From the NCBI RefSeq assembly GCF_000379665.1, contig NZ_KB903359.1, positions 1,393,340 to 1,457,339 of the forward strand: a stretch of DNA of 64,000 bases. Direction: 5' to 3'. Below the pieces are notes generated by a model, which searched no databases, was not told where the DNA came from, and saw only the letters and a program-made list of their open reading frames with translations. This DNA is from Butyricimonas synergistica DSM 23225. Its GTDB lineage: Bacteria; Bacteroidota; Bacteroidia; Bacteroidales; Marinifilaceae. How positions within the stretch are numbered: position 1 is the stretch's first letter; every line of letters begins with the position of its first letter. Shown here piece by piece: positions 1 through 64,000 of this stretch. The position numbers and the translations under genes were made by a program.

Positions 1-164
1 AACCTCATCCGGTCAATCTGGAAGTTGACCCAAATCAGGTAAGCGACACTTACAGCCATTACGCAAAACACCACGTCTATCAAGAATACAATCCATCTAG
101 GCGTGTATGAAAATGAATGTAATGTTCTCATTCGGTACAGACCATTGGTGATAAATGCAACCAT
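1..164 (-). CDS. Polysaccharide biosynthesis membrane protein (CapD/PglF-like), N-terminus only
   Basis: Partial gene running off the left end of the window; only about 54 codons are visible, from an ATG at 164. The translation begins MVAFITNGLYRMRTLHSF and continues with YTPRWIVFLIDVVF and a hydrophobic stretch. This matches the first membrane helix of the Bacteroidetes UDP-sugar 4,6-dehydratase/epimerase family (CapD, PglF, WbpM type), whose members start with a short cytoplasmic segment, a YTPRW-like motif and a helix bundle before the SDR domain. The catalytic domain is outside the window, so the assignment rests on the N-terminus only. Confidence 0.5.
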   Translation of the reverse strand, partial: MVAFITNGLYRMRTLHSFSYTPRWIVFLIDVVFCVMAVSVAYLIWVNFQIDRMR

Positions 165-225
165 ATCATTATTTAATATAATTAAAAACCTTCGCGGATA
201 ACCTCTCCTTAAAGGTGGACACCCG

Positions 226-233
226 CAAAGGTA
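226..233 (-). promoter_or_regulatory. Bacteroidetes -7 element for the left-end gene
   Basis: The minus strand reads TACCTTTG (TAnnTTTG), about 60 bases before the ATG at 164. It fits the Bacteroidetes sigma-ABfr -7 consensus. No convincing -33 TTTG partner is seen at the usual spacing. Confidence 0.4.
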
Positions 234-262
234 ATAGTTATATATTAAAAATAAAAATTTTT

Positions 263-1759
263 TCAGTACGCTTTTAATACATTTATCTCGTCCTGGGTTA
301 AAAAACGCCAACGTCCTCTAGGCAGATTTTTCTTTGTAATCCCAGCAAAGAAGACCCGATCCAAGCGAAGAATCTGGTATCCCAAGTGCTCGAATATCCT
401 ACGAACGATGCGGTTTCTCCCCGAATGGATCTCGATTCCGACTTGAGTCCGGTCATCCGCTGCAACTTGAACATCGTCAGCCTGCACGAACCCGTCTTCC
501 AGATCGATACCTTTCCGTATCGCCTCCAAATCACCGGATTTTACCACCTTATCCAAGAATACATGATAAATCTTTTTTTGGTTGTACTTCGGGTGCGTCA
601 ATTTTTTAGCTAAATCTCCATCATTCGTGAAAAGCAATACACCCGTGGTCTGGCGATCCAAACGTCCGACCGGGTAAACCCGCTCTTTGCAAGCCCCATC
701 TATCAAGGACATCACGGTTTTTCGCTCCAGCGGATCTTCCACCGTGGTCACGTAATCTTTCGGTTTATTCAGCACGATATATACTTTACGTTCCGGCACG
801 ATCACCTGCTCGTCCACCTCGACCGTATCCGTTCGTTTTACTTTTACTCCCACTTGTTGCACAACTTCACCATTCACTTTCACCCGTCCGGAAGTGATCA
901 ACACGTCGGCATCACGCCTGGAACAGATACCACCCTTGGCAATAAAACGATTCAAACGCAATTCCGTCTCCTGACCTTCATTTTTCTTGCGGAATTCTAT
1001 TTGCTTTTTCTTACTGTACACGCTTTTCGCTCCCCCGTCACCATCAAATGATCTTCTCGGTCGTTCGGTAAATCTTTCCCGCCGATCGCCTCGATCTTCC
1101 CGATTCTCTCTCTCCCGGCGATCATCTCGCCTATACTCGTTACGATTCCTGTCTTGAAAACGATTATCACGGTTACCATCCTGGGGACGTCTTTCCCGAC
1201 GTTCGCCACGATCAGAATCCCGGTTATTATCCCGGTTATCGCGATATTCCCTGTTATCCCAGTTGTCTCGATTATACCGGTCATGGTTGTAGCGGTTATC
1301 CCGATTACCATTGTCCCGATTATACCGGTTATCCTGACTATTCCGGTCTCGGTTGTAGCGGTTATCCTGGTTATCCCGATTGTATCGACTGTCTCGATTA
1401 TCCCGGTTTTCGCGATTGTCCCGGTCAAACGATCTCCTCGGTCCCCGGCTATTATTATCCCGGTTTCCGAAACGATTGCCTTCACGTGTTCCTCTTTCCC
1501 GGTTTCCATCCGTCTCCCGACGATAACGATTCCCGTTGTCCGAATCCCCGGATTGTTCTCTCGCCCTTTCTTGATTCAAATCACGGATAAATCCATATCC
1601 TTGCTCCCGGTCAGAGCGATCCGTGTTGAAACGGTTGGGTCTTTTAAATTCTCTTTCTCCACCCTCTCGGTTTCCGAAATTTTGTGTACTGCTCCGACGA
1701 TTCTCATCACGATTCTCTATCGGTCTAGTAATCCTAGGTCTTTTAGTTTCCCTACTCAT
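263..1759 (-). CDS. rluB: 23S rRNA pseudouridine synthase RluB-type with long RNA-binding-like N-terminal tail
   Basis: Converts a uridine of 23S rRNA to pseudouridine (RluB/RsuA family; site inferred from the family). Residues about 268-315 form the S4 RNA-binding domain (LRLNRFIAKGGICSRRDADV) and the catalytic domain follows with the signature GRLDRQTTGVLLF, where D368 is the predicted catalytic aspartate. Total length is 498 residues, roughly twice the E. coli-type enzyme, because residues 1-255 are a low-complexity tail rich in R, D, N and G with many RYNRDN and DNRDNR repeats. It is the last gene of the tgt-lptF/G-rluB run, 84 bases after the permease. Bacteroidetes homologues often carry Arg/Gly-rich tails, but this one is extreme. 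Family call is sure; tail function is unknown. Confidence 0.93.
   Translation of the reverse strand: MSRETKRPRITRPIENRDENRRSSTQNFGNREGGEREFKRPNRFNTDRSDREQGYGFIRDLNQERAREQSGDSDNGNRYRRETDGNRERGTREGNRFGNRDNNSRGPRRSFDRDNRENRDNRDSRYNRDNQDNRYNRDRNSQDNRYNRDNGNRDNRYNHDRYNRDNWDNREYRDNRDNNRDSDRGERRERRPQDGNRDNRFQDRNRNEYRRDDRRERENREDRGDRRERFTERPRRSFDGDGGAKSVYSKKKQIEFRKKNEGQETELRLNRFIAKGGICSRRDADVLITSGRVKVNGEVVQQVGVKVKRTDTVEVDEQVIVPERKVYIVLNKPKDYVTTVEDPLERKTVMSLIDGACKERVYPVGRLDRQTTGVLLFTNDGDLAKKLTHPKYNQKKIYHVFLDKVVKSGDLEAIRKGIDLEDGFVQADDVQVAADDRTQVGIEIHSGRNRIVRRIFEHLGYQILRLDRVFFAGITKKNLPRGRWRFLTQDEINVLKAY
1190..1480. repeat. Degenerate tandem repeats encoding the RYNRDN/DNRDNR tail of RluB
   Basis: On the plus strand the stretch is built of units like CGGTTATCCCGATTAT and CGGTTGTAGCGGTTATC, degenerate 12- to 24-base repeats in frame with rluB. 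They encode residues about 100-185. Such repeats are prone to slippage, so tail length is likely to vary among strains (inference). They also create long false open frames on the other strand. Confidence 0.8.
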
Positions 1760-1821
1760 GTTTTAATTACCAATTTTAATTTTTGATTTATATCCATCAC
1801 GCGAGCCGACGCTCATTTGCA

Positions 1822-1844
1822 ATTTTTCATTTTCAATTTTCAAC
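1822..1844. repeat. TTTTCAA-type heptamer tract between permease gene and rluB
   Basis: Reads TTTTTCATTTTCAATTTTCA, a short run of the ATTTTCA heptamer also found at 18341-18373, 22855-22880 and 53447-53477. It lies in the spacer of a presumed operon and carries no gene. Confidence 0.6.
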
Positions 1845-2926
1845 TACTTCGGTGCCGCCCTGTAAACAAAAAACGCCACCACAGAGAACAGAATATTCGG
1901 TATCCATACCGCTAATAACGGATTCATGTTTCCATTGGTTGCAAAAACCGTCGAAAATTGCATGAATAAAATGTATGAAAAACTGATTAACAAACCCAAT
2001 CCCAAGTGGAATCCCATCCCCCCGCGTATTTTCCGGGAGGCAATGCTCACACCAATTAATGTCAGAATAAAAGTGGAAAAAGCCCCCGAGAACATCTTGT
2101 ACTTCTCGATCTGGTATTCCACCACGTTACTACTCCCCCGCAATTTTTGCCGGGCGATATATTCGTCCAGTTCCGGTAACGTCAAACGTTCTTTGATCTT
2201 TTTCGGGTCTTCGGTAAACTCTTCTACCTTAAAATTCAAGACGGTATCTATACTCTCTTTCCCGACAGTATAAGTTTCGTTTATCCCGTCAAATTCACGA
2301 GCGACCCACTTATCCAGCGTCCATTTCTTTTTTTCCTCGTTCCACGTGATCGACTCGGCTGACAATTTACTGACAAGCGTGTCATCCTTGAACACCTCGT
2401 AGGTAAAATTATCCCCCCGCTTGCGGTAAATATTAAAACCACTCATGTAGATATATTCGCCGGGAGCCACCTGTTGGTGAACATTATTCTCCTTGAAATT
2501 ATACGCTTTCCATATATATTTTTCAGAAAAATCTATTCGCTTCTTATTCGCGTTCGGAATAATAAACGCGCTCAACAAAAGAGACAAACAAGCAATGACC
2601 CCAGCAGCAATCATGTACGGGCGCACCATACGCCGGAAACTGATTCCGGTACTCAGGATTGCAATAATTTCGCTATTATAAGCCATCTTGGAAGTAAAGA
2701 AAATCACGGAGATAAACGTGAACAAGGCAGAAAACATATTAGCGAAATACGGCACGAAATTCACGTAATAATCGAAAATAATCGCCTGCACCGGGGCTTG
2801 CTTCTCGAGGAATTTCTCCAAGCGTTCCGAAAGGTCGAAAACGATCACAATACTCAGAATCAGTACCATCGAAAAAAAGAAGGTACCCAAGAATTTCCGG
2901 ATAATATAGAGGTCTATTTTTTTCAT
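1844..2926 (-). CDS. LptF/LptG (YjgP/YjgQ) family permease
   Basis: Inner-membrane component of the Lpt machine that lifts lipopolysaccharide from the inner membrane toward the periplasmic bridge. The protein starts MKKIDLYIIRKFLGTFFF, typical of the family, has N-terminal hydrophobic helices, a central periplasmic beta-jellyroll-like region (about residues 130-250) and helices at the C-terminus. I chose the ATG at 2926 and not the one at 2998: the longer form would overlap tgt by 50 bases and adds a polar, non-family extension. The gene lies 22 bases after tgt, in one transcription unit. LptF and LptG cannot be told apart here. Confidence 0.88.
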   Translation of the reverse strand: MKKIDLYIIRKFLGTFFFSMVLILSIVIVFDLSERLEKFLEKQAPVQAIIFDYYVNFVPYFANMFSALFTFISVIFFTSKMAYNSEIIAILSTGISFRRMVRPYMIAAGVIACLSLLLSAFIIPNANKKRIDFSEKYIWKAYNFKENNVHQQVAPGEYIYMSGFNIYRKRGDNFTYEVFKDDTLVSKLSAESITWNEEKKKWTLDKWVAREFDGINETYTVGKESIDTVLNFKVEEFTEDPKKIKERLTLPELDEYIARQKLRGSSNVVEYQIEKYKMFSGAFSTFILTLIGVSIASRKIRGGMGFHLGLGLLISFSYILFMQFSTVFATNGNMNPLLAVWIPNILFSVVAFFVYRAAPK

Positions 2927-2948
2927 TTTTACCAGGTACCTCGCGGCA

Positions 2949-4079
2949 CTATAATCTTCTTGTAACTTTTTTAATTGTCCTTGTTTTCCACTCCGCAAAA
3001 TCCCCTGCCAATATATGTTGGCGTGCTTCCCGCACTAACCACAAATAAAACGACAAATTATGGATCGAGCAAATTTGCAAGCCTAAAATTTCATCCGCTT
3101 TTATTAAATGTCGTAAATAAGCTTTCGAGTAATCGGTATCCGCGAAGCTCAATCCAGCGGGATCGATAGTGCTAAAATCACACTCCCATTTCTTATTCTT
3201 TATATTGATTACGCCCTCTGTCGTGAACAACATCCCGTTTCTCCCGTTGCGGGTCGGCATCACGCAATCGAACATATCGACGCCCAAGGAAATCGCTTCC
3301 AGTATATTCTCCGGGGTTCCGACCCCCATCAGGTAACGAGGCTTATCTTGTGGTAAAATCCAATTGACCACTTGAATCATCTCGTACATTGTTTCCGCTT
3401 CCTCGCCGACAGCCAGTCCCCCGATAGCGTACCCTTCACGATTCAAGGCCACGGCGTGCTCTGCCGCCCGTTCCCGCAAATCTTTATACACGCATCCCTG
3501 CACGATGGGAAAAAGCGATTGATGATAACCGTATAGCGGTTCCGTGGCGTCAAATTGCTTCACGCATCTTTCCAACCAACGTTGAGTAAGTTCCAGCGAT
3601 TTCTTCGCGTACCCGTAATCGCTTTGTCCCGGGGGACATTCATCAAATGCCATCACGATGTCCGCCCCGATTTTCCGTTGTATATCCATCACATTTTCTG
3701 GGGTAAACAGATGTTTTGATCCGTCTATGTGAGAACGAAACACTACCCCCTCTTCCGTGATCTTGCGACAATCTCCTAACGAAAAAACCTGGAATCCACC
3801 GCTATCCGTAAGAATAGGACGATCCCACGAATTGAACTTATGTAACCCTCCCGCGGCTTCCAAGATACCCGTGCCGGGACGCAAATACAAGTGATAGGTG
3901 TTTCCCAAGATGATCTGGGCTTTAATATCTTCCTTCAATTCCCTCGCGTGCACCGCTTTCACGGTTCCCACCGTGCCCACGGGCATAAAAATCGGAGTTT
4001 CGATATTCCCATGATCCGTGGTCAACACACCGCACCGTGCATCGCTATTCTTGTCTGTTGCTAAAAGGGTATATTTCAT
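2949..4079 (-). CDS. tgt: Queuine tRNA-ribosyltransferase
   Basis: Exchanges guanine-34 of Asp, Asn, His and Tyr tRNAs for a queuine precursor (preQ1 in most bacteria). Typical 376-residue length. Family motifs are present: GNTYHLYLRPG, DSGGFQVFSL with the substrate-binding aspartate, GGLAVGE, and VMPTRNGRNG preceded by the nucleophile region FDC. The zinc-binding CxCxxC motif expected before YSKAYLRHL is absent; the segment there contains only one cysteine (ECDFSTIDPAGLSF). From memory this loss is usual in Bacteroidetes Tgt. First gene of the run with the LptF/G permease and rluB, with a promoter at 4101-4108. Confidence 0.95.
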   Translation of the reverse strand: MKYTLLATDKNSDARCGVLTTDHGNIETPIFMPVGTVGTVKAVHARELKEDIKAQIILGNTYHLYLRPGTGILEAAGGLHKFNSWDRPILTDSGGFQVFSLGDCRKITEEGVVFRSHIDGSKHLFTPENVMDIQRKIGADIVMAFDECPPGQSDYGYAKKSLELTQRWLERCVKQFDATEPLYGYHQSLFPIVQGCVYKDLRERAAEHAVALNREGYAIGGLAVGEEAETMYEMIQVVNWILPQDKPRYLMGVGTPENILEAISLGVDMFDCVMPTRNGRNGMLFTTEGVINIKNKKWECDFSTIDPAGLSFADTDYSKAYLRHLIKADEILGLQICSIHNLSFYLWLVREARQHILAGDFAEWKTRTIKKVTRRL

Positions 4080-4100
4080 CTAATCATGATTTTGAGCCTG

Positions 4101-4108
4101 CAAAGATA
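4101..4108 (-). promoter_or_regulatory. -7 element before tgt
   Basis: The minus strand reads TATCTTTG, matching TAnnTTTG, 22 bases before the tgt start. It likely drives tgt, the permease gene and rluB. Confidence 0.6.
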
Positions 4109-4243
4109 GCACAACTAAACGAGAGTTGCAACACTAACTTTTCCGGTTCAAACGTATCATCTCATACAATCTCCCAAAACGGGCGCGTGCTTTTGACCAT
4201 GATCCCGCTTTGTTCATAGAGCACAAACCGACAGTTATCCCAT

Positions 4244-4381
4244 GGTAATCCCAAGGAGAAACTACCTCTCAACAGTTACAAGATAGTTACAAGGCACTTG
4301 CAACACCATTGACCAGCGATGCTGCAAGTACGTTGAAACTTACTCACATGTAAGTAGAGGCAGGATTACCTTGGGATTACC
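4244..4381. repeat. Structured intergenic element A (nested inverted repeats)
   Basis: Perfect 13-base outer inverted repeat GGTAATCCCAAGG (4244-4256) and CCTTGGGATTACC (4369-4381). Inside are a tandem pair of AGTTACAAG-like units, a stem ACTTGCA (4296-4302) with TGCAAGT (4323-4329) around a 20-base loop, and a hairpin ACTTAC/GTAAGT at 4338-4355. Elements at 21200-21335 and 34442-34575 have the same inner stem with a 20-base loop. Confidence 0.65.
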
Positions 4382-4479
4382 CCGAATTGAAGGTAGGTCG
4401 ACCCGAATCAAACCGCCTGAAAAATAAAGACTGCCGTATTTTCAGGGGGAGATACGTTCTCTATCTTCCCCATTTTTTA

Positions 4480-4487
4480 TATCTTTG
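4480..4487 (+). promoter_or_regulatory. -7 element before the DPP-IV gene
   Basis: TATCTTTG, 26 bases before the chosen ATG at 4514. Because it spans the alternative GTG start at 4487, it supports the shorter protein. Confidence 0.65.
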
Positions 4488-4513
4488 TGGGGTTAAAATT
4501 AAAAATAATCGCC

Positions 4514-6724
4514 ATGAGGATGTTTTTCAAACTTATCGTATGTATGTTTATCGTGGGGTTCGCCCTCCCCGGAAGTGCACAAAACCAGGGCAAAAAGTTT
4601 ACTCTAAATGATTTTTGCCTGAACTATACTTTCAGGACAAATGGCATCATGGGACTCCGCTCGCTGAATGACGGGGAACATTATACCGTGTTGGAAGAGC
4701 GGGGAAAAAAACTTGTCATGTACAGTTATAAAACGGGAAAAGCCGTCAGTACCATACTGGACTTGAACGACCCGAAGTACAGTAACGTGAAGATGATTCA
4801 AAATTACGAGTTCAGCCCGGATGAAAGCCATATTTTGATTTACACGAATATCCGCCCGATTTATCGTCGTTCTTTCACGGCAGATTATTACGTTTTCGAT
4901 TTCAAGAACAAAGAATTGAAGCCGCTTTCGGAGGGAGGCAGCCAGCGCTTGGCAACCTTCTCGCCCGTGGGGACAAAAATAGCGTTCGTGCGGGATAATA
5001 ATATTTTCATTTCCGACTTGCGTTTCGGTTCCGAGATTCAAATCACGTTCGACGGGAAGTTCAACGAGATCATCAACGGGGCTCCCGACTGGGTGTACGA
5101 AGAGGAATTCGGCTTCAACAAAGCCTTCGAGTGGGCTCCCGATGGTTCGGCTTTGGCATTCATTAAATTCAACGAATCGGACGTGAAAATATACCATATG
5201 AATATGTTCCAAGGGCAATATCCCGCGTTAAAAGAAAACGCCACTTACCCCTCCAACTATTCCTACAAGTATCCGAAAGCCGGGGAAAAGAATTCAGTCG
5301 TGAGCGTTCACGTGTATGACATCAAAGACCGGGTTACCACACCCATGAATATCGGGGAAGAAACCGATATTTATATTCCCAGAATCAAATGGACACAGGA
5401 TCCCAAGAGATTGGCAATCATGAAACTGAATCGTTTCCAAAACCGTTTGGAAATTCTGCTTGCCAATGCCCGCGTGGGGAGTACTACCGTCCTTTACCGG
5501 GAAGAGAATAAATATTATATAGCCGAAGAAAACCTGGACAACTTGGTTTTCACGGAAGACGGGAAATATTTTATCATGAGTAGCGAGAAAAACGGTTATT
5601 CACACCTTTATCTTTACACGATGGGCGGCAAAGAGGTACAACCGATCACTTCTGGCAACTATGATGTAGCCGATTTCTACGGTTATGACCCAGTTAAGAA
5701 ATTATATTATTACTCCTCTCACGAGGAATCTCCTCTTGAAAAGTACGTTTATTCCATCGACTTGAAAGGCAAGAAAAAGAAATTAACCCCCACCAAAGGA
5801 TGGAACGAAGCTGAATTCAGCAAATCGTTCAAATATTTCGTGAACACAGTTTCCAACGCGGATATGCCTCCCCTGTATACCCTGTACAACGCAACCGGGA
5901 AAGCCGTTCGCACGCTGGAAGATAATGCAGCCTTGAAAGAAATGCTCGGAAAGTATGCTGTGGCAAAAAGAGAATATATTCAAATTCCAGCAGCCGACGG
6001 CAAGACCATGTTGAACGCGTGGATCATGAAGCCGGTCAATTTTGACGCCACGAAAGCCTATCCTTTATTAATTACCCAATATAGCGGTCCTAATTCACAA
6101 CAAGTACAAAATTCATGGAGCATGGATTGGGCTCAATACCTGGCGCAGGAAGGATATATCGTGGCTTGTATCGATCCCCGGGGGACTGCTGCCCGCGGAG
6201 AGGAATTCCGCAAGTGCACGTATATGCAACTCGGGAAAATCGAGAGCGACGACATGATCGCGGCCGCCAAATGGCTTGCCGACCAATCATACATCGACTC
6301 CCAAAAAGTCGGTATCTGGGGCTGGAGTTTCGGTGGATTCATGTCGTCCCTATGCCTGATGAAAGGAAACGACGTGTTCTCAACCGCCATCGCGGTGGCT
6401 CCCGTGACACACTGGGGTTTCTATGATTCAATCTACACGGAACGCTTCATGCGCCGCCCGCAGGACAACCCGTCCGGTTATAACGACAATTCCCCCATCA
6501 ACTGGGTAAAGAATTTGAAAGGCAACTTGTTGTTATGCCACGGGACTGCCGACGACAACGTGCATGTGCAGAACACTTACGAGCTGGCGGAAGCCCTCGT
6601 GCAGGCGAACAAACAATTCGATATGCAGATCTACACGAACCGAAATCACAGCATTTACGGTGGCGCAACCCGACTGCACCTGTACACGAAGTTCGTGGAT
6701 TATTTGAATCAACACTTGAAATAA
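4514..6724 (+). CDS. Dipeptidyl peptidase IV (S9B serine peptidase), exported
   Basis: Removes N-terminal dipeptides, preferably with proline in position two, from peptides in the periplasm or on the cell surface. The chosen start gives 736 residues beginning MRMFFKLIVCMFIVGFALPG, a signal peptide ending near GSAQ. Residues about 40-480 form the DPPIV beta-propeller, including the DWVYEEEF motif that holds the two glutamates for the substrate N-terminus. The C-terminal alpha/beta hydrolase carries GWSFGG with the nucleophile Ser, HGTADDNVHVQN with the Asp, and NRNHSI with the His. A strong terminator follows and the next gene is another peptidase, so both likely serve peptide catabolism. Confidence 0.95.
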   Translation: MRMFFKLIVCMFIVGFALPGSAQNQGKKFTLNDFCLNYTFRTNGIMGLRSLNDGEHYTVLEERGKKLVMYSYKTGKAVSTILDLNDPKYSNVKMIQNYEFSPDESHILIYTNIRPIYRRSFTADYYVFDFKNKELKPLSEGGSQRLATFSPVGTKIAFVRDNNIFISDLRFGSEIQITFDGKFNEIINGAPDWVYEEEFGFNKAFEWAPDGSALAFIKFNESDVKIYHMNMFQGQYPALKENATYPSNYSYKYPKAGEKNSVVSVHVYDIKDRVTTPMNIGEETDIYIPRIKWTQDPKRLAIMKLNRFQNRLEILLANARVGSTTVLYREENKYYIAEENLDNLVFTEDGKYFIMSSEKNGYSHLYLYTMGGKEVQPITSGNYDVADFYGYDPVKKLYYYSSHEESPLEKYVYSIDLKGKKKKLTPTKGWNEAEFSKSFKYFVNTVSNADMPPLYTLYNATGKAVRTLEDNAALKEMLGKYAVAKREYIQIPAADGKTMLNAWIMKPVNFDATKAYPLLITQYSGPNSQQVQNSWSMDWAQYLAQEGYIVACIDPRGTAARGEEFRKCTYMQLGKIESDDMIAAAKWLADQSYIDSQKVGIWGWSFGGFMSSLCLMKGNDVFSTAIAVAPVTHWGFYDSIYTERFMRRPQDNPSGYNDNSPINWVKNLKGNLLLCHGTADDNVHVQNTYELAEALVQANKQFDMQIYTNRNHSIYGGATRLHLYTKFVDYLNQHLK

Positions 6725-6760
6725 GTAATTTCAAGCATCGATTCAAGTTACCTCGAAACA

Positions 6761-6806
6761 AAAAAATATATAAGTTGCATTTAAAATCGCAACTTATATA
6801 TTTTTT
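6761..6806. terminator. Strong terminator after the DPP-IV gene
   Basis: Perfect 18-base stem AAAAAATATATAAGTTGC with GCAACTTATATATTTTTT around a 10-base loop, followed by further T residues. Confidence 0.85.
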
Positions 6807-6907
6807 TTATAACTTGCCCTCGATAGAAATAATTCGGATTTCCAACTTCCGGTCTTCACGAGAGGGGAGTTGAAATCTTAAACCATAAAACTAAAAAACA
6901 AAACGTT

Positions 6908-8371
6908 ATGAGTAAATGTATCTGTACGTTAGAGCCCAAGGCCATCTGGGAAAACTTTTATAAACTGACTCAAGTTCCGCGTCCTTCTAACCACGAGGAA
7001 AAAGCGAGAGAAGCCGTGATGAATTGGGCAAAAGAGAACGGCATTCACGCTGAAATGGACGAAGCGCACAACATATTATTAAGCAAACCCGCTACTCCAG
7101 GCATGGAAAACCGCAAAGGGGTAATCCTTCAAGGTCACTTGGATATGGTACCCCAGAAAAACGAGGACAAACAACACGATTTCACCAAAGATCCGATCGA
7201 AGCGTATATTGACGGGGAATGGGTAACCGCGGACGGGACTACCCTGGGCGCGGATAACGGTATCGGTGTTGCTGCCGGAATGGGTATCCTCTTGTCTAAA
7301 GACATTCCTCACGGACCAATCGAAGTATTGATCACCGCTACCGAGGAAACCGGAATGGACGGAGCCAACGGCATTCGTGCAAACTGGGTAAAAGGCGATA
7401 TTCTGCTGAACCTCGATTCTGAAACCGAAGGTGAATTATATGTAGGTTGTGCTGGAGGTATCGACGGAGAAATTGAATTCACGTACACGCCGGAAGCCGT
7501 GCCAGCCGGAAGCAAAGCATACCAAATCAACTTGAAAGGATTGAAAGGCGGACACTCCGGGATGGACATCAACTTGGGCAGAGGAAATGCCAACAAATTA
7601 TTCTTCCGCTTCTTGAAAGCTGTTAGCAAAGAACTAGGACTTCGCCTTGCATCCGTGTCAGGAGGAAACATGAGAAACGCTATCCCGCGTGAGGCTTTCG
7701 GTATCGTTACCGTTCCGGCTGCTAACGTGGACAAGTTCTTGGCTAAAGTAAAAGAATACGAGGGAATCTTCAAAGCCGAATTGAGTGCTAAAGAACCGAA
7801 CCTCACCCTTTTCGCGGAAGAAACTGCTATGCCGAAAAACGTGATGCCGGAGAACGTGCAACACAACGTGATTAACGCCATCAAAGCTTGCCCCAACGGT
7901 GCTATGCGTATGATCGACTCTATGCCGGACACGGTAGAAACTTCCAACAATCTCGCTATCGTAAAAGGCGGTGACGGTAAGGTTGAAATATATATGCTTA
8001 TGCGTTCGTCTGTTGAAACAGCCAAAACAGCCCTTGCACAAGTGGTTGATGCCGTATTTGAATTGGCAGGTGCTTCCAAGATTAACTTCGTGGGCGAATA
8101 CCCGGGCTGGAAACCCAATCCGGATTCGGCTATCCGCAAAGAGATGGAAGAAGTTTACCAGAAACTCTACGGTAAAAAGCCCGCTATCATGGCTATCCAC
8201 GCAGGACTGGAATGCGGTATCCTCGGTTCGACTTACCCGAAATGGGACATGGTTTCTTTCGGACCGACCATCAGTTCCCCGCACTCCCCGGACGAGAAAG
8301 TAAACATCGAATCTGTCGGCAAATTCTGGGAATTCCTGAAAGCTACGCTTGCAGCGATCCCGACAAAATAA
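6908..8371 (+). CDS. pepD: Aminoacyl-histidine dipeptidase (beta-Ala-His dipeptidase, M20)
   Basis: Cytosolic zinc dipeptidase that cleaves Xaa-His dipeptides. Typical length, 487 residues. Metal and catalytic motifs of family M20 are visible: GHLDMVPQ (His ligand and catalytic Asp), DGTTLGADNGIGVA (bridging Asp), ATEETGMDGANG (catalytic Glu pair), and near the end MAIHAGLECGI with the last ligand region and GPTISSPHSPDE. No signal peptide. It stands alone between terminators at 6761-6806 and 8396-8434. Together with the upstream DPP-IV it suggests use of host or dietary peptides. Confidence 0.95.
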   Translation: MSKCICTLEPKAIWENFYKLTQVPRPSNHEEKAREAVMNWAKENGIHAEMDEAHNILLSKPATPGMENRKGVILQGHLDMVPQKNEDKQHDFTKDPIEAYIDGEWVTADGTTLGADNGIGVAAGMGILLSKDIPHGPIEVLITATEETGMDGANGIRANWVKGDILLNLDSETEGELYVGCAGGIDGEIEFTYTPEAVPAGSKAYQINLKGLKGGHSGMDINLGRGNANKLFFRFLKAVSKELGLRLASVSGGNMRNAIPREAFGIVTVPAANVDKFLAKVKEYEGIFKAELSAKEPNLTLFAEETAMPKNVMPENVQHNVINAIKACPNGAMRMIDSMPDTVETSNNLAIVKGGDGKVEIYMLMRSSVETAKTALAQVVDAVFELAGASKINFVGEYPGWKPNPDSAIRKEMEEVYQKLYGKKPAIMAIHAGLECGILGSTYPKWDMVSFGPTISSPHSPDEKVNIESVGKFWEFLKATLAAIPTK

Positions 8372-8395
8372 ACCGGAAAAGTTAAAAAAAACACG

Positions 8396-8434
8396 AGTGA
8401 GTCAAGAGTATTTTACACTTTTGACTCACTTTTT
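8396..8434 (+). terminator. Terminator after pepD
   Basis: Stem AGTGAGTCAA (8396-8405) with TTGACTCACT (8421-8430) and a T-rich tail TTTT. Confidence 0.8.
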
Positions 8435-8669
8435 ATCAGGGAAATCTCGTGACCTTCAAAATTTAAACAGTTCGACAAGGTTGTAAAGTTCTATCTCAAT
8501 TATGAAAATTACATACTCCTACACGTATATATTTTACAGGCTCTCCGGAATATATATCCCCAACTTTAACTTTACGGAATAACCGGTCTTTCGTTACGAC
8601 TTTAGCCTCATCTTCAAGTCATTTACTCTATTTTGCAATATTTTAACCAGAACGTATCATTTTCTTTAT

Positions 8670-8677
8670 TATCTTTG
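8670..8677 (+). promoter_or_regulatory. -7 element before the acyl-CoA ligase gene
   Basis: TATCTTTG, 25 bases before the ATG at 8703. Confidence 0.65.
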
Positions 8678-8702
8678 TAGGGAAAATTCATATTATTAAA
8701 AC

Positions 8703-10379
8703 ATGACTTTAAAGAAATTGACGTTACCGGAACTACTGAAAACCAGTTGTACCAAGTTTTCTAAAAATTTATCTTTAAATTTTGTTGCAGGCGGAAAAAA
8801 AACTTACCAAGATTTATATAACGAAGTCGTATCCATTGCCAATCATTTACTTCATTTAGGCGTAAAGAAAGGGGACAAAGTAGCTATCCTGAGTGCGAAT
8901 ATGCCGAACTGGGGAATCACCCAATTTGCTATCGCGAATATCGGGGCTATTGCCGTACCTATCTTGCCGGGATTCTGTTCCACGGAACTTCAAAACATCC
9001 TGGAACATGCCGAAGTAAAGGTAATCTTCGTTTCCCGCTTACTGGCAAAATGTCTTGAAGATGTAAAAACACCTTTCCTAGAACATAAGATCCTGATCAA
9101 TAACTTCTCCACAATTCCGGAAGGTTGTTACCAACCGGAAGAGTTAGACAAGTTAGTGCAAGACATCAATCTGAAAAACACGACTCCCCTTCCGGAAATT
9201 TCCATCGAGGAGGAAGACGTAGCATCGATCATCTACACGTCAGGAACAACCGGATTCTCGAAAGGAGTGGTATTAACGCACAAAAACCTCGTGTGGGACG
9301 CACGCCAATGCCGTACGATCCAACACGTGAGTGAAGCCGATCGATTCTTGAGTATATTGCCGATGGCACATACCTACGAGAACACGCTGGGGTTATTGTT
9401 ACCCTTGATGTTCGGCGCACAGGTGTATTATCTAGACCGGGTACCGACCCCAAAACTGTTGGTTCCGGCGATGCAGAAAATACGTCCTACCGTTGTCCTG
9501 TCCGTGCCGTTGATTATCGAGAAGATATACAAAACACAGATATTACCCAAGTTCACGGGTTCCAAATTCATGAGCATGATTTACAAATTCGCCCCGACTC
9601 GTAAATTATTGAATCGGTTAGCCGGTAAAAAACTCATGGAAACCTTCGGGGGAAAACTGGTATTCTTCGGTATCGGAGGATCCAAGCTGGACGGAACGGT
9701 AGAACAATTCTTACGGGAAGCCAAATTCCCTTACGCTATCGGCTACGGTTTGACAGAAACCGCACCTATGGCGGCAGGATCGAATCCCTCCCAGACATTC
9801 TTGCAAGGCGTAGGACCTATCATGGAAGGAGTACAAATCCGTATCGACGAACCGGACAAAACCGGACAAGGGGAAATCTGGATAAAAGGTCCCAACGTGA
9901 TGCAAGGATACTACAAACGCCCGGAACTCAACGCCGAGGTATTCACAGAGGACGGTTGGTTCAAGACCGGCGATTTGGGTTCTTTCGACAAGAAAGGACG
10001 CCTTTCCATCCGGGGAAGAATCAAAACCATGATATTGGGAGCTTCCGGTGAAAACGTTTACCCGGAAGAGATCGAATCAATCATCAATAATTTCCGTTTC
10101 GTGAACGAGTCCTTAGTTGTTGAAAACAGCGGCAAGCTCGTTGCGATGGTTCATTTCAACATGGAAGAACTGGAAAAACAATACCAAAAATTGAAGAGCC
10201 AAGCAGGAGATTATAAAGAAAAGATCAACGATTATATCGAAGAGCAAAAACAAGAACTTCGTGATTACGTGAACGCCCGGGTGAATAACTTTTCAAAACT
10301 ACAACTGGTGTTAGTACAACACGAACCATTCGAGAAGACACCCACACACAAGATCAAACGATTCTTGTACAATAAATAA
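8703..10379 (+). CDS. Long-chain fatty acid-CoA ligase (AMP-binding)
   Basis: Activates fatty acids to acyl-CoA through an acyl-adenylate. 558 residues, no signal peptide. ANL-superfamily motifs in order: the P-loop YTSGTTGFSKGVVLTHKN near residue 180, the aromatic motif YGLTETAPM, the adenylate motif GWFKTGDLGSFDKKGRLSI, and the hinge/lysine region GRIKTMILGASGENVYPEEI. The C-terminal lysine segment is KTPTHKIKRFLYN. It is single, with its own promoter and a bidirectional terminator after it. Substrate chain length cannot be read from sequence; the Bacteroidetes homologues are usually annotated as long-chain. Confidence 0.92.
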   Translation: MTLKKLTLPELLKTSCTKFSKNLSLNFVAGGKKTYQDLYNEVVSIANHLLHLGVKKGDKVAILSANMPNWGITQFAIANIGAIAVPILPGFCSTELQNILEHAEVKVIFVSRLLAKCLEDVKTPFLEHKILINNFSTIPEGCYQPEELDKLVQDINLKNTTPLPEISIEEEDVASIIYTSGTTGFSKGVVLTHKNLVWDARQCRTIQHVSEADRFLSILPMAHTYENTLGLLLPLMFGAQVYYLDRVPTPKLLVPAMQKIRPTVVLSVPLIIEKIYKTQILPKFTGSKFMSMIYKFAPTRKLLNRLAGKKLMETFGGKLVFFGIGGSKLDGTVEQFLREAKFPYAIGYGLTETAPMAAGSNPSQTFLQGVGPIMEGVQIRIDEPDKTGQGEIWIKGPNVMQGYYKRPELNAEVFTEDGWFKTGDLGSFDKKGRLSIRGRIKTMILGASGENVYPEEIESIINNFRFVNESLVVENSGKLVAMVHFNMEELEKQYQKLKSQAGDYKEKINDYIEEQKQELRDYVNARVNNFSKLQLVLVQHEPFEKTPTHKIKRFLYNK

Positions 10380-10383
10380 AAAT

Positions 10384-10411
10384 AATAAAGTCGGTAAATA
10401 CCGACTTTATT
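10384..10411. terminator. Bidirectional terminator between convergent genes
   Basis: Perfect stem AATAAAGTCGGT with ACCGACTTTATT around AAAT. It serves the acyl-CoA ligase gene and overlaps the stop codon of the convergent gene at 10410. Confidence 0.8.
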
Positions 10412-10982
10412 ATTTTATATAGAAATCCAATAAACATTTTCCATTAAGGCTCATCTGCAAATGATCGCCTATCTTTAGCCCCCGTTGTCGAAAAGTATTC
10501 CCGCAATAAATTAAATCCCCGATTTTCAACATATAATATTCTGACATTCCGGCAATCAATTTTTCCGGAGTTAACGAAAGTTCATTCACTTTTCCCCGGA
10601 ACACCTCCCGACCGTTCAATTGAAGCCAATACTCAATGCCGGCAACCGGCGAATCATATTTCTTTAGCTCAGATATAGCCGCCGCCCCGTCAAAGGCATA
10701 AGCCATCGTGGTTGGCAGCCCTTTCGTAGACAACGATTCGACCAAATTATCGGCATAGAAACGGATGCCGATCCCTACTTCCTCGTAATACCGTCTGGCA
10801 AAACGTTCCGCGACACACTTTCCGATCCTCCCAACCTTCACCACCAGCTGCGGAACACAACTCACCCCCGAGGCAAAAGCCGGAATATAGAAATCATCGT
10901 TATTCCTTAACAGGGCATTATCCCCGATAACATCATAAGCGACCTCTCCCGAGGCATTATATTCTACACCAAGCAATTTCAT
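10410..10982 (-). CDS. Fumarylacetoacetate hydrolase-family protein lacking metal ligands
   Basis: 190 residues. The fold family is recognisable from NALLRNNDDFYIPAF near the start, ERFARRYYEEVGIGI in the middle, AYAFDGAAAIS, and the C-terminal MLKIGDLIYCG plus GLKIGDHLQ and LLDFYIK, all typical of Bacteroidetes FAH-family (2-keto-diol hydrolase-like) proteins of about 200 residues. However the ligand motif normally HYExEL reads SCVPQL (41-46) and the ligand motif normally DFTARD reads RFYADN (74-79), so the acidic residues that bind Mg or Ca are missing. The N-terminus is also shortened. Probably a non-catalytic paralogue, or an enzyme with a changed mechanism. It follows the nitroreductase gene by 16 bases on the same strand. 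Confidence 0.75.
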   Translation of the reverse strand: MKLLGVEYNASGEVAYDVIGDNALLRNNDDFYIPAFASGVSCVPQLVVKVGRIGKCVAERFARRYYEEVGIGIRFYADNLVESLSTKGLPTTMAYAFDGAAAISELKKYDSPVAGIEYWLQLNGREVFRGKVNELSLTPEKLIAGMSEYYMLKIGDLIYCGNTFRQRGLKIGDHLQMSLNGKCLLDFYIK

Positions 10983-10998
10983 AATTGGAAAAAAATCA

Positions 10999-11562
10999 TC
11001 AAATCACAATATCTTCGATTCCCCTCTTCGGTACATGATGCGTACCATTCGTATCACGCCAATACTTGAAATCCCCATCCTTCATGGATTCCAGTACCAC
11101 CGTTTCCTTCGGTTTTCCGAGAGCGATGACATACATGATCTTCAAGTGTTCGGGCAACTGCAATATTTGACGTAGCGCATCATTCTTGAACGCTTTGATA
11201 ATACACCCGCCATATCCTTCTTCCACCGCACCCAACAAAATCGTTTGAGCTTGAATCCCGTCGTCGCACAAGCAATTTTCCACGATAAAAGTATCCAGCA
11301 ACTGAACCAGATAAGCCGAGGGGCGCTCGCCTTCCTCGGGACCGTCCCAATCTTTCAGGTACCCCGCCCAAGCCAGAGTATGAAACACTTTATCGCACAT
11401 TGCCGCATCAAACACCGGCTTGTATTTCAACGCTTGTGCATTCCTTCCTGAAGCACAATAACGAGTCAATTCCACCAAATCAAGCAATTCTTCCCGAGAA
11501 ATCCATACTTCCTGGTAAAACCGACGGTAACTCCTGTTTTTCAATAACAATTCTTTCAACAT
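10999..11562 (-). CDS. Nitroreductase-family flavoprotein
   Basis: 187 residues, close to the family's usual 170-220. The N-terminal KNRSYRRFYQE contains the RRSxRxF-like FMN-binding motif; ASGRNAQALKYKPVFD is the second FMN region; GGCIIKAFKND and YVIALGKPKE mark the C-terminal half of the fold. Members use FMN and NAD(P)H to reduce quinones, nitroaromatics or other substrates; the natural substrate here is unknown. First gene of a two-gene unit with the FAH-like gene, divergent from addB-like with overlapping promoters in the 64-base spacer. Confidence 0.85.
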   Translation of the reverse strand: MLKELLLKNRSYRRFYQEVWISREELLDLVELTRYCASGRNAQALKYKPVFDAAMCDKVFHTLAWAGYLKDWDGPEEGERPSAYLVQLLDTFIVENCLCDDGIQAQTILLGAVEEGYGGCIIKAFKNDALRQILQLPEHLKIMYVIALGKPKETVVLESMKDGDFKYWRDTNGTHHVPKRGIEDIVI

Positions 11563-11592
11563 AAATCCGAACAGATTGTGATTTATAAATTG

Positions 11593-11616
11593 TAAATTTG
11601 TTCCGAAACAAAAATA
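11593..11616. promoter_or_regulatory. Divergent promoters for the addB-like and nitroreductase genes
   Basis: Plus-strand TAAATTTG at 11593-11600 lies 26 bases before the addB-like ATG. Minus-strand TATTTTTG at 11609-11616 lies 46 bases before the nitroreductase ATG. Both match TAnnTTTG and are only 8 bases apart, so polymerases would compete. Confidence 0.55.
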
Positions 11617-11626
11617 ATAATAAAAT

Positions 11627-14458
11627 ATGAATTCGTTTCTCCAATTACTGGCAAAAGATTTAATTCAAAAACACGGCAATAAATTTGATAACCTGACCAT
11701 TCTGTTCCCGAACAAGCGGGCTGGTCTGTTTCTAGCCGAAGAATTGGCTCATTTAATCTCGAAACCCGTGTGGATGCCCGAAATCCTCACGCTTGGAGAA
11801 TTTATCGAACGACAGACCGGACTAAAAAAGGCAGAAGAACTAACGCTCATCATCAAGCTTTACAAAACATACCAGGAATATTCCGGAACCACGGAGCGAT
11901 TTGACGACTTTTACTTCTGGGGCAATATGCTATTAGGGGATTTCGATGACATCGACAAGTATCTCGTGGATGCCAAAGACCTATTCTCCAACATCACAGC
12001 TTTGCGGGAAATCGAGAACGCCTTCCCGTACCTCACCCCCGAACAAGTCGAGTTCATCCAAAGCTTCTGGCGCAGTTTCAACGCGGAGAAATACAGCCGG
12101 GAACAACAAGAATTTCTCAACGTATGGGATAAACTATACCCCACGTACAAAAATTTCAAGACAAAACTAATGGCAGAAAATCTCTGTTACGAGGGTATGG
12201 GGCAACGCCTCTTCTGCGAACGCCTCTCCCATCATCACACGGACAAACAACTCATTTTTGCCGGTTTCAACGCCTTGAACCAATGCGAGAAAAAAACATT
12301 TACCTACTTCCGGGACAACGGGCAAGCCTCCTTCTACTGGGATTATGACCTCTACTACTCGGCAAACGAGAATCACGAGGCAGGGCTATACATCCGGGAG
12401 AACATGAAACTTTTCCCCAACGCCCTGGGACTCGAACATTTCAACAACCTCCGTTACAACAACAAGGACGTGGAATACATTTCCGTACCCTCCACCATCG
12501 GGCAGGCAAAACTGATTCCCACGCTGGTCGGGCAACTCCATCCCCGGCAACAAGCGGCATACACGGACACGGCTATCGTCCTTTGCGACGAAACCCTGCT
12601 TACCCCGGTCATCCATTCGATACCGACCTCGATAGACAAGATTAACATCACCATGGGTTACCCGGCGCAAAACACGTCGGCAGCCGCGTTAATCTCCATG
12701 CTGGGGGATCTGAAACGATATGCCAAGCAAGTAGACGGCAGCACCCACTACTACTACAAGCCGGTGATCGCCCTCCTCAACCACAAATTGATCAAGAGTA
12801 CTTGCCCCAACGAGATTCCGGAAATCACGAACTACATCAACGTAAACAACATCGTGTACGTGGCAGAGAAAAGCCTGCAATTCAACGATATTACCCGAGC
12901 CATATTCTCATCTGCCGAAGAAAATCTTCCCGAGTATCTCTTGAATATATTAAAAAAACTAATCATCACCCTCCAACCGGAAGCACACGAGGGACTAGCT
13001 ATCGAAAAAGAATTTCTATTCACGGTATTCACCTCGATACAAGGAATCCAGAACACGTTCCGGGAAGAAAATATCGTCCCGGAGAATAAATTCTATTTAC
13101 AGATTATCAATAAAATACTGCAAGGCATATCCATTCCCTTCTCCGGCGAACCGCTGGAAGGGATGCAGATCATGGGGCTCATGGAAACCCGTATGCTGGA
13201 TTTCAAGAATCTGGTTATCCTCTCCGCCAACGAAGGAATCCTCCCGAAAGGCGGACACGCCTCATCCTTTATCCCATATAATCTACGAAAAGGATTCGGG
13301 CTCCCCACCCCGGAACACATGGATGCTTTGTTTGCGTACTACTTTTATCGCCTGCTGCAACGGGCAGAACACGTGAAAATCCTTTACACGGATGTCACCA
13401 AAGGAATGACCAGCGGGGAGATGAGCCGTTTCCTCTACCAGATGAAATACGAATCGGGCTTACCCATCCGGGAAACCCATTTCCAAAACAATATTTCCGT
13501 ACAGGACAATCCCTCTATCTCCATCCCGAAAAATGAAGCGATTCAAGAAAAACTAATGCGTTACACCCTCCCGGGAGAACGAGGCATATCGCCCTCGGCA
13601 CTCAACACCTATATGGAGTGCCACTTGAAATTCTATTTCAAATACATCGCCGGGATTAAAGAAAAGGACGAAATAGCGGAAGAACTCGATCAACGCCTGC
13701 TGGGAACAATATTTCACCAAAGCACCCAATCGCTCTACCAAACCTTCCCGGACGGGAAAATCACGGAAGAAGGACTCGATGCCTTGATGCGTGATGACGC
13801 CCTGATCGAGGAACATATCCGCCGGGCTTACTTGAAACTATACGACTCCACCGTGTCGCGTATGCTCGAAAGCGGGGCTAACGAACTTGTCCTCTCCGTC
13901 GTCAAAAAATACGTGAAGAAAGTGCTCGAATACGACAAAACCTTGTGCCCGTTCTGCGTGATCTCCATGGAACAAACATACCGGATGTCACTTGCCATCA
14001 ACACGCTCGACCACCCGCTCGTGATTCACGTGGAAGGAGATATTGACCGGGTAGACCAAATCGAACGGGGCACCCGCGTGATCGATTATAAAACGGGAGC
14101 CGACAAAACTGACTTCAAAGACCTCCCGTCTATCTTCGACTCCAATAACAAGCAACGAAACAAAGCTGCTTTCCAAACCCTGCTATACTGCATGATGTAC
14201 GAACACGAGAACCCCGGCACAGATCCCATCTTACCGGGCATATACAGTACCAAACTACTGTTTACCCCCAATTACACCTATTCATTGAAATGCAACAAAG
14301 AACCCATCCACCGCTTCAAACCCTATGAACCGGAATTTCAAGCATTACTCACTGACCTACTCGAAAAACTATTCTCCCCCACCGTCCCGTTCACGCAAAC
14401 GGAACTCCCGGAGAAATGCCGCCATTGCTCGTACAACGAGATATGCAAACGGGAATAA
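11627..14458 (+). CDS. addB: AddB-like PD-(D/E)XK nuclease/helicase-fold repair protein
   Basis: 943 residues; likely the B subunit of an AddAB-type double-strand-break resection complex. The N-terminus NLTILFPNKRAGLFLAEEL is the degenerate helicase-like domain of Bacteroidetes AddB. The C-terminal RecB-type nuclease has GTIFHQS, EGDIDRVDQIERG and IDYKTG (the D...D/E-x-K core). The iron-sulphur cluster cysteines are present: one in MECHLKFYFKYIAG and three in KCRHCSYNEIC at the end. The partner addA is not next to it in this window; the gene upstream is divergent and the one downstream convergent. Family call is firm; the symbol is by analogy. Confidence 0.85.
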   Translation: MNSFLQLLAKDLIQKHGNKFDNLTILFPNKRAGLFLAEELAHLISKPVWMPEILTLGEFIERQTGLKKAEELTLIIKLYKTYQEYSGTTERFDDFYFWGNMLLGDFDDIDKYLVDAKDLFSNITALREIENAFPYLTPEQVEFIQSFWRSFNAEKYSREQQEFLNVWDKLYPTYKNFKTKLMAENLCYEGMGQRLFCERLSHHHTDKQLIFAGFNALNQCEKKTFTYFRDNGQASFYWDYDLYYSANENHEAGLYIRENMKLFPNALGLEHFNNLRYNNKDVEYISVPSTIGQAKLIPTLVGQLHPRQQAAYTDTAIVLCDETLLTPVIHSIPTSIDKINITMGYPAQNTSAAALISMLGDLKRYAKQVDGSTHYYYKPVIALLNHKLIKSTCPNEIPEITNYINVNNIVYVAEKSLQFNDITRAIFSSAEENLPEYLLNILKKLIITLQPEAHEGLAIEKEFLFTVFTSIQGIQNTFREENIVPENKFYLQIINKILQGISIPFSGEPLEGMQIMGLMETRMLDFKNLVILSANEGILPKGGHASSFIPYNLRKGFGLPTPEHMDALFAYYFYRLLQRAEHVKILYTDVTKGMTSGEMSRFLYQMKYESGLPIRETHFQNNISVQDNPSISIPKNEAIQEKLMRYTLPGERGISPSALNTYMECHLKFYFKYIAGIKEKDEIAEELDQRLLGTIFHQSTQSLYQTFPDGKITEEGLDALMRDDALIEEHIRRAYLKLYDSTVSRMLESGANELVLSVVKKYVKKVLEYDKTLCPFCVISMEQTYRMSLAINTLDHPLVIHVEGDIDRVDQIERGTRVIDYKTGADKTDFKDLPSIFDSNNKQRNKAAFQTLLYCMMYEHENPGTDPILPGIYSTKLLFTPNYTYSLKCNKEPIHRFKPYEPEFQALLTDLLEKLFSPTVPFTQTELPEKCRHCSYNEICKRE

Positions 14459-14469
14459 CCTTCGATAAA

Positions 14470-15168
14470 CTAAAAAAATACCCCCAACAAAACCACTAGT
14501 ACCAAACTCGCCATAGCTAAAGGTAATCGTAATTTATAACGAAGAGGTAATTCACTATTTTCCCCACTACCCAACTCACCAACCAATTCTTGGGTAACCG
14601 GAACGAAACTAAAACGAAATCCCTCGTATATTGCTATCCCGTAAAACAAAACATCTATCACTGAAAATGTTTCTATCATCATACTTTTCGCAACCTCCCA
14701 ATCAACCAATTGCAGGACACTAAAAAAACTTTGTTGCAATTGTCCCGCACTAATTCCCACGTAACTGAAAAAGTTACCCAACAAACACCCCAGAAAAGCA
14801 AACACTCCTCCTATAATACCAAATTTAAGTTCCAAACCTATTCCAAAATAACGAACCGTGAAGCCGACAAGCAAACCGACACCTATTGCCATGTATCCGA
14901 TTTGAAAATTTAATGCCACGGATATAATCGCCCACAATGCCGCACTCACCAACATAGCAACACAACCACCCAGTAAAGCATATCCCACACTTTGGTGTAA
15001 TCTTAACCGTTCTAAAACTTCTTCCGAAACAGAAATTTCTCGAACCATTCTCCCCTCTTCCACAGCTTTTTCTTCCATGGCAACCACTGCTTCATCCAAA
15101 ATATAATGTCCGCACTCTTTCTCAAAATCCGCTCGTTTATGTGTCAAATTACAAACAATTCCCGCCAA
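14470..15168 (-). CDS. Polytopic membrane protein with N-terminal cysteine motif; start uncertain
   Basis: 232 residues from a TTG at 15168. No known function. Residues about 1-25 contain GIVCNLTHKRADFEKECGHYILDE, like the small Cys-rich domain that heads several Bacteroidetes membrane proteins; four hydrophobic segments follow between residues 60 and 185. The frame stays open upstream of the TTG to a TAA inside the aroK end and reads CWDFCGNVFEGGI, adding two cysteines that complete the usual motif, but there is no ATG in that frame. So the true start is either TTG, a rarer codon, or the 5' end is damaged. It follows aroK on the same strand. Confidence 0.55.
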   Translation of the reverse strand: MAGIVCNLTHKRADFEKECGHYILDEAVVAMEEKAVEEGRMVREISVSEEVLERLRLHQSVGYALLGGCVAMLVSAALWAIISVALNFQIGYMAIGVGLLVGFTVRYFGIGLELKFGIIGGVFAFLGCLLGNFFSYVGISAGQLQQSFFSVLQLVDWEVAKSMMIETFSVIDVLFYGIAIYEGFRFSFVPVTQELVGELGSGENSELPLRYKLRLPLAMASLVLVVLLGVFF

Positions 15169-15228
15169 TATTCCCCCTTCAAAAACATTTCCACAGAAAT
15201 CCCAACATAATCCTACCCAAGAAAAACA

Positions 15229-15684
15229 TTACAACTTTTCTTTTGCCATCAAATAAAAAGGAAGCCGGGATTCAAGATGCATTCTCACGAAATTCTCCAA
15301 TTCTTCATCAGAAAGCCCCACCAACAAAGGGCGCATTCCCCGCTGTTCCCGTAAACGCCCGATTAACTCGGGAAAAGAAGTATCCAAGAATAAAGTATGT
15401 CCCGCAGCGTTCATGCAGTCCATATTATCAAAAAAACAAGGGGTTCCTCCCCCCGTCGCCAACACGAAATCGTCTTTCCGGGCACAGAACTCGTGCAATA
15501 TTTCCCGCTCTAATTCCCGGAAAAAAGATTCTCCCTCCCGGACAAAAATATCGGATATACCACAACCGGCACTCTCCTCCACGAGGGCGTCCAAATCCCA
15601 AAAAGGAATGCCCTTCTCCCGGGCTAATTCCCTTCCGAAAGTGGTCTTGCCACTTGCCATATACCCGACAATAAAATATTTCAT
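15229..15684 (-). CDS. aroK: Shikimate kinase, short C-terminus
   Basis: Phosphorylates shikimate at the 3-hydroxyl with ATP in the chorismate pathway. Walker A is GYMASGKTT at residues 7-15; the shikimate-binding aspartate is in FWDLDALVEE; the GGG motif is ATGGGTPC; the lid arginine region is REQRGMRPLL. At 151 residues it is about 20 shorter than usual and ends at SRLPFYLMAKEKL, where family members carry one more strand and helix. The gene lies 8 bases after parC. It is probably functional since the catalytic residues are intact, but the missing end coincides with the odd start of the next gene. Confidence 0.9.
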   Translation of the reverse strand: MKYFIVGYMASGKTTFGRELAREKGIPFWDLDALVEESAGCGISDIFVREGESFFRELEREILHEFCARKDDFVLATGGGTPCFFDNMDCMNAAGHTLFLDTSFPELIGRLREQRGMRPLLVGLSDEELENFVRMHLESRLPFYLMAKEKL

Positions 15685-15692
15685 ACCACCAG

Positions 15693-18338
15693 TTACTCGA
15701 AATCCAGCTTCATCTGCGACTCGTCACTCAGCATATCGGGATTGGTTATCTCGAAATCCACATCCGTTCCCCCCTCTTCCGTCTGTTCCTCTTCCCCGGA
15801 ATCCAACGGTTCGATCTCCCGAATCTCCTTCACCTCGTAGGTTGTCAAACGCTTACCCCGCGCCTTGTAGGACTTCTCGGCGATAAACTCGTCAGCAACA
15901 ATCACCTCTGCCGGACGATTCTCGTAACGTCCCCCAAACACGATCTCGAACCGCGGGCGTTTCTCCCCACTCAAACAAACAAGATATGATCCCTCGCTCT
16001 CCCCGATAAAGGAAGTAACTCTCGCCATATCCTCGAACCGGAAACGCTTCAAGTAATAGAATTGCTGTTCCGCATCAAAGAACACGGCAGACCATACTTT
16101 CTCGGAATCGAACTTCTCGAAAACAAGATACCCATCCTCGTAATGGTTACTCAAATCATAGTCGGAAGTATTGTACATTCCGTTCTTATTCGCCACCAGA
16201 ATCCGGTCTTCCCCTTGGAACTCCCCGACATAACGTCCCCGGCTGTCCGTGTTTAAACGCAATACGTCCTCGTCCAACCATATCTTACGCCCACCCAACG
16301 TGGAAACTCCTTTCTGCACCAACGATATCTTATGTATATCATTCTTGCTCAGCAAATTTCCTTGAGAATCACGTCCCTTGATTGCCAACGTGGCGAAATC
16401 ATACTCGGAAACCAACTTCTTCATACCCGGCTTAGGCTTCAGGCATACTTTAATCACCTCAGCCTCCCCGTTCGGGTTAGCACTGAAATACAATACCCGA
16501 GAACCAGCTGTTCCCTTCGTCAAATTGTATTGCTTGTCACGGGTAATACCCGTCACACAAAAACGCTTCACGTACGACGGACCGTATTTCCCGTCACGGT
16601 AAGCCACGTTATATATCGTGCGCTTGTCATTCTTCTTGAACACGTTCACGTGCAACACGTCTTTTCCCACGAACAACTTATCCGCCACTTTCGTCACGTA
16701 ATAAGTACCATCCTTACGGAAAATAATCACGTCGTCAATATCTGAACACTCGCAAATAAACTCGTCCTTTTTCAAAGCGGTACCGATAAAACCTTCTTCC
16801 CGGTTGATATACAACTTCTCGTTCGCCACCACCACTTTCGTCGCCTCAATATTCTCGAAATTACGAATCTCCGTGAGCCGTTCCCGTCCCTTGCCGTATT
16901 TCGATTTGATCCGCTTGTAATACTCGATGGAATAAGGAATAATATGTTCTATATCAAACTTCACCCGGGTAATCTCCTCTTCCAATCCCTTGATATAATT
17001 CTCCGCTTGCTCGGAATTAAACTTCAAGATACGCTTCATCTTGATTTCCAACAACTGCTTGATATCGTCGTCCGTCACGGGGCGAATCAAGTGGGCAATA
17101 AATGGTTCCAAACGCTTGCGCACATGTACCACAACCTCCTCTACCGATCCGCTCTCCTCGAATTCCTTATCCTTGTATATTCGTTCCTCGATAAAAATCT
17201 TCTCCAGAGAAGAATATTGCCAGTCGGTTTCCAACTCTCCCAGCTTGATCTTCAATTCCAGCAACAACAAAGCGACCGTGTCATCCACCGATTTCCGCAG
17301 AATATCGGACACCGGCATAAAGACCGGCTTATCATTCTCGATCACGCAAGAATTCGGTGATACGGAAAGTTCACAATCCGTGCAGGCATACAGGGCATCT
17401 ATCGTCTTATCCGAAGAAACCCCCGCCGCCAAGTGCACCAAAATCTCCACGTTCGCCGCCGTGTTATCATCGATTTTCTTGATCTTGATCTTTCCCTTCT
17501 CGTTCGCCTTCAAGATCGAATCGATCAATGCCGAAGTCGTCCGACCGAACGGGATCTCGGTAATTCGCAATATCTTGTTTCCCGCATCTTTTTCAATCCG
17601 GGCACGAATCTTCACGACTCCCCCCCGGATTCCGTCATTATACTTCGATACGTCGACCATACCTCCCGTTGGGAAGTCCGGGTACAACACGAATTCCTCG
17701 CCCCGCAAATAAGCCACACAAGCATCCAACAATTCGTTGAAATTATGCGGCAATATCTTGGAAGCCAATCCCACGGCAATACCTTCCACACCCTGCGCCA
17801 ACAGCAACGGGAACTTGATCGGCAAAGTGACCGGCTCTCTTTTACGACCATCGTACGACAATTTCCAATTCGTGGTCTTCGGGTTGAAAGCCACCTCCAA
17901 AGCGAACTTCGACAAACGAGCCTCGATATACCGCCCCGCGGCAGCATCATCCCCCGTAAGGATATTTCCCCAGTTTCCCTGGCAATCCACCAGCAGATTC
18001 TTCTGTCCCAGCTGCACCAGCGCATCCTTGATGGAGGCATCCCCGTGCGGGTGATACGACATGGTACTCCCGACGATATTCGCCACCTTATTGTACCGCC
18101 CGTCGTCCATCTCACGCATGGCGTGTAATATACGGCGCTGCACGGGCTTCAACCCGTCATTCACGTAAGGCACGGCACGTTCCAGAATCACGTAGGAAGC
18201 ATAGTCCAAAAACCACCTTTCGAACATTCCCGACAGATGCTTTATCGACCGCACCCGCCCGTTCTCCTCGTGATGTTCTTGTTCCGGCTCCTGAGGCACC
18301 ACATCCTCTACTTCCTCGTTATTTATCTCCTCGCTCAT
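15693..18338 (-). CDS. parC: DNA topoisomerase IV subunit A
   Basis: 881 residues. Breaks and rejoins DNA to decatenate daughter chromosomes, as a heterotetramer with ParE. The N-terminal winged-helix core has YVNDGLKPVQRRILHAM, the quinolone-region motif YHPHGDAS near residue 97, and the active-site tyrosine about Y137 in GRYIEARLS. A GyrA-like breakage-reunion domain, coiled coil (about 425-500) and a C-terminal beta-pinwheel follow; the end is acidic. Bacteroidetes type, without the GyrA box. It lies 83 bases after parE, with a heptamer repeat tract in the spacer. Confidence 0.95.
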   Translation of the reverse strand: MSEEINNEEVEDVVPQEPEQEHHEENGRVRSIKHLSGMFERWFLDYASYVILERAVPYVNDGLKPVQRRILHAMREMDDGRYNKVANIVGSTMSYHPHGDASIKDALVQLGQKNLLVDCQGNWGNILTGDDAAAGRYIEARLSKFALEVAFNPKTTNWKLSYDGRKREPVTLPIKFPLLLAQGVEGIAVGLASKILPHNFNELLDACVAYLRGEEFVLYPDFPTGGMVDVSKYNDGIRGGVVKIRARIEKDAGNKILRITEIPFGRTTSALIDSILKANEKGKIKIKKIDDNTAANVEILVHLAAGVSSDKTIDALYACTDCELSVSPNSCVIENDKPVFMPVSDILRKSVDDTVALLLLELKIKLGELETDWQYSSLEKIFIEERIYKDKEFEESGSVEEVVVHVRKRLEPFIAHLIRPVTDDDIKQLLEIKMKRILKFNSEQAENYIKGLEEEITRVKFDIEHIIPYSIEYYKRIKSKYGKGRERLTEIRNFENIEATKVVVANEKLYINREEGFIGTALKKDEFICECSDIDDVIIFRKDGTYYVTKVADKLFVGKDVLHVNVFKKNDKRTIYNVAYRDGKYGPSYVKRFCVTGITRDKQYNLTKGTAGSRVLYFSANPNGEAEVIKVCLKPKPGMKKLVSEYDFATLAIKGRDSQGNLLSKNDIHKISLVQKGVSTLGGRKIWLDEDVLRLNTDSRGRYVGEFQGEDRILVANKNGMYNTSDYDLSNHYEDGYLVFEKFDSEKVWSAVFFDAEQQFYYLKRFRFEDMARVTSFIGESEGSYLVCLSGEKRPRFEIVFGGRYENRPAEVIVADEFIAEKSYKARGKRLTTYEVKEIREIEPLDSGEEEQTEEGGTDVDFEITNPDMLSDESQMKLDFE

Positions 18339-18340
18339 AT

Positions 18341-18421
18341 AAATTGAAAATTGAAAATTGAAAATTGAAAATGAACCACATCATCCCAATTTTTTAATCT
18401 AAAATTTAAAATCTAAAATTA
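18341..18421. repeat. Heptamer tract (ATTGAAA)4 and AATCTAAAATTTAAA motif between parE and parC
   Basis: Four perfect copies of ATTGAAA at 18343-18370, then a short unique stretch and AATCTAAAATTTAAAATC. The same pair of motifs recurs in other spacers of this window (53392-53477, 22855-22880, 28313-28345). Confidence 0.75.
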
Positions 18422-20254
18422 TTAGATTTCATCCTTCTCCACGTACAGATTGTCTATAATAAAATCTTGTCGCTCGTTCGTGTTCTTGCCCATGTAATAA
18501 GCCAGAATCGTCCCTATCGGATCCTGCTTCGTCATGCGCACCGGTTCCAGTCGAATATCTTTCCCGATAAACCCGCCGAACTCGTCCGGCGAAATCTCTC
18601 CCAAACCTTTAAAGCGCGTAATCTCCGGCTTAGGTCCCAACTGCTTGATCGCTTTCTCCCGTTCGGCATCCGAATAACAGTAACGGGTTTCTTTCTTGTT
18701 GCGCACCCGGAAAAGCGGGGTTTGCAAAATGTAAAGATGTCCGGAACGCACCACATCCGGAAAGAATTGCAAAAAGAACGTCAACAACAACAACCGGATA
18801 TGCATACCGTCCACATCGGCATCCGTTGCGATGATGATATTATTATATCTTAATTCCTCTATCCCGTTCTCGATATTCAACGCCGCCTGCAAGAGATTAA
18901 ACTCTTCATTCTCGTACACGATCTTCTTGGTCAGACCGAAAGAGTTCAACGGCTTACCTCTCAAACTGAACACCGCCTGCGTGTTCACATCCCGCGACTT
19001 CGTGATCGACCCGCTCGCCGAATCCCCCTCGGTGATAAATATCGACGATTCGGTCTTCCGCTCGTGATTCGAGTTAAAATGCACCCGGCAATCTCTCAAT
19101 TTCCGGTTATGCAAGCTGACCTGTTTCGCCCGCTCCCGGGCAATTTTCTGGATGCCAGACATCGCCTTGCGCTCCTTCTCCGTTTCCACGATCTTGCGCA
19201 ACAACAATTCTGCCGTATCCGGGTTCCGGTGCAGGTAATTATCCAATTCCTTCGTGATAAAATCAAAAATAAAATTCCTCACCGAAGGACCTCCCGGTGC
19301 GATATCCTTCGACCCCAATTTGGTCTTCGTCTGGGACTCGAACATCGGCTCTTGCACCTTTATACTAATAGCCGCGATAATCGACGTACGAATATCCGCC
19401 AAATCAAAATCTTTCTTGTAAAAATCGCGAATGGTCTTCACCACCGCCTCGCGGAAAGCCACCAGATGCGTACCTCCCTGCGTCGTGTGCTGCCCGTTCA
19501 CGAAAGAATAATATTCCTCTCCGTATTGCCGCCCGTGCGTCATCGCCATCTCGATATCATTCCCTCTCAAATGAATGATAGGATAAATTCCCTCGCCACT
19601 CATATTCTCGGACAACAGATCGTACAACCCTCGCTTCGAGTGGAACTTCTGACCGTTGAAAACAATCGTCAACCCGGAATTCAAGAACACGTAATTCTTG
19701 AACATCGCCTCCAGGTAATCCGAAATATAGTGGTAATTCCCGAACAACTCCTTGTCGGCAACGAAAGTCACCAACGTACCGTTCGGCTCGCTGGTCGGCA
19801 CAATTTTCTGATCCTCCACCACCAACGCTTTGCTATAACGCACCAGCTTTGTTTCCCCGTCACGGAAAGCTTGTATGGTAAAACTCTCGGAAAGCGCATT
19901 CACCGCCTTGATACCTACGCCATTCAACCCCACGGACTTCTTGAAAGCCTCGGAATCATACTTCGCCCCCGTGTTCATCTTCGAAGACACATCGATCAGC
20001 TTACCCAAGGGTATGCCTCGCCCGAAGTCCCGCACCGACACAGTACGCTCCTCCACCGTGATAATAATCTCGCTCCCCGCTCCCATCGCAAACTCATCGA
20101 TACTATTATCCACCACCTCTTTAACCAATATGTATATTCCATCATCCATCGCTGCACCATCGCCCAACTTCCCTATATACATACCGGGACGCAAACGTAT
20201 ATGCTCCCGCCAGTCCAGCGTACGAATAGAATCTTCCGAATAATTCTCTACCAT
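18422..20254 (-). CDS. parE: DNA topoisomerase IV subunit B
   Basis: ATPase subunit of topoisomerase IV, 610 residues from the ATG at 20254. GHKL ATPase motifs: [22 protein letters not shown], and [13 protein letters not shown]. The toprim domain has [10 protein letters not shown] and the Mg-binding DADVDGMH. The start at 20254 is chosen because the protein then opens [20 protein letters not shown] as in homologues, a good ribosome site GGAGGA (20258-20263) lies just upstream, and the promoter at 20274-20281 falls inside the longer open frame. Translated first in the unit parE-parC-aroK. Confidence 0.96.
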
Positions 20255-20273
20255 ATGTCCTCCATGTTTTGCA

Positions 20274-20281
20274 CAAAAATA
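20274..20281 (-). promoter_or_regulatory. -7 element before parE
   Basis: The minus strand reads TATTTTTG, 20 bases before the parE ATG. With the GGAGGA site at 20258-20263 it settles the start codon. Confidence 0.6.
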
Positions 20282-20371
20282 ATCAAAACAAATCAATGAA
20301 ATAAATTTATTCGTGAAATTTTTCCAATCACGAATCACCTCATCACGGAATCATCCCATCGTAAATCTAAA

Positions 20372-21112
20372 TTATTTATAAGCCACCTCCTTAAACCCGT
20401 ACACCCGCTCCATTCCCTCGCTATCCTTCAAAATCAGCTGCCCGTATTCATTCACGCCCGCAATGGATGCCCGGAAACTCCCGTGCTCGTCTTCCCAGTC
20501 GAATTCCCCGGAACGCCGATACATCACTTGCAGAAAATCCCGATCCAATGCCGCATAATCATACACTTGTTCATATCGTTTCCCAATACACTCCAACAAC
20601 TCCTCCAACGCCTTTTCCAACGGCAACTCTACCCCGGTAAGCTGAAATAAAGATACCGGATTCGGGGCATCCGACACGAAACACTCTTGATTAACATTCA
20701 CCCCGATTCCACACAACGAGCCTCCCACGTACGCTCCCATGATAGAATGTTCAATCAATATCCCCGAAATTTTCTTGTCTTCCACGTAAATATCATTCGG
20801 CCACTTCACCGAACATTCCTCCGCGTAACAGGATATAAAATCACACGTTCCCAGAGCAATCACCATCGAGATCGCGAACTGTTCTCCCGCCGCCAACGCC
20901 TTCGGTCGAAACACCACCGTCATCGAAATATTTTTCCCCGGCTCACTCTCCCAACGATTCCCAATCTGTCCTCTTCCTTGAGTTTGTTTACGAGTCAACA
21001 CCACCATTTTATCCTCCAACACACCCCACCCCAACTTCTCCGCCTGATTATTCGTCGAGTCCAACTCTTCGTATTCTAAAATCTTAAATCCGCTTGCCTG
21101 ATATTCACGCAT
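20372..21112 (-). CDS. birA: Biotin-[acetyl-CoA-carboxylase] ligase
   Basis: Joins biotin to the lysine of biotin carboxyl carrier proteins via biotinyl-AMP. 246 residues, the ligase domain without an N-terminal DNA-binding domain, so it is not a BirA repressor. Motifs: YEELDSTNNQAEKL, the biotin loop RGQIGNRWES, KWPNDIYVEDKKISGILIE, and GIGVNVNQ. Promoter at 21134-21141. It ends 118 bases before parE's start and may be transcribed into it, but parE has its own promoter. Confidence 0.94.
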   Translation of the reverse strand: MREYQASGFKILEYEELDSTNNQAEKLGWGVLEDKMVVLTRKQTQGRGQIGNRWESEPGKNISMTVVFRPKALAAGEQFAISMVIALGTCDFISCYAEECSVKWPNDIYVEDKKISGILIEHSIMGAYVGGSLCGIGVNVNQECFVSDAPNPVSLFQLTGVELPLEKALEELLECIGKRYEQVYDYAALDRDFLQVMYRRSGEFDWEDEHGSFRASIAGVNEYGQLILKDSEGMERVYGFKEVAYK

Positions 21113-21133
21113 AAAATTCTACTTTTAAAGAAA

Positions 21134-21141
21134 CAAAAATA
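21134..21141 (-). promoter_or_regulatory. -7 element before birA
   Basis: The minus strand reads TATTTTTG, 22 bases before the birA ATG. Confidence 0.55.
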
Positions 21142-21199
21142 GAATTTTTCCCCCATTCACACAACTCTATGCCATTCATTCCTCGTGTGAAAATTATAT

Positions 21200-21335
21200 A
21201 CGCCCCTACCTTCGCAGCCTCATCAAAGCTCCTGCATAGCACAAATATACGGAGATATAGTTGCTATAACCGAGAAACGAAGAGGCTCCGAAGAGGAGAG
21301 AGTATAACCCTAGTAACGGGAGGGATATAAACGCC
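21200..21335. repeat. Structured intergenic element C
   Basis: Imperfect palindrome in the birA-rubrerythrin spacer. Outer arm CTTCGCAGCCTC (21210-21221) pairs with GAGGCTCCGAAG (21282-21293) with one mismatch; an inner stem ATAGCA (21236-21241) pairs with TGCTAT (21262-21267) around a 20-base loop containing ACGG. Same plan as elements at 4244-4381 and 34442-34575. No gene is seen in 21113-21369. Confidence 0.6.
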
Positions 21336-21369
21336 TTTCTCTCGTGAGGAATAACAAGAATACCAGAAT

Positions 21370-21948
21370 TTAGTACAACTCCTGGAATAATTCAAAGAAT
21401 CCCTGTGGATGCAGGCAAGCGGGACAAACTTTCGGGGCTGCAGGTCCCTCGTGGATATAACCGCATTTACGGCAATACCACCTCACGGTTTGCGGGCGTT
21501 CAAATACCAAATTTTCTTGTAAATTGGATAGTAATTTACGATACCTTGTTTCGTGATTTTTCTCCGCCTCGATAATCATTCGGTACATCACGGCAATATC
21601 CTTGAAGCCCTCTTCCTCTGCTACTTTAGCAAATTCCGGATACAGGTGATGCCATTCATCATATTCTCCTTCTGCTGCTTCAATCAAGTTAGAAGCCGTA
21701 TCGGCGATGATACCCGCGGGATAAGCAGCCGTGATCTCCAACATCCCGCCTTCCAGGCGACTAAAGAAACGTTTAGCGTGCATCTCTTCCTGTAATGCCG
21801 TTTCGTAGAAGATTCCGGCTATTTGTTCGTAACCTTCTTTTTTGGCTACTTCAGAGAAAAACGTGTAACGATTTTTTGCTTGCGACTCTCCGGCAAACGA
21901 TTTCAATAGATTGGCTTCCGTCATGGAACCTTTAACATTCTTTACCAT
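21370..21948 (-). CDS. rbr: Rubrerythrin
   Basis: Cytosolic non-haem iron peroxidase that removes hydrogen peroxide in anaerobes, fed by NADH via rubredoxin-type electron donors. 192 residues from the ATG at 21948, start MVKNVKGSMTEANLLKSF as in homologues; the earlier ATG adds a Lys-rich stretch not found in the family. Diiron ligands: FAGESQAKNRY, the EEMHAK motif, and the second helix pair ending EAEKNHETRY. The C-terminal rubredoxin-like domain has CRKCG and CPACLHP. Divergent from the Hdr-like cluster, with 210 bases between them. Confidence 0.94.
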   Translation of the reverse strand: MVKNVKGSMTEANLLKSFAGESQAKNRYTFFSEVAKKEGYEQIAGIFYETALQEEMHAKRFFSRLEGGMLEITAAYPAGIIADTASNLIEAAEGEYDEWHHLYPEFAKVAEEEGFKDIAVMYRMIIEAEKNHETRYRKLLSNLQENLVFERPQTVRWYCRKCGYIHEGPAAPKVCPACLHPQGFFELFQELY

Positions 21949-22103
21949 AGCTTTTTCCTTTTTCTTACGGAAAGGGAAAGTTACAGGTTGCAAGTTTACA
22001 GGTCACAAATGCCAATATAGCCTGTTTCTAAATAAGCTGCTGGTAGTATAAATACCATTCACATTTACGCATTTTCATCCTTTAGTTGTCACGTATTTAG
22101 ATA

Positions 22104-22111
22104 TAATTTTG
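22104..22111 (+). promoter_or_regulatory. -7 element before the Hdr-like cluster
   Basis: TAATTTTG, 47 bases before the first ATG at 22159. A TTG at 22086-22088 may be part of a -33 element, at slightly short spacing. Confidence 0.5.
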
Positions 22112-22158
22112 TATGCATAGAAATTTATGGAGAATAAATTTTCACATAACAACTAGAT

Positions 22159-22851
22159 ATGTCTAAGATTTTAAATAAATTACGTGAAGATATTCACTTC
22201 ATCGAGGGAATGAACAGTTGCATGAATTGCGGGGTATGTACCGCTATTTGTCCAGCTGCCGAATTTTACAATTACGATCCCCGGGTGATCGTGGAAACCG
22301 TGCAACGGGGAAACGAGGAGGAGATCGAGGAATTACTGAAAAGCAACACGATCTGGTACTGTGGAGAATGTATGTCGTGCAAGACCCGTTGTCCGCGTTG
22401 TAATACCCCGGGACTGATTATCATGGCTTTGCGCAAGGTATCACAAGAACTAGGGTATTTCGTCTACTCGGAGAAAGGACGCCAGCAATATGCCTTGAAA
22501 CACGTGATCGGGGAATCCATTCTGAACCGGGGATATTGTGTCACGCCCGATCTGGTAAAACCGGAAATGCACCCGGAACAAGGTCCCGTGTGGGAGTGGA
22601 TATACGAACACTTGGATGACGTGTACGAACGGATGCACTCGAATTATCGCAAGCCGGGAGCCGGTGCTTTACGGGAAGTTGATAACGAGAGCATGGACGA
22701 ACTGCGAAAGATTTTTGACGTCACCGGGGGCACTGAATTCCTGAATAACATTGACCAATGTTCTCAACGTGAGGCTGACAATGAAAAGGTAGACTTGGAA
22801 GAAGCCTATTTCCTAAAAACATACATGGAGAACACGGGAAAACATCAATAA
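22159..22851 (+). CDS. HdrC-like ferredoxin subunit (two 4Fe-4S clusters), first gene of cluster
   Basis: 230 residues. Two cluster-binding motifs: C21-x2-C24-x2-C27-x3-C31 and C68-x2-C71-x2-C74-x3-C78P, the pattern of heterodisulfide reductase subunit C, with one extra cysteine at 81. The C-terminal 130 residues are longer than in methanogen HdrC and have no motif I recognise. In Hdr complexes this subunit wires the flavoprotein to the CCG subunit. The organism type should lack coenzyme M and B, so the final acceptor must be another disulfide, quinone or low-potential carrier (inference). 33 bases separate it from the HdrB-like gene. Confidence 0.85.
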   Translation: MSKILNKLREDIHFIEGMNSCMNCGVCTAICPAAEFYNYDPRVIVETVQRGNEEEIEELLKSNTIWYCGECMSCKTRCPRCNTPGLIIMALRKVSQELGYFVYSEKGRQQYALKHVIGESILNRGYCVTPDLVKPEMHPEQGPVWEWIYEHLDDVYERMHSNYRKPGAGALREVDNESMDELRKIFDVTGGTEFLNNIDQCSQREADNEKVDLEEAYFLKTYMENTGKHQ

Positions 22852-22854
22852 AGC

Positions 22855-22880
22855 AATTGAAAATTGAAAATCTAAAATCA
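22855..22880. repeat. ATTGAAA-type tract in the Hdr-like cluster
   Basis: Reads AATTGAAAATTGAAAATCTA between the first and second genes of the cluster, the same motif pair as at 18341-18421. A shorter relative lies at 25013-25026. Confidence 0.6.
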
Positions 22881-22884
22881 GAAG

Positions 22885-23961
22885 ATGAATCTAGAGGGCA
22901 AACAACAAATATGGAATGATTACCAGAAAGAGATAGCGGACGATCATTATTTTTACGCGAGAAGTTGCATTCGCCAGACTTTCTTTCCGGGATCGGAATG
23001 GGCGTACTTGGACATCATGAAAAACAAGTTGGGCAAGGATGTCGTGGACGACCCAAGGCACACGACTTGCACCGGGATCGGGTATCACTCGGACATTGTA
23101 CCGGCGGAAACTATCATGACCGTCGTGGCACGCCATTTCGCGCTGATGACTGAAGCCGGATACGAGAACATGACCCCCTCGTGTATCACCTCTTTCGGGA
23201 TATATACGGAAATTCTTGAAACTTGGGAGCACCACCCGGAGATCGAGGAAAAAATACGGGAATACTTGTGGAAAGCCACGAAACGGGAGTTCAACAAACC
23301 GAAGAATCTAGCACATACGTCGGATATCATCTATAAATTCAGAAACGAGATTGCCACTCAATCTAAATATAAACTGGTGAACGTCCACACGGGAAGACCA
23401 TTGAGAGGCGTAGATCATATCGGCTGCCACTATTCCAAGATGTTCCCGACAAAAGGCATCGGAGGGGCGGAATTTCCCGCCGTATTATCGGGATTGATTT
23501 ATGCCTGGGGAGGTGACGTCATCGATTACCCGGAAAGAAGGCATTGTTGCGGGTTCGGTTTCCGCCAATACCTTGTGATGGCGAACCGGGGATACTCGGT
23601 AGCAAACTCCAAAAAGAAATTCGAATCCATGCAACCGTACCAACCCGATTTTATCGTCGCTAATTGCCCGGGATGCGCCATGTTCATGGACAAATGGCAA
23701 TACACCATCAGTGAGATGGAAGGCACAACCTATGGGCAAGACGGGTACGGAATTCCCGTGTTGACCTACGAAGAACTTTCCGCATTAGTACTGGGATACG
23801 ACCCGTGGGAAATCGGCTTGCAAATGCACCAGGTTTCCGTGGAGCCATTGCTGGATAAAATGGGCATCCCGTACGATCCGGAGGCGAAATACAAAAACGT
23901 GCGAGGAGAAAATATCGGAGCCCCGAAGTGCCCCACGTACCTAAGAGTTGCAAACTTATAA
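22885..23961 (+). CDS. HdrB-like CCG-domain protein
   Basis: 358 residues. In methanogens HdrB carries the noncubane iron-sulphur clusters that split the heterodisulfide. The C-terminal CCG motif is complete: GCHYSKMFP, then RRHCCGFGFRQ about 30 residues later and NCPGCAMFMD after it (C-xn-CCG-xn-CxxC). The N-terminal CCG repeat is weaker: SCIRQTFFPG, TTCTGIGYHSD and SCITSFG are cysteine sites, but no second CCG is seen. Family call is firm at the level of CCG-domain proteins of the HdrB type; the substrate is unknown. 34 bases precede the next gene. Confidence 0.85.
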   Translation: MNLEGKQQIWNDYQKEIADDHYFYARSCIRQTFFPGSEWAYLDIMKNKLGKDVVDDPRHTTCTGIGYHSDIVPAETIMTVVARHFALMTEAGYENMTPSCITSFGIYTEILETWEHHPEIEEKIREYLWKATKREFNKPKNLAHTSDIIYKFRNEIATQSKYKLVNVHTGRPLRGVDHIGCHYSKMFPTKGIGGAEFPAVLSGLIYAWGGDVIDYPERRHCCGFGFRQYLVMANRGYSVANSKKKFESMQPYQPDFIVANCPGCAMFMDKWQYTISEMEGTTYGQDGYGIPVLTYEELSALVLGYDPWEIGLQMHQVSVEPLLDKMGIPYDPEAKYKNVRGENIGAPKCPTYLRVANL

Positions 23962-23995
23962 TGTTAAACCACGAAATTAATTTTCAATTAAATAC

Positions 23996-25024
23996 ATGGC
24001 AAAAGTCATTATCATCGGCGGAGGTCCGGCAGGCTGCGAGGCGGCACACCAATTGGCAAATCAAGGAATCGAAGTAGAGTTGGTTGAAAAAAGTAATGAA
24101 ACCGGAGGTAACTTGAACAACTGGTACCAACTATTTCCCGATCGCAAGTACGCCAAGGATCTGAATGCTATATTAAAAGGACATCTGGAGCACCCGAATA
24201 TCCGGTTACACCTCGGGATGGAACCGAAAAAAATAGAGAAAAGCAAAACCGGAAAATTCAACGTACCGTTAACAGACGGGAGTTTGCTGGAAGGCGATTC
24301 ACTTTTAGTCGCTACCGGATTCAAGATATTCGATGCCCGCCGGAAAGAAGAGTACGGGTACGGGATATACGAGAACGTGATTACCTCCGTGGAACTCGAG
24401 AATATGTTCTACAATCACGCCATCACGACGGCTGGGGGCAATACCCCAAAACGGGTCGGCATCATCCATTGCGTGGGTTCTCGTGACGAAAAAGTGTGCA
24501 ATTACCATTGCTCCAAACTCTGCTGTATCACCGGGGTAAAACAGGCTATCGAAATCCGGGAACTGTTACCCGAGGCGGAAATTTTTTGTTTCTACATGGA
24601 TATGCGTATGTTCGGACCGGGATACGAGGAAATGTACCGGGAGGCTCAAGAAAAATATAACATCAAGTTCATCCGCGGACGATTGTCCGAAGCGGCAGAA
24701 AATATGCAAAAACAATTGCAGATCAAAGTTGAAGATACGCTAGTTGGGAAACCGCTGCGTATGACACTGGACATGATGATCTTACTGGTCGGGATGGAAT
24801 CCTCGGAAGGGACCCGCCAAACCGCAGGAGAACTGGGATTAAATCTGGCTCCCAACGGATTCATCCAGCCACAAGACCCGCACTACCGGAACAATTTCAC
24901 CAACGTGGAAGGAGTCTTTGTGGCAGGATGCGGCAGTGCCCCGATGAATCTTACCGACACGCTGGCTGACGCCCGTTCTGCCGCAAGTTGTATAACGGCT
25001 TACGTCAAAAATCATAAAATCTAA
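23996..25024 (+). CDS. HdrA/QmoA-like FAD oxidoreductase
   Basis: 342 residues. The N-terminus has the dinucleotide fold IIGGGPAGCEAAHQLANQG, and the C-terminus the FAD motif GVFVAGCGSAPMNLTDTL. A cysteine group VCNYHCSKLCC corresponds to the iron-sulphur motif that distinguishes HdrA and QmoA from plain flavin oxidoreductases. It is much shorter than methanogen HdrA and lacks the extra ferredoxin inserts, closer to QmoA-size proteins. Whether it can bifurcate electrons cannot be told from sequence. Ten bases separate it from the next gene. Confidence 0.85.
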   Translation: MAKVIIIGGGPAGCEAAHQLANQGIEVELVEKSNETGGNLNNWYQLFPDRKYAKDLNAILKGHLEHPNIRLHLGMEPKKIEKSKTGKFNVPLTDGSLLEGDSLLVATGFKIFDARRKEEYGYGIYENVITSVELENMFYNHAITTAGGNTPKRVGIIHCVGSRDEKVCNYHCSKLCCITGVKQAIEIRELLPEAEIFCFYMDMRMFGPGYEEMYREAQEKYNIKFIRGRLSEAAENMQKQLQIKVEDTLVGKPLRMTLDMMILLVGMESSEGTRQTAGELGLNLAPNGFIQPQDPHYRNNFTNVEGVFVAGCGSAPMNLTDTLADARSAASCITAYVKNHKI

Positions 25025-25033
25025 AATTAGAAG

Positions 25034-25381
25034 ATGATAAATTTCTGGGGATATAGTATATCGGAAACGAGAAGCATCAATTACGACAAGAACGACAAGG
25101 CAATGACAGAGTATATTGCCGCTACCGTTCCGAGCAGCAAACTTTGCATCGGTTGCGGGGGATGCACCGCAGGATGTACCGCGGGAAACCTCACGGACTT
25201 CAATATCCGCAAAGTACAGATGCTCATGAAGAGAGGCGAAACGAAAGATGCCAAAGAACAATTGCAGAAATGTATGTTATGCGGCAAGTGCATGCTGGTA
25301 TGTCCGAGAGGGGTAGAAACCCGAAAGATGATATTAGAAATGCTGAATTTCATAAAAACCAACCAAAAACTAGAAGATTGA
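25034..25381 (+). CDS. Second small HdrC-like ferredoxin
   Basis: 115 residues with two 4Fe-4S motifs: CIGCGGCTAGC (C-x2-C-x2-C-x3-C) at about residue 38 and CMLCGKCMLVCPRG at about residue 80. The N-terminal 23 residues (MINFWGYSISETRSIN) are not motif-bearing; an alternative start is the ATG at 25103, giving MTEYIAATVPSS. It lies 10 bases after the flavoprotein gene and 4 bases before the membrane subunit gene, so it is co-transcribed and probably links the two. Confidence 0.85.
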   Translation: MINFWGYSISETRSINYDKNDKAMTEYIAATVPSSKLCIGCGGCTAGCTAGNLTDFNIRKVQMLMKRGETKDAKEQLQKCMLCGKCMLVCPRGVETRKMILEMLNFIKTNQKLED

Positions 25382-25385
25382 AGCT

Positions 25386-27149
25386 ATGTATTACGACCAT
25401 TTCGTCCTACCTTTCACGATCGGGCTTATAACATTACTGATATACTTGTGTTTCAAATACTACAAGTGGATCAAGAGTTTCCCCCGGGAGGAACGCAAGA
25501 AAATCCGCAAAGGGTTATTCTCCTTGCAAACGATTCGTTCCGGGTGGGAAATATTCAGGGAAAGCTTGCTACATCATAAAATATTCAAGACCAACCCGAT
25601 GTTGGGGTATATGCACATGACGTTCGCGTTCGGGTGGTTCCTGCTGATCGTTGTCGGGAAGATAGAATCCATGGTATACCATACCAGTGCTTTCAATCCT
25701 CCTTATTTCGCTATCTTTTTCCGGTATTTTCATCCGGCAAACGAAACTTTCCCGTACAGTGAAACATTCGCCTTCCTGATGGATTTAATCCTTCTATTCT
25801 TGTTGATCGGCATCACTTTAGCCATCACCAAACGTTTCTATTCCCGCCTTTTCGGCATGAAGAAAACAACCAAGCAGAGAGCGTACGACTTGTTGATATT
25901 AACCGTTCTTTGGCTGATTTTCCCGGTACGTTTTCTGGCAGAAAGTTTCACGAGCGGTCTGAACGGGGGAGGTAGTTTCCTCACATACAATGCCGGAAAC
26001 TTCTTCGGTAGTTTCCTTCCTCTGGAGCATCTCTCCTACCCGGCATGGTGGGTGTATTCCTCTTTACTCGGGTTATTCTTTCTGCTTCTCCCCTTCTCCC
26101 GCTATATGCACATCCCGACGGAAATGGTATATATCTTCCTGAAAAACTGGGGAGTAAAACAAGGTAGAGAATATAACGGGTATAGCGAAATACAGGTGAA
26201 TGCCTGCTCCCGGTGCGGTATTTGCATCAACACGTGCCAACTGAACAGTTCATGCGACATCAATGACATCCAACCGGTTTATTTCCTGCGCCGCATACGT
26301 AATCACGAGCCGTTAAGTAAACAAGCAGAAAATTGCCTAATGTGCGGACGCTGCGAGGCATCTTGTCCCGTGGGAATCAACTTGAACGCCATCCGGCAAA
26401 GCCAACGCCCGGACACCATTCGGGTGGTAAAAGACACGTATGCCTACGTTCCCGAACCGGAAGTAAAGCGAGCAAAAGTGGCTTATTTTGCCGGATGCAT
26501 GAGCCATCTTACCCCCGGCATCATCAAATCCATGCAACAGATATTCGAGAAAGCGAAAGTAGATTACTCCTTTATCGACGAGAGAGCCGGAATTTGCTGC
26601 GGTCGCCCGTTAGCTCTTTCCGGGAACTGGCAAGCCGCCCAAATCGTCATGGACAAAAATCAAGAAATGATCGAGGCGTCGAATGCCGATATACTCGTGA
26701 CGTCCTGCCCGATATGTTACAAGACATTTAAAGAGGATTATACCTTGAAAGCCCAAATAATGCATCACACGGAATATATCGAAATGCTGATCCGGGAAGG
26801 ACAATTGAAAGTAAACAACATGGACGTGAAGACCGTGTTCCATAATCCTTGCGAATTGGGACGAGGCAGCCAGATCGTACATGCCCCGGAGAACGTGTTG
26901 AAACAAGTCAGTTACAAAATAACAACCGTGTACGACGGCAAGAAATCACTTTGCTGTGGCGGCAGTCTTGCTAACACGGCTATTGATTCCGGGCAAAAGA
27001 CAAAAATCAGCGGGGATACGGTAAAAGCTTACACCGCTTATCATCCGGACGTGATTGTAACGGCATGCCCGTTATGCAAGAAAACATTAAGCAAAACATC
27101 CACCGAGATTCCTGTCAAGGATATAGCGGAGCTGGTTGCTGAAGCATAA
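25386..27149 (+). CDS. Membrane HdrE/HdrD-like fusion: nitrate reductase gamma-type helices plus ferredoxin and two CCG domains
   Basis: 587 residues. Residues 1-265 hold about five hydrophobic helices with histidines in YMHMTFAFGWFLL that could bind haem b, as in HdrE/NarI-type subunits. Then two 4Fe-4S motifs, CSRCGICINTC and CLMCGRCEASCPVG (about 274-325), and a C-terminal pair of CCG modules: AGCMSHLTPG, AGICCGRPLA, TSCPICYKTF, then NPCELGRG, SLCCGGSLANT, TACPLCKKTL. This is an HdrE-ferredoxin-HdrD fusion and should connect the membrane menaquinone pool to the soluble HdrABC-like subunits. Last gene of the cluster, followed by a terminator at 27153-27175. Confidence 0.88.
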   Translation: MYYDHFVLPFTIGLITLLIYLCFKYYKWIKSFPREERKKIRKGLFSLQTIRSGWEIFRESLLHHKIFKTNPMLGYMHMTFAFGWFLLIVVGKIESMVYHTSAFNPPYFAIFFRYFHPANETFPYSETFAFLMDLILLFLLIGITLAITKRFYSRLFGMKKTTKQRAYDLLILTVLWLIFPVRFLAESFTSGLNGGGSFLTYNAGNFFGSFLPLEHLSYPAWWVYSSLLGLFFLLLPFSRYMHIPTEMVYIFLKNWGVKQGREYNGYSEIQVNACSRCGICINTCQLNSSCDINDIQPVYFLRRIRNHEPLSKQAENCLMCGRCEASCPVGINLNAIRQSQRPDTIRVVKDTYAYVPEPEVKRAKVAYFAGCMSHLTPGIIKSMQQIFEKAKVDYSFIDERAGICCGRPLALSGNWQAAQIVMDKNQEMIEASNADILVTSCPICYKTFKEDYTLKAQIMHHTEYIEMLIREGQLKVNNMDVKTVFHNPCELGRGSQIVHAPENVLKQVSYKITTVYDGKKSLCCGGSLANTAIDSGQKTKISGDTVKAYTAYHPDVIVTACPLCKKTLSKTSTEIPVKDIAELVAEA

Positions 27150-27152
27150 AAA

Positions 27153-27178
27153 AAGCCGCGATTGCGGCTTCTTATTTC
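27153..27178 (+). terminator. Terminator after the Hdr-like cluster
   Basis: Stem AAGCCGC (27153-27159) with GCGGCTT (27164-27170), loop GATT, tail CTTATTTCTT. The convergent pdxA-like gene ends at 27179. Confidence 0.8.
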
Positions 27179-28276
27179 TTAATCATCAATATCTCTTACC
27201 CCTTCTATCTGTTCCACGTTCAGATCGCTTTCGTTGCTATTACTAGCAATGTCATAATGCGGAAGAGGGTTCTTTTGCAGTTCTATATTTTGCTCCCGAT
27301 GCACAAACACATCCATCGCCAGATAGAGAGCGTTACGCAACCCTTGTTCATCACCGAGATCTTGTCCCACGATGTCATAGCGAGCATCCGTCAGAGAGGT
27401 CGCACATATCACAGGAAGCCCCGCAACATAACAAGCCGCACTCTCCTCGTCGATAGCTTTAAACGCCGCTATCCCCTGATCGTAATACATGGCAAGTATC
27501 GCGTCAAATTTCTCGTACATAGCTTCCGAGAAGAAACGGTCGGCAGGGAAAGGCCCGATAGCCATGATCCCCTCTTGGCGGGCACGCTCGATGGCAGGCA
27601 CTATAATATTTGCTTCCTCATCTCCGTTCTGCCCGCAATTCACCTGTGGATTCAATCCCAAAACGGCAATCTTAGGCTTTGATATGGTGAAATCCATTCT
27701 CAACGTGTCATCCAATAACATCAACTTCTTCATGATATTCTTTTGGGTGATCTGGTGGGGTACATCCCGCAATTTTGAATACTCCGTCACGAATCCCAAC
27801 TTCATTTTCTCGCTCACGAAAAGCGACATCGCCTCGGGGGTATTGTAACGTTTTGCCAAATATTCAGTCAAAGAGTTTACTTCATCCTTCAAGAAACTTT
27901 CCGGTCCTTGCGGAGCCAAAGTCAACACATCAATCTCGTTACGATCCAACTGGTCTAAGGCATATTTCAAGGCGATCATCGCAGCCTGATCCGAATCGGG
28001 AGTTTCCTTCCCCAGATCGACTTTCACGTTGTCATCCACACAATTGATAATGTTAGATCTTTTGCTGTTCGCCTCTCTCGGCTCTCTGATCGTATTCAAG
28101 CTGAAATTCTCCACGTTTAATACCTTCCGGTAGTAGGCAGCCACTTTAGGCGACCCGTATAGAATAGGAACGCACAACTCACAAATCCGGTTCTCTGCCA
28201 ACAGCTTTATGATCAACTCATAAGATATACCATTTACATCCCCATGCGTAATACCTACATTCAATCTATTTTCCAT
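27179..28276 (-). CDS. PdxA-family protein with all metal-binding histidines replaced
   Basis: 365 residues from the ATG at 28276 (promoter 28300-28307 excludes the longer start). Family features are clear: VGITHGDVNGISYE, PILYGSPKVAAYYR, SKPKIAVLGLNP, GPFPADRFF and a C-terminal NALYLAMDVF. PdxA (4-hydroxythreonine-4-phosphate dehydrogenase, vitamin B6 pathway) binds its metal by three histidines. Here the GHTE site reads NSLTE (L136), the NPHAG site reads NPQVN (Q211) and MYHDQG reads MYYDQG (Y265); the TTH motif is TEY (Y166). So normal dehydrogenase chemistry is unlikely, and this is probably a paralogue with another role. The fold is intact and no frame damage is seen. Confidence 0.85.
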   Translation of the reverse strand: MENRLNVGITHGDVNGISYELIIKLLAENRICELCVPILYGSPKVAAYYRKVLNVENFSLNTIREPREANSKRSNIINCVDDNVKVDLGKETPDSDQAAMIALKYALDQLDRNEIDVLTLAPQGPESFLKDEVNSLTEYLAKRYNTPEAMSLFVSEKMKLGFVTEYSKLRDVPHQITQKNIMKKLMLLDDTLRMDFTISKPKIAVLGLNPQVNCGQNGDEEANIIVPAIERARQEGIMAIGPFPADRFFSEAMYEKFDAILAMYYDQGIAAFKAIDEESAACYVAGLPVICATSLTDARYDIVGQDLGDEQGLRNALYLAMDVFVHREQNIELQKNPLPHYDIASNSNESDLNVEQIEGVRDIDD

Positions 28277-28299
28277 ATTACAAAATATTTCATTTCGCA

Positions 28300-28307
28300 C
28301 AAAGATA
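28300..28307 (-). promoter_or_regulatory. -7 element before the pdxA-like gene
   Basis: The minus strand reads TATCTTTG, 24 bases before the chosen ATG at 28276. Confidence 0.6.
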
Positions 28308-28384
28308 ATAAAATAGATTTCAAATTTTAGATTTATGATTTTAGATTTACGATTTCCTCTGGCAACAGAGAATTTTGTAAATAG

Positions 28385-28410
28385 AAAAAGGAGCTTAAAG
28401 CTCCTTTTTT
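28385..28410 (-). terminator. Terminator after pnp
   Basis: Near-perfect palindrome AAAAAGGAGCTT with AAGCTCCTTTTT; in the pnp direction the stem is followed by T residues. Symmetric, so it could work both ways. Confidence 0.8.
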
Positions 28411-30627
28411 CTACTCTTTTCTTTCCGGTCTTGGACCTCTGTTATCCCGACGAGGACCTCTGTCTTGTCTTGGCCCCCGATCCTGACGGTCGCCACGAGG
28501 ACGATCGCTTTGTTGTTCCATCCCTTCGGGTTTCGGAAGCAACACTTTCCGGGAAAGTTTAAACTTACCGGTTTTCGGATCTATATCAATCAATTTCACG
28601 CGAACTTTATCGCCTTCTTTCAACACGTCTTCCACGTTCTCAACGCGTTTGTAGTCGATTTCGGAAACGTGCAACAATCCGTCTTTACCGGGCAGGAATT
28701 CAACGAAAGCACCGAACGCAGTAATCGTCTTCACGACACCTTCATAAATCTCTCCTACTTCTGGTTTGCTGGCGATAGCCTTGATACGGGCAACAGCGAT
28801 TGCAATAGAATCTGCATTGCTTGCTGAAATATCCACAATACCCTGGTTACCCACTTCTTCGATAACGATAACAGTACCGGACTTCTCTTGAATATCCTGG
28901 ATAATCTTTCCTCCGGGACCAATGATAGCACCGATCTGATCTTTGTCCACGGTAAGGGTCACCATACGAGGTGCGTGCGGTTTCAGATCCGGACGAGGCT
29001 CGGGCAACGTTTCCTTGATAATATTCATGATATGCAAACGCCCTTGCTTAGCTTGCTCCAGAGCTTTTTCCAGAATCTCGTAAGGAAGCCCGTCTACCTT
29101 AATATCCATTTGGGTAGCGGTGATTCCGTCCACGGTTCCGGTTACCTTGAAGTCCATATCTCCCAGGTGGTCTTCATCACCCAAGATATCCGACAACACG
29201 GCATATTTTTCATTATCGGTAATCAATCCCATGGCGATACCCGTTACCGGTTTCTTTATCGGGATACCGGCATCCATCAACGCCAAAGTTCCGGCACATA
29301 CCGTTGCCATGGAAGAAGAACCGTTAGATTCCAATATATCGGAAACGATACGTACCGTGTAAGGATAAGCATCCGGCAACATCCGTTTCAACGCACGGTG
29401 AGCCAGGTTTCCGTGACCTATTTCACGACGCCCGACACCTCGGGTAGGTTTTGCCTCACCCGTTGAGAACGGCGGGAAATTATAGTGTAACAAGAATTTC
29501 TCTTTTCCTTGTTCCGTGGCTTCGTCGATAATCTTCTCGTCAAGTTTCGTACCTAAAGTAACGGTTGCCAATGCCTGTGTTTCACCGCGGGTGAAGATAG
29601 ATGACCCGTGAGGTCCGGGTAGAGGACCAGCCTCACACCAGATCGGACGAATTTGCTCGGTAGTACGACCATCCAGACGCAAACCTTCGTCCAAAATCAT
29701 TCTCCGTACAGCTTCTTTCTCCACGTCGTGATAGTAACGACCGACAAGCGTCTTCTTGGCTTCTCTTTCTTCTTCCGGCAATGATTCGAGATACTCGTCT
29801 TTTACCTGAGTAAACAACCTCTCGCGCAAGTGTTTGTCCGCATTGCATTGACGAGCCATGGCATAAGCCTTGTCGTAGCACTTGTCCCAAATATCTTTGC
29901 GAAGTTCCTCGTCATTCACTTCATGACAGTAAACCCGTTTCTCCTTACCCACAGCCTTAGCCAATTCTTCTTGTACCAGGCAATGTTCCTTGATAGCCTC
30001 GTGAGCGAAAATGATAGCATCCAACATCTCTTTCTCGGACACCTCGTTCATCTCACCCTCCACCATCATAATGTTCTCGTAAGTAGCGGCAACCATGATA
30101 TCCAGATCGGCAACAGCCAACTGGCTTCTGGTCGGGTTGATAACCAACTCGCCCTCGATACGGGCTACACGCACTTCCGATATAGGTCCGTGGAACGGAA
30201 TATCACTCACGGCAATAGCCGCCGAAGCTGCCAACCCTGCCAAGCAATCCGGCATGGTCTCCGCATCACCGGAATACAACGTTACCTGCACGAAAGTTTC
30301 GGCATGATAATCATCCGGAAACAACGGGCGCAAGGCACGGTCGATCAAACGGGATACCAGAATCTCGTAGTCGGAAGTTTTTCCTTCTCTGCGGGTAAAT
30401 CCCCCGGGGAAACGTCCCAAAGAAGCAAATTTTTCTTTGTAATCCACGGACAACGGCATAAAGTCCACGTCCGGACCGGCATCTTGTGCCGAAACAACTG
30501 TCGCCAGAAGCATCGTATCGCCCATTTTCAGCATAACAGCCCCATCGGCTTGCTTGGCGAGCTTTCCGGTTTCTAGTGTAATTACCCTGCCATCTTTTAG
30601 GGTAATGCTCTTTTCAATAATGTTCAT
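28411..30627 (-). CDS. pnp: Polyribonucleotide nucleotidyltransferase
   Basis: 3'-to-5' phosphorolytic RNase, 738 residues. Two RNase PH domains ([15 protein letters not shown] at the start; the second with [23 protein letters not shown]), the KH domain ([16 protein letters not shown] near residue 575) and S1 domain ([20 protein letters not shown]). The last 30 residues are an Arg/Gly/Asp-rich tail ([17 protein letters not shown]), a Bacteroidetes feature that resembles the tail on RluB in this window. It lies 119 bases after rpsO, the classical order, with a hairpin between and a small stem-loop in its own leader. Confidence 0.96.
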
Positions 30628-30642
30628 AGAAATAATAATACT

Positions 30643-30665
30643 GTTAAAATATAAAACATTTTAAC
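30643..30665 (-). promoter_or_regulatory. Stem-loop in the pnp leader
   Basis: GTTAAAAT pairs with ATTTTAAC around ATAAAAC, 15 bases before the pnp ATG. It is AT-only-closing and lacks a T run beyond it, so it may be a processing or control site and not a terminator. Confidence 0.35.
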
Positions 30666-30714
30666 GGAATTCTTTAAGATAAAAGGAGGAGGAGGGGAGG
30701 ATCAAATAACAAGA

Positions 30715-30734
30715 CGACCCGGACAACCGGGTCG
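30715..30734 (-). terminator. Hairpin after rpsO (terminator or processing site)
   Basis: Stem CGACCCGG with CCGGGTCG, loop ACAA, 13 bases after the rpsO stop. In the rpsO direction it is followed by TCTTGTTATTTG, a weak T tract, so read-through to pnp is plausible. Confidence 0.65.
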
Positions 30735-30746
30735 CCAGTATGTAAA

Positions 30747-31016
30747 TTACTTACGTAAGTTCAATGCTTTCACGATAGCACGATATCTCTCGATATCTCT
30801 CTTCTTCATGTAATCAAGCAACGCTCTACGTTTTCCAACCAATTTAATCAAAGATCTTTGAGTTGCGAAATCTTTGTGGTTTTTCTTCAAATGCTCAGTC
30901 AAATGAGCGATACGGTAGGAAAATAAAGCTACTTGTGACTCAACAGAGCCGGTATCTTTATTAGACTTCCCGTACTGTGAAAAAAGTTCTTCTTTCTTTT
31001 CTGATGTCAAATACAT
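30747..31016 (-). CDS. rpsO: 30S ribosomal protein S15
   Basis: 89 residues from the ATG at 31016, start MYLTSEKKEELFSQYGKS, the family's normal length and opening. Binds 16S rRNA and nucleates the small-subunit platform; KDTGSVESQVALFS and the C-terminal KRRALLDYMKKRD are signature regions. The longer open frame upstream is non-coding because the promoter at 31059-31066 lies within it. Confidence 0.96.
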   Translation of the reverse strand: MYLTSEKKEELFSQYGKSNKDTGSVESQVALFSYRIAHLTEHLKKNHKDFATQRSLIKLVGKRRALLDYMKKRDIERYRAIVKALNLRK

Positions 31017-31058
31017 GATGTACAGTTCTTTAATTTTAAAATTTATTTTAACGCCGCA

Positions 31059-31114
31059 AAGATATACTTTATTCCGACATGAAACAATCTTTTCCATCCC
31101 TTTTTGTATTTTTG
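31059..31114. promoter_or_regulatory. Divergent promoters for rpsO and the DUF1573 gene
   Basis: Minus-strand TATCTTTG at 31059-31066, 43 bases before the rpsO ATG, and plus-strand TATTTTTG at 31107-31114, 20 bases before the DUF1573 ATG. Both match TAnnTTTG. Confidence 0.6.
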
Positions 31115-31133
31115 TACGCAAAATTACAACGAC

Positions 31134-31838
31134 ATGATTAGACTAGGGAAAATACTCGCGTACTCAATATTCTTCCTTCTTCCGGCGCTCGCGGTCGGGC
31201 AAAAAGCCAAGATCGATTTCGAGAAAACTGTTCTCGAAGCGGGCTTAGTGCAAGAAACCGGGGGAAAAATCACGTACCATTTCAAATTCGTGAATAAAGG
31301 CAAAGCACCATTATTGATAAAATACGTGGAAACCACCTGCGGATGCACCGTGCCGAAATGGAACCGCCGCCCGATCATGCCCCGGGACAGCGGGGTAATT
31401 TCCGTGGTTTTTAACCCGAAAGACCGCCCCGGCACGTTCTCCAAGAAAATCGTCGTGTACACCAACGGCACCCCGCCCAATCACGTTTTAAAACTAAACG
31501 GGAAGGTCGTGGGCAAACCCGTCAATGTGGAAAAAGAATACCCGTTCCCGGCAGGAGAACTCCGTTTTAACACCGACACCATTTATTTAAGCCGACTAAA
31601 AATAAAACAACAAATCGTGAACATGGTCAACACCGGCAAAAAAGCCATATCCATCGTATCGATCGTCAAACCCGATTACATCGAAACGGACTACACCCCC
31701 TTCACCTTAGAGAAAGGCATGATCGGCAACCTCATCATTCGCTACATCGGCAACGGAAATACGACATTCTCCCCCGCCGACCGCATTGTAATCCGCACCA
31801 ACCAAGGCGAAAGCTTCACCTTTCCCCTTACCCGTTAA
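31134..31838 (+). CDS. DUF1573 domain secreted protein
   Basis: 234 residues from the ATG at 31134, with a signal peptide (MIRLGKILAYSIFFLLPALA, cleavage near VGQ). DUF1573 is an immunoglobulin-like ASPM/SPD-2/Hydin-type fold common in Bacteroidetes; the signature is VETTCGCTVPKWNRRPI followed by GVISVVFNPKDRPGTFSKKI. No lipobox cysteine, so it is predicted periplasmic. Function unknown. It is 27 bases before mutS2 on the same strand, which may be chance since the products act in different places. Confidence 0.88.
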   Translation: MIRLGKILAYSIFFLLPALAVGQKAKIDFEKTVLEAGLVQETGGKITYHFKFVNKGKAPLLIKYVETTCGCTVPKWNRRPIMPRDSGVISVVFNPKDRPGTFSKKIVVYTNGTPPNHVLKLNGKVVGKPVNVEKEYPFPAGELRFNTDTIYLSRLKIKQQIVNMVNTGKKAISIVSIVKPDYIETDYTPFTLEKGMIGNLIIRYIGNGNTTFSPADRIVIRTNQGESFTFPLTR

Positions 31839-31865
31839 GTTCATCATTTTCAATTTCCAATTATT

Positions 31866-34352
31866 ATGATTTATCCCGAAAATTTTGAGACAAAAATAAA
31901 ATTCGATAAAATAAGACAGCTTATCAGTGGCAACAGCCTAAGCGACATGGGACGCGAGCTGGTAAACGATATCGCTTTTTCATTCAACGCAGAATGGATA
32001 CGCACCGCGTTAGCCGAAACGGCTGAATTCATGCGCATCTGCCAGGAAGAAGACGACTTCCCGGTATCTTACTACCACGACGCCCGCCCTTTTCTGGCAC
32101 GGATAAGAGTGGAAGGATTATTCCTTGAAGTGAACGAACTGGTTATTCTGAAAAACTCTCTGGAATCGTTGAACGCCATCACCCGTTTCTTCAACAACAA
32201 ACAGGAACAATACCCCCATCTGGTAGCACGTACCGGAGATATTCGGGTATTTCCTTACATCCTGCAACGCCTGGATGCCATCGTGTCCAAGTTCGGCACG
32301 ATAAAAGACTCCGCCTCCCCCGCCCTGGGAAATATACGGCACAGCATCGTGAAAAAACAATCCGGCATATCCCGCCGTATGCAATCCTTGCTGCAAAAGG
32401 CACAGGAAGAAGGCTGGGCGGACAAGGACACGAACATCTCCATCCGCGACGGCAGAATGGTAATCCCCGTCCCCTCGGCTTTCAAGCGGAAAATAAACGG
32501 TATCGTGCACGATGAATCGATGACCGGGAAAACCTCATTCATCGAACCCGCGGAAATTATTGAAACGAACAATGAAATCCGGGAATTGCAACTGGAAGAA
32601 AAGCGGGAAATCACCCGTATTCTCCGCCAGTTTGCCGATGACCTGCGCCCTTACATCGACGACTTGATCCCGGCTTACGACTTCATGGCTTTCGTGGACT
32701 TCGTGCGTTCCAAAGCCTTATTCGCGCTTCGGGTGAATGCCATTGTTCCCGTTTTTGAAGACCGTCCCGAGATGCTATGGTTCAAGGCAAAACACCCGCT
32801 TCTATACCTTAGTTTAAAGGCAAACGGCAAAGAAGTCATACCTCTGGATATGGAAATCAACGAGGATCAACGTATCGTGCTGATCTCCGGACCTAACGCC
32901 GGGGGAAAATCCGTTTGCCTGCAAACCGCCGGACTATTACAATATATGTTCCAGTGCGGCATCCCCGTGCCGGTAGAGGAATCGAGTAAATTCGGCATTT
33001 TCCGGAAGATACTCATCGACATGGGTGACGAACAATCTCTCGAGAACGACTTGAGTACTTACAGTTCACACCTGCTCAACATGAAAAACTTCGTGCGTTA
33101 CGCCTCGGACGATACCTTAATCCTAATCGACGAATTCGGCACAGGAACGGAACCCATGTTGGGAGGAGCCATAGCGGAAGCTATCTTGAACGCCTTGAAC
33201 CAAAATAACGTGAAAGGAGTCATCACGACCCACTACACGAACTTGAAACATTTCGCTTCATCCGCGCCAGGCATAGTGAACGGCGCCATGCTGTACGATT
33301 CCCATCAGATGCTCCCCTTGTTCCAGCTGGAAATCGGGAAACCGGGTTCCTCCTTCGCCTTCGAGATCGCCAAGAAAATCGGTCTTCCGAAAGAGATACT
33401 GGACGATGCCGCCAGCAAGATCGGGGAAGACCGGGTGAATTTCGACAAACATTTGAAAGAGATACTCCGGGACAAACGTTACTGGGAAGAAAAACGGAAA
33501 CGCATTCACGACAACGAGAAACGCCTTGAAGAAGTACTTGAACGTTACAAGAAAGAACTGGACGACGCCTCCAAGTTAAGGAAAGAAATCATCAAAGAGG
33601 CTCAGGAAAAAGCCAAAGAGATCATCTCCGGCGCCAATAGCTCGATCGAGAGAACAATACGGGAAATCAAAGAAAGCCAGGCGGAAAAAGAACAAACGAA
33701 ACTTGCCAAAGCCGCTTTCGAAGAAGATAAACGACGCCTGCTGGCAGACGAGCAAGGCAAAGAAGAACGCCTGCAAAAGAAAATAGAGAAACTGAAAAAA
33801 CGGGAAAAGAAACGGCAGGAACGAGGTCAACGCACGCGTACCGAACTTTCGGAACAAGAGCAGCAATCCCCGAAAACTCCCACCTTCAGCAAAGGAGATC
33901 TCGTGCAACTGGACAATAAAGCCATCGGCGAAATCATCGAGCTCAACGAGAAGAGTGCCGTAATCGCCTTGGGCGGGCTAATGACAAACGTGAAGATCGA
34001 ACGCTTGACGAAAGTTTCCAGCAGCATGGCGAAAAAAGCCATGCAAAACAAACCGCAACGAAGTTCCTCGCCTTACCTGGAAAATATCAGCCAAAAACGT
34101 ATGAACTTCAAGCCGGAAATCGACGTCCGCGGCTTACGGGGCGACGAAGCTCTCATGAAAGTGGCAGAATTTATTGACACGGCTGTCATGCTTAACATGA
34201 AAGACCTACGCATTCTCCACGGCACGGGCACGGGAATCCTCCGCCAGATCATCCGGGATTACTTGAACGCGAACCCCGTGGTCGGTCATTGCGGCGACGA
34301 GCACGTGCAGATGGGAGGTGCAGGAATCACGGTTGTCAAACTTGACATCTAA
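31866..34352 (+). CDS. mutS2: Endonuclease MutS2 / ribosome-rescue splitting factor
   Basis: 828 residues. MutS2 lacks the mismatch-reading domains of MutS; it has been implicated in recombination control and, more recently, in splitting collided ribosomes. In order: core/clamp domains (1-310), ATPase with Walker A SGPNAGGKSVCLQ (about 340) and Walker B LILIDEFGTGTEP (about 420) then THYTNLKHF, a long charged coiled coil (about 510-655), a KOW-like segment (KGDLVQLDNKAIGEI) and the C-terminal Smr domain with DVRGLRGDEAL and LHGTGTGIL (HGTG). All parts appear intact. Confidence 0.94.
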   Translation: MIYPENFETKIKFDKIRQLISGNSLSDMGRELVNDIAFSFNAEWIRTALAETAEFMRICQEEDDFPVSYYHDARPFLARIRVEGLFLEVNELVILKNSLESLNAITRFFNNKQEQYPHLVARTGDIRVFPYILQRLDAIVSKFGTIKDSASPALGNIRHSIVKKQSGISRRMQSLLQKAQEEGWADKDTNISIRDGRMVIPVPSAFKRKINGIVHDESMTGKTSFIEPAEIIETNNEIRELQLEEKREITRILRQFADDLRPYIDDLIPAYDFMAFVDFVRSKALFALRVNAIVPVFEDRPEMLWFKAKHPLLYLSLKANGKEVIPLDMEINEDQRIVLISGPNAGGKSVCLQTAGLLQYMFQCGIPVPVEESSKFGIFRKILIDMGDEQSLENDLSTYSSHLLNMKNFVRYASDDTLILIDEFGTGTEPMLGGAIAEAILNALNQNNVKGVITTHYTNLKHFASSAPGIVNGAMLYDSHQMLPLFQLEIGKPGSSFAFEIAKKIGLPKEILDDAASKIGEDRVNFDKHLKEILRDKRYWEEKRKRIHDNEKRLEEVLERYKKELDDASKLRKEIIKEAQEKAKEIISGANSSIERTIREIKESQAEKEQTKLAKAAFEEDKRRLLADEQGKEERLQKKIEKLKKREKKRQERGQRTRTELSEQEQQSPKTPTFSKGDLVQLDNKAIGEIIELNEKSAVIALGGLMTNVKIERLTKVSSSMAKKAMQNKPQRSSSPYLENISQKRMNFKPEIDVRGLRGDEALMKVAEFIDTAVMLNMKDLRILHGTGTGILRQIIRDYLNANPVVGHCGDEHVQMGGAGITVVKLDI

Positions 34353-34701
34353 ACATTACGCGAGTTCGGGATAAGAAAAAGTTCTATAAAAGTTGGTAAT
34401 TTCTCTCGGGCAACTCCTCTGCCGATCAACCCTCGGTCTATGGCTTCCCTACCTCATGAACGAATCATAAACGAATCATGAACGTAGCAAAATCGACGGT
34501 TGACGTTCATGCTACGTTGGTGCTTCGAGCATATATGGTTCATGCCATAAAGTAACGGTAGCTCACGGGGGAAGCAAAGGTTTAAGGCGATACCCGGAGC
34601 AGTCAATACATTTTAATCCGGTCTCTTATTCTGAATTCGCATAAAACGCCCTTGTTTATCCCTGATAATCACTTGAATACAAATAATTTTCATCAAACGA
34701 A
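34353..34701. other. Intergenic region with structured element B
   Basis: 349 bases between mutS2 and the convergent XRE gene. No supportable gene; it holds the palindromic element at 34442-34575. Confidence 0.7.
34442..34575. repeat. Structured intergenic element B
   Basis: Outer arm GCTTCCC (34443-34449) pairs with GGGAAGC (34569-34575). Inside: two copies of CGAATCAT (34461-34468 and 34472-34479), then stem AACGTAGCA (34481-34489) with TGCTACGTT (34510-34518) around exactly 20 bases. Same plan as elements A (4244-4381) and C (21200-21335), with different stem sequence. Confidence 0.65.
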
Positions 34702-35058
34702 TCAACGATCGAAGCCCTTTTTCTTTTCAAACATTTTTTGCATAATCTGGTCATATTCCACATCATCCAATTCCACCTCCAACATGATTTTCCGTTTGGA
34801 AGAAATCATTTGTACGCCATTTACACGATCGGCACCAACAACTTTATTCTCCTCCCCTAAACACTCCGAGAACACACGAAACAGATCAACATTTAACACC
34901 ATACAAATCTGATACAACAAATGTGTATCAATAGATTGACGTTTAAAAAGATTGTACACGACCGTCCTCTCCTTATTAATCATCCGAGCAAATTGACTGA
35001 TACTCAATCCACTTTTCTCAAACTCTTGCCTTATTATCTCTCCTATATCTAATTTCAT
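34702..35058 (-). CDS. XRE-family helix-turn-helix regulator
   Basis: 118 residues. The helix-turn-helix is SISQFARMINKERTVVYNLF (about residues 18-37), followed by LLYQICMVLNVDLFRVF, the usual end of the XRE fold. The last 50 residues are charged (EVELDDVEYDQIMQKMFEKK) and unassigned. This short XRE type is common in Bacteroidetes and of unknown targets. It is divergent from the coiled-coil lipoprotein gene, with 187 bases of AT-rich promoter DNA between, so that gene is a plausible target. Confidence 0.8.
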   Translation of the reverse strand: MKLDIGEIIRQEFEKSGLSISQFARMINKERTVVYNLFKRQSIDTHLLYQICMVLNVDLFRVFSECLGEENKVVGADRVNGVQMISSKRKIMLEVELDDVEYDQIMQKMFEKKKGFDR

Positions 35059-35135
35059 GGAATAAAAATACGAGAATTATACAGACAAAAGAACCTCCCA
35101 ATGTATTATATATTCACAAAAATGTTGTACAATTC

Positions 35136-35166
35136 TTGCATAAGTAAATTATATACCATACTTTTG
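35136..35166 (+). promoter_or_regulatory. Promoter before the coiled-coil lipoprotein gene
   Basis: TTG at 35136-35138, 20 bases, then TACTTTTG at 35159-35166, a good match to the Bacteroidetes -33/-7 pair. The ATG at 35246 follows after an 80-base leader. Confidence 0.55.
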
Positions 35167-35245
35167 TTGTCAATATAATACATATTATTCATTAATGTAG
35201 CAAATAAACAATAGAATTATTCAATGTTTAATAAAAAAAAGTGTT

Positions 35246-37417
35246 ATGAGAAAAATTAGTTTACTAGTTGTTTTAATCACTATGGTTATGTTCTCTTGCG
35301 TAGATGACAAGGAATCAGCTGTAGTAGAACAAATTCGTACTGCTAAAACCGCATGGTTGCAAGCACAAGCAGAGATGCTGAAGGCACAAGGAGAAGCAGC
35401 TAAGATCGCTGCCGAAACCGAGAAGTTAAAAGCGGAAAATGACGCAAAGAACGAGGCTGCACGCATTGAAATCGAGAAATTGAAAGCCCAAGCAGAAGCC
35501 GCCAAGACTGAAGCGGAAGCCGAAATGATCCGTGCTCAAATCGAGAAAATCAACCAAGAGTTGGAACAAGCCCGCCTGGAATTCGAGTATCAACAAAAAT
35601 TGAACGAATTGGCATACCAAGTAGCTGAAGCTAAAGCTGCTTACAAATTGCAAGAATTCCAAAATAAATTAAACGAGGCTATTATTGCCGGTAAAATGAA
35701 TCCGGAACTCATCAAATTATACACCGAATACACCAACGCGTTGAAAACTCTACGTGATGCAGAACTCCAAGTTAGCAACAACCAACGCCAGATTGCCTCT
35801 TATGAAAAAATGATCAATGGAAATTTCGAGGACTACGTGAAAGGACTCCAAAAACAGATTGCTGATGCACAAGAAGCAATCGAAAAGGCAAAGACTGAAT
35901 TGGATATATGGATGAACACCAATACATCCGTTACCGAAGATGAAGCTCTCGCGAAAATTGAAGAATTAGAGGGCAAAAAGAATGCTTTGGATGAAAAATA
36001 TAACGAATTGACCTTAAAAATGATTGAATTGCAGGCAGAACAAAGCAAATTGCTGGCGGCTAAAAATACTGCCTCAATACAACTTTCTGAAGCTGAAGGC
36101 GCAAAAAATATAAAAGAAAAAGAATTAGACGAAGCAACTAAAGCATACGAAGAAGCTCAAAAGGGCATAAATTCAGCAAAAGCAGATATCATCAGAGAAT
36201 TCCCGGAATACGAGTTCGGAGTACTGGATGGAATCAACAAGAAAATCACTGAATTAGAAGAAGAAAGTGCCTCAACCGCGGACGATTTTACCAAAGCAGA
36301 AGAGGCTTTGGCAAAAGCAAAAACAGACATCCCCAATTTATACAAGAAAATGGAAGAAACAGCAGAGGCTGTTGAACCTTTTGTAAAAGAAAAAGAAAGA
36401 TTGGCAAAAGCTTTAACTAAAGCAGAAGAAGATGTGGTAACTTACGAAGGAAAAAGAAGCACTCTGAAAGATAAGATGGACACGGAAAAAGGTGTGTACG
36501 ATAATCATACCGCTGAGGTTAAAAGGCTAACAGATCTTTTGAAAGACAAGGACTTAACAGCAGAACAAATAGCTCAATACCAAAGGGAGTTGAGAATTGC
36601 AGAAGAATTGGCGACAACCGCAAAAACGACTTACGATGCCGCAAAAAAAGCATTCGATGACAACGAAACTGCACTTAAAGATGCCAAAACGACGGTTGCT
36701 GGTTTAAATAAAGACATTACAACCAATGACAAAGCTTTAGCTGATGCAGAAAAAGCAAAAGTTGATGCAGAAACAAAATACAAGACGACAATGTCTGACG
36801 TAGCAGAAGGTGGGAAATTAGCCAACGCGGTTATTATTGCAGAAAATAACGCCAACCTGGCTAAAGAAGCAGAAGAGAATTTCAAGGCAAGATTCGAGGC
36901 TGCCCAAAAATCTCTTGATGAGTTTCTGGCTGACAAAACAAACGCGGAGAAAGCTGTTGCCGACGCAGAGAAAGTCGTTGCCGATGCAGAAGAAGCTCAT
37001 GAAGCCGCATTGAAAGCCATAGAGGACTCCGAATACACGAAGACAAAAGAAGATAGAGAGAATATCGGTGCGGAAAAAGCTGTTTACGATGAATTAATAG
37101 CTAACTACCAGGGAATCTTCGAAGAAGGTTTTGATCCGGAAGCATACAAGAAAACCATCGAAGACGCCAAGAAAAAATGCAACGATGCAATTGAAGCACA
37201 AAACAAGAAAATCAAAGAATGTCAAACTTTGATTGAAGAATTCGAAGCTGCCGACGAAATTGAAAAAGACGAGATCGTCACAGGTCATGAATACGTGAGA
37301 AATCAAATTGCAGAACTTGAACAAGAGATCTTGGATTTGCAAGAAAGAATCGTAATTTATCAAGCAGAAGTCGACCGCTTACAAGGCGTTATTGACTCTT
37401 TGGAAGATGCTGAATAA
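35246..37417 (+). CDS. Large alanine/lysine/glutamate-rich coiled-coil lipoprotein
   Basis: 723 residues. A lipoprotein signal is clear: MRKISLLVVLITMVMFSC, with the lipobox cysteine at 18, then CVDDKES. Nearly the whole remainder is predicted alpha-helical coiled coil with heptad-like repeats of A, E and K (AEAAKTEAEAEMIRAQIEKI), broken by short turns such as NGNFEDYVK and DIIREFPEYEFG. No enzymatic motif. The acidic residues after the +1 cysteine may favour surface display (known for Bacteroides lipoproteins; here inferred). The next gene is a small beta-barrel 60 bases downstream, suggesting a paired envelope system. Coiled-coil length would allow a rod tens of nanometres long if unfolded into one helix (inference). 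Confidence 0.8.
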   Translation: MRKISLLVVLITMVMFSCVDDKESAVVEQIRTAKTAWLQAQAEMLKAQGEAAKIAAETEKLKAENDAKNEAARIEIEKLKAQAEAAKTEAEAEMIRAQIEKINQELEQARLEFEYQQKLNELAYQVAEAKAAYKLQEFQNKLNEAIIAGKMNPELIKLYTEYTNALKTLRDAELQVSNNQRQIASYEKMINGNFEDYVKGLQKQIADAQEAIEKAKTELDIWMNTNTSVTEDEALAKIEELEGKKNALDEKYNELTLKMIELQAEQSKLLAAKNTASIQLSEAEGAKNIKEKELDEATKAYEEAQKGINSAKADIIREFPEYEFGVLDGINKKITELEEESASTADDFTKAEEALAKAKTDIPNLYKKMEETAEAVEPFVKEKERLAKALTKAEEDVVTYEGKRSTLKDKMDTEKGVYDNHTAEVKRLTDLLKDKDLTAEQIAQYQRELRIAEELATTAKTTYDAAKKAFDDNETALKDAKTTVAGLNKDITTNDKALADAEKAKVDAETKYKTTMSDVAEGGKLANAVIIAENNANLAKEAEENFKARFEAAQKSLDEFLADKTNAEKAVADAEKVVADAEEAHEAALKAIEDSEYTKTKEDRENIGAEKAVYDELIANYQGIFEEGFDPEAYKKTIEDAKKKCNDAIEAQNKKIKECQTLIEEFEAADEIEKDEIVTGHEYVRNQIAELEQEILDLQERIVIYQAEVDRLQGVIDSLEDAE

Positions 37418-37433
37418 AAATAGATACAAATAT

Positions 37434-37456
37434 CATCGGGCGTAAAACGCCCGATG
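37434..37456 (+). promoter_or_regulatory. Hairpin between the lipoprotein and beta-barrel genes
   Basis: Perfect stem CATCGGGCG with CGCCCGATG, loop TAAAA, not followed by T residues. It may be an attenuator or mRNA stability element setting the ratio of the two proteins. It overlaps the alternative ATG at 37454, favouring the ATG at 37478. Confidence 0.5.
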
Positions 37457-37477
37457 AAAACCAAACACAACTTTAAT

Positions 37478-38230
37478 ATGTTTAAAAGAGTATTGACATT
37501 TGCTATTATCATGACGGGTTCTGCTCTGCTGGCAACCGCGCAAGAGAAGCAGGAGGACTTCACCCCGAAGAAAGGCGACAAGGCAGTTTCCTTGAACTTG
37601 GGCGTGGGTTCTTTTGTCGGCATGGAAGCCCCGGCACCTGATTTAAGCAGCTACAATATCTCCGCCCCTCAAACCAGTTGGTTTGACAAACAATTATCCC
37701 TGAACTTCGAGTTCAAATGGATGTTCGCGGAGAAATGGGCGTTGAAAGCGATGGGAGGATTCTCGTTCAAGCACAATCCCGAGTACAAAGCAGTTCCCGG
37801 TAGCAGTACCGAGGGGAAATTTGAAGAAGGAGATATCCCAGATTACAAATTCGTCACCTCGAAAGATAATATGAAGTATTCCGTGATTCTAGGAGCGGAA
37901 CGGTACGTGAAAACAAAATACAACAAGTTATTTTTCCGTTACGGGGGAGAATTCGGATTCTCCTACGGGAAACAAGAGGCAAAAGCCGATGACGAATCTT
38001 ACCTGGGCAAATCCATCGGGGAAGCGTTCGGTTACCGGGTGGCAGGAGTGACCGGTTTCGATTATTTCGTTTCAAAAGCATTTTTCATTTCAATCGAAAT
38101 ACGTCCGCTGGCTTACGACTACTCGGTATACAATATCCGCCCTCAAGTCGGACTGAAATTACTCTCTTCTGACAGGCATGGGATCGACTTTTTGTCCAAC
38201 CCAATGCTGAAAATAGGATTTAAATTTTAA
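37478..38230 (+). CDS. Outer-membrane beta-barrel protein
   Basis: 250 residues from the ATG at 37478. Signal peptide MFKRVLTFAIIMTGSALLATAQ, then alternating strands such as KAVSLNLGVGSFVGM, SLNFEFKWMFAEKWALKAMGGFSF, KLFFRYGGEFGFSYG and AFFISIEIRPLAYDYSVYNI, ending in MLKIGFKF with the C-terminal Phe of barrel proteins. Size suggests eight to ten strands. No close family recognised. Its position after the coiled-coil lipoprotein suggests a shared function. Terminator at 38281-38309. Confidence 0.8.
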   Translation: MFKRVLTFAIIMTGSALLATAQEKQEDFTPKKGDKAVSLNLGVGSFVGMEAPAPDLSSYNISAPQTSWFDKQLSLNFEFKWMFAEKWALKAMGGFSFKHNPEYKAVPGSSTEGKFEEGDIPDYKFVTSKDNMKYSVILGAERYVKTKYNKLFFRYGGEFGFSYGKQEAKADDESYLGKSIGEAFGYRVAGVTGFDYFVSKAFFISIEIRPLAYDYSVYNIRPQVGLKLLSSDRHGIDFLSNPMLKIGFKF

Positions 38231-38280
38231 TAAATCATATTTTGCAACCAGAACGTACGGGATTCTATCCCGGGAGAAGT

Positions 38281-38309
38281 AGAGGATGCTTTGGCATCCT
38301 CTCTCTTTT
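38281..38309 (+). terminator. Terminator after the beta-barrel gene
   Basis: Stem AGAGGATGC with GCATCCTCT, loop TTTG, tail CTCTTTT. Confidence 0.8.
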
Positions 38310-38437
38310 CATAAAAAAACGCCATTAGGAAAATAGCAACAATCGGGCTCTAAACCGGTAACAAAAACTATACTTCACGAATCGAGGAAACTCTTAAGCA
38401 AAAATAAATCTCCCATTTATAAAAAACGGTCTATTAT

Positions 38438-38469
38438 TTGTATTTCTAAATTAAATATCATAGTTTTGC
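38438..38469 (+). promoter_or_regulatory. Complete Bacteroidetes promoter for a candidate small RNA
   Basis: TTTG at 38438-38441, 20 bases, then TAGTTTTG at 38462-38469: both halves of the consensus at canonical spacing. No start codon with a useful frame follows; the expected transcript starts near 38476. Confidence 0.65.
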
Positions 38470-38475
38470 ACCGTA

Positions 38476-38650
38476 CGAGTGTTTAGCCTAGTCTATGAAT
38501 CATATTATGTATAGATCCCTTTCTAGAGTGTGATATAGGAAGAGAACTTCATAATTTTAAGATATTGAAAGAAGCAACCAGCTCGGAGAGGCCGGACAAC
38601 TCTTCGAGATATTGAAAGGAATACCAAGCGTATTCCTTTCTCCTTTTAAG
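38476..38650 (+). ncRNA. Candidate small non-coding RNA
   Basis: Predicted from a full promoter upstream and a stem-loop at 38614-38640 (GAAAGGAATAC with GTATTCCTTTC, loop CAAGC) followed by TCCTTTT as terminator. Inside is another stem CTCGGAGAG (38582-38590) with CTCTTCGAG (38600-38608), flanked by direct repeats GATATTGAAAG at 38561 and 38608. Length about 175 bases is in the range of 6S RNA, but I could not confirm the 6S fold, and it may be another class. A longer form could end at the hairpin 38766-38783. Confidence 0.45.
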
Positions 38651-38765
38651 GTCATTTTATACTTTAAGACGTTTGTGCTAGTCTTCAGATGGAAGATTTC
38701 CCATGAATTTCCGCTAAAGACACGGTGAAGATAGGGAACAAATTCCTTTCAAACTCCTTTCAAAG

Positions 38766-38783
38766 ACCTTCGGGAAGGTTTTT
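38766..38783 (+). terminator. Second terminator-like hairpin
   Basis: ACCTT and AAGGT close a CGGG loop and are followed by TTTT. It could end read-through from 38438 or a second transcript. Direct repeats of CCTTTCAAA lie just before it (38740-38765). Confidence 0.5.
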
Positions 38784-38940
38784 AAAAAGAGTTTGCAAGG
38801 AAAGTAATATGAACGTGTCAACTTACAGGATTATATATTCCATTTGATTTGTATGGTTAAATATTCTAATCGTGCATAATTATTTTCCGCTTTTGCATAA
38901 TTATAGTGGTGATTTATAAGGTTTATCATTCTTTATGTCG

Positions 38941-38948
38941 TATTTTTG
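38941..38948 (+). promoter_or_regulatory. -7 element before arginine deiminase gene
   Basis: TATTTTTG, 25 bases before the ATG at 38973; it overlaps the earlier ATG at 38946, which is therefore not the start. Confidence 0.65.
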
Positions 38949-38972
38949 CAGGGTAATCAAAAAAACCAATTT

Positions 38973-40262
38973 ATGTCTAAGATTATTGAGGTAAATGTTC
39001 AATCCGAAATCGGAAAACTGAATGGAGTTATTCTCCATACACCAGGCGAGGAGGTAGAAAACATGACTCCCGAAAACGCTGAGAGGGCACTCTATAGCGA
39101 CATTTTAAATCTATCTATTGCACGAAAAGAATACAAGCAACTCAGTGAGGTGCTGGGTAAGATCACGAATACCTACCAAGTAAAAGACCTCCTGACGAAC
39201 ATTTTAAAGAACGACGCGACCAAGCTGGAAGTGCTCAATCGCATCGAAAAAATAGAACCTTTTATCGCGGAACAAACTCCCAAAGGATCAATCAAAGATC
39301 AACTATTGGATGAAGATGCAGAAGATTTGGCTCGTTTGCTAATTGAAGGGGTAGAAATGAAACGCGACACGTTGACCAAATTCTTGAACAAAGACTGGTA
39401 TGACTTGCGCCCGTTGCACAATTTCTTCTTCACCCGCGACGCCTCCATGAGTATGTACAACGAGGTACTCATCGGTCGCATGGCAAATGCCGTACGCGAT
39501 CGTGAAGCCGTGATTATGCAGTCTATCTTCGACTTTACCCCCGGGTTCAAAACCAAAACTCTCAATTTAAACACGACGAACGACCCCACCCGCAAATTAA
39601 CCGTCGAGGGTGGTGACGTATTGATCGCCCGTGACGATATTCTGGTTATCGGGAACGGGGTTCGTACCTCTACCCGTGGTATTGATGCGTTGATGTACAA
39701 TTTCATCAAACGGAACGAGGATAAAGTACAACATATCCTAGTACAGGAGTTACCTCATTCACCGGAATCGTTCATCCACCTGGATATGGTGTTCACCTTC
39801 CTAGATAAAGACAAATGTATGGTCTACGAGCCCTTAATCATGAGCCCGGGCAATTACCAGACCGTGCATATCAAGATACAACACGGAAGACTCATCAGCA
39901 TTCGCAGAGAAAAGACGTTGTTGCACGCCTTGAAGAAATTGGGCATGGACTTGGAACCCGTGTATTGTGGTGGCGAGGACGAAACATGGAACATGGAACG
40001 GGAACAATGGCACAGCGGTGCAAACTTCTTCTGCGTTGCCCCGGGTAAAGTGATCGGGTACGCCCGCAACAACTATACCGTGGAAGCAATGAATAACGCC
40101 GGATTTGAAATCATCCGCGCGTGCGACGTCATCAGCAATAAAGTAGACTTGAAAAATTACGATAAATACATGCTCACCATCGAAGGTTCCGAACTCCCCC
40201 GCGGAGGTGGCGGTGCCAGATGCATGACCATGCCCATCAACCGGGATGAAGTTGAATGGTAA
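38973..40262 (+). CDS. arcA: Arginine deiminase
   Basis: Hydrolyses arginine to citrulline and ammonia. 429 residues from the ATG at 38973 (MSKIIEVNVQSEIGKLNGVI). Guanidino-group enzyme motifs: FFFTRDASMS, TVEGGDVLI (Asp), HLDMVFTFLDKDKC (His), and the nucleophile cysteine in GGGGARCMTMP near the end. No ornithine carbamoyltransferase, carbamate kinase or antiporter gene lies next to it, so the rest of an energy-yielding ADI pathway must be elsewhere or absent; a role in acid or nitrogen metabolism is possible. Strong terminator follows, then the accessory island. Confidence 0.94.
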   Translation: MSKIIEVNVQSEIGKLNGVILHTPGEEVENMTPENAERALYSDILNLSIARKEYKQLSEVLGKITNTYQVKDLLTNILKNDATKLEVLNRIEKIEPFIAEQTPKGSIKDQLLDEDAEDLARLLIEGVEMKRDTLTKFLNKDWYDLRPLHNFFFTRDASMSMYNEVLIGRMANAVRDREAVIMQSIFDFTPGFKTKTLNLNTTNDPTRKLTVEGGDVLIARDDILVIGNGVRTSTRGIDALMYNFIKRNEDKVQHILVQELPHSPESFIHLDMVFTFLDKDKCMVYEPLIMSPGNYQTVHIKIQHGRLISIRREKTLLHALKKLGMDLEPVYCGGEDETWNMEREQWHSGANFFCVAPGKVIGYARNNYTVEAMNNAGFEIIRACDVISNKVDLKNYDKYMLTIEGSELPRGGGGARCMTMPINRDEVEW

Positions 40263-40270
40263 AGAGACCA

Positions 40271-40305
40271 AAAGCTACAAATCAACAATTTGTAGCTTTT
40301 TTTTT
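40271..40305 (+). terminator. Terminator after arginine deiminase gene
   Basis: Stem AAAGCTACAAAT with ATTTGTAGCTTT, loop CAACA, followed by a run of T. Confidence 0.9.
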
Positions 40306-40392
40306 ATTATCAGGAAGTCCAAATTTGTCTACCGCCTAAGTATCTCTATTTAAAGCATTATCGTTAGTTTTGCAACTTAAAAGCGTGAGGTT

Positions 40393-40545
40393 ATGAAGAG
40401 TACATTTAAAGTCCTTTTCTACCTCAAGAAAGGTTCTGGATAGAAGAACGGTAAGTTTTGACTATGGCAAGAATTACTATTGACGGCAAGTTATGCCTGT
40501 TTAGCACAAAACAAAGCATTCTATCGTATGATTATCGGGAGGTAA
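40393..40545 (+). pseudogene. Remnant of a Bacteroidetes tyrosine recombinase N-terminus
   Basis: ATG at 40393 encodes MKSTFKVLFYLKKGSG then TAG; after the stop the same frame reads KNGKF, and after a one-base loss the third frame reads MARITIDGKLCLFSTKQSI (ATG 40464). Mobile-element integrases of Bacteroidetes open with MKSTFKVLFYLKKN, KNGK and MGRITIDGT in this order. So this is the arm-binding start of an integrase carrying a stop and a frameshift, with everything after about residue 50 gone. A promoter-like TAGTTTTG lies at 40365-40372. Confidence 0.7.
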
Positions 40546-40570
40546 TAGTGGGAAGTATAAAGGAAATTCG

Positions 40571-40578
40571 TATTTTTG
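40571..40578 (+). promoter_or_regulatory. -7 element before vsr
   Basis: TATTTTTG, 21 bases before the vsr ATG at 40600. Confidence 0.55.
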
Positions 40579-40599
40579 CAACGGCTAAAACTTTCACGC

Positions 40600-41109
40600 A
40601 TGGATATTTGGAACAAGCAGAAGCGTTCCGCCGTTATGGCGAAAATACGAAGCCGGGACACAAAGCCAGAGTGGATTGTGCGCCGTTACCTCTTTTCACG
40701 CGGCTACCGTTACCGTAAGAACGTGAAGGGGTTACCGGGCACGCCTGACATCGTGCTGCGCAAATACGGCATCGTGATTTTCATACACGGCTGTTTCTGG
40801 CACGGGCATGAAGTGGACGGGCATATCCCACATTCCAACAGCGAGTATTGGCAGAAAAAAATTGGACGCAACAAGCAACGTGACGAACGCGACAAGGCAG
40901 AATTGAAGAAGATGGGCTGGCGGGTGATGACCGTGTGGGAGTGCCAACTAAAGCCCGCGGTAAGGCAACAAACCTTGCTGGAGATTGAGTACCACATCAA
41001 CCACACGTATTTGGAGAAGTTCAAGCCGAAAAAAGCTAAGCAATATGTGATAGAAGAAGTTGTTTCTAGTATTGCAGCCGAAGAAGCGATAGAATATAAA
41101 AAGAGATAA
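40600..41109 (+). CDS. vsr: Very-short-patch-repair endonuclease
   Basis: 169 residues from the ATG at 40600 (MDIWNKQKRSAVMAKIRSRD). Nicks beside T:G mismatches made by deamination of 5-methylcytosine, so it accompanies C5 methyltransferases. Motifs: LPGTPDIVLRKYGIVIF with the catalytic Asp, HGCFWHGHEVDGH with the zinc/catalytic histidines and cysteine, IGRNKQRDERD, GWRVMTVWECQL. One of the four usual zinc-ligand cysteines (in HHHHC of the E. coli enzyme) appears as Val, which also occurs in other members. Followed 50 bases later by a truncated endonuclease start and then two cytosine methyltransferases. Confidence 0.93.
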   Translation: MDIWNKQKRSAVMAKIRSRDTKPEWIVRRYLFSRGYRYRKNVKGLPGTPDIVLRKYGIVIFIHGCFWHGHEVDGHIPHSNSEYWQKKIGRNKQRDERDKAELKKMGWRVMTVWECQLKPAVRQQTLLEIEYHINHTYLEKFKPKKAKQYVIEEVVSSIAAEEAIEYKKR

Positions 41110-41147
41110 ATCTTCTATCATAAAAACAATTTTTTGTTTAAGAGCCG

Positions 41148-41155
41148 TATATTTG
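41148..41155 (+). promoter_or_regulatory. -7 element before the truncated endonuclease gene
   Basis: TATATTTG, only 8 bases before the ATG at 41164, so the transcript would have almost no leader. It probably also supplies the two methyltransferase genes. Confidence 0.5.
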
Positions 41156-41163
41156 TGCAAATA

Positions 41164-41292
41164 ATGAAGAATATGAGAAATATAGTTGATGCAATAATTG
41201 AAATTGTAAATGCACCTCAATATAGATTGAAAGAATATGCAGAATCTCATAACAAAGCAAATCAAATGGGGCAGCATTATTACAGAGCGTGA
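41164..41292 (+). pseudogene. Truncated start of an NgoPII-family restriction endonuclease
   Basis: 42 codons: MKNMRNIVDAIIEIVNAPQY, then [20 protein letters not shown] and RA, stop at 41290. Type II endonucleases of the NgoPII family (GGCC) start with a helix like NIIDAIINIVNNP, then YYExKNRANxMGDALE. The match runs to NKANQMG and ends there, where the rest of the gene has been deleted. The following methyltransferase is of the HaeIII/NgoPII type, so the remnant is its former partner. The fragment is too short to be active. Confidence 0.6.
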
Positions 41293-41314
41293 AATTAATA
41301 ACTTATACTATATA

Positions 41315-42322
41315 ATGAATTTGATTAGTCTTTTTTCTGGTGCTGGGGGTTTGGATTTGGGTTTCCATAAAGCAGGTTTCAGGACTGTTGCCGCAAATGA
41401 GTTTGATGCTAAGATTTGCCCGACTTTTCGCGCGAACTTTCCAGAAGTAAATCTAATAGAAGGAGACATCCGCAACATACCTTCTTCTGAGTTTCCTGAT
41501 AATGTTATTGGTATAATAGGAGGGCCTCCTTGCCAATCATGGAGTGAAGCTGGCTCGTTAAAGGGGATAGAAGATGCTCGTGGGCAATTATTTTATGAAT
41601 ACATTCGTATTCTACGGGATAAACAGCCCTTGTTCTTTGTCGCAGAAAATGTATCAGGAATGCTTGCTAAACGTCATTCGAATGCTGTTAATGGTTTTAT
41701 GAAATTATTTGACGAGGCAGGGTATGATGTGAATTTGAAGATGCTTAATGCCAATGACTATGATGTACCCGAAGATCGTGACCGTGTATTTTATATCGGA
41801 TTTCGTAAAGATTTGGATATACATGATTTCAAATACCCAACGCCTTTGAAGCATAAACCTACTTTGCGTGAAAGCATTTGGGATTTGCAAGATTCCGCAA
41901 TACCTGCACGGGAGAAGAACAAAACCAATGGAAATGCTTGCAAAGTACCTAATAACGAATATTTTACAGGAGCATATTCGCCTATATTCATGTCGCGCAA
42001 TAGGGTACGTTCATGGGATGAACCTGGCTTTACGGTCCAAGCCAGCGGGCGCCAATGCCAGTTGCATCCACAAGCACCTAAGATGATAAAGGTTGAAAAG
42101 AACCTACAAAAGTTTGTAGAAGGGAATGAACATCTATACCGTAGGATGACTGTACGTGAGGTTGCACGTGTGCAAAGTTTCCCAGATGAGTTCAAATTCA
42201 TATACGAGGATGTAAACTACGCCTATAAAATGATAGGCAATGCCGTTCCCGTTAATTTGGCTTATCATGTGGCTATGCAAATAAAGCAAACACTAATTGA
42301 AAAAGGGGCTGTCCATGCTTAA
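41315..42322 (+). CDS. C5-cytosine methyltransferase, HaeIII/NgoPII type (GGCC predicted)
   Basis: 335 residues from the ATG at 41315. Motif [12 protein letters not shown], motif [15 protein letters not shown] with catalytic Cys, motif VI AENVSGM, motif [15 protein letters not shown], and the target region with [33 protein letters not shown] then [13 protein letters not shown]. This resembles M.HaeIII so closely in the recognition region that GGCC specificity is a good prediction. The earlier ATG at 41237 would add residues overlapping the endonuclease remnant. It overlaps the next methyltransferase start by eight bases. Confidence 0.9.
41519..41544 (+). repeat. 26-base direct repeat, copy 1
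   Basis: GGAGGGCCTCCTTGCCAATC and the six following bases, identical to 42528-42553. It encodes the motif IV region GGPPCQSWS and contains a GGCC site. Confidence 0.9.
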
Positions 42323-43718
42323 AGATATGAAAGTCGCATCATTCTTTGCGGGATGTGGCGGATTGGACCTAGGCTTTAGGCAAGCAGGTTATGAAGTTAT
42401 TTGGGCGAATGAATTTGACGAAGCAATACATAAAACTTATCAATTCAACCACCCAAATACTTGTTTGTGCAAGTCGGACATTCGGACATTAAAAGCTGCT
42501 GATATCCCCGATTGTGATGGATTCATCGGAGGGCCTCCTTGCCAATCATGGAGCGAAGGCGGTAAACAATTAGGCTTGGAAGACGAGCGGGGGCAATTAT
42601 TTTTTGATTATATCCGATTAATAAAAGAAAAATGCCCAAAGTTTTTTCTTATAGAGAATGTGCAAGGTATTATTAACGACAAGCACTTTAGTACATTTCT
42701 ATTATTTCTTTCTACTCTTGAAAATGCTGGTTACGTAGTAAGCTATTCTTTATTGAATGCTGCAGATTACCATATTCCTCAAGACCGTCATCGTGTATTT
42801 ATTGTTGGTTTCTTGAAAAAACTGAATTGTACATTTGATTTCCCGAAGCCATTGGGAAAACCTTACATCACGCTGAAAAAAGCAATAGGAGATATTGTAG
42901 AAAGTCCTCGTTCGTATACAAATGAAAATGTAATACAAGAATATGGGAGATGGCTCAACCATGATATATTTATGGGACCATGGGATGCAAAATTCATGGC
43001 ACGTAACCGTGTGCGTTCATGGGATGAAACTTCATTTACGATACAAGCGCAAGCAAAGAACTGCCCTTTGCATCCACAAGCTCCTAAAATGAAATACATA
43101 TCGCAAAACCAACGTGTTTTTCTTCAAGGAGCAGAACATTTATATCGTAGGCTAAGCGTCCGGGAATGTGCAAGAATACAAACCTTTCCGGATAATTTCC
43201 GTTTTTTTTATAAAAATGTACAAGATGGCTATAAGATGGTTGGCAATGCAGTACCTCCTCGTTTAGCCAAATTTTTAGCTTTGTCAATAAAAGAAGCCTT
43301 GTTTTCTATTCAAGTAAGAAAATCTGAAACAAGCAACGTGTTAGTTGCTTATTATAAAAATGATTATCAGTTGCAACAAACTTTGAGAAATAGACTTTAT
43401 TATGTGCGTGCTGGATTACGTCGTGGGGCATTACAAATTCCTGTAGGCATGGCTTACCCCATTTATTTGCTATTGCATAACCGTAGTAACAAGTTTCTAT
43501 TTCGTATCATTCCTGAGTATCCAAAACTAATGTCAGCATCCGGCTTGAAAAAATTAGGTTTTATGCCTTCTGGCAAAGAATACTTCGCATTTCGATTAGA
43601 GAGCCCACTAAGCACAAATCTTGCAGGAATGGATTTATCAAAGGTACGGATTAAAGGAAAGAACCGTAATATAGCTATTCCATACATTACTACCATCCAG
43701 GAGCTTATCTCAGAATAA
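42315..43718 (+). CDS. Second C5-cytosine methyltransferase, HaeIII-like, with C-terminal extension
   Basis: 467 residues from the ATG at 42315 (a start at 42327 is also possible). Motif [13 protein letters not shown], motif [15 protein letters not shown], motif VI IENVQGI, motif [15 protein letters not shown], target region [17 protein letters not shown] then [13 protein letters not shown] and [13 protein letters not shown]. It is a relative of the first methyltransferase with a changed recognition loop, so its site probably differs. Residues about 330-467 ([20 protein letters not shown] to the end) are an extra domain not found in M.HaeIII and not recognised. It likely protects against the endonuclease encoded at 44096. 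Confidence 0.88.
42528..42553 (+). repeat. 26-base direct repeat, copy 2
   Basis: Identical to 41519-41544. Recombination between the copies would fuse the two methyltransferases in frame at motif IV. Confidence 0.9.
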
Positions 43719-43837
43719 ATTCTTTATCGTTTAGAAAGACCTTGTCATCTTAAGGCCTTTCCGTCTTTATTTTCATTACCAAATCGGTTTGATCGAGACA
43801 ATTTTCTTGAAAAGAATAACTTAGAACATATATTGTG

Positions 43838-43880
43838 GACAATAGTCCGTTGTACTATTGCCTGTGTTCTCATATATTTG
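43838..43880 (+). promoter_or_regulatory. C-box operator and promoter of the controller gene
   Basis: Palindrome CAATAGT (43840-43846) and ACTATTG (43854-43860) around CCGTTGT. The TTG at 43850-43852 is the -33 element; 20 bases on is TATATTTG (43873-43880). So the operator sits exactly on the -33 box, the layout for autoregulation by a C protein. The ATG at 43888 is only about eight bases from the -7 box, so the mRNA is nearly leaderless. Confidence 0.7.
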
Positions 43881-43887
43881 TATTATT

Positions 43888-44088
43888 ATGGATATAAATG
43901 AAATTTTTGGAAAAAAAGTGATGGAGAAAAGATTATCTCTAAAAATATCACAGGAAACATTAGCTAATATGGCTAATATTGACAGGACTTATTTGCCTGA
44001 TATCGAAAAAGGCAAAAGAAATGTGTCTCTAAAAATTGCAGACAAAATTGCAAAAGCGTTAAATGTTTCACTTAAAGACTTATTATAA
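43888..44088 (+). CDS. Controller (C) protein of the restriction-modification system
   Basis: 66 residues, XRE/434-Cro fold: start MDINEIFGKKVMEKRLSLKI, helix-turn-helix SQETLANMANIDRTYLPDIE, then KGKRNVSLKIADKIAKALNV. C proteins bind C-boxes as dimers and delay endonuclease synthesis when the system enters a new host. Its gene is 170 bases after the second methyltransferase and seven bases before the endonuclease gene, the usual arrangement. The start at 43888 is the only one compatible with the promoter at 43873-43880. Confidence 0.88.
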   Translation: MDINEIFGKKVMEKRLSLKISQETLANMANIDRTYLPDIEKGKRNVSLKIADKIAKALNVSLKDLL

Positions 44089-44095
44089 TAACATT

Positions 44096-44992
44096 ATGCC
44101 AGATTTTATCAATTCAGAGTATTCTGTAGAAAAATTGTTTCCAGCAGGAACGGCCTTTTCTTTTGAAGGGAAAAAATATCATGTTGTACTTTGTGGAAAA
44201 CCACGTCCTTCGCAAGGTGAATGCAAAACAGATGTTTATATAAAAGGAGTAACTTCAGATAAAAAAGATACCGTAGAATTAAAAATATCTGTCAAACAAC
44301 AAAATGCGGATTTCTTAGAAAATAAGATGTCTCTTGATAGAGCTTGTGAAATATTTGGCAAAGATGCTTCAGATATTATTAAGCGATGCTTGCTTTCTAT
44401 ACAGGATTGTTTTGTTGCCGATTATTTGGTCTATTTTAAGGGATGTGGCAAAACAGAGGCGCATACAATGAAATTGGGTTGGAAGTTTGAATTACTAAAT
44501 AAGTTAAGCGGTGAAAAATCTGGTGTTTTAGAACTCACGGAAGAGCAAAAATATGATGTTTTTGCGGGAATTAACTTATCAGAGGATAAGAAAAACAGTC
44601 GTGTAAACGGTCAAATCATTAATGATTCGGGTGTGGCTAATTACATTCTGAATATTGATAACGACAACATGACTCAAGATACTTGTTTGAGAAACTTGCA
44701 ACCAATAGAAGAATACGCAAAATCTCAAACCATCTATTTTGCCTGTAAAGCTTTAAATTATAGATTTGATAAAAGCAAGTGGGATGGTCCAAGACCTTTG
44801 TCAGTATATGTAGATTGGTTTATTGATAATGGAAAATTAAATGCGCGTTTGATTTTTGATTATCCTTTGGAACATAATGGGAATGAAGTTGGTGAAAAGC
44901 TGAAAAGCATTTTGAAAGAATTGAAAATTAAAAAATTTGATGATTTGAGAGGTGTATTATCTCATAATGTAAGATGCTACTCCAAGGAATAA
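44096..44992 (+). CDS. Putative type II restriction endonuclease
   Basis: 298 residues from the ATG at 44096 (an earlier ATG at 44063 overlaps the controller gene). A likely PD-(D/E)XK core is seen in GECKTDVYIKG, with an acidic residue, and TVELKISVKQQNADFLENK with E-x-K, at residues about 42-75. The rest has no motif I recognise. Identification rests on this core and on context: immediately after a C protein and a C5 methyltransferase. Base composition is AT-rich as in the whole island. Site unknown; by partnership with the second methyltransferase it may be a GG-N-CC-like or GGCC-related site (weak inference). Confidence 0.7.
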   Translation: MPDFINSEYSVEKLFPAGTAFSFEGKKYHVVLCGKPRPSQGECKTDVYIKGVTSDKKDTVELKISVKQQNADFLENKMSLDRACEIFGKDASDIIKRCLLSIQDCFVADYLVYFKGCGKTEAHTMKLGWKFELLNKLSGEKSGVLELTEEQKYDVFAGINLSEDKKNSRVNGQIINDSGVANYILNIDNDNMTQDTCLRNLQPIEEYAKSQTIYFACKALNYRFDKSKWDGPRPLSVYVDWFIDNGKLNARLIFDYPLEHNGNEVGEKLKSILKELKIKKFDDLRGVLSHNVRCYSKE

Positions 44993-45128
44993 TGACTATC
45001 CATAAGATTTCAATCATTTCGAAGAAAGATTTATCTTTGAACCCGAAAGTTAGGCAGACAAACAGCGGTCAAAGTCGGACAGGCTTCACGGTTGCAAGCA
45101 GTTAGAGTTACAGGTTCAAAAAACTGTC

Positions 45129-45821
45129 TTATTTTTCCCCGATATATAAACTGGCAATCCCGAACGTCAGCCGTTGCTGGGAAACCTTCGCGTAACCGGC
45201 ACGACGCATGATTTCCAAGAATCTCTCGCCTTGGGGAAAAGCAAAAACCGAGGCAGGCAAATACTCGTACGCCTTGCGGTTGCCGGAAATGACACCCCCC
45301 ACGAAGGGCAGGATATGCTTGAAATAAAAATTGTATAACTGCTTCATCGGGAAACGCTCCGGCGTGGAAAATTCCAGGATAACCACCTTCCCACCCGGCC
45401 GCAACACCCGGAACATCTCCGTCAGCCCCCGTTCCAGATGTTCGAAATTACGAACCCCGAAAGCGACGGTCACGGCATCAAACGTGCCATTCCCGAACGT
45501 CAGGTTCTCGCTGTCCCCGTACTGGAAATCCAATCGGTCTTCCAATCCTTTATTCTTTGCTTTTTCCCGGGCAACTACCAGCATATTCTCGGAAATATCC
45601 GCACCGATAACCCGTTTCACGCCATGCTTCAACGCCTCGATTGAAAAATCACCCGTACCGCAAGCAATATCCAGCACGAGATCTTTACGCCCGGCACCGA
45701 CAACTTTCATCGCCTTTTTTCGCCAACGTTTGTCAATACCCATAGATAACAGGTGATTCAACAAATCATACTTGGGAGCGATCCCGTTGAACATCTCCTG
45801 TACCTTTTCTTTCTTTGCCAT
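45129..45821 (-). CDS. menG: Demethylmenaquinone methyltransferase
   Basis: Last step of menaquinone synthesis, SAM-dependent C-methylation. 230 residues from the ATG at 45821 (MAKKEKVQEMFNGIAPKYDL, the family's opening). SAM motif VLDIACGTGDFSIEALKHG, UbiE signature 1 YDLLNHLLSMGIDKRWR and signature 2 RVLRPGGKVVILEFSTP. It ends the minus-strand run that starts at 50985, 31 bases after the short transglutaminase-like gene. Also called ubiE; menaquinone is the quinone of Bacteroidales. Confidence 0.95.
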   Translation of the reverse strand: MAKKEKVQEMFNGIAPKYDLLNHLLSMGIDKRWRKKAMKVVGAGRKDLVLDIACGTGDFSIEALKHGVKRVIGADISENMLVVAREKAKNKGLEDRLDFQYGDSENLTFGNGTFDAVTVAFGVRNFEHLERGLTEMFRVLRPGGKVVILEFSTPERFPMKQLYNFYFKHILPFVGGVISGNRKAYEYLPASVFAFPQGERFLEIMRRAGYAKVSQQRLTFGIASLYIGEK

Positions 45822-45852
45822 GATCTCTACATTTATTTCGAGGCGAAAATAA

Positions 45853-47052
45853 TCATTTTTTAGCTTCGAATGCAATAACCTCCCGATATACCTTGTCTAA
45901 CATTTGCAAGAAAGCCTTCAACTCCCGGTACTCTTCCGGCAAATACACTTGCTTATCTATTGTCAACGTGAACGATACAATAATCTTTCCCATGTTTTCC
46001 ATGGCTTGAAAACGCAACAAAGCACCATTCTGATGGATTCGCATCTCTATTGCCTCCGGCAACACGGCAACGTATCCCTTGGGAACTTCCATCTCCACGT
46101 GGCTGCTTCTGACGACCTTTACCGGAAATACCACTCGTTTCCCCGAGAAATCCGGCACTGCCACGGGATGCAATATTCCCTCCGTCAACAAAGGTTGTAC
46201 CTCCACTTTCCGGGAATCGCCCGTTTCCTTCTGCAGGGCAAATTCCTTAGAAACAATATTGGAGGCTGCATCATACTTGAATTTCGTGAAACTCCATCCC
46301 GGGAAAAGAGATTTCACTTCCGATTTCTGTCCCAGTTCACCGATTTCGGCTACCCTATCCAAAGTCCGCACCGCCGCATACTCTTTCTCCACGATTCCCA
46401 CTTTATGTTTTACTTTATTCCCGCTCACTTTAATTAGCGTCGAAACAAGCACTTGGTCTTTCCCGACACTCGTGAGGTCAATCATCTTTCCCCCTTCTTC
46501 ATTCACGAGCCAGCCCAACCGATTCAGGCAACGCCCCGGCAGCAACCCGACAGGAGTCCTTGCCGTGGCATCGCACAAGAGAAACGATCCCTCCACCTCT
46601 ACCATACACACCACATAATTGAAATCCCCGAACTTCGGCTCCCGGGCGGGAATTTCCCCCTCTCCCCTCGTGTTCAGAATAACAGGAAAAGCATCAAACC
46701 CGCATTGCCGGAACAACGAGCATAGAATCAAATTAATATCCGCCACGCTTCCCTCCTTTTCCTGCAAAGTCTGCCGCAAATCCTTCGTCGGCAGGATACC
46801 GTAAGTACCGTCCCATACCAATATTCCTTGAATATGCTGGAATATCGTGATAAACTGTGTCAACACGTTCTGTCCTATCACGATAGAGGTCATGTCCGTG
46901 GGAAAATTTCCCCGTTTGATAAACTTCCAGAAATGATCTGTTTCCAGAAGTTCCCGGTTCAATTTCTCGTAATCCTTGTTTTCCGCTTGCTGAGCCTTAC
47001 TGATCCCGACACCCAACGCGAGGAATAAAACACATACAACAATTCTTTTCAT
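45853..47052 (-). CDS. Secreted transglutaminase-like protein, catalytic residues lost (short form)
   Basis: 399 residues with signal peptide MKRIVVCVLFLALGVGISKAQ. It matches only the C-terminal part of the 649-residue neighbour at 49036: KEGSVADINLILCSLFRQCG against KEGGVADINLALTSLFRTHG, DATARTPVGLLPGRCLN against DATARVPFGLLPPRCLN, and similar tails. The N-terminal DUF3857 domain is missing. At the site of the catalytic transglutaminase cysteine it has Val (GSVADIN) and at the histidine Tyr (FNYVV). So it is a non-catalytic relative, probably from duplication and truncation of the neighbour. Function unknown, envelope location. Confidence 0.75.
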   Translation of the reverse strand: MKRIVVCVLFLALGVGISKAQQAENKDYEKLNRELLETDHFWKFIKRGNFPTDMTSIVIGQNVLTQFITIFQHIQGILVWDGTYGILPTKDLRQTLQEKEGSVADINLILCSLFRQCGFDAFPVILNTRGEGEIPAREPKFGDFNYVVCMVEVEGSFLLCDATARTPVGLLPGRCLNRLGWLVNEEGGKMIDLTSVGKDQVLVSTLIKVSGNKVKHKVGIVEKEYAAVRTLDRVAEIGELGQKSEVKSLFPGWSFTKFKYDAASNIVSKEFALQKETGDSRKVEVQPLLTEGILHPVAVPDFSGKRVVFPVKVVRSSHVEMEVPKGYVAVLPEAIEMRIHQNGALLRFQAMENMGKIIVSFTLTIDKQVYLPEEYRELKAFLQMLDKVYREVIAFEAKK

Positions 47053-47164
47053 CCCGATTTTTTTTAAATGATCCGATCTTTATATCACCCCGCCGTATTC
47101 TCTCAATAACGAAGTAAATATATTAAACTTATCCCGTTTTTCAAATTCTCCTTCCCATAAAAAC

Positions 47165-49039
47165 TCATTCATTTTTAACCAATACCATCCGACTGCGGTC
47201 AGCCAATTGCACCTTCGTGATAAAATCCTTGAATTTATCGTAGTCCGTTCTCGGGTAAGTACCCTTTTTCAGACAAAACCGCCTCGTGATGAAAATCTCC
47301 TCTCCTTGAACCCTTACCGCCAACCGATAATCTCCAAACGGGGTTTCCAAAGATAGCGGGGCAATACCCCCTTCCTCCCGATACCCCTCGGGGATCGTGA
47401 CCCGCACGGTATCCTCCTGAATATAAGGGTACCGCACCATGATCGGGGAAAAACGTTCCTTCCCCGTCAATTTGATATACGCGATATTCGAGAACCGGCA
47501 GGGAGTCAGGAACAATCTTCCCATCGACATCGTGGCAAATCCCCGAAGTTGCCCCTTTATCTCGTATCCCGTCCGCGGCACCTCATCCCCGGAAAGAGGC
47601 ATAAAACGGTAATCCTTCAACTCTAAATTCCCGAAACCGGAGTGATCCTGTATCCACTTCCTTTTTTCGTCCTCCGACTTATTTAATAAATGTACAAAAC
47701 CGTCATTCTCGATCTCCAATCCCGAATAATCACGACAAAAATCCATCTCCGCATCCCCGGAAGCAAACAGACGCACGTCTACCTTCGTCTTCTGCACGTT
47801 ATCATTTTCCCCGTACCTCCGGGTACGTATCAGATGCCCGCCATCCTCCCCGACCAACAAACCGTAACGGTCGGAAGTAAACGTGCCCATGTACCCCATG
47901 GGCGAAAACTGTGAGGTACATTCCAACCAGATTGTATCCCGTTCAAGGGGCACGGTGACGATCACGTGATTGAAACGTGACGTGGGAAAATCTTTCGGTA
48001 TCTCGTCCATATCGCTACCGGCACGGATTAACGTGTAAAAAGCCGGAATCCCCACCGCCCTCAACAAGGCACACGTGTAAAAGGATAACGCTTTACAATC
48101 CCCGAACTTATTCTGATGCACGTGTGACGCAGCGAACGGCTGCCATCCCCCGATACCCAGCTGCACACTCACGTAACGGGTATTTTTCTGAACATAGCGG
48201 TACACGGCTCTCACCTTATCCCTGTCCGAGGGCAAGGCATCACATTCCTTCTTAATTTCTGCCACCTGCTCCGGTCGCAGGTCATCTTTTCCTGTGCAAA
48301 GCATATAAGCCCACATCCCGTATTTCTCCCAACTCTCCATGCTTCCCTTATACCCGCCAATCTCGAAATTCACGGGAGCCAGGTAGACCACGGGCAACAC
48401 GTCCTCCTTGTTCCCGTTGAAAGGTTCCATCGTGACAGATTTCACATCCCGCACGTCCCATGTATAACGAAATCCGTTCCCTTCCGCCTCTTTCCGGGGT
48501 TCCTCCACGTTCCCGTTCCGGTAACGGAATCCCACGTTCTGCGGGTCGGACACGATGAAAGTAGAACTCTTTATCCCTTGCTTCTCGTCGCCCATCGGGC
48601 TCCAGACAGGATAAAACAAAGAACCTTTATCATCGATCCGGTACTCTACATCCAAGATATAAGGATAACGCCCGTGCACCACGTCCAGATACTTTACCCG
48701 CGAATCGGAAGAAAAGGAAGCGTAATCAACCACCATATCACGGCAATCCTTTAAACTATAACGCCGGATCACTTTCCCGTCCTGCCCCGTTATCGTCACC
48801 TTCAAGGACACCACCTTCGTGAATTTATCGTAATGCAAAGTTATCTTATTCAAATCTTTCGCAAAATCATTCAATATCATAACTTTGTATTTACGCTCCA
48901 GGCGGGATTCTTTCGTATTCAATATCGTGAAGTGCATGACGTCGCTTATCACGTACTCGTTCAATCCCTCGTACTCCTTTTGTGCGATAGCAGAAAGGCT
49001 TACACACAAAAGCCATAAAACCGATACCGCAAATCTCAT
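47165..49039 (-). CDS. Secreted DUF3857 and transglutaminase-like protein with intact cysteine
   Basis: 624 residues. Signal peptide MRFAVSVLWLLCVSLSAIAQ. An N-terminal DUF3857 domain (about 30-230), then a transglutaminase-like core with NKFGDCKALSFYTCALLRAVG (catalytic Cys), SRFNHVIVTVPLE (His) and WLECTSQFS region for the Asp, and a C-terminal DUF3858-like segment. Cys and His are intact, unlike in both neighbours, so an actual peptidase or amidase activity is possible. Its ATG overlaps the stop of the upstream gene by four bases (49036-49039), showing translational coupling. Confidence 0.85.
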   Translation of the reverse strand: MRFAVSVLWLLCVSLSAIAQKEYEGLNEYVISDVMHFTILNTKESRLERKYKVMILNDFAKDLNKITLHYDKFTKVVSLKVTITGQDGKVIRRYSLKDCRDMVVDYASFSSDSRVKYLDVVHGRYPYILDVEYRIDDKGSLFYPVWSPMGDEKQGIKSSTFIVSDPQNVGFRYRNGNVEEPRKEAEGNGFRYTWDVRDVKSVTMEPFNGNKEDVLPVVYLAPVNFEIGGYKGSMESWEKYGMWAYMLCTGKDDLRPEQVAEIKKECDALPSDRDKVRAVYRYVQKNTRYVSVQLGIGGWQPFAASHVHQNKFGDCKALSFYTCALLRAVGIPAFYTLIRAGSDMDEIPKDFPTSRFNHVIVTVPLERDTIWLECTSQFSPMGYMGTFTSDRYGLLVGEDGGHLIRTRRYGENDNVQKTKVDVRLFASGDAEMDFCRDYSGLEIENDGFVHLLNKSEDEKRKWIQDHSGFGNLELKDYRFMPLSGDEVPRTGYEIKGQLRGFATMSMGRLFLTPCRFSNIAYIKLTGKERFSPIMVRYPYIQEDTVRVTIPEGYREEGGIAPLSLETPFGDYRLAVRVQGEEIFITRRFCLKKGTYPRTDYDKFKDFITKVQLADRSRMVLVKNE

Positions 49040-50985
49040 CCCTGTTTCTTTTTTAGTACAATCATAGTTTTCGCTAACTTAGCGTATTCATCAAAGAAAG
49101 TTTTTAACTCCGGGTATTCCCGGGGAGTGTACATCAATTTTTTCATCACGAACGACACGGTAAGGGTGATACGTCCCAAACCTTCCAAAGCCTGAAAAGT
49201 AAATAAAGCCCCCTTGCTACTCAATAAAAAAGCCAATCCCTCCGGTAGCGGCTCGGGTTCGTATCCCTCGGGAACAAGTATCGTCACTGAAATCGTTTCC
49301 CTGCTATGGAACGGGAAATCCACGATAGCGGAACGATTATCCCGTTTGAAAAGAGGTTCCGACGCCAAACCATACAAGAAAGGTTGTATATACAACACAT
49401 CTGCGTCCCCGCAAGGTCTTTCCAATTTAAATCGTTGATTGACTTGATCCCTGTCTGCATCATATTTAAAATCCGAGAAACTCCATTCCGTGTACCGGTC
49501 ACGCAATTGATCTTCAAACTTTTCTTTCCCTTCCTTCAAATATCTTTCCGATACCGCCAACGCGGCGTACTCCTTGTCTTGCGCCTGTATCTCTACTTCT
49601 ATCTTTCCGTCTTTCACCTGAAAGGTCGAATACACCGCACAAACATTCCCCCCGTGTCCTTTCAAGGGCATCATATTTCCTCCCGAGGCAGAAACGAGCC
49701 AGCCATCCCCATTCAGACACCGCGGTGGCAACAACCCGAAAGGAACACGGGCAGTTGCATCTGCGTAATATAATTCATCCCCAATTCTCACCACGGAAAC
49801 GACATAATCAAAATCTTCAAAACTCGGGTAAGTGGGGTGCACGGTACCGTTCCCGCGGGTGCTCAATATCAACGGGTCAGCCTCCAACCCGTGCGTACGG
49901 AACAATGACGTCAGCGCCAGATTAATATCTGCCACCCCGCCTTCTTTATCCCGCAAGCATTCCCGCCACGTTTTCGATTGCATAAAACCATATTTCCGGT
50001 TCCACGCGACGGTCGACTTCATCCATTCAAAAAGATAATCCGCCTTTTCCAAATCGCCCATCCCCGCCACTTTTTCCGACAACTCTTTCGGGAAATTACC
50101 CCGGTTTGCCGCTTTCCCGAAATATTCATTTTCCAGTAACTTCTTGTTCAATTGCGCGTATGACCCGGCTATCTGCTGAATCACCCGCCCCGGAATATCG
50201 ATATTTACCAATTGAAATTCCATCCGCAAAGGCAAATCACAAGGGTTACTCACGAAGGGTTCGTCCTCCACCGGGGGAAGATCTTTCACGATTAACTTCG
50301 TGCGGCGGCTCCGGAGTGTTTCGTTCCCAATAAGATCGGAAACCCAACTTTCCTTGCGTTCCACCTCGTGCATATTTCCCAGCATCCGGGTCTGAAAGAA
50401 GAAATATTCCGGGATCGTGTAAGTCAATTCATTGTGACAAGTCGGAATATCCGCTTGGAATATCCACGATTCCAAATTCGTGAAATAAGAAGATTCTTTC
50501 ATGAAACTATACTCAACGACGGAACCTTTCTTCACGTTAGGCAATACAAAACTCATCTCCACCCAATGCTCGTTCAAACGATTACTAAAAATATTCGATT
50601 TCTCCAATTTCGTCTTGACTATATTACCATTTTCCAGATTATAAGTAAATCCGCTCAAATAACTTACTTTCTCCCGTGGTCCGGACAGATTATTTTCGGG
50701 AGAATATAGCATGATCTTCACGTTAGCCACATCTTTCTTGTCGTCATCCAACACTTTTATCCTCACCCCTTCGCTATAACGATAAAACAGCCTGCTTTTA
50801 TCCATCTGAAAATCAATTTCTCCCACTTTCGTCAGGATCACGGCTTTCGCTTCCGGATAAAAATCACATTTATCTACATTCAATTCCTTTTTCGTGATAG
50901 GTTTAAATTTAATCTTCTCCGCCTCCACCCCGGAGAATACAAAAAGAAAAAACAAGATAATTAGAATCGCCCTTTTCATAATCAT
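49036..50985 (-). CDS. Secreted DUF3857 protein with degenerate transglutaminase domain (long form)
   Basis: 649 residues from 50985 (or 647 from the ATG at 50979, MKRAILIILFFLFVFSGVEA, signal peptide). DUF3857 domain with GVRIKVLDDDKKD and LNEHWVEMSFVLPN, then a transglutaminase-like domain in which the Cys motif reads DKEGGVADINLALTSLF (Val for Cys) and the His motif reads DFDYVVSVV (Tyr for His). This Cys-less variety is widespread in Bacteroidetes from memory. Possibly a binding or structural partner of the intact enzyme next to it. First gene of the run ending in menG. No clear -7 element upstream. Confidence 0.82.
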   Translation of the reverse strand: MIMKRAILIILFFLFVFSGVEAEKIKFKPITKKELNVDKCDFYPEAKAVILTKVGEIDFQMDKSRLFYRYSEGVRIKVLDDDKKDVANVKIMLYSPENNLSGPREKVSYLSGFTYNLENGNIVKTKLEKSNIFSNRLNEHWVEMSFVLPNVKKGSVVEYSFMKESSYFTNLESWIFQADIPTCHNELTYTIPEYFFFQTRMLGNMHEVERKESWVSDLIGNETLRSRRTKLIVKDLPPVEDEPFVSNPCDLPLRMEFQLVNIDIPGRVIQQIAGSYAQLNKKLLENEYFGKAANRGNFPKELSEKVAGMGDLEKADYLFEWMKSTVAWNRKYGFMQSKTWRECLRDKEGGVADINLALTSLFRTHGLEADPLILSTRGNGTVHPTYPSFEDFDYVVSVVRIGDELYYADATARVPFGLLPPRCLNGDGWLVSASGGNMMPLKGHGGNVCAVYSTFQVKDGKIEVEIQAQDKEYAALAVSERYLKEGKEKFEDQLRDRYTEWSFSDFKYDADRDQVNQRFKLERPCGDADVLYIQPFLYGLASEPLFKRDNRSAIVDFPFHSRETISVTILVPEGYEPEPLPEGLAFLLSSKGALFTFQALEGLGRITLTVSFVMKKLMYTPREYPELKTFFDEYAKLAKTMIVLKKKQG

Positions 50986-51088
50986 TCATTTAAGTTTGCA
51001 GCAGACGTAAAAATATTAAATTTATTCTAATTTTCAAACATTCGTCTGAAAAATATCGGCTTACCGCATTTTGCACGCACGCAAAAAA

Positions 51089-51122
51089 ATCGTGAGAACT
51101 CTTTGCAGCGAGTCCTCACGAT
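51089..51122 (-). terminator. Terminator after the polytopic membrane protein gene
   Basis: Stem ATCGTGAGAACTC with GAGTCCTCACGAT (one mismatch) around TTTGCAGC, followed on the minus strand by a run of T. It separates this gene from the next minus-strand run. Confidence 0.85.
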
Positions 51123-51161
51123 ACGAAATATAAACTCAAATCAAAACCTCCGAAAGTATAG

Positions 51162-52205
51162 TTATTTGCTCGAAGTACCGCTTTCCAGAATACTAACAAT
51201 AGAGAACAGCGAGAAACAGATCGCTCCCAACCCTATCAGTACCCGGGAAGGTACAAAGAAAGCATTGTCCAGCGAAGCCTCCTCGAACAGGAACGCTCCC
51301 AGGAAAAGGGCAAACAAGGCTGTCATCACCGGAATCAATGGAATCCGGTTCGCCAACTTACATTCCTGACGCCACACCTTTGCCAACAAAAGAATCTTAC
51401 TCGAAATACTGAAACAAACCAGCCCAAGACCAATCAAAATAAAACCGGTAGTATTCACGGGAGCCGCAGTAGCCAACAACTCGACAATCCCCCCTACAAT
51501 ACAGATAGTTCCCATGAAAAACACCAATCTAGGCCAATTTCTTCTATCTTTTTCCCCGTAATCATTCCTGATCTGACGAGAGATACTTGCAACCAAACCG
51601 ATCAGACTCGTACAGATACAAGCCAAACCAGCCATAACGCTCCCCGCAACCAGATGGTCGCTCTCGGACGCCCCGAACAATAACACGATCGCCCATACCC
51701 ACGCCACGAGGGCAAACAAAACCGTGATCCCAATCAGCGTGTATTCCGTTGTGGCAGAGAAACCTGCCGGATTAATTTTATCACTCGTTCCATGTGAATT
51801 TCCAGGAATCAACGTAAACTTGGTCGATGAAGTTGCCGCCGTCGAAATACAACCGGCAATCAAAGCCACCCCGCATATCACGTGCCCCGGTACAAACATA
51901 TTCTGCGGTTCCTCGATATTCAACAGGGTTATACCCAAAATCATCGTACCCAAAGCGAACAGATACCCCATGCAGGGCAATAAATACTTCACCACCGGAT
52001 TGTACGTGTGGATCAATTGACGAATAATCGTGGCAGCTGTGGCATATAGAGCCAAGCAAAGAACTCCTAATGAAAATACTACCGGTCCGGCCACCCAACG
52101 AGCTTCATCATTCCCATAGCCAAAAATATACCCCCCGAAAAAGAAGCAAATCAATGCCATCAACAAGGGAATCAAACGAAACAATACACTAATACCGTAA
52201 TTCAT
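51162..52205 (-). CDS. Polytopic inner-membrane protein, possibly DUF2776 family
   Basis: 347 residues with about ten hydrophobic segments arranged as two similar halves; recurring phrases such as GPVVFSLGVLCLALYATAA, FILIGLGLVCFSISSK and SRVLIGLGAICFSLFSIV suggest internal duplication. The opening MNYGISVLFRLIPLLMALIC and length remind me of DUF2776, an uncharacterised family; I hold this only moderately. No transport or enzyme motif. It is single: separate from obg by a long inverted repeat and ended by its own terminator. Confidence 0.65.
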   Translation of the reverse strand: MNYGISVLFRLIPLLMALICFFFGGYIFGYGNDEARWVAGPVVFSLGVLCLALYATAATIIRQLIHTYNPVVKYLLPCMGYLFALGTMILGITLLNIEEPQNMFVPGHVICGVALIAGCISTAATSSTKFTLIPGNSHGTSDKINPAGFSATTEYTLIGITVLFALVAWVWAIVLLFGASESDHLVAGSVMAGLACICTSLIGLVASISRQIRNDYGEKDRRNWPRLVFFMGTICIVGGIVELLATAAPVNTTGFILIGLGLVCFSISSKILLLAKVWRQECKLANRIPLIPVMTALFALFLGAFLFEEASLDNAFFVPSRVLIGLGAICFSLFSIVSILESGTSSK

Positions 52206-52320
52206 AAGTAATTCATTTTAATACCTATGCATATACGGCGTTTTACATATTCGGTTTACTCGTAACCTTCAAAAAGATATTAAAAGATGACAGCGACTGT
52301 CTTAAAAACCTAATGATCCG

Positions 52321-52375
52321 GTGATTGCCGATTCGATGATTGAAATATCTCAAAAATCATGGAATCGGCAATCAC
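52321..52375. repeat. Long inverted repeat downstream of obg
   Basis: GTGATTGCCGATTC (52321-52334) pairs perfectly with GAATCGGCAATCAC (52362-52375), extended by ATGAT/ATCAT inside. It begins 9 bases after the obg stop. No T run follows on the obg strand, so it may be an mRNA stabiliser or a REP-like element; a weak terminator role is possible. Confidence 0.7.
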
Positions 52376-52383
52376 AAAATCTC

Positions 52384-53385
52384 TTAGTCACGAATTTCTT
52401 CATTCAGCACCTTCCACAGCATATCCTTCAACTCCGTGATCCCGCTTCCCGTCACGGAAGAAATGAAAACATAAGGAATATCCGGTAAGTCTTGCTCCAT
52501 TTCTGCCATCAGTTCCCGGTCGATATAATCACATTTCGTGATTGCCAAGAGTCGCTTTTTATCTAATAACTCGGGATTATACTGTTTCAACTCGTTCAGT
52601 AACACACGATATTCCTCGTGAATATCCTTGCTATCCGACGGTACCATAAACAACAACACCGAATTCCGCTCAATGTGGCGCAGGAAACGCAATCCCAACC
52701 CTTTACCGAGATGTGCCCCCTCGATGATTCCGGGAATATCCGCCATCACGAAAGAACGGTTGTCCCGATAATTCACGATTCCGAGATTCGGCACCAAAGT
52801 CGTGAACGGATAATTGGCAATTTCCGGTTTCGCGGCAGACACCACGGACAACAAAGTAGATTTCCCTGCATTCGGGAAGCCCACCAATCCCACGTCAGCA
52901 AGCACTTTCAATTCCAGAATCACCGAGCGTTCCACCCGAGGCTCTCCCGGTTGCGCGTAACGAGGGGTTTGATTAGTTGCCGAACGGAAATTCCAGTTTC
53001 CAAGACCACCCCGTCCCCCTTGCACAGCAATCGCGATTTCTCCATCACTCGTGATCTCGCAGATCGTTTCGCCCGTGTCGGCATCCCGTGCCACCGTGCC
53101 GAGCGGTACATCCACGATCATATCCTCGCCATCCGCTCCCGTGCATAAATTTCCACTTCCACTCTCTCCATCCCCCGCGAACACGTGGCGTTGGAATTTC
53201 AGGTGAATCAATGTCCAGTAATTACGATTCCCCCGCAAAATCACGTGACCTCCGCGTCCTCCGTTTCCCCCGTCGGGTCCACCTTTAGCAGAACGCTTAT
53301 CCCGATGCAAATGCATTGACCCCGGTCCCCCGGCTCCACTGCGACAGAAAATTTTCACGTAATCGACAAAGTTCGTTGATGCCAT
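52384..53385 (-). CDS. obg: GTPase Obg/CgtA
   Basis: Ribosome-assembly and stress GTPase, 333 residues. N-terminal glycine-rich Obg fold (residues 1-157: [30 protein letters not shown]), then the G domain with P-loop [35 protein letters not shown] and a final SSVTGSG. It has no C-terminal OCT domain, as usual outside Bacilli. It follows hpt by 79 bases with heptamer tracts between. Confidence 0.95.
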
Positions 53386-53391
53386 CTTATT

Positions 53392-53477
53392 AATTTTAGA
53401 TTTTAAATTTTAGATTCCAAATTGAAAGTGACATCATTTCCCTGTCATTTTCAATTTTCAATTTTCAATTTTCAATT
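53392..53477. repeat. Heptamer tracts between hpt and obg
   Basis: TTTTAGATTTTAAATTTTAG at 53395-53414 and four TTTTCAA units at 53447-53477. The second tract enters the hpt gene: the last codons and stop of hpt (ATT GAA AAT TGA) are repeat sequence. Confidence 0.75.
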
Positions 53478-54004
53478 GTATACAGGTCCGGCAAATTGCG
53501 TCCCAGACCGTCGTAATCCAAGCCTCGCCCGATCACGAAATCTTTCTCCAGGGCGATACACGTGTAATCAAGAGTCAAATCATACCGCAACGCATCCGGT
53601 TTGTAGAACATGGCAGCAATCTTTATCAGCTTCGGGTGTTTCTCCTCCAACATTCGCTTCAAATATATCATCGACTCTCCCGTATCGACCATATCTTCCA
53701 GTATCACCACCGTGCGCCCGGATATATCTTCTTTCAACCCGATCACACTCTGCACGTTTCCCGTGGAAACGAGCTTATCATACGAGGCGATCTTCACGAA
53801 ACTGATTTCCGTTCCTTCCACGGTGATCTGTTTCAACAGATCGGACACGAACATAAAAGCCCCGTTCAAGACACCTATAAACAGAGGTGATTCTCCCGCC
53901 AACTCCTCGTTCATCTGTCTAGCGACCCGCTCTATTTCCCGATCGATCACCTCTGCCTCTATCAATAAACGGAATTCCCGATCACGTAACCTGACTCTCT
54001 TCAT
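53465..54004 (-). CDS. hpt: Hypoxanthine phosphoribosyltransferase
   Basis: Purine salvage: hypoxanthine or guanine plus PRPP to IMP or GMP. 179 residues from the ATG at 54004 ([20 protein letters not shown]); the longer frame crosses the promoter region and is rejected. PRPP motif [17 protein letters not shown] and ligand region [13 protein letters not shown] are present; the end [17 protein letters not shown] is typical. The final residues E and N are supplied by the heptamer tract. Divergent from purE. Confidence 0.95.
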
Positions 54005-54061
54005 ATCACAAATATTTCCCCCGACTGACGACTTTTCGTCCCCCGGATTCGTTTTTTTATT

Positions 54062-54079
54062 TAACTTTGCACAAAAGTA
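54062..54079. promoter_or_regulatory. Back-to-back promoters of purE and hpt
   Basis: Plus-strand TAACTTTG at 54062-54069, 40 bases before the purE ATG, and minus-strand TACTTTTG at 54072-54079, 68 bases before the hpt ATG. Only two bases separate them, so purine synthesis and salvage genes may be reciprocally controlled (inference). Confidence 0.6.
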
Positions 54080-54108
54080 CAACTTTGAATTTAAAATCCG
54101 GTAAAAAT

Positions 54109-54615
54109 ATGGATCCAAAAGTAAGTATTATCATGGGTAGCACCTCTGATCTACCCGTTATGGAAAAAGCTGCAAAAGTATTGAATGACTTCTGCATACC
54201 TTTTGAAATCAACGCCCTCTCCGCTCACCGCACGCCGGCTGAAGTGGAAACGTTCGCCAAAGGCGCCCGCAACCGGGGCATTGAAGTTATCATCGCCGGA
54301 GCCGGAATGGCTGCACACCTGCCAGGTGTAATCGCCGCCATGACTCCCGTTCCCGTTATTGGTGTGCCTATCAACGCCACCCTCGACGGCATGGACGCAC
54401 TTCTGGCTATCGCACAAATGCCTCCGGGCATCCCTGTTGCCACCACAGCCATCAATGGAGCCATGAACGCTGGAATCCTCGCAGCCCAAATCCTTGCCGT
54501 GGGCGACAACTCGCTAAAAGCAAAAATCGTTGACTTCAAGGAATCCTTGAAAAAGAAAATCGTTGACGCCAACAATGAATTGGCAAAAGTAAAATACGAT
54601 TACAAGACGAATTGA
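54109..54615 (+). CDS. purE: N5-carboxyaminoimidazole ribonucleotide mutase
   Basis: Purine synthesis: N5-CAIR to CAIR. 168 residues from the ATG at 54109. The phosphate loop [26 protein letters not shown], and [26 protein letters not shown] are the family's signature. The C-terminal part has [21 protein letters not shown]. Start chosen because [11 protein letters not shown] is the family opening and the promoter at 54062 lies within the longer frame. Terminator follows. Confidence 0.96.
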
Positions 54616-54631
54616 TTATTTTTTCACTTAT

Positions 54632-54672
54632 CTGATACCGAAATTTGTAGAAAATTCCGGTATCAGTTTTTA
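54632..54672 (+). terminator. Terminator after purE
   Basis: CTGATACCG pairs with CGGTATCAG around an AT-rich loop, followed by TTTTTAT. The next ATG is only 12 bases on. Confidence 0.8.
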
Positions 54673-54683
54673 TAAAATGCCCC

Positions 54684-56852
54684 ATGAAATTCTATACCAT
54701 ACTTTTCATTCTACTTTGTTTCTTATGCACATCCTGCACTGATGAAAAAAACGAGTCCCAGAACGAAAATTACGACATAAAAGGTAAAGTCGAGAAAGGA
54801 CCTTTTGTAAAAGGTTCAAAAATCACACTACAAACTCTAAATTCAAAATTTGTCTTTACCGGTGATTCTTATTCGGCAACAATACTTGACGCTGAAGGAA
54901 ATTTCAATTTCGGCTCTCTTGAATTAGAATCGCCCTATGCTTTACTTACCGCCGACGGCTACTATTTTAACGAAATACAAGGAGAATTATCACAAGGACA
55001 AATTTCATTGAAGGCACTTGTTGACTTATCCGATAACTCTTCTGTCAATCTCAATGTATTAACCCATTTGAAACAAGACCGGGTACGACATCTCATTCAA
55101 GAGAATCAAAAAATCTTCAAAGAGGCAAACCGACAAGCTCAAACAGAAATACTCACATGTTTCGCCCTTCAAGAATATGCAAATAAAGATGTTTCCTCAT
55201 TTTCCATCACGAGCGGCACAGATGAAGCTGGAGCTTTGATCATTGCCTCTTCGATGCTATTGCAAAATAAATCTGATGCTGAATTTACAGAATACATCAC
55301 AGACTTAAGCCAAGAATTTAAAAACACAGGAACTTTCTCTGCCAACCACAAAAAAGAATTACTCGAAAATAGCTATAATCTTAATCTTTCCCGAATAGCA
55401 GATAATATCATAGAACGTTATCAATCATTAAACAAAGAAATTTCAATACCTGATTTATCATATTATATCGATTGGGATAACGATGGGATTGCAGGTAATG
55501 AACTAGGTGATAAAAATCAAGAGAAATTACTAGAATTTGAAACAGATACTCTCAAAATCGGTATAAATGGCGGAAAATATAGAGTAAAAATAAACACAAC
55601 GATACCTTACACGTTCAATTTACCGGGAGGGACAATCCCTGAAGTAATCATCCCCGAAAATCCGATCATAAACCCAACGCCTATCACATTTCAAAAATCC
55701 TTATCCGAAGACAACTATTTGATCCTAAATATCGAACCCAGTCCTTCATTTTTCATGCAGGACGCCACCATCACGCTGTATAGCTATGATGGTAATATCT
55801 CTACCAGCCTTGTTCTTCAACAAGAAGGGGATAACACGAAAATAGAAGATCCATCGTCAGAAATATACGATATGTTGATACCAGAACTTTCTAAGACGTT
55901 TAATTACACGTTCTCCACGGAAGCTCTATTCTCTCGATGCTATCTCCCGAACGAAAATCAAGCATGGCAAGAAATATATAATCACACGTTAAACAGCGAG
56001 AACAGTATCGTATATGACATTTGGAAGCAAGCATATGCGACCATCGCAACCACAAATGTTCTCATCGATGCCATCAAAGACCGTTCTGTTTATATCGAAT
56101 CCATGTTCAAGAATATCAGAGCAATGGTCTATTACCAGATGGTGTGCCTATTTGAAGCAATTCCCTATAAAACAACAAGTGCTATTGAAAGTTCACTTCC
56201 TAAAATCCCGGCAAATGAGATATATGAACATTTGAGATTGGAACTTGAAAAATGTATCGAATTATTCCCAGCAGTGAAAAACAATAACCAAATTGCTGTT
56301 TCCAAAGCTATACCTCAAACTTTATTAGCTAAGATATACATGGAAACAGGTAATTACACGAATGCTCTCAATTTATTGAAAGATATCATTTCCTGTAAAC
56401 AATACACACTTAGTAGTTCACGTCATTCAGCCTTGAACAACCGAGATGAAGAACTGATCTTTTCTTTACCTCAAACTCAAGATATGTTATATTCAAAACT
56501 TATCGAATCTAATAAATATCTCCCGGTATTACGCTACACGGAAGTCTTTTTATTAGCAGCAGAATGCGAGTATCATCTTGGGAATATACCTGAAGCAATA
56601 TCTTATCTTTCAAAAATACAGGAACGACCCCAAACTCATAGTATCACATCGGATAATTTCATGGCTGAATTAATTCAAACATGGAAAAACGAGGTTCCCG
56701 GAGAATTTTCTTATTTCTTTTTTCTAAAACGAAATAAACTAATCAAGGAAACGCTCGGCATAGACAAACCTCATACTGTACTTCCGATTCCAATGCGGGA
56801 ATTAGAGATGAATCCCGCACTAACACAACATTATGAATATATTATGTGGTAA
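54684..56852 (+). CDS. Orphan SusD-like lipoprotein fused to a long N-terminal domain
   Basis: 722 residues. Lipoprotein signal MKFYTILFILLCFLCTSC with lipobox Cys at 18. Residues about 30-260: KGKVEKGPFVKGSKITLQTL and DLSDNSSVNLNVLTHLK are typical of a Bacteroidetes surface-protein domain; DWDNDGIAGNE (about 270) looks like a calcium loop. About 330-395 resembles a BACON-like beta module (FFMQDATITLYSYDGNIS). Residues about 400-722 are SusD/RagB-like: IRAMVYYQMVCLFEAIPY, AKIYMETGNYTNALNLLKDI, RYTEVFLLAAECEYHLG, and the end VLPIPMRELEMNPALTQ. No SusC transporter gene is adjacent. It may bind a glycan or peptide for a distant SusC, or act alone. Confidence 0.75.
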   Translation: MKFYTILFILLCFLCTSCTDEKNESQNENYDIKGKVEKGPFVKGSKITLQTLNSKFVFTGDSYSATILDAEGNFNFGSLELESPYALLTADGYYFNEIQGELSQGQISLKALVDLSDNSSVNLNVLTHLKQDRVRHLIQENQKIFKEANRQAQTEILTCFALQEYANKDVSSFSITSGTDEAGALIIASSMLLQNKSDAEFTEYITDLSQEFKNTGTFSANHKKELLENSYNLNLSRIADNIIERYQSLNKEISIPDLSYYIDWDNDGIAGNELGDKNQEKLLEFETDTLKIGINGGKYRVKINTTIPYTFNLPGGTIPEVIIPENPIINPTPITFQKSLSEDNYLILNIEPSPSFFMQDATITLYSYDGNISTSLVLQQEGDNTKIEDPSSEIYDMLIPELSKTFNYTFSTEALFSRCYLPNENQAWQEIYNHTLNSENSIVYDIWKQAYATIATTNVLIDAIKDRSVYIESMFKNIRAMVYYQMVCLFEAIPYKTTSAIESSLPKIPANEIYEHLRLELEKCIELFPAVKNNNQIAVSKAIPQTLLAKIYMETGNYTNALNLLKDIISCKQYTLSSSRHSALNNRDEELIFSLPQTQDMLYSKLIESNKYLPVLRYTEVFLLAAECEYHLGNIPEAISYLSKIQERPQTHSITSDNFMAELIQTWKNEVPGEFSYFFFLKRNKLIKETLGIDKPHTVLPIPMRELEMNPALTQHYEYIMW

Positions 56853-56858
56853 AAAAAT

Positions 56859-56902
56859 TAATCCTCTAAAATCTCTTCATTGAATTTTAGAGGATTATTT
56901 TT
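56859..56902 (+). terminator. Terminator after the SusD-like gene
   Basis: Stem TAATCCTCTAAAAT with ATTTTAGAGGATTA around CTCTTCATTGA, followed by TTTTT. Confidence 0.85.
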
Positions 56903-57106
56903 ATTCACAAGAATACTAAAGATTTCTATCAATCATACTTGATAAAACTCACTTTTTCTCCTGTTTTATAAGTTATAACTTACAAATTCCTTGTATTTGT
57001 ATCATTCATCAAGTATAACTTATAAAATGAAGATCATTGAACGTTCTTTATACATACGAAGAATAAAAAAATCATAAAAATACGAACTTATATTACAAAT
57101 ATTATA

Positions 57107-57114
57107 TATCTTTG
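57107..57114 (+). promoter_or_regulatory. -7 element before the helix-hairpin-helix gene
   Basis: TATCTTTG, 52 bases before the ATG at 57167. Confidence 0.55.
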
Positions 57115-57166
57115 AAAACATAGCTACACAGCTGCCGTCGTGCATTAATAACGAAAATTTCAAAGG

Positions 57167-59221
57167 ATGTGTAAAACGTTACTTTTCGGTGTGTTACTTG
57201 TATTCCCGTTTTTCCTCCACGCGCAGGAAATCACGGACATCGAGAAGTTATTGCAAGACAATGACGTGGAGGCTTCCGAAGGCTATTACGAGGACATCGT
57301 GGCAACTTTACTGAATCTGGCTGCCCATCCTATAAACATCAATTCGGCTCCTTTCGATAGCTTGAAAATGCTCTTTTTCCTATCAGACACTCAGATTGAT
57401 AACCTACTGGAATTTAGGGAAAAGCATGGTGCATTCATGCACCCGAACGAGGTGCTATTAGTTACAGGCATCGGTACAAGGGATTGGGAGAACATCAAAC
57501 CTTTTATCCGCATCGGGGCATACACTCCCGGAGCAACCCGTTTCCCACGGTTACACCACGAAATACTAGCCCGTGTCAAAACAACTCGTCCCAAACAGGC
57601 AGGCTACAAGCGATACAGCCGGGATGCCTTCGTGTATGAAAAAGATTATCTCACGAAAAAGCGAAACCGCTTTCAAGGACCACCCGTGAGCACGCTACTG
57701 AAATACAAGACAAATGCCGGCACTCGCTGGCAAGGAGGCATTACTTTGGAAAATGATGCCGGGGAGAATTATTTCACGAAAAACCAGAAAACCGGATTCG
57801 ACTTTCTCTCCGCCCATCTCTATTTCACACCGGGCAAGGTCGTTCAGAAAATATGTATCGGGGACTATAAAATACAATGGGGACAAGGATTAATCGCCTG
57901 GGGCGGATTCTCTTCCGGCAAATCGTCAGCCGCACTCGGCAATGAAAAATCAGGCAACGGCATCATGCCTTACTTCTCCACGGACGAAAATCGTTTTCTC
58001 CGAGGAGGTGCTCTCAGCCTACAACCCTCGCGGGACCTAACAACAGAAATCTTTATCTCCTACAAAAAGACCGACGGCAACCTTCTTGCGACGGACACCC
58101 TCTCCCCGGAAGCCGTGCAAACAGCCACGCTTCACGAAACAGGGTATCACCGCAACACGCTGGAACTGGAAAAGAAACACACGCTGAAAGAATTCACCAC
58201 CGGACTATCCACCCGCTTCAATCACCGTTATTTCCGGGCAGGGATACAAATTCTACACTACAACTTCTCCCCGGCACTTGCCATCGGGAAAGCCGCCTAC
58301 CAGCAATACAACGACCCGGGACGCCATCGCACGCTCGTCAGCATAGACTATAAAACGGGAGTCCGCCACTTCTTCCTGTTCGGGGAAACGGCACGAAGTA
58401 ACAATGGCTCGTGGGCAACGATCGACGGCTTGCGTTACACGGGGTTCCTCCCGGTAGCACTATGTATCCTTTACCGCCGCTACGACAAGCGTTTCCGCTC
58501 TCACTACAACAGCGGGTTTGCCGAATATTCCAATACCTCAAACGAGGAAGGCGTGTACGTGGGTGTTGAAAGCACCCCTTTCCGGAATCTGAAATTAAAT
58601 GCTTATTACGACTATTTCCGCTTCTTCGCTCCCCGTTATCAAGCAAGCCTCCCCGGAAATGGAAATGAATTTGCCGGAGAACTCACTTACTCCCATTCCC
58701 GTTGGGAATGTAACTTTCGCTTCAAACACGAGGGCAAACCCGAAGACTACAAGGCAGAAAAACTCATTTCCGTCACACGGGTCAAACAAGAATACAGGCT
58801 TCAATTTATTTATACCTTTCCCCGTCATTTCAAACTGCAAAGCAGAGCCACTCACGCCCGCTACACCAAACAAGAAAAGAAAGAATCCGGATTCCTCGTC
58901 TATCAAGACTTCGCGTACACGTCCTTGAAAGAAAACTTCAAAGCACAATTCCGTTTCGCCTATTTCGACACCGACGGTTATAATGCCCGCGTCTACGCCT
59001 ACGAACACAACGTCCTCTATGGCTATTCCTTCCCCGCCTATCAAGACCGGGGAATCCGTTCCTACGTGAATATCAACTGGAAGCCGAATCGCAATATCAC
59101 GCTCTACTTGAAAACAGGCATCACGTACTACCCGGACAAGACGCTCATCAGTTCCTCGCTCTCGCGAGTGGACGATAACAAGCTATTCGACCTTACTTTC
59201 CAAATAAGAATCAAGATTTAG
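57167..59221 (+). CDS. Outer-membrane protein with N-terminal helix-hairpin-helix domains
   Basis: 684 residues. Signal peptide MCKTLLFGVLLVFPFFLHAQ. Residues about 48-110 contain two helix-hairpin-helix-like units (NINSAPFDSLKMLFFLSDTQ and LLVTGIGTRDWENIKPFI), as in ComEA-type DNA binders. The remaining 550 residues alternate aromatic beta strands (YKIQWGQGLIAWGGFSSG, FRFAYFDTDGYNARVYAYEH) and end in LFDLTFQIRIKI, a beta-barrel-like end. This architecture is widespread in Bacteroidetes and uncharacterised; a role in DNA or other polymer handling at the outer membrane is only an inference. Convergent with hisIE, four-base overlap of ends. Confidence 0.8.
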   Translation: MCKTLLFGVLLVFPFFLHAQEITDIEKLLQDNDVEASEGYYEDIVATLLNLAAHPININSAPFDSLKMLFFLSDTQIDNLLEFREKHGAFMHPNEVLLVTGIGTRDWENIKPFIRIGAYTPGATRFPRLHHEILARVKTTRPKQAGYKRYSRDAFVYEKDYLTKKRNRFQGPPVSTLLKYKTNAGTRWQGGITLENDAGENYFTKNQKTGFDFLSAHLYFTPGKVVQKICIGDYKIQWGQGLIAWGGFSSGKSSAALGNEKSGNGIMPYFSTDENRFLRGGALSLQPSRDLTTEIFISYKKTDGNLLATDTLSPEAVQTATLHETGYHRNTLELEKKHTLKEFTTGLSTRFNHRYFRAGIQILHYNFSPALAIGKAAYQQYNDPGRHRTLVSIDYKTGVRHFFLFGETARSNNGSWATIDGLRYTGFLPVALCILYRRYDKRFRSHYNSGFAEYSNTSNEEGVYVGVESTPFRNLKLNAYYDYFRFFAPRYQASLPGNGNEFAGELTYSHSRWECNFRFKHEGKPEDYKAEKLISVTRVKQEYRLQFIYTFPRHFKLQSRATHARYTKQEKKESGFLVYQDFAYTSLKENFKAQFRFAYFDTDGYNARVYAYEHNVLYGYSFPAYQDRGIRSYVNINWKPNRNITLYLKTGITYYPDKTLISSSLSRVDDNKLFDLTFQIRIKI

Positions 59222-59829
59222 CCCCTCTCATACTTGTGCCGTTTTTCCAGAACACGTTCCACATCTTCCAACGTGTACCCTTTAGCGATAAGCAATACAA
59301 TATAGTGATACATCAAATCTGCCGCCTCGTTCAAAAACAATTCTTCATTATCATCTTTTGCCTCGATCACCAACTCAACGGCTTCCTCACCGACCTTCTG
59401 CGCAACTTTGTTGATGCCTCGACCTATCAATCGTGCCGTGTACGACACCTCCGGCGAATCATTTTTACGCTTCTGCAAATAGCATTGCAAATAATGCAGG
59501 AAATCACTCGCCCGGTTCACTTCCCCCCAGCACGTGTCGCTTCCCGTGTGGCAAGTGGGTCCGGCAGGTTCCACTTTCACCAGCAACGAATCGGCATCAC
59601 AATCGGCAAGTATCTCTTTCACGTACAAAAAATTCCCGCTTTCCTCGCCTTTCGTCCACAAGCGTTGGCGGGAACGGCTGAAAAAGCAAACCTTCCCCGA
59701 TCGCAACGTTTCGGCAACCGACTCGGCATTCATGTATCCCTGCATCAACACCACCCGGGTGTTAGCGTCCTGCACGATCGCCGGGATCAACCCGGCAGCA
59801 TCAAACTTCAATTTCTCTATCTCGATCAT
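59218..59829 (-). CDS. hisIE: Bifunctional phosphoribosyl-AMP cyclohydrolase / phosphoribosyl-ATP pyrophosphatase
   Basis: Steps two and three of histidine synthesis in one chain. 203 residues from the ATG at 59829 (MIEIEKLKFDAAGLIPAIVQ); the longer frame reads through hisF and is rejected. Cyclohydrolase half with GYMNAESVAETLRSG, SRSRQRLWTKGEESGN and zinc site CHTGSDTCWG; pyrophosphatase half with ARLIGRGINKVAQKVGEEAV and LNEAADLMYHYIVLL. Last gene of the his operon, 11 bases after hisF. Its end overlaps the convergent gene by four bases. Confidence 0.95.
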   Translation of the reverse strand: MIEIEKLKFDAAGLIPAIVQDANTRVVLMQGYMNAESVAETLRSGKVCFFSRSRQRLWTKGEESGNFLYVKEILADCDADSLLVKVEPAGPTCHTGSDTCWGEVNRASDFLHYLQCYLQKRKNDSPEVSYTARLIGRGINKVAQKVGEEAVELVIEAKDDNEELFLNEAADLMYHYIVLLIAKGYTLEDVERVLEKRHKYERG

Positions 59830-59840
59830 CTCTTTTATAT

Positions 59841-60596
59841 TTAACGTACTACAATTCCTTTTTCTTTCAAATAACATTTCAATTCCGGTATCCCGATCTG
59901 CCCGAAATGGAATACTCCCGCCGCCAGCACGGCATCCGCCTTTCCCCGGACAAACGCCTCGTAAAAATCTTCCATACACCCCGCCCCCCCGGAAGCAATC
60001 ACGGGCACTCGCACCAGTTCCCCCAACCGGGCTACGGCATCACAAGCAAATCCCCGGTGTGTACCGTCGTGATCCATCGACGTGAACAGAATCTCCCCGG
60101 CACCTCGATCTTCAACCTCCCGAGCCCACGAGAAAAGCTCCCGTTCCGTTTCTACCCGACCACCATGGCTATACACCCGCCAGCCTCCCTCGCTTTGCCG
60201 GGCATCTATCGCCACCACCACACATTGCCGTCCGAATGCCGCCGCCAACCGATCAATCAACCCCGGCTCCGCCAACACGCTCGAATTCACGGACACCTTA
60301 TCCGCTCCCCTCCGCAACAACGCCTCGACATCCCTCTCCGACGCTATTCCCCCTCCCACGGTAAACGGGATATTCACTTCCCGTGCCACCTCCTCCACCC
60401 ACTCCAACATCGTTCGCCTCCTATCGCTACTCGCCGTTATATCCAAAAATACCAATTCATCCGCCCCCTCTGCCGAATAGCGCCCGGCAAGCTCCACGAT
60501 ATTCCCCGCATCCCGCAAATTCTCGAAATTCACCCCTTTTACCGTTCTCCCGTCCTTCACATCCAGACAAGGTATTATTCTCTTTGCCAACACCAT
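59841..60596 (-). CDS. hisF: Imidazole glycerol phosphate synthase, cyclase subunit
   Basis: Beta/alpha barrel that closes the imidazole ring using ammonia from HisH. 251 residues, start [20 protein letters not shown] with the first catalytic Asp, [33 protein letters not shown], and second catalytic Asp in [14 protein letters not shown]; phosphate loop [11 protein letters not shown]. Full length. Seven bases after hisA. Confidence 0.97.
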
Positions 60597-60602
60597 TACA
60601 TT

Positions 60603-61301
60603 TTAGATTTTAAATTCATACAAAGCCTTTCCCACGATCACCTCTGCAACCCCGATTTCAGCCAAAGCCTCCACGTCCTCCTTTGAACTCACGCCACCGG
60701 AAGCGATCAATGTCAATTCCGGGAAACGAGCCAATAACTCCCGGTACAACGGCAATGCGACTCCTGCCAACATCCCATCCCGCTCGATATCCGTACACAT
60801 CAAGTATTTTAACATCGGTCTATACCACTCGACCAACTCGAATACCGTCGTTTCCGTTTCCCGTTTCCACCCGTTGATATACACCTTATTATTCCGGATA
60901 TCCGCCCCGACAATCACTCGTTCACGCCCATAACGTTCCAACCATTCCGTCGTTTTCCGCCGATCCTGCTGTGCCATACTCCCAAGACAGACGAATGAAG
61001 CTCCCGCGTCGAATACCCGGCAAATATCATCATCACTCTTTATCCCGCCACTAAAATCCACTCGCAACCGGGTATGTTTACATATCCTTTCCAACACCCC
61101 GGCATTCATCACCCGGGAAGCCGCCGCCCCGTCCAAATCCACGAGATGCAATCTCTCCATACCCGCCGACTCGAAACGCAATGCCGCCTCCAACGGGTCG
61201 TCATAATATACCTTGCGGCTCTCGTAATCCCCCTGCATCAACCGCACACACTTCCCCTCGATAAGATCTATTGCCGGGATAACCGTTATTTTCTTTTCCA
61301 T
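60603..61301 (-). CDS. hisA: Phosphoribosylformimino-5-aminoimidazole carboxamide ribotide isomerase
   Basis: Amadori isomerase of histidine synthesis. 232 residues from the ATG at 61301 (MEKKITVIPAIDLIEGKCVR); an ATG at 61313 would overlap the hisH stop. Catalytic Asp in PAIDLIEGKCVRL, LVDLDGAAAS, DFSGGIKSDDDICRVFDAGA, second Asp in CTDIERDGMLAG, phosphate loop IASGGVSSKEDV. Located between hisH and hisF. Confidence 0.96.
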   Translation of the reverse strand: MEKKITVIPAIDLIEGKCVRLMQGDYESRKVYYDDPLEAALRFESAGMERLHLVDLDGAAASRVMNAGVLERICKHTRLRVDFSGGIKSDDDICRVFDAGASFVCLGSMAQQDRRKTTEWLERYGRERVIVGADIRNNKVYINGWKRETETTVFELVEWYRPMLKYLMCTDIERDGMLAGVALPLYRELLARFPELTLIASGGVSSKEDVEALAEIGVAEVIVGKALYEFKI

Positions 61302-61306
61302 ATCAT

Positions 61307-61891
61307 TCACCATTTTAAAAAGTTTTCAAGTATTTGCATTCCAACCCCGGCAGACTTTTCCGGGTGAAACTGACATCCCCAGAAATTATCTTTCCGAATG
61401 GCAGCACTAAACTCCCGTTGATAATCACACGTGGCTATCGTGCCCTCGCACACCGGAACATAAAAAGAGTGAACGAAATAAACCCGTTCTCCTCCCTCCA
61501 CGCCCGCGAACAACGAATCCTTCAACCCGTGTATCTCATTCCATCCCATGTGTGGCACCTTACTCTCCCGTCCGAATTCCCGCACCCGCAACGGAAAGAT
61601 GCCCAGCCCTTCCGTGTCCCCTTCTTCCGAGGACTCGCACATCATCTGCATACCCAAACATATCCCCAACACCGGGACCTGCAAAGACGGAATCACCGTA
61701 TCCAATCCCACCGCACTCAACTGCCGCATGGCAGCCGCCGCTTGCCCCACTCCCGGAAAAATCACCCGATCCGCCCCCCGTATGACATCCGCCTCGGCAC
61801 TGCTCACCGCCTCATACCCCAATCTCCGTAAGGCAGTCTTCACCGAAAACAAATTCCCCGCCCCGTACTCTATTATAACAACCTTTTTCAT
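61307..61891 (-). CDS. hisH: Imidazole glycerol phosphate synthase, glutaminase subunit
   Basis: Class I glutamine amidotransferase supplying ammonia to HisF. 194 residues. Oxyanion and nucleophile motif PVLGICLGMQMMCESSEEGD with catalytic Cys, and His-Glu of the triad in WGCQFHPEKSAGVG. Start VVIIEYGAGNLFSVKTAL is typical. 30 bases after hisB. Confidence 0.96.
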   Translation of the reverse strand: MKKVVIIEYGAGNLFSVKTALRRLGYEAVSSAEADVIRGADRVIFPGVGQAAAAMRQLSAVGLDTVIPSLQVPVLGICLGMQMMCESSEEGDTEGLGIFPLRVREFGRESKVPHMGWNEIHGLKDSLFAGVEGGERVYFVHSFYVPVCEGTIATCDYQREFSAAIRKDNFWGCQFHPEKSAGVGMQILENFLKW

Positions 61892-61921
61892 TTCAAACCT
61901 AATCGTAAATCACTAAATCAC

Positions 61922-63022
61922 CTAATCAATTACGTTTTTCGTTGACGGCAACTCGCCTCCTTCTCCTTGCACTACGGCAATCCGCAAGCAGCGCCCGAAT
62001 GCCTTGAAGATTGCCTCTATCGTGTGATGCGTGTTCTCGCCCTTCGCCGTCACGTGAAGATTGCATTTTGCCCCTTGACAGAAGGATGCAAAAAAATGCT
62101 TTGTCATCTCCGTCGGAAAATCACCCACGTACTCCCGGGCAAACTCCGCGTTCCACTCCAACCAACACCGTCCCCCGAAATCAAGCAGCACCTCGGCTTT
62201 CGCCTCGTCCATAGGCAAAGCAAAACCATATCGCCCGATACCTTTCTTACTCCCCAGTGCCTCGGCAAAACAATTCCCCAGCACGATGGCAGTATCCTCT
62301 ATCGTGTGATGCTCGTCAACCTGCAAATCCCCCTTCACGGCAACAACCATATCTATTCCCCCGTGCCTCACGACCTGTTCCAACATATGATCGAAAAAAG
62401 CCAAGCCCGTCCGTACATCCCCCTGCCCGGAACCATTCAGATCAAGCGCAATCTTCACCTCCGTTTCCGCGGTCTTTCTCTCCATCGCGGACTGCCGGCA
62501 TCCTTTTTTCAAATAACGGGCTATCTTTCCCCATGACACGGAAGAAAACGCCACGGTTTTCCCCTCGGGAGCCTTTTCGCCGAAATAAATTCCCCGTATT
62601 CCCATATTTTCAGCCAACTGCATATCCGTCCACCGATCACCGATCACGTAAGAATGTTCCCTGTCCAAATCCTTACCGAGATACTTCTCAACCATACCCG
62701 TCCCCGGCTTCCTCCGCGGAGATTCATCCTCCGGCATACTCTCGTCAATCAACACCTCATCAAAAACCACTCCTTCCCCCGCCAGCGTCCGTAACATAAA
62801 CTCGTGAGGCTGTAAAAACGATTCCACGGGAAAACGCTCTGTTCCCAAGCCATCCTGATTGCTCACCATCACCAACCGATAATCCGTATCCCTCGCCAAC
62901 TCCCGCAATGCCCCGATCACTCCCGGCACGAATGCCAGTTTAGACATACTATCCACTTGACAATCACCGGGCGGTTCTTCTATTATTGTCCCGTCCCTGT
63001 CTATAAATAATATCTTCTTCAT
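61922..63022 (-). CDS. hisB: Bifunctional histidinol-phosphatase / imidazoleglycerol-phosphate dehydratase
   Basis: Fusion of two steps. 366 residues. Residues 1-165: HAD phosphatase with FIDRDGTIIEEP (nucleophile Asp and general acid Asp), MVSNQDGLGTERFP and YVIGDRWTDMQLAENM. Residues about 175-366: dehydratase with DLNGSGQGDVRTGLAFFDHM, VDEHHTIEDTAIVLG (metal histidines), and FFASFCQGAKCNLHV plus HHTIEAIFKAFGRCL. The order and fusion are those of enteric and Bacteroidetes HisB. Eight bases after hisC. Confidence 0.96.
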   Translation of the reverse strand: MKKILFIDRDGTIIEEPPGDCQVDSMSKLAFVPGVIGALRELARDTDYRLVMVSNQDGLGTERFPVESFLQPHEFMLRTLAGEGVVFDEVLIDESMPEDESPRRKPGTGMVEKYLGKDLDREHSYVIGDRWTDMQLAENMGIRGIYFGEKAPEGKTVAFSSVSWGKIARYLKKGCRQSAMERKTAETEVKIALDLNGSGQGDVRTGLAFFDHMLEQVVRHGGIDMVVAVKGDLQVDEHHTIEDTAIVLGNCFAEALGSKKGIGRYGFALPMDEAKAEVLLDFGGRCWLEWNAEFAREYVGDFPTEMTKHFFASFCQGAKCNLHVTAKGENTHHTIEAIFKAFGRCLRIAVVQGEGGELPSTKNVID

Positions 63023-63030
63023 AAATCATG

Positions 63031-64000
63031 TCATCTAAAATCCTTTAATCTCCGAATCAGCAAATCATTTTCCGCTCTCGTCCCTATCGTGATTCGCAAC
63101 CCACCTATCAAGCGAGGGGGAATATGACGTACCCGGACAACAACGCCTCCCGCCAACAAGTACTCGTACAACTCCCGGTAACGTGGAGTACACGCCAAAA
63201 GAAAGTTCACCTCCGAATCATACACACGCTCAAAGCAAGGCATTCCTCGCAACGCAACCACGACACGTTCTCTCTCCCGTTTAATTTCCTGTACCTTAGC
63301 CCGAAACGCTTCTTCCTCCCGCAAAACCTCCAACGCTTTACGCTGTGTCACCGAACCGATATTATAAGGCGGCTTCACCTTGTTCAAATACTTCACTAAC
63401 CCCGGGTCCGCCATACATATCCCCACTCGCAACCCGGCAAGTCCCCACGCTTTCGATAGTGTCTGCAACACCACCACGTTCGGACATTCACCCCACAAAC
63501 TTGTTGCCGAGGGACCTTCCGCGAAATCTATATACGCCTCATCGACCACGACCACCCCGCCAAACCGCAAAGCCACCTCCCGAATCTTCTCCAACGGCAA
63601 CACGTTCCCTACCGGATTGTTCGGGGTACAAAAAAAGATAATCTTCGTCCGCTCGTCCACCCGTCCCCACAAACCTTCCCATTCCGGCATAAAATCATCA
63701 TCCAACGCCAAGTCCCGCACCTCCGTATCATTCACCCGGGCACTCACCTCGTACATCGAGTACCCCGGAGAAAACACTACCACGTTATCCCGCCCCGGCA
63801 CGCAAACCGTCCGTATCAACATATCTATCAACTCGTCGCTCCCGTTCCCCAACACCAAACGTGCCTCATCAATCCCCTTCAACCCGGCAATCCTTTGTTT
63901 CAACTCCCGCTGGTACGGATCCGGGTAGCGATTATACTCCGTCACGTACGGGTTCTCGTTCGCGTCCAACAACACAGCATCCCTTCCCTCGAACTCTTCC
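63031..64000 (-). CDS. hisC: Histidinol-phosphate aminotransferase, 5' end outside window
   Basis: PLP enzyme (class I/II). The frame is open to the right edge and the codons before the visible GTG read EEFEGRDA followed by VLLDANENPYVTEYNRYPDP, so the gene begins beyond 64000 (about 10 to 30 residues missing). VLGNGSDELIDMLI, FCTPNNPVGN (PLP region), VDEAYIDFAEG with the Asp, and the PLP lysine in LQTLSKAWGLAGLRVG are visible; the substrate Arg is in GGLRITIGTRAEN at the end. First visible gene of the his operon; hisG and hisD presumably lie further right. Confidence 0.95.
   Translation of the reverse strand, partial: EEFEGRDAVLLDANENPYVTEYNRYPDPYQRELKQRIAGLKGIDEARLVLGNGSDELIDMLIRTVCVPGRDNVVVFSPGYSMYEVSARVNDTEVRDLALDDDFMPEWEGLWGRVDERTKIIFFCTPNNPVGNVLPLEKIREVALRFGGVVVVDEAYIDFAEGPSATSLWGECPNVVVLQTLSKAWGLAGLRVGICMADPGLVKYLNKVKPPYNIGSVTQRKALEVLREEEAFRAKVQEIKRERERVVVALRGMPCFERVYDSEVNFLLACTPRYRELYEYLLAGGVVVRVRHIPPRLIGGLRITIGTRAENDLLIRRLKDFR

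Follow-up and report, generated by a model that had tools for sequence, protein, structure and literature searches.

A five-gene Hdr-type cluster of Butyricimonas synergistica with an sHdr-like core and a predicted membrane fusion protein

The gene cluster and its conservation

Our analysis of a 64,000-nucleotide stretch of Butyricimonas synergistica DSM 23225, hereafter the window, finds five intact open reading frames on the plus strand, just where the first-pass annotation had placed a five-gene Hdr-like cluster. The genes, here called C1, B1, A, C2 and E, are separated by gaps of 33, 34, 9 and 4 bases, and lie with their flanking signals as follows.

22104..22111, plus strand: TAATTTTG, a possible Bacteroidetes-type -7 element, weak and without a well spaced upstream element
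22159..22851, plus strand: C1, sHdrC1-type protein of 230 aa with two [4Fe-4S] motifs and a long C-terminal extension
22885..23961, plus strand: B1, sHdrB1-type CCG protein of 358 aa
23996..25024, plus strand: A, short sHdrA-type FAD protein of 342 aa
25034..25381, plus strand: C2, small HdrC-type protein of 115 aa with two [4Fe-4S]
25386..27149, plus strand: E, membrane protein of 587 aa with five hydrophobic segments, two [4Fe-4S] motifs and two complete CCG domains
27150..27173, no strand assigned: terminator-like hairpin from a hairpin scan, common to the convergent gene

Pfam and NCBIfam give C1 as a 4Fe-4S dicluster protein, B1 with one CCG stretch, A as Pyr_redox/HdrA-like, C2 as a second 4Fe-4S protein, and E with Fer4 and two CCG stretches. 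A promoter and a terminator had also been proposed. The motif TAnnTTTG at 22104 agrees with what we take to be the Bacteroidetes-type -7 consensus, but TTG is absent 17-23 bases ahead of it and a sigma-70 scan of the region was at chance level, so that the promoter claim is weak overall; the whole pattern occurs upstream of 11 of the 61 clusters tested. The hairpin at 27150-27173 does exist, but the scan of the region gave 6 hits against a shuffled mean of 6.1.

Among 84 loci compared, the order C1-B1-A-C2-E is never broken in the 66 in which all five genes were detected, even though the identity of A falls to 41% across them, which indicates that the arrangement is more than chance. The median span of the cluster is 4952 bases (61 measured). 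The ligand cysteines of the Fe-S sites do not vary, nor do three histidines in the membrane part of E, one gapped row excepted. We regard the architecture of the cluster as well supported. One locus (L049) ends before E and was counted neither as full nor as orphan, another (L129) lacks C1 at a contig edge, and two (L142 and L143) come from the same genome. Sixty places (L105-L164) were chosen from an order-wide B1 search with second copies taken deliberately, and the 16 orphans among the 84 loci should therefore not be read as a frequency.

The core proteins A, B1 and C1

The flavoprotein A had been described as of HdrA/QmoA type. It is indeed HdrA-like, but it belongs to the short type of PDB entry 6TJR, which we take to be Hyphomicrobium sHdrA: its 342 residues align only with the flavin core of methanogen HdrA, whose N- and C-terminal ferredoxin domains are absent from A. 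The best PDB scores are nevertheless those of methanogen HdrA (229 bits for 9sfi, with 6TJR fourth at 205 bits), while 6TJR is the only PDB match to cover the whole protein in a single stretch (residues 2-332). The [4Fe-4S] ligands C159, C172, C176 and C177 are invariant in 68 of 68 rows, including one row with internal stops that was retained with the stops as X. They also occur in L050, a plasmid locus of Picosynechococcus sp. PCC 7003, and in L065 and L066, two loci of sHdr type II/group III, with whose counterparts A aligns.

B1 was said to carry one canonical and one weak CCG repeat, and so it does, but the "weak" repeat proves to be a conserved pattern. The second site is a full five-cysteine non-cubane motif (C181, C221, C222, C261, C264). 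The first consists of three cysteines and a threonine (C28, C62-T63, C100, S103), with two of the five cysteines missing; its three cysteines are kept in all 67 full and all 16 orphan loci, and the position next to C62 is Thr or Ser in 65 of the 67 full loci (Gly and Ala in one each) and in every orphan. The same three cysteines, Thr63 and Ser103 are found in L065, L066 and L104. Within the named Odoribacteraceae loci (L028-L040) B1 is better conserved than the other four proteins; earlier counts of alignment columns include overlong rows for B1 of L037 (700 aa) and C2 of L032 (407 aa). In C1, all eight ligand cysteines are kept in each of the 64 sequences counted from full loci, three of the 67 having been dropped as too short, and in 16 of 16 orphans. 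C1 aligns with its L065/L066 counterparts to residue 200 at 31%, and its long tail is as in sHdrC1.

C2 and the membrane protein E

The eight ligand cysteines of C2 are invariant in 68 of 68 rows, two rows with internal stops being retained with the stops as X. For E, an HdrE-ferredoxin-HdrD-type fusion with five helices had been proposed, and we recover five hydrophobic segments, Fer4 and two CCG stretches. The CCG ligands are C371, C404, C405, C441 and C444, and C489, C523, C524, C561 and C564; together with the other ligand cysteines and His63, His77 and His242 they are invariant in 64 of 64 rows (4 of the 67 full loci were left out as too short), except that the last four cysteines show 63 rows and one gap. 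In NCBIfam E matches the CoM/CoB-linked TfrB best, with 106 bits where the cut-off is 385.

E aligns with the EtfD-like proteins of L065/L066 over 510 columns, membrane part included, at 99.8% probability, and His77 and His242 fall on their His72 and His239. For EtfD itself, the mycobacterial ETF:menaquinone oxidoreductase, we took PDB 9ojn, both having 1042 residues. Direct alignment of the membrane parts of E and EtfD has a negative score, and it is in such a negatively scoring piece that His242 stands opposite the heme ligand His241. EtfD has a linear [3Fe-4S] site at Thr539 and a site capped by His583. Neither is found in E, which has Cys405 (64 of 64) and Ile443 (63 of 64, with one Tyr) at these positions, suggesting HdrB-like rather than shielded sites. 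The hydrophobic segments, the conserved histidines and the EtfD-like alignment, with menA in the genome, favour the membrane link already suspected, most likely to menaquinone.

Distribution and gene neighbourhood

Gene sets of this kind are common among Bacteroidales, an order in which B1 is present in 127 of 393 genomes; a phylum sample gives B1 in 3 of 395, two of them sHdr II-like. A search with A, scoring five candidates per genome, returned 16 of 395 in the phylum sample, but such a search is unreliable for a multi-copy family and we therefore base the distribution on B1.

Even the most frequent neighbour family, a chained response-regulator group, reaches no more than 10 of the 67 full loci, and so function could not be read from the neighbours. 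The surroundings of the full clusters yielded neither a substrate gene nor a sulfur carrier, and no partner oxidoreductase gene was found within the cluster, as had been noted before. A rubrerythrin-like gene adjoins the cluster in the window and in 6 further loci. As a clue it is too weak, five of the six being from Butyricimonas, Sanguibacteroides or Odoribacter and probably sharing it by descent. The paralogous orphan C1-B1 pairs often adjoin Mrp/NifX-like genes, and CoA-disulfide-reductase-like genes lie near them in 4 of 16 loci. These pairs are paralogues in other clades, however, and their context may not apply to the full cluster. The names Mrp, ferredoxin-MinD, NifX-like, radical SAM, response regulator and rubrerythrin, as well as EtfBA of L065/L066 and a rhodanese-like tail, were read from the sequences, without a library scan.

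Sulfur partners and rejected links

LbpA, DsrE and Etf had no match in the 899,361 bases of the 67 full loci, while the control was positive. The two PF01597 matches in the B. synergistica genome, judged by reading their sequences, are a GcvH that has its lipoyl Lys region as expected and a GcvH-like protein that lacks it, and LbpA was thus not found in this genome. By comparison, one survey reports LbpA with the sHdr loci in all 56 of its genomes (PMC6067878), and a later one reports it with sHdr loci with very few exceptions (PMC10332631). Since the host in this respect differs from the surveyed sHdr genomes, the same sulfur chemistry is unlikely.

That the host has no APS reductase partner agrees with the lack of any aprA (TIGR02061) match in its genome, though all 14 control genomes likewise stayed below the cut-off. 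Siroheme reductase (PF01077) was not found in the genome either. Within the family, none of the 23 genomes whose A is full-length (G046 among them, at only 41% identity) has PF01077, against 15 of the 33 others. This anti-association is not repeated order-wide, where B1 is present in 12 of the 25 genomes that have PF01077 (odds ratio 2.0, Fisher p = 0.12, orphan B1 copies included). We therefore treat the family pattern as shared ancestry and reject a link to siroheme sulfite reductase. A link through ETF to butyrate formation was rejected as well, ETF alpha being present in 55 of 56 family genomes and hence not discriminating.

Discussion

We tentatively propose that the cluster encodes a menaquinone-linked thiol/persulfide oxidoreductase, which would act as one complex and be an sHdr variant anchored in the membrane and working without LbpA; this is a reading we hold as quite possible, short of probable. 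Complex formation, heme and quinone binding, the class of substrate and the direction of the reaction are what we infer. A thiol, persulfide or protein-bound sulfane in the cytoplasm would be handled at the non-cubane cluster of B1, from which electrons would pass through C1 to the FAD and [4Fe-4S] of A, and on through C2 to the clusters of E. From there they might reach a b-type heme on the invariant histidines and then menaquinone, with fumarate the likely final acceptor. The ten-cysteine site of E is a possible second sulfur-active site, and a flavin-coupled two-site mechanism is then possible. Since the potential of menaquinone is reported as about -74 mV (PMC10734219), oxidation of sulfur at the thiol or sulfide level should be favoured over reduction of ordinary disulfides. 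The literature searched gave no characterised function for this cluster or for related Bacteroidales sets.

How else could such a set of proteins be used? The complex might carry out NADH- or ferredoxin-dependent reduction of a flavin or quinone by bifurcation. The core of A is homologous to bifurcating HdrA, scores higher with it than with 6TJR and keeps the four cluster ligands, E is homologous to EtfD-like proteins, EtfD having been described as an electron wire to menaquinone, and C2 could conceivably dock a ferredoxin-like partner. Against this, A lacks the terminal ferredoxin domains, the cluster has no NAD-binding or Flx-type subunit, and E retains ten CCG cysteines while lacking the counterparts of His583 and Thr539, which suggests chemistry rather than wiring. 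We consider bifurcation rather unlikely, and for the NAD link raised in the first-pass annotation we see no positive evidence. More improbable in our view is that E, in the manner of HdrDE, uses menaquinol to reduce a high-potential cytoplasmic disulfide, with A, B1 and C1 supplying or regulating E. In E an HdrE-like membrane domain is indeed followed by a complete, HdrD-type pair of CCG motifs, and TfrB is its best NCBIfam match, but most thiol disulfides lie lower in potential than menaquinone, so that the reaction would run uphill, and no enzyme that forms heterodisulfides is known to us from these hosts. Least probable is that the cluster encodes sHdr proper, oxidising sulfur to sulfite with some carrier in place of LbpA: the C1-B1-A core and the gene order are shared, but the missing LbpA, DsrE and Etf near the full clusters, the nature of the two PF01597 proteins, and the absence of hyp between A and C2 of the window cluster all speak against it.

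Returning to the menaquinone-linked oxidoreductase, a broader form of the proposal, which we put forward with a little more doubt, is that the cluster is a third kind of sHdr-type machine. It would be an LbpA-independent, menaquinone-linked sulfur/thiol complex in which the CCG sites of B1 and E are coupled via one flavin. Such a complex would be widespread in Bacteroidales, the gut genera Butyricimonas and Odoribacter included, and would supply anaerobic respiration with electrons from sulfur. In the literature searched, sHdr accompanies sulfur oxidisers and, almost without exception, LbpA. An intact sHdr core that is apparently membrane-anchored and occurs across Bacteroidales, with no LbpA found beside it, would thus be the core enzyme separated from its lipoate shuttle, and points to an as yet unassigned, probably menaquinone-linked route in this order. 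As a caution, annotating by the C1-B1-A core alone may label such bacteria sulfur oxidisers. The cluster also lends itself to clean deletion, and the assays to go with it are well defined.

Comparison with known systems

The description of the cluster as a mixture of HdrABC-like and HdrDE-like modules fits its architecture well, and the coupling of two potentials suggested along with it is conceivable. With the methanogen enzymes it shares CCG, HdrC and HdrA homology, and E has two complete CCG motifs with a membrane part in which a cytochrome is predicted. Here, however, the HdrD- and HdrE-like parts are fused and the CoM/CoB heterodisulfide is not expected in the host. QmoABC likewise pairs an HdrA-like flavoprotein with a membrane quinone link, but its subunit set is different, the present cluster having CCG subunits. 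In its predicted five membrane helices, bis-His heme b, two [4Fe-4S] motifs and two CCG domains E resembles EtfD, yet it sits in an Hdr-type cluster and not next to EtfAB.

What the earlier reading of function missed is sHdr: in gene order and in three of its five proteins the cluster corresponds to this sulfur-oxidation system, A, B1 and C1 pointing by their sequences to sHdr rather than to Qmo or methanogen HdrABC. Our references for the core were 6TJR, L065, L066 and L104, while B1 and C1 of type I were compared by gene order. The cluster has the C1-B1-A core with an sHdrA-type flavoprotein and an sHdrB1-type CCG protein. Type I is given as hdrC1B1A-hyp-hdrC2B2 (PMC6067878), and the order C1, B1, A, C2, final CCG protein agrees with it; here, however, A and C2 are only 9 bases apart, and in place of a soluble C2/B2 pair or a fused B3 the last gene encodes a membrane protein that includes a ferredoxin domain. 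The plasmid cluster of Picosynechococcus sp. PCC 7003 has the order C1-B1-A-C2-B2, with A 45% and B1 40% identical, but in place of the membrane fusion its B2 is soluble and is followed by a flavoprotein with weak similarity to sulfide:quinone reductase (83 bits, cut-off 525). Type II, as seen in L065 and L066, shares the core, the degenerate first site of B1 and an EtfD-like membrane protein. It differs in that C2 is separate here, that B1 has Cys261 where L065 and L066 have Asp, and that E alone, with complete CCG sites, takes the place of B3 and the EtfD-like protein. Types I and II are described as having in common A, C1 and the proposed catalytic B1 and as differing in C2/B2 versus B3 (PMC11582611). 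Our proposal would have the soluble second half, whether C2B2 or fused B3 together with EtfAB and the EtfD-like protein, replaced by C2 and an EtfD/HdrDE-like E, and the half in which the two types differ is thus the half that also varies here.

The cluster and its conservation

Our analysis indicates that the cluster is a widespread, conserved, membrane-anchored relative of sHdr, the sulfur-oxidising Hdr-like system, and, as far as we have seen within the literature searched, an apparently undescribed one. It lies in the window at:

22159 to 27149, forward strand: C1 (HdrC-type protein, two [4Fe-4S]), B1 (CCG protein), A (short flavoprotein, 342 residues), C2 (second HdrC-type protein) and E (five-helix membrane CCG protein, 587 residues)

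All five reading frames are intact on a single strand, with intergenic gaps of 33, 34, 9 and 4 bases, and their domain content matches the first-pass annotation, which was correct in claiming a five-gene Hdr-like cluster. A has one match in its own genome (4.77 Mb, 16 contigs).

The proposed check for conserved synteny in relatives was borne out. The closest named relative, Butyricimonas sp. Marseille-P3923, carries an A that is 93% identical; in the five same-genus genomes sampled identity is 88-93%, and across 22 named loci (L028-L049), which retain the whole set apart from contig-edge truncation, it runs from 93 to 49%. B1 is present in 127 of 393 genomes sampled from the order, a count that admits E-values up to 1e-30 and includes orphan and partial copies. 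Sixty places fetched from these B1-positive genomes (46 full, 14 with C1-B1 only), together with L028-L049 and two further loci, L067 and L068, make a set of 84, in which A, C2 and E lie, whole or partial, downstream of B1 in 67 (the full loci), 16 hold C1-B1 only, and one more, L049, is cut off. In 66 of the 84 we detected every one of the five genes, in identical order throughout. A phylum-wide sample gave B1 in 3 of 395 genomes, namely the organism's own and two whose clusters resemble sHdr type II. Because even the commonest neighbour family recurs in at most 10 of the 67 full loci, the five genes appear to form a unit of their own.

Two features of the flanks may be recorded here, the second of which, assigned by reading the sequence, is divergent from the cluster and also occurs in the flanking sequence retrieved for six other loci:

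L039:3954-4202: a further, partial C1-like stretch that covers residues 1-83 at 69% identity and lies upstream of the full cluster there
21370 to 21993 of the window, reverse strand: rubrerythrin-like gene

Cofactor sites

Ligand cysteines are invariant in C1 (64/64 full-locus rows), in B1 (67/67 full and 16/16 orphan rows), in A and C2 (68/68 rows) and in E (64/64 rows; for the last four cysteines, 63 and one gap). A retains a four-cysteine site, C159-C172-C176-C177, which we take to be the counterpart of the unusual HdrA cluster near FAD, and the A proteins of L065 and L066 (loci of the Bacteroidota family f17) and of L050 (a plasmid of the cyanobacterium Picosynechococcus sp. PCC 7003) retain it likewise. 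In B1 the second CCG site has all five cysteines and the first has three, the next being replaced by Thr or Ser in 65 of 67 full and all 16 orphan rows. This first-site pattern is common to the B1-like proteins of L065, L066 and L104 (an Acidithiobacillus ferrooxidans plasmid), while the B1 of L050 has Gly at position 63; the position of Cys261 holds Asp in L065, L066 and L104 and Cys in L050. One of the eight cysteines in the C1 of L066 is Ser. E has five hydrophobic segments, invariant His 63, 77 and 242, eight ferredoxin-type cysteines and ten CCG cysteines.

Relation to sHdr

A aligns with PDB entry 6TJR, presumably sHdrA of Hyphomicrobium although the entry's listed molecule name differs, in a single stretch from residue 2 to 332, whereas its match to methanogen HdrA falls in two stretches with HdrA's own inserts between them; the core nevertheless scores higher against the methanogen entry 9sfi (229 bits) than against 6TJR (205 bits). 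For B1 the only PDB reference was methanogen HdrB. In L065 and L066 alike, C1, B1 and A are accompanied by a fused Fe-S/CCG protein, by EtfBA (so labelled from the sequences), and by EtfD-like, LbpA-like GcvH-family and DsrE-family proteins, which is a type II-like sHdr arrangement within Bacteroidota, and C1 aligns with their C1 at 31% as far as residue 200, a span that takes in the tail. Types I and II of sHdr have sHdrA, C1 and B1, the proposed catalytic subunit, in common and differ in the C2/B2 half (PMC11582611, in part).

The lipoate-binding protein LbpA accompanied all hdr-like loci in 56 prokaryotes (PMC6067878, in part) and accompanies shdr with very few exceptions (PMC10332631, in part). 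No LbpA, DsrE or Etf was found in the 899,361 bases of the 67 full loci, in a search whose positive control worked. PF01597 has two matches in the own genome; we read one as a GcvH in which the usual EAVK region is present, and the other (L052:1498-2001, reverse strand) as a GcvH-like protein with a signal-peptide-like N-terminus and no Lys at the lipoyl position. The cluster is therefore built on an sHdr-like core yet lacks a defining partner of sHdr, and we file it as a new variant rather than as sHdr itself.

In the B1 tree all Bacteroidales sequences form one group, separate from L065, L066, L104 and L050; the branches are long (flagged by the tool) and the deep branching order is unsure. 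L104 has, at 787-4490, a lone sHdrB1-like gene near annotated glycine cleavage H protein and hemerythrin-domain genes, with neither C1 nor A annotated in that stretch. Of 406 sHdr, 334 were assigned to Proteobacteria (PMC12345210, in part).

We found no description of the cluster in the literature searched, which left subscription papers largely outside, so that an account elsewhere is possible; nor did we see one in the parts consulted of PMC7382037, PMC10266427, PMC12054007, PMC12345210, PMC13293266 and PMC10332631. The first of these (in part) lists Fix/Efd for Bacteroidota among others and places Flox-Hdr in two other phyla.

Orphan pairs and other contexts

Sixteen loci carry C1-B1 without A, C2 and E:

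L125, L128, L131, L136, L141, L145, L146, L149, L151, L152, L154, L156, L157, L158, L067, L068

Fifteen of these pairs fall in two supported clades of the B1 tree, and the other, L125, groups with the full clusters. Beside them stand DUF134 genes (9/16; the Pfam name is taken from one family member), Mrp-type ATPases (8/16), ferredoxin-MinD ATPases (8/16) and two families of NifX-like proteins (7/16 each). CoA-disulfide-reductase-like proteins occur at 4/16 (three scanned, 220-365 bits, under the cut-offs), and methionine gamma-lyase-like proteins at 3/16 and at one full locus, L132 (one scanned, under the cut-off). An Mrp/ORP protein has been linked to Fe-S biogenesis (PMC6345978, in part). 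These neighbours suggest that the C1-B1 module works in sulfur or Fe-S chemistry, but the orphan pairs are paralogues and may put the module to a second, separate use. Radical SAM genes are also among the orphan neighbours.

At 12113-17853 the L050 plasmid has the order C1-B1-A-C2-B2, followed by a flavoprotein that may be a different protein serving the quinone end; its top NCBIfam hit, at 83 bits where the cut-off is 525, is to type III sulfide:quinone reductase.

Proposed function

What we observe are the parts, gene order, ligands and homologies of the cluster, and from these we infer its function. Our preferred reading, held tentatively, is that the cluster oxidises thiol or persulfide sulfur, which B1 would handle, the electrons passing from C1 to A, C2, E, heme and finally menaquinone. 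Relative to menaquinone, oxidising thiol or sulfide-level sulfur is downhill, while reducing ordinary disulfides is not, and we regard a disulfide reductase driven by menaquinol as improbable. The menaquinone potential is about -74 mV (PMC10734219, in part), and menA is present in the own genome. Bifurcation or confurcation between NADH or ferredoxin and menaquinone is a rather unlikely alternative. An sHdr forming sulfite would share the sHdr-like core, but with LbpA missing from the 67 full loci we consider it very doubtful. aprA gave no match in the own genome, in a search without a positive control; siroheme reductase is absent from that genome, and its order-wide distribution is not informative. 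The first-pass interpretation, an unrecognised route between menaquinone and a soluble disulfide, ferredoxin or NAD, was right in part, in that menaquinone stays in our preferred reading.

Comparison with EtfD

EtfD is a five-helix protein with a heme b bound by His78 and His241 and a putative menaquinone site; its clusters are two [4Fe-4S], a linear [3Fe-4S] with Thr539 in place of a Cys, and a non-cubane one that His583 caps (PMC13083937, in part). When E is compared by phmmer with 9ojn, an entry we take as mycobacterial EtfD, Cys405 aligns with Thr539 and Ile443 with His583 (stretch E-value 4e-10), and His242 aligns with His241 in a membrane piece that scores negative. By hhalign, E matches the EtfD-like proteins of L065 and L066 with 99.8% probability over 510 columns, membrane domain included, and the alignment pairs His77 with their His72 and His242 with their His239. 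From these two comparisons we conclude that E shares the layout of EtfD but differs from it in having CCG sites that are HdrB-like and uncapped.
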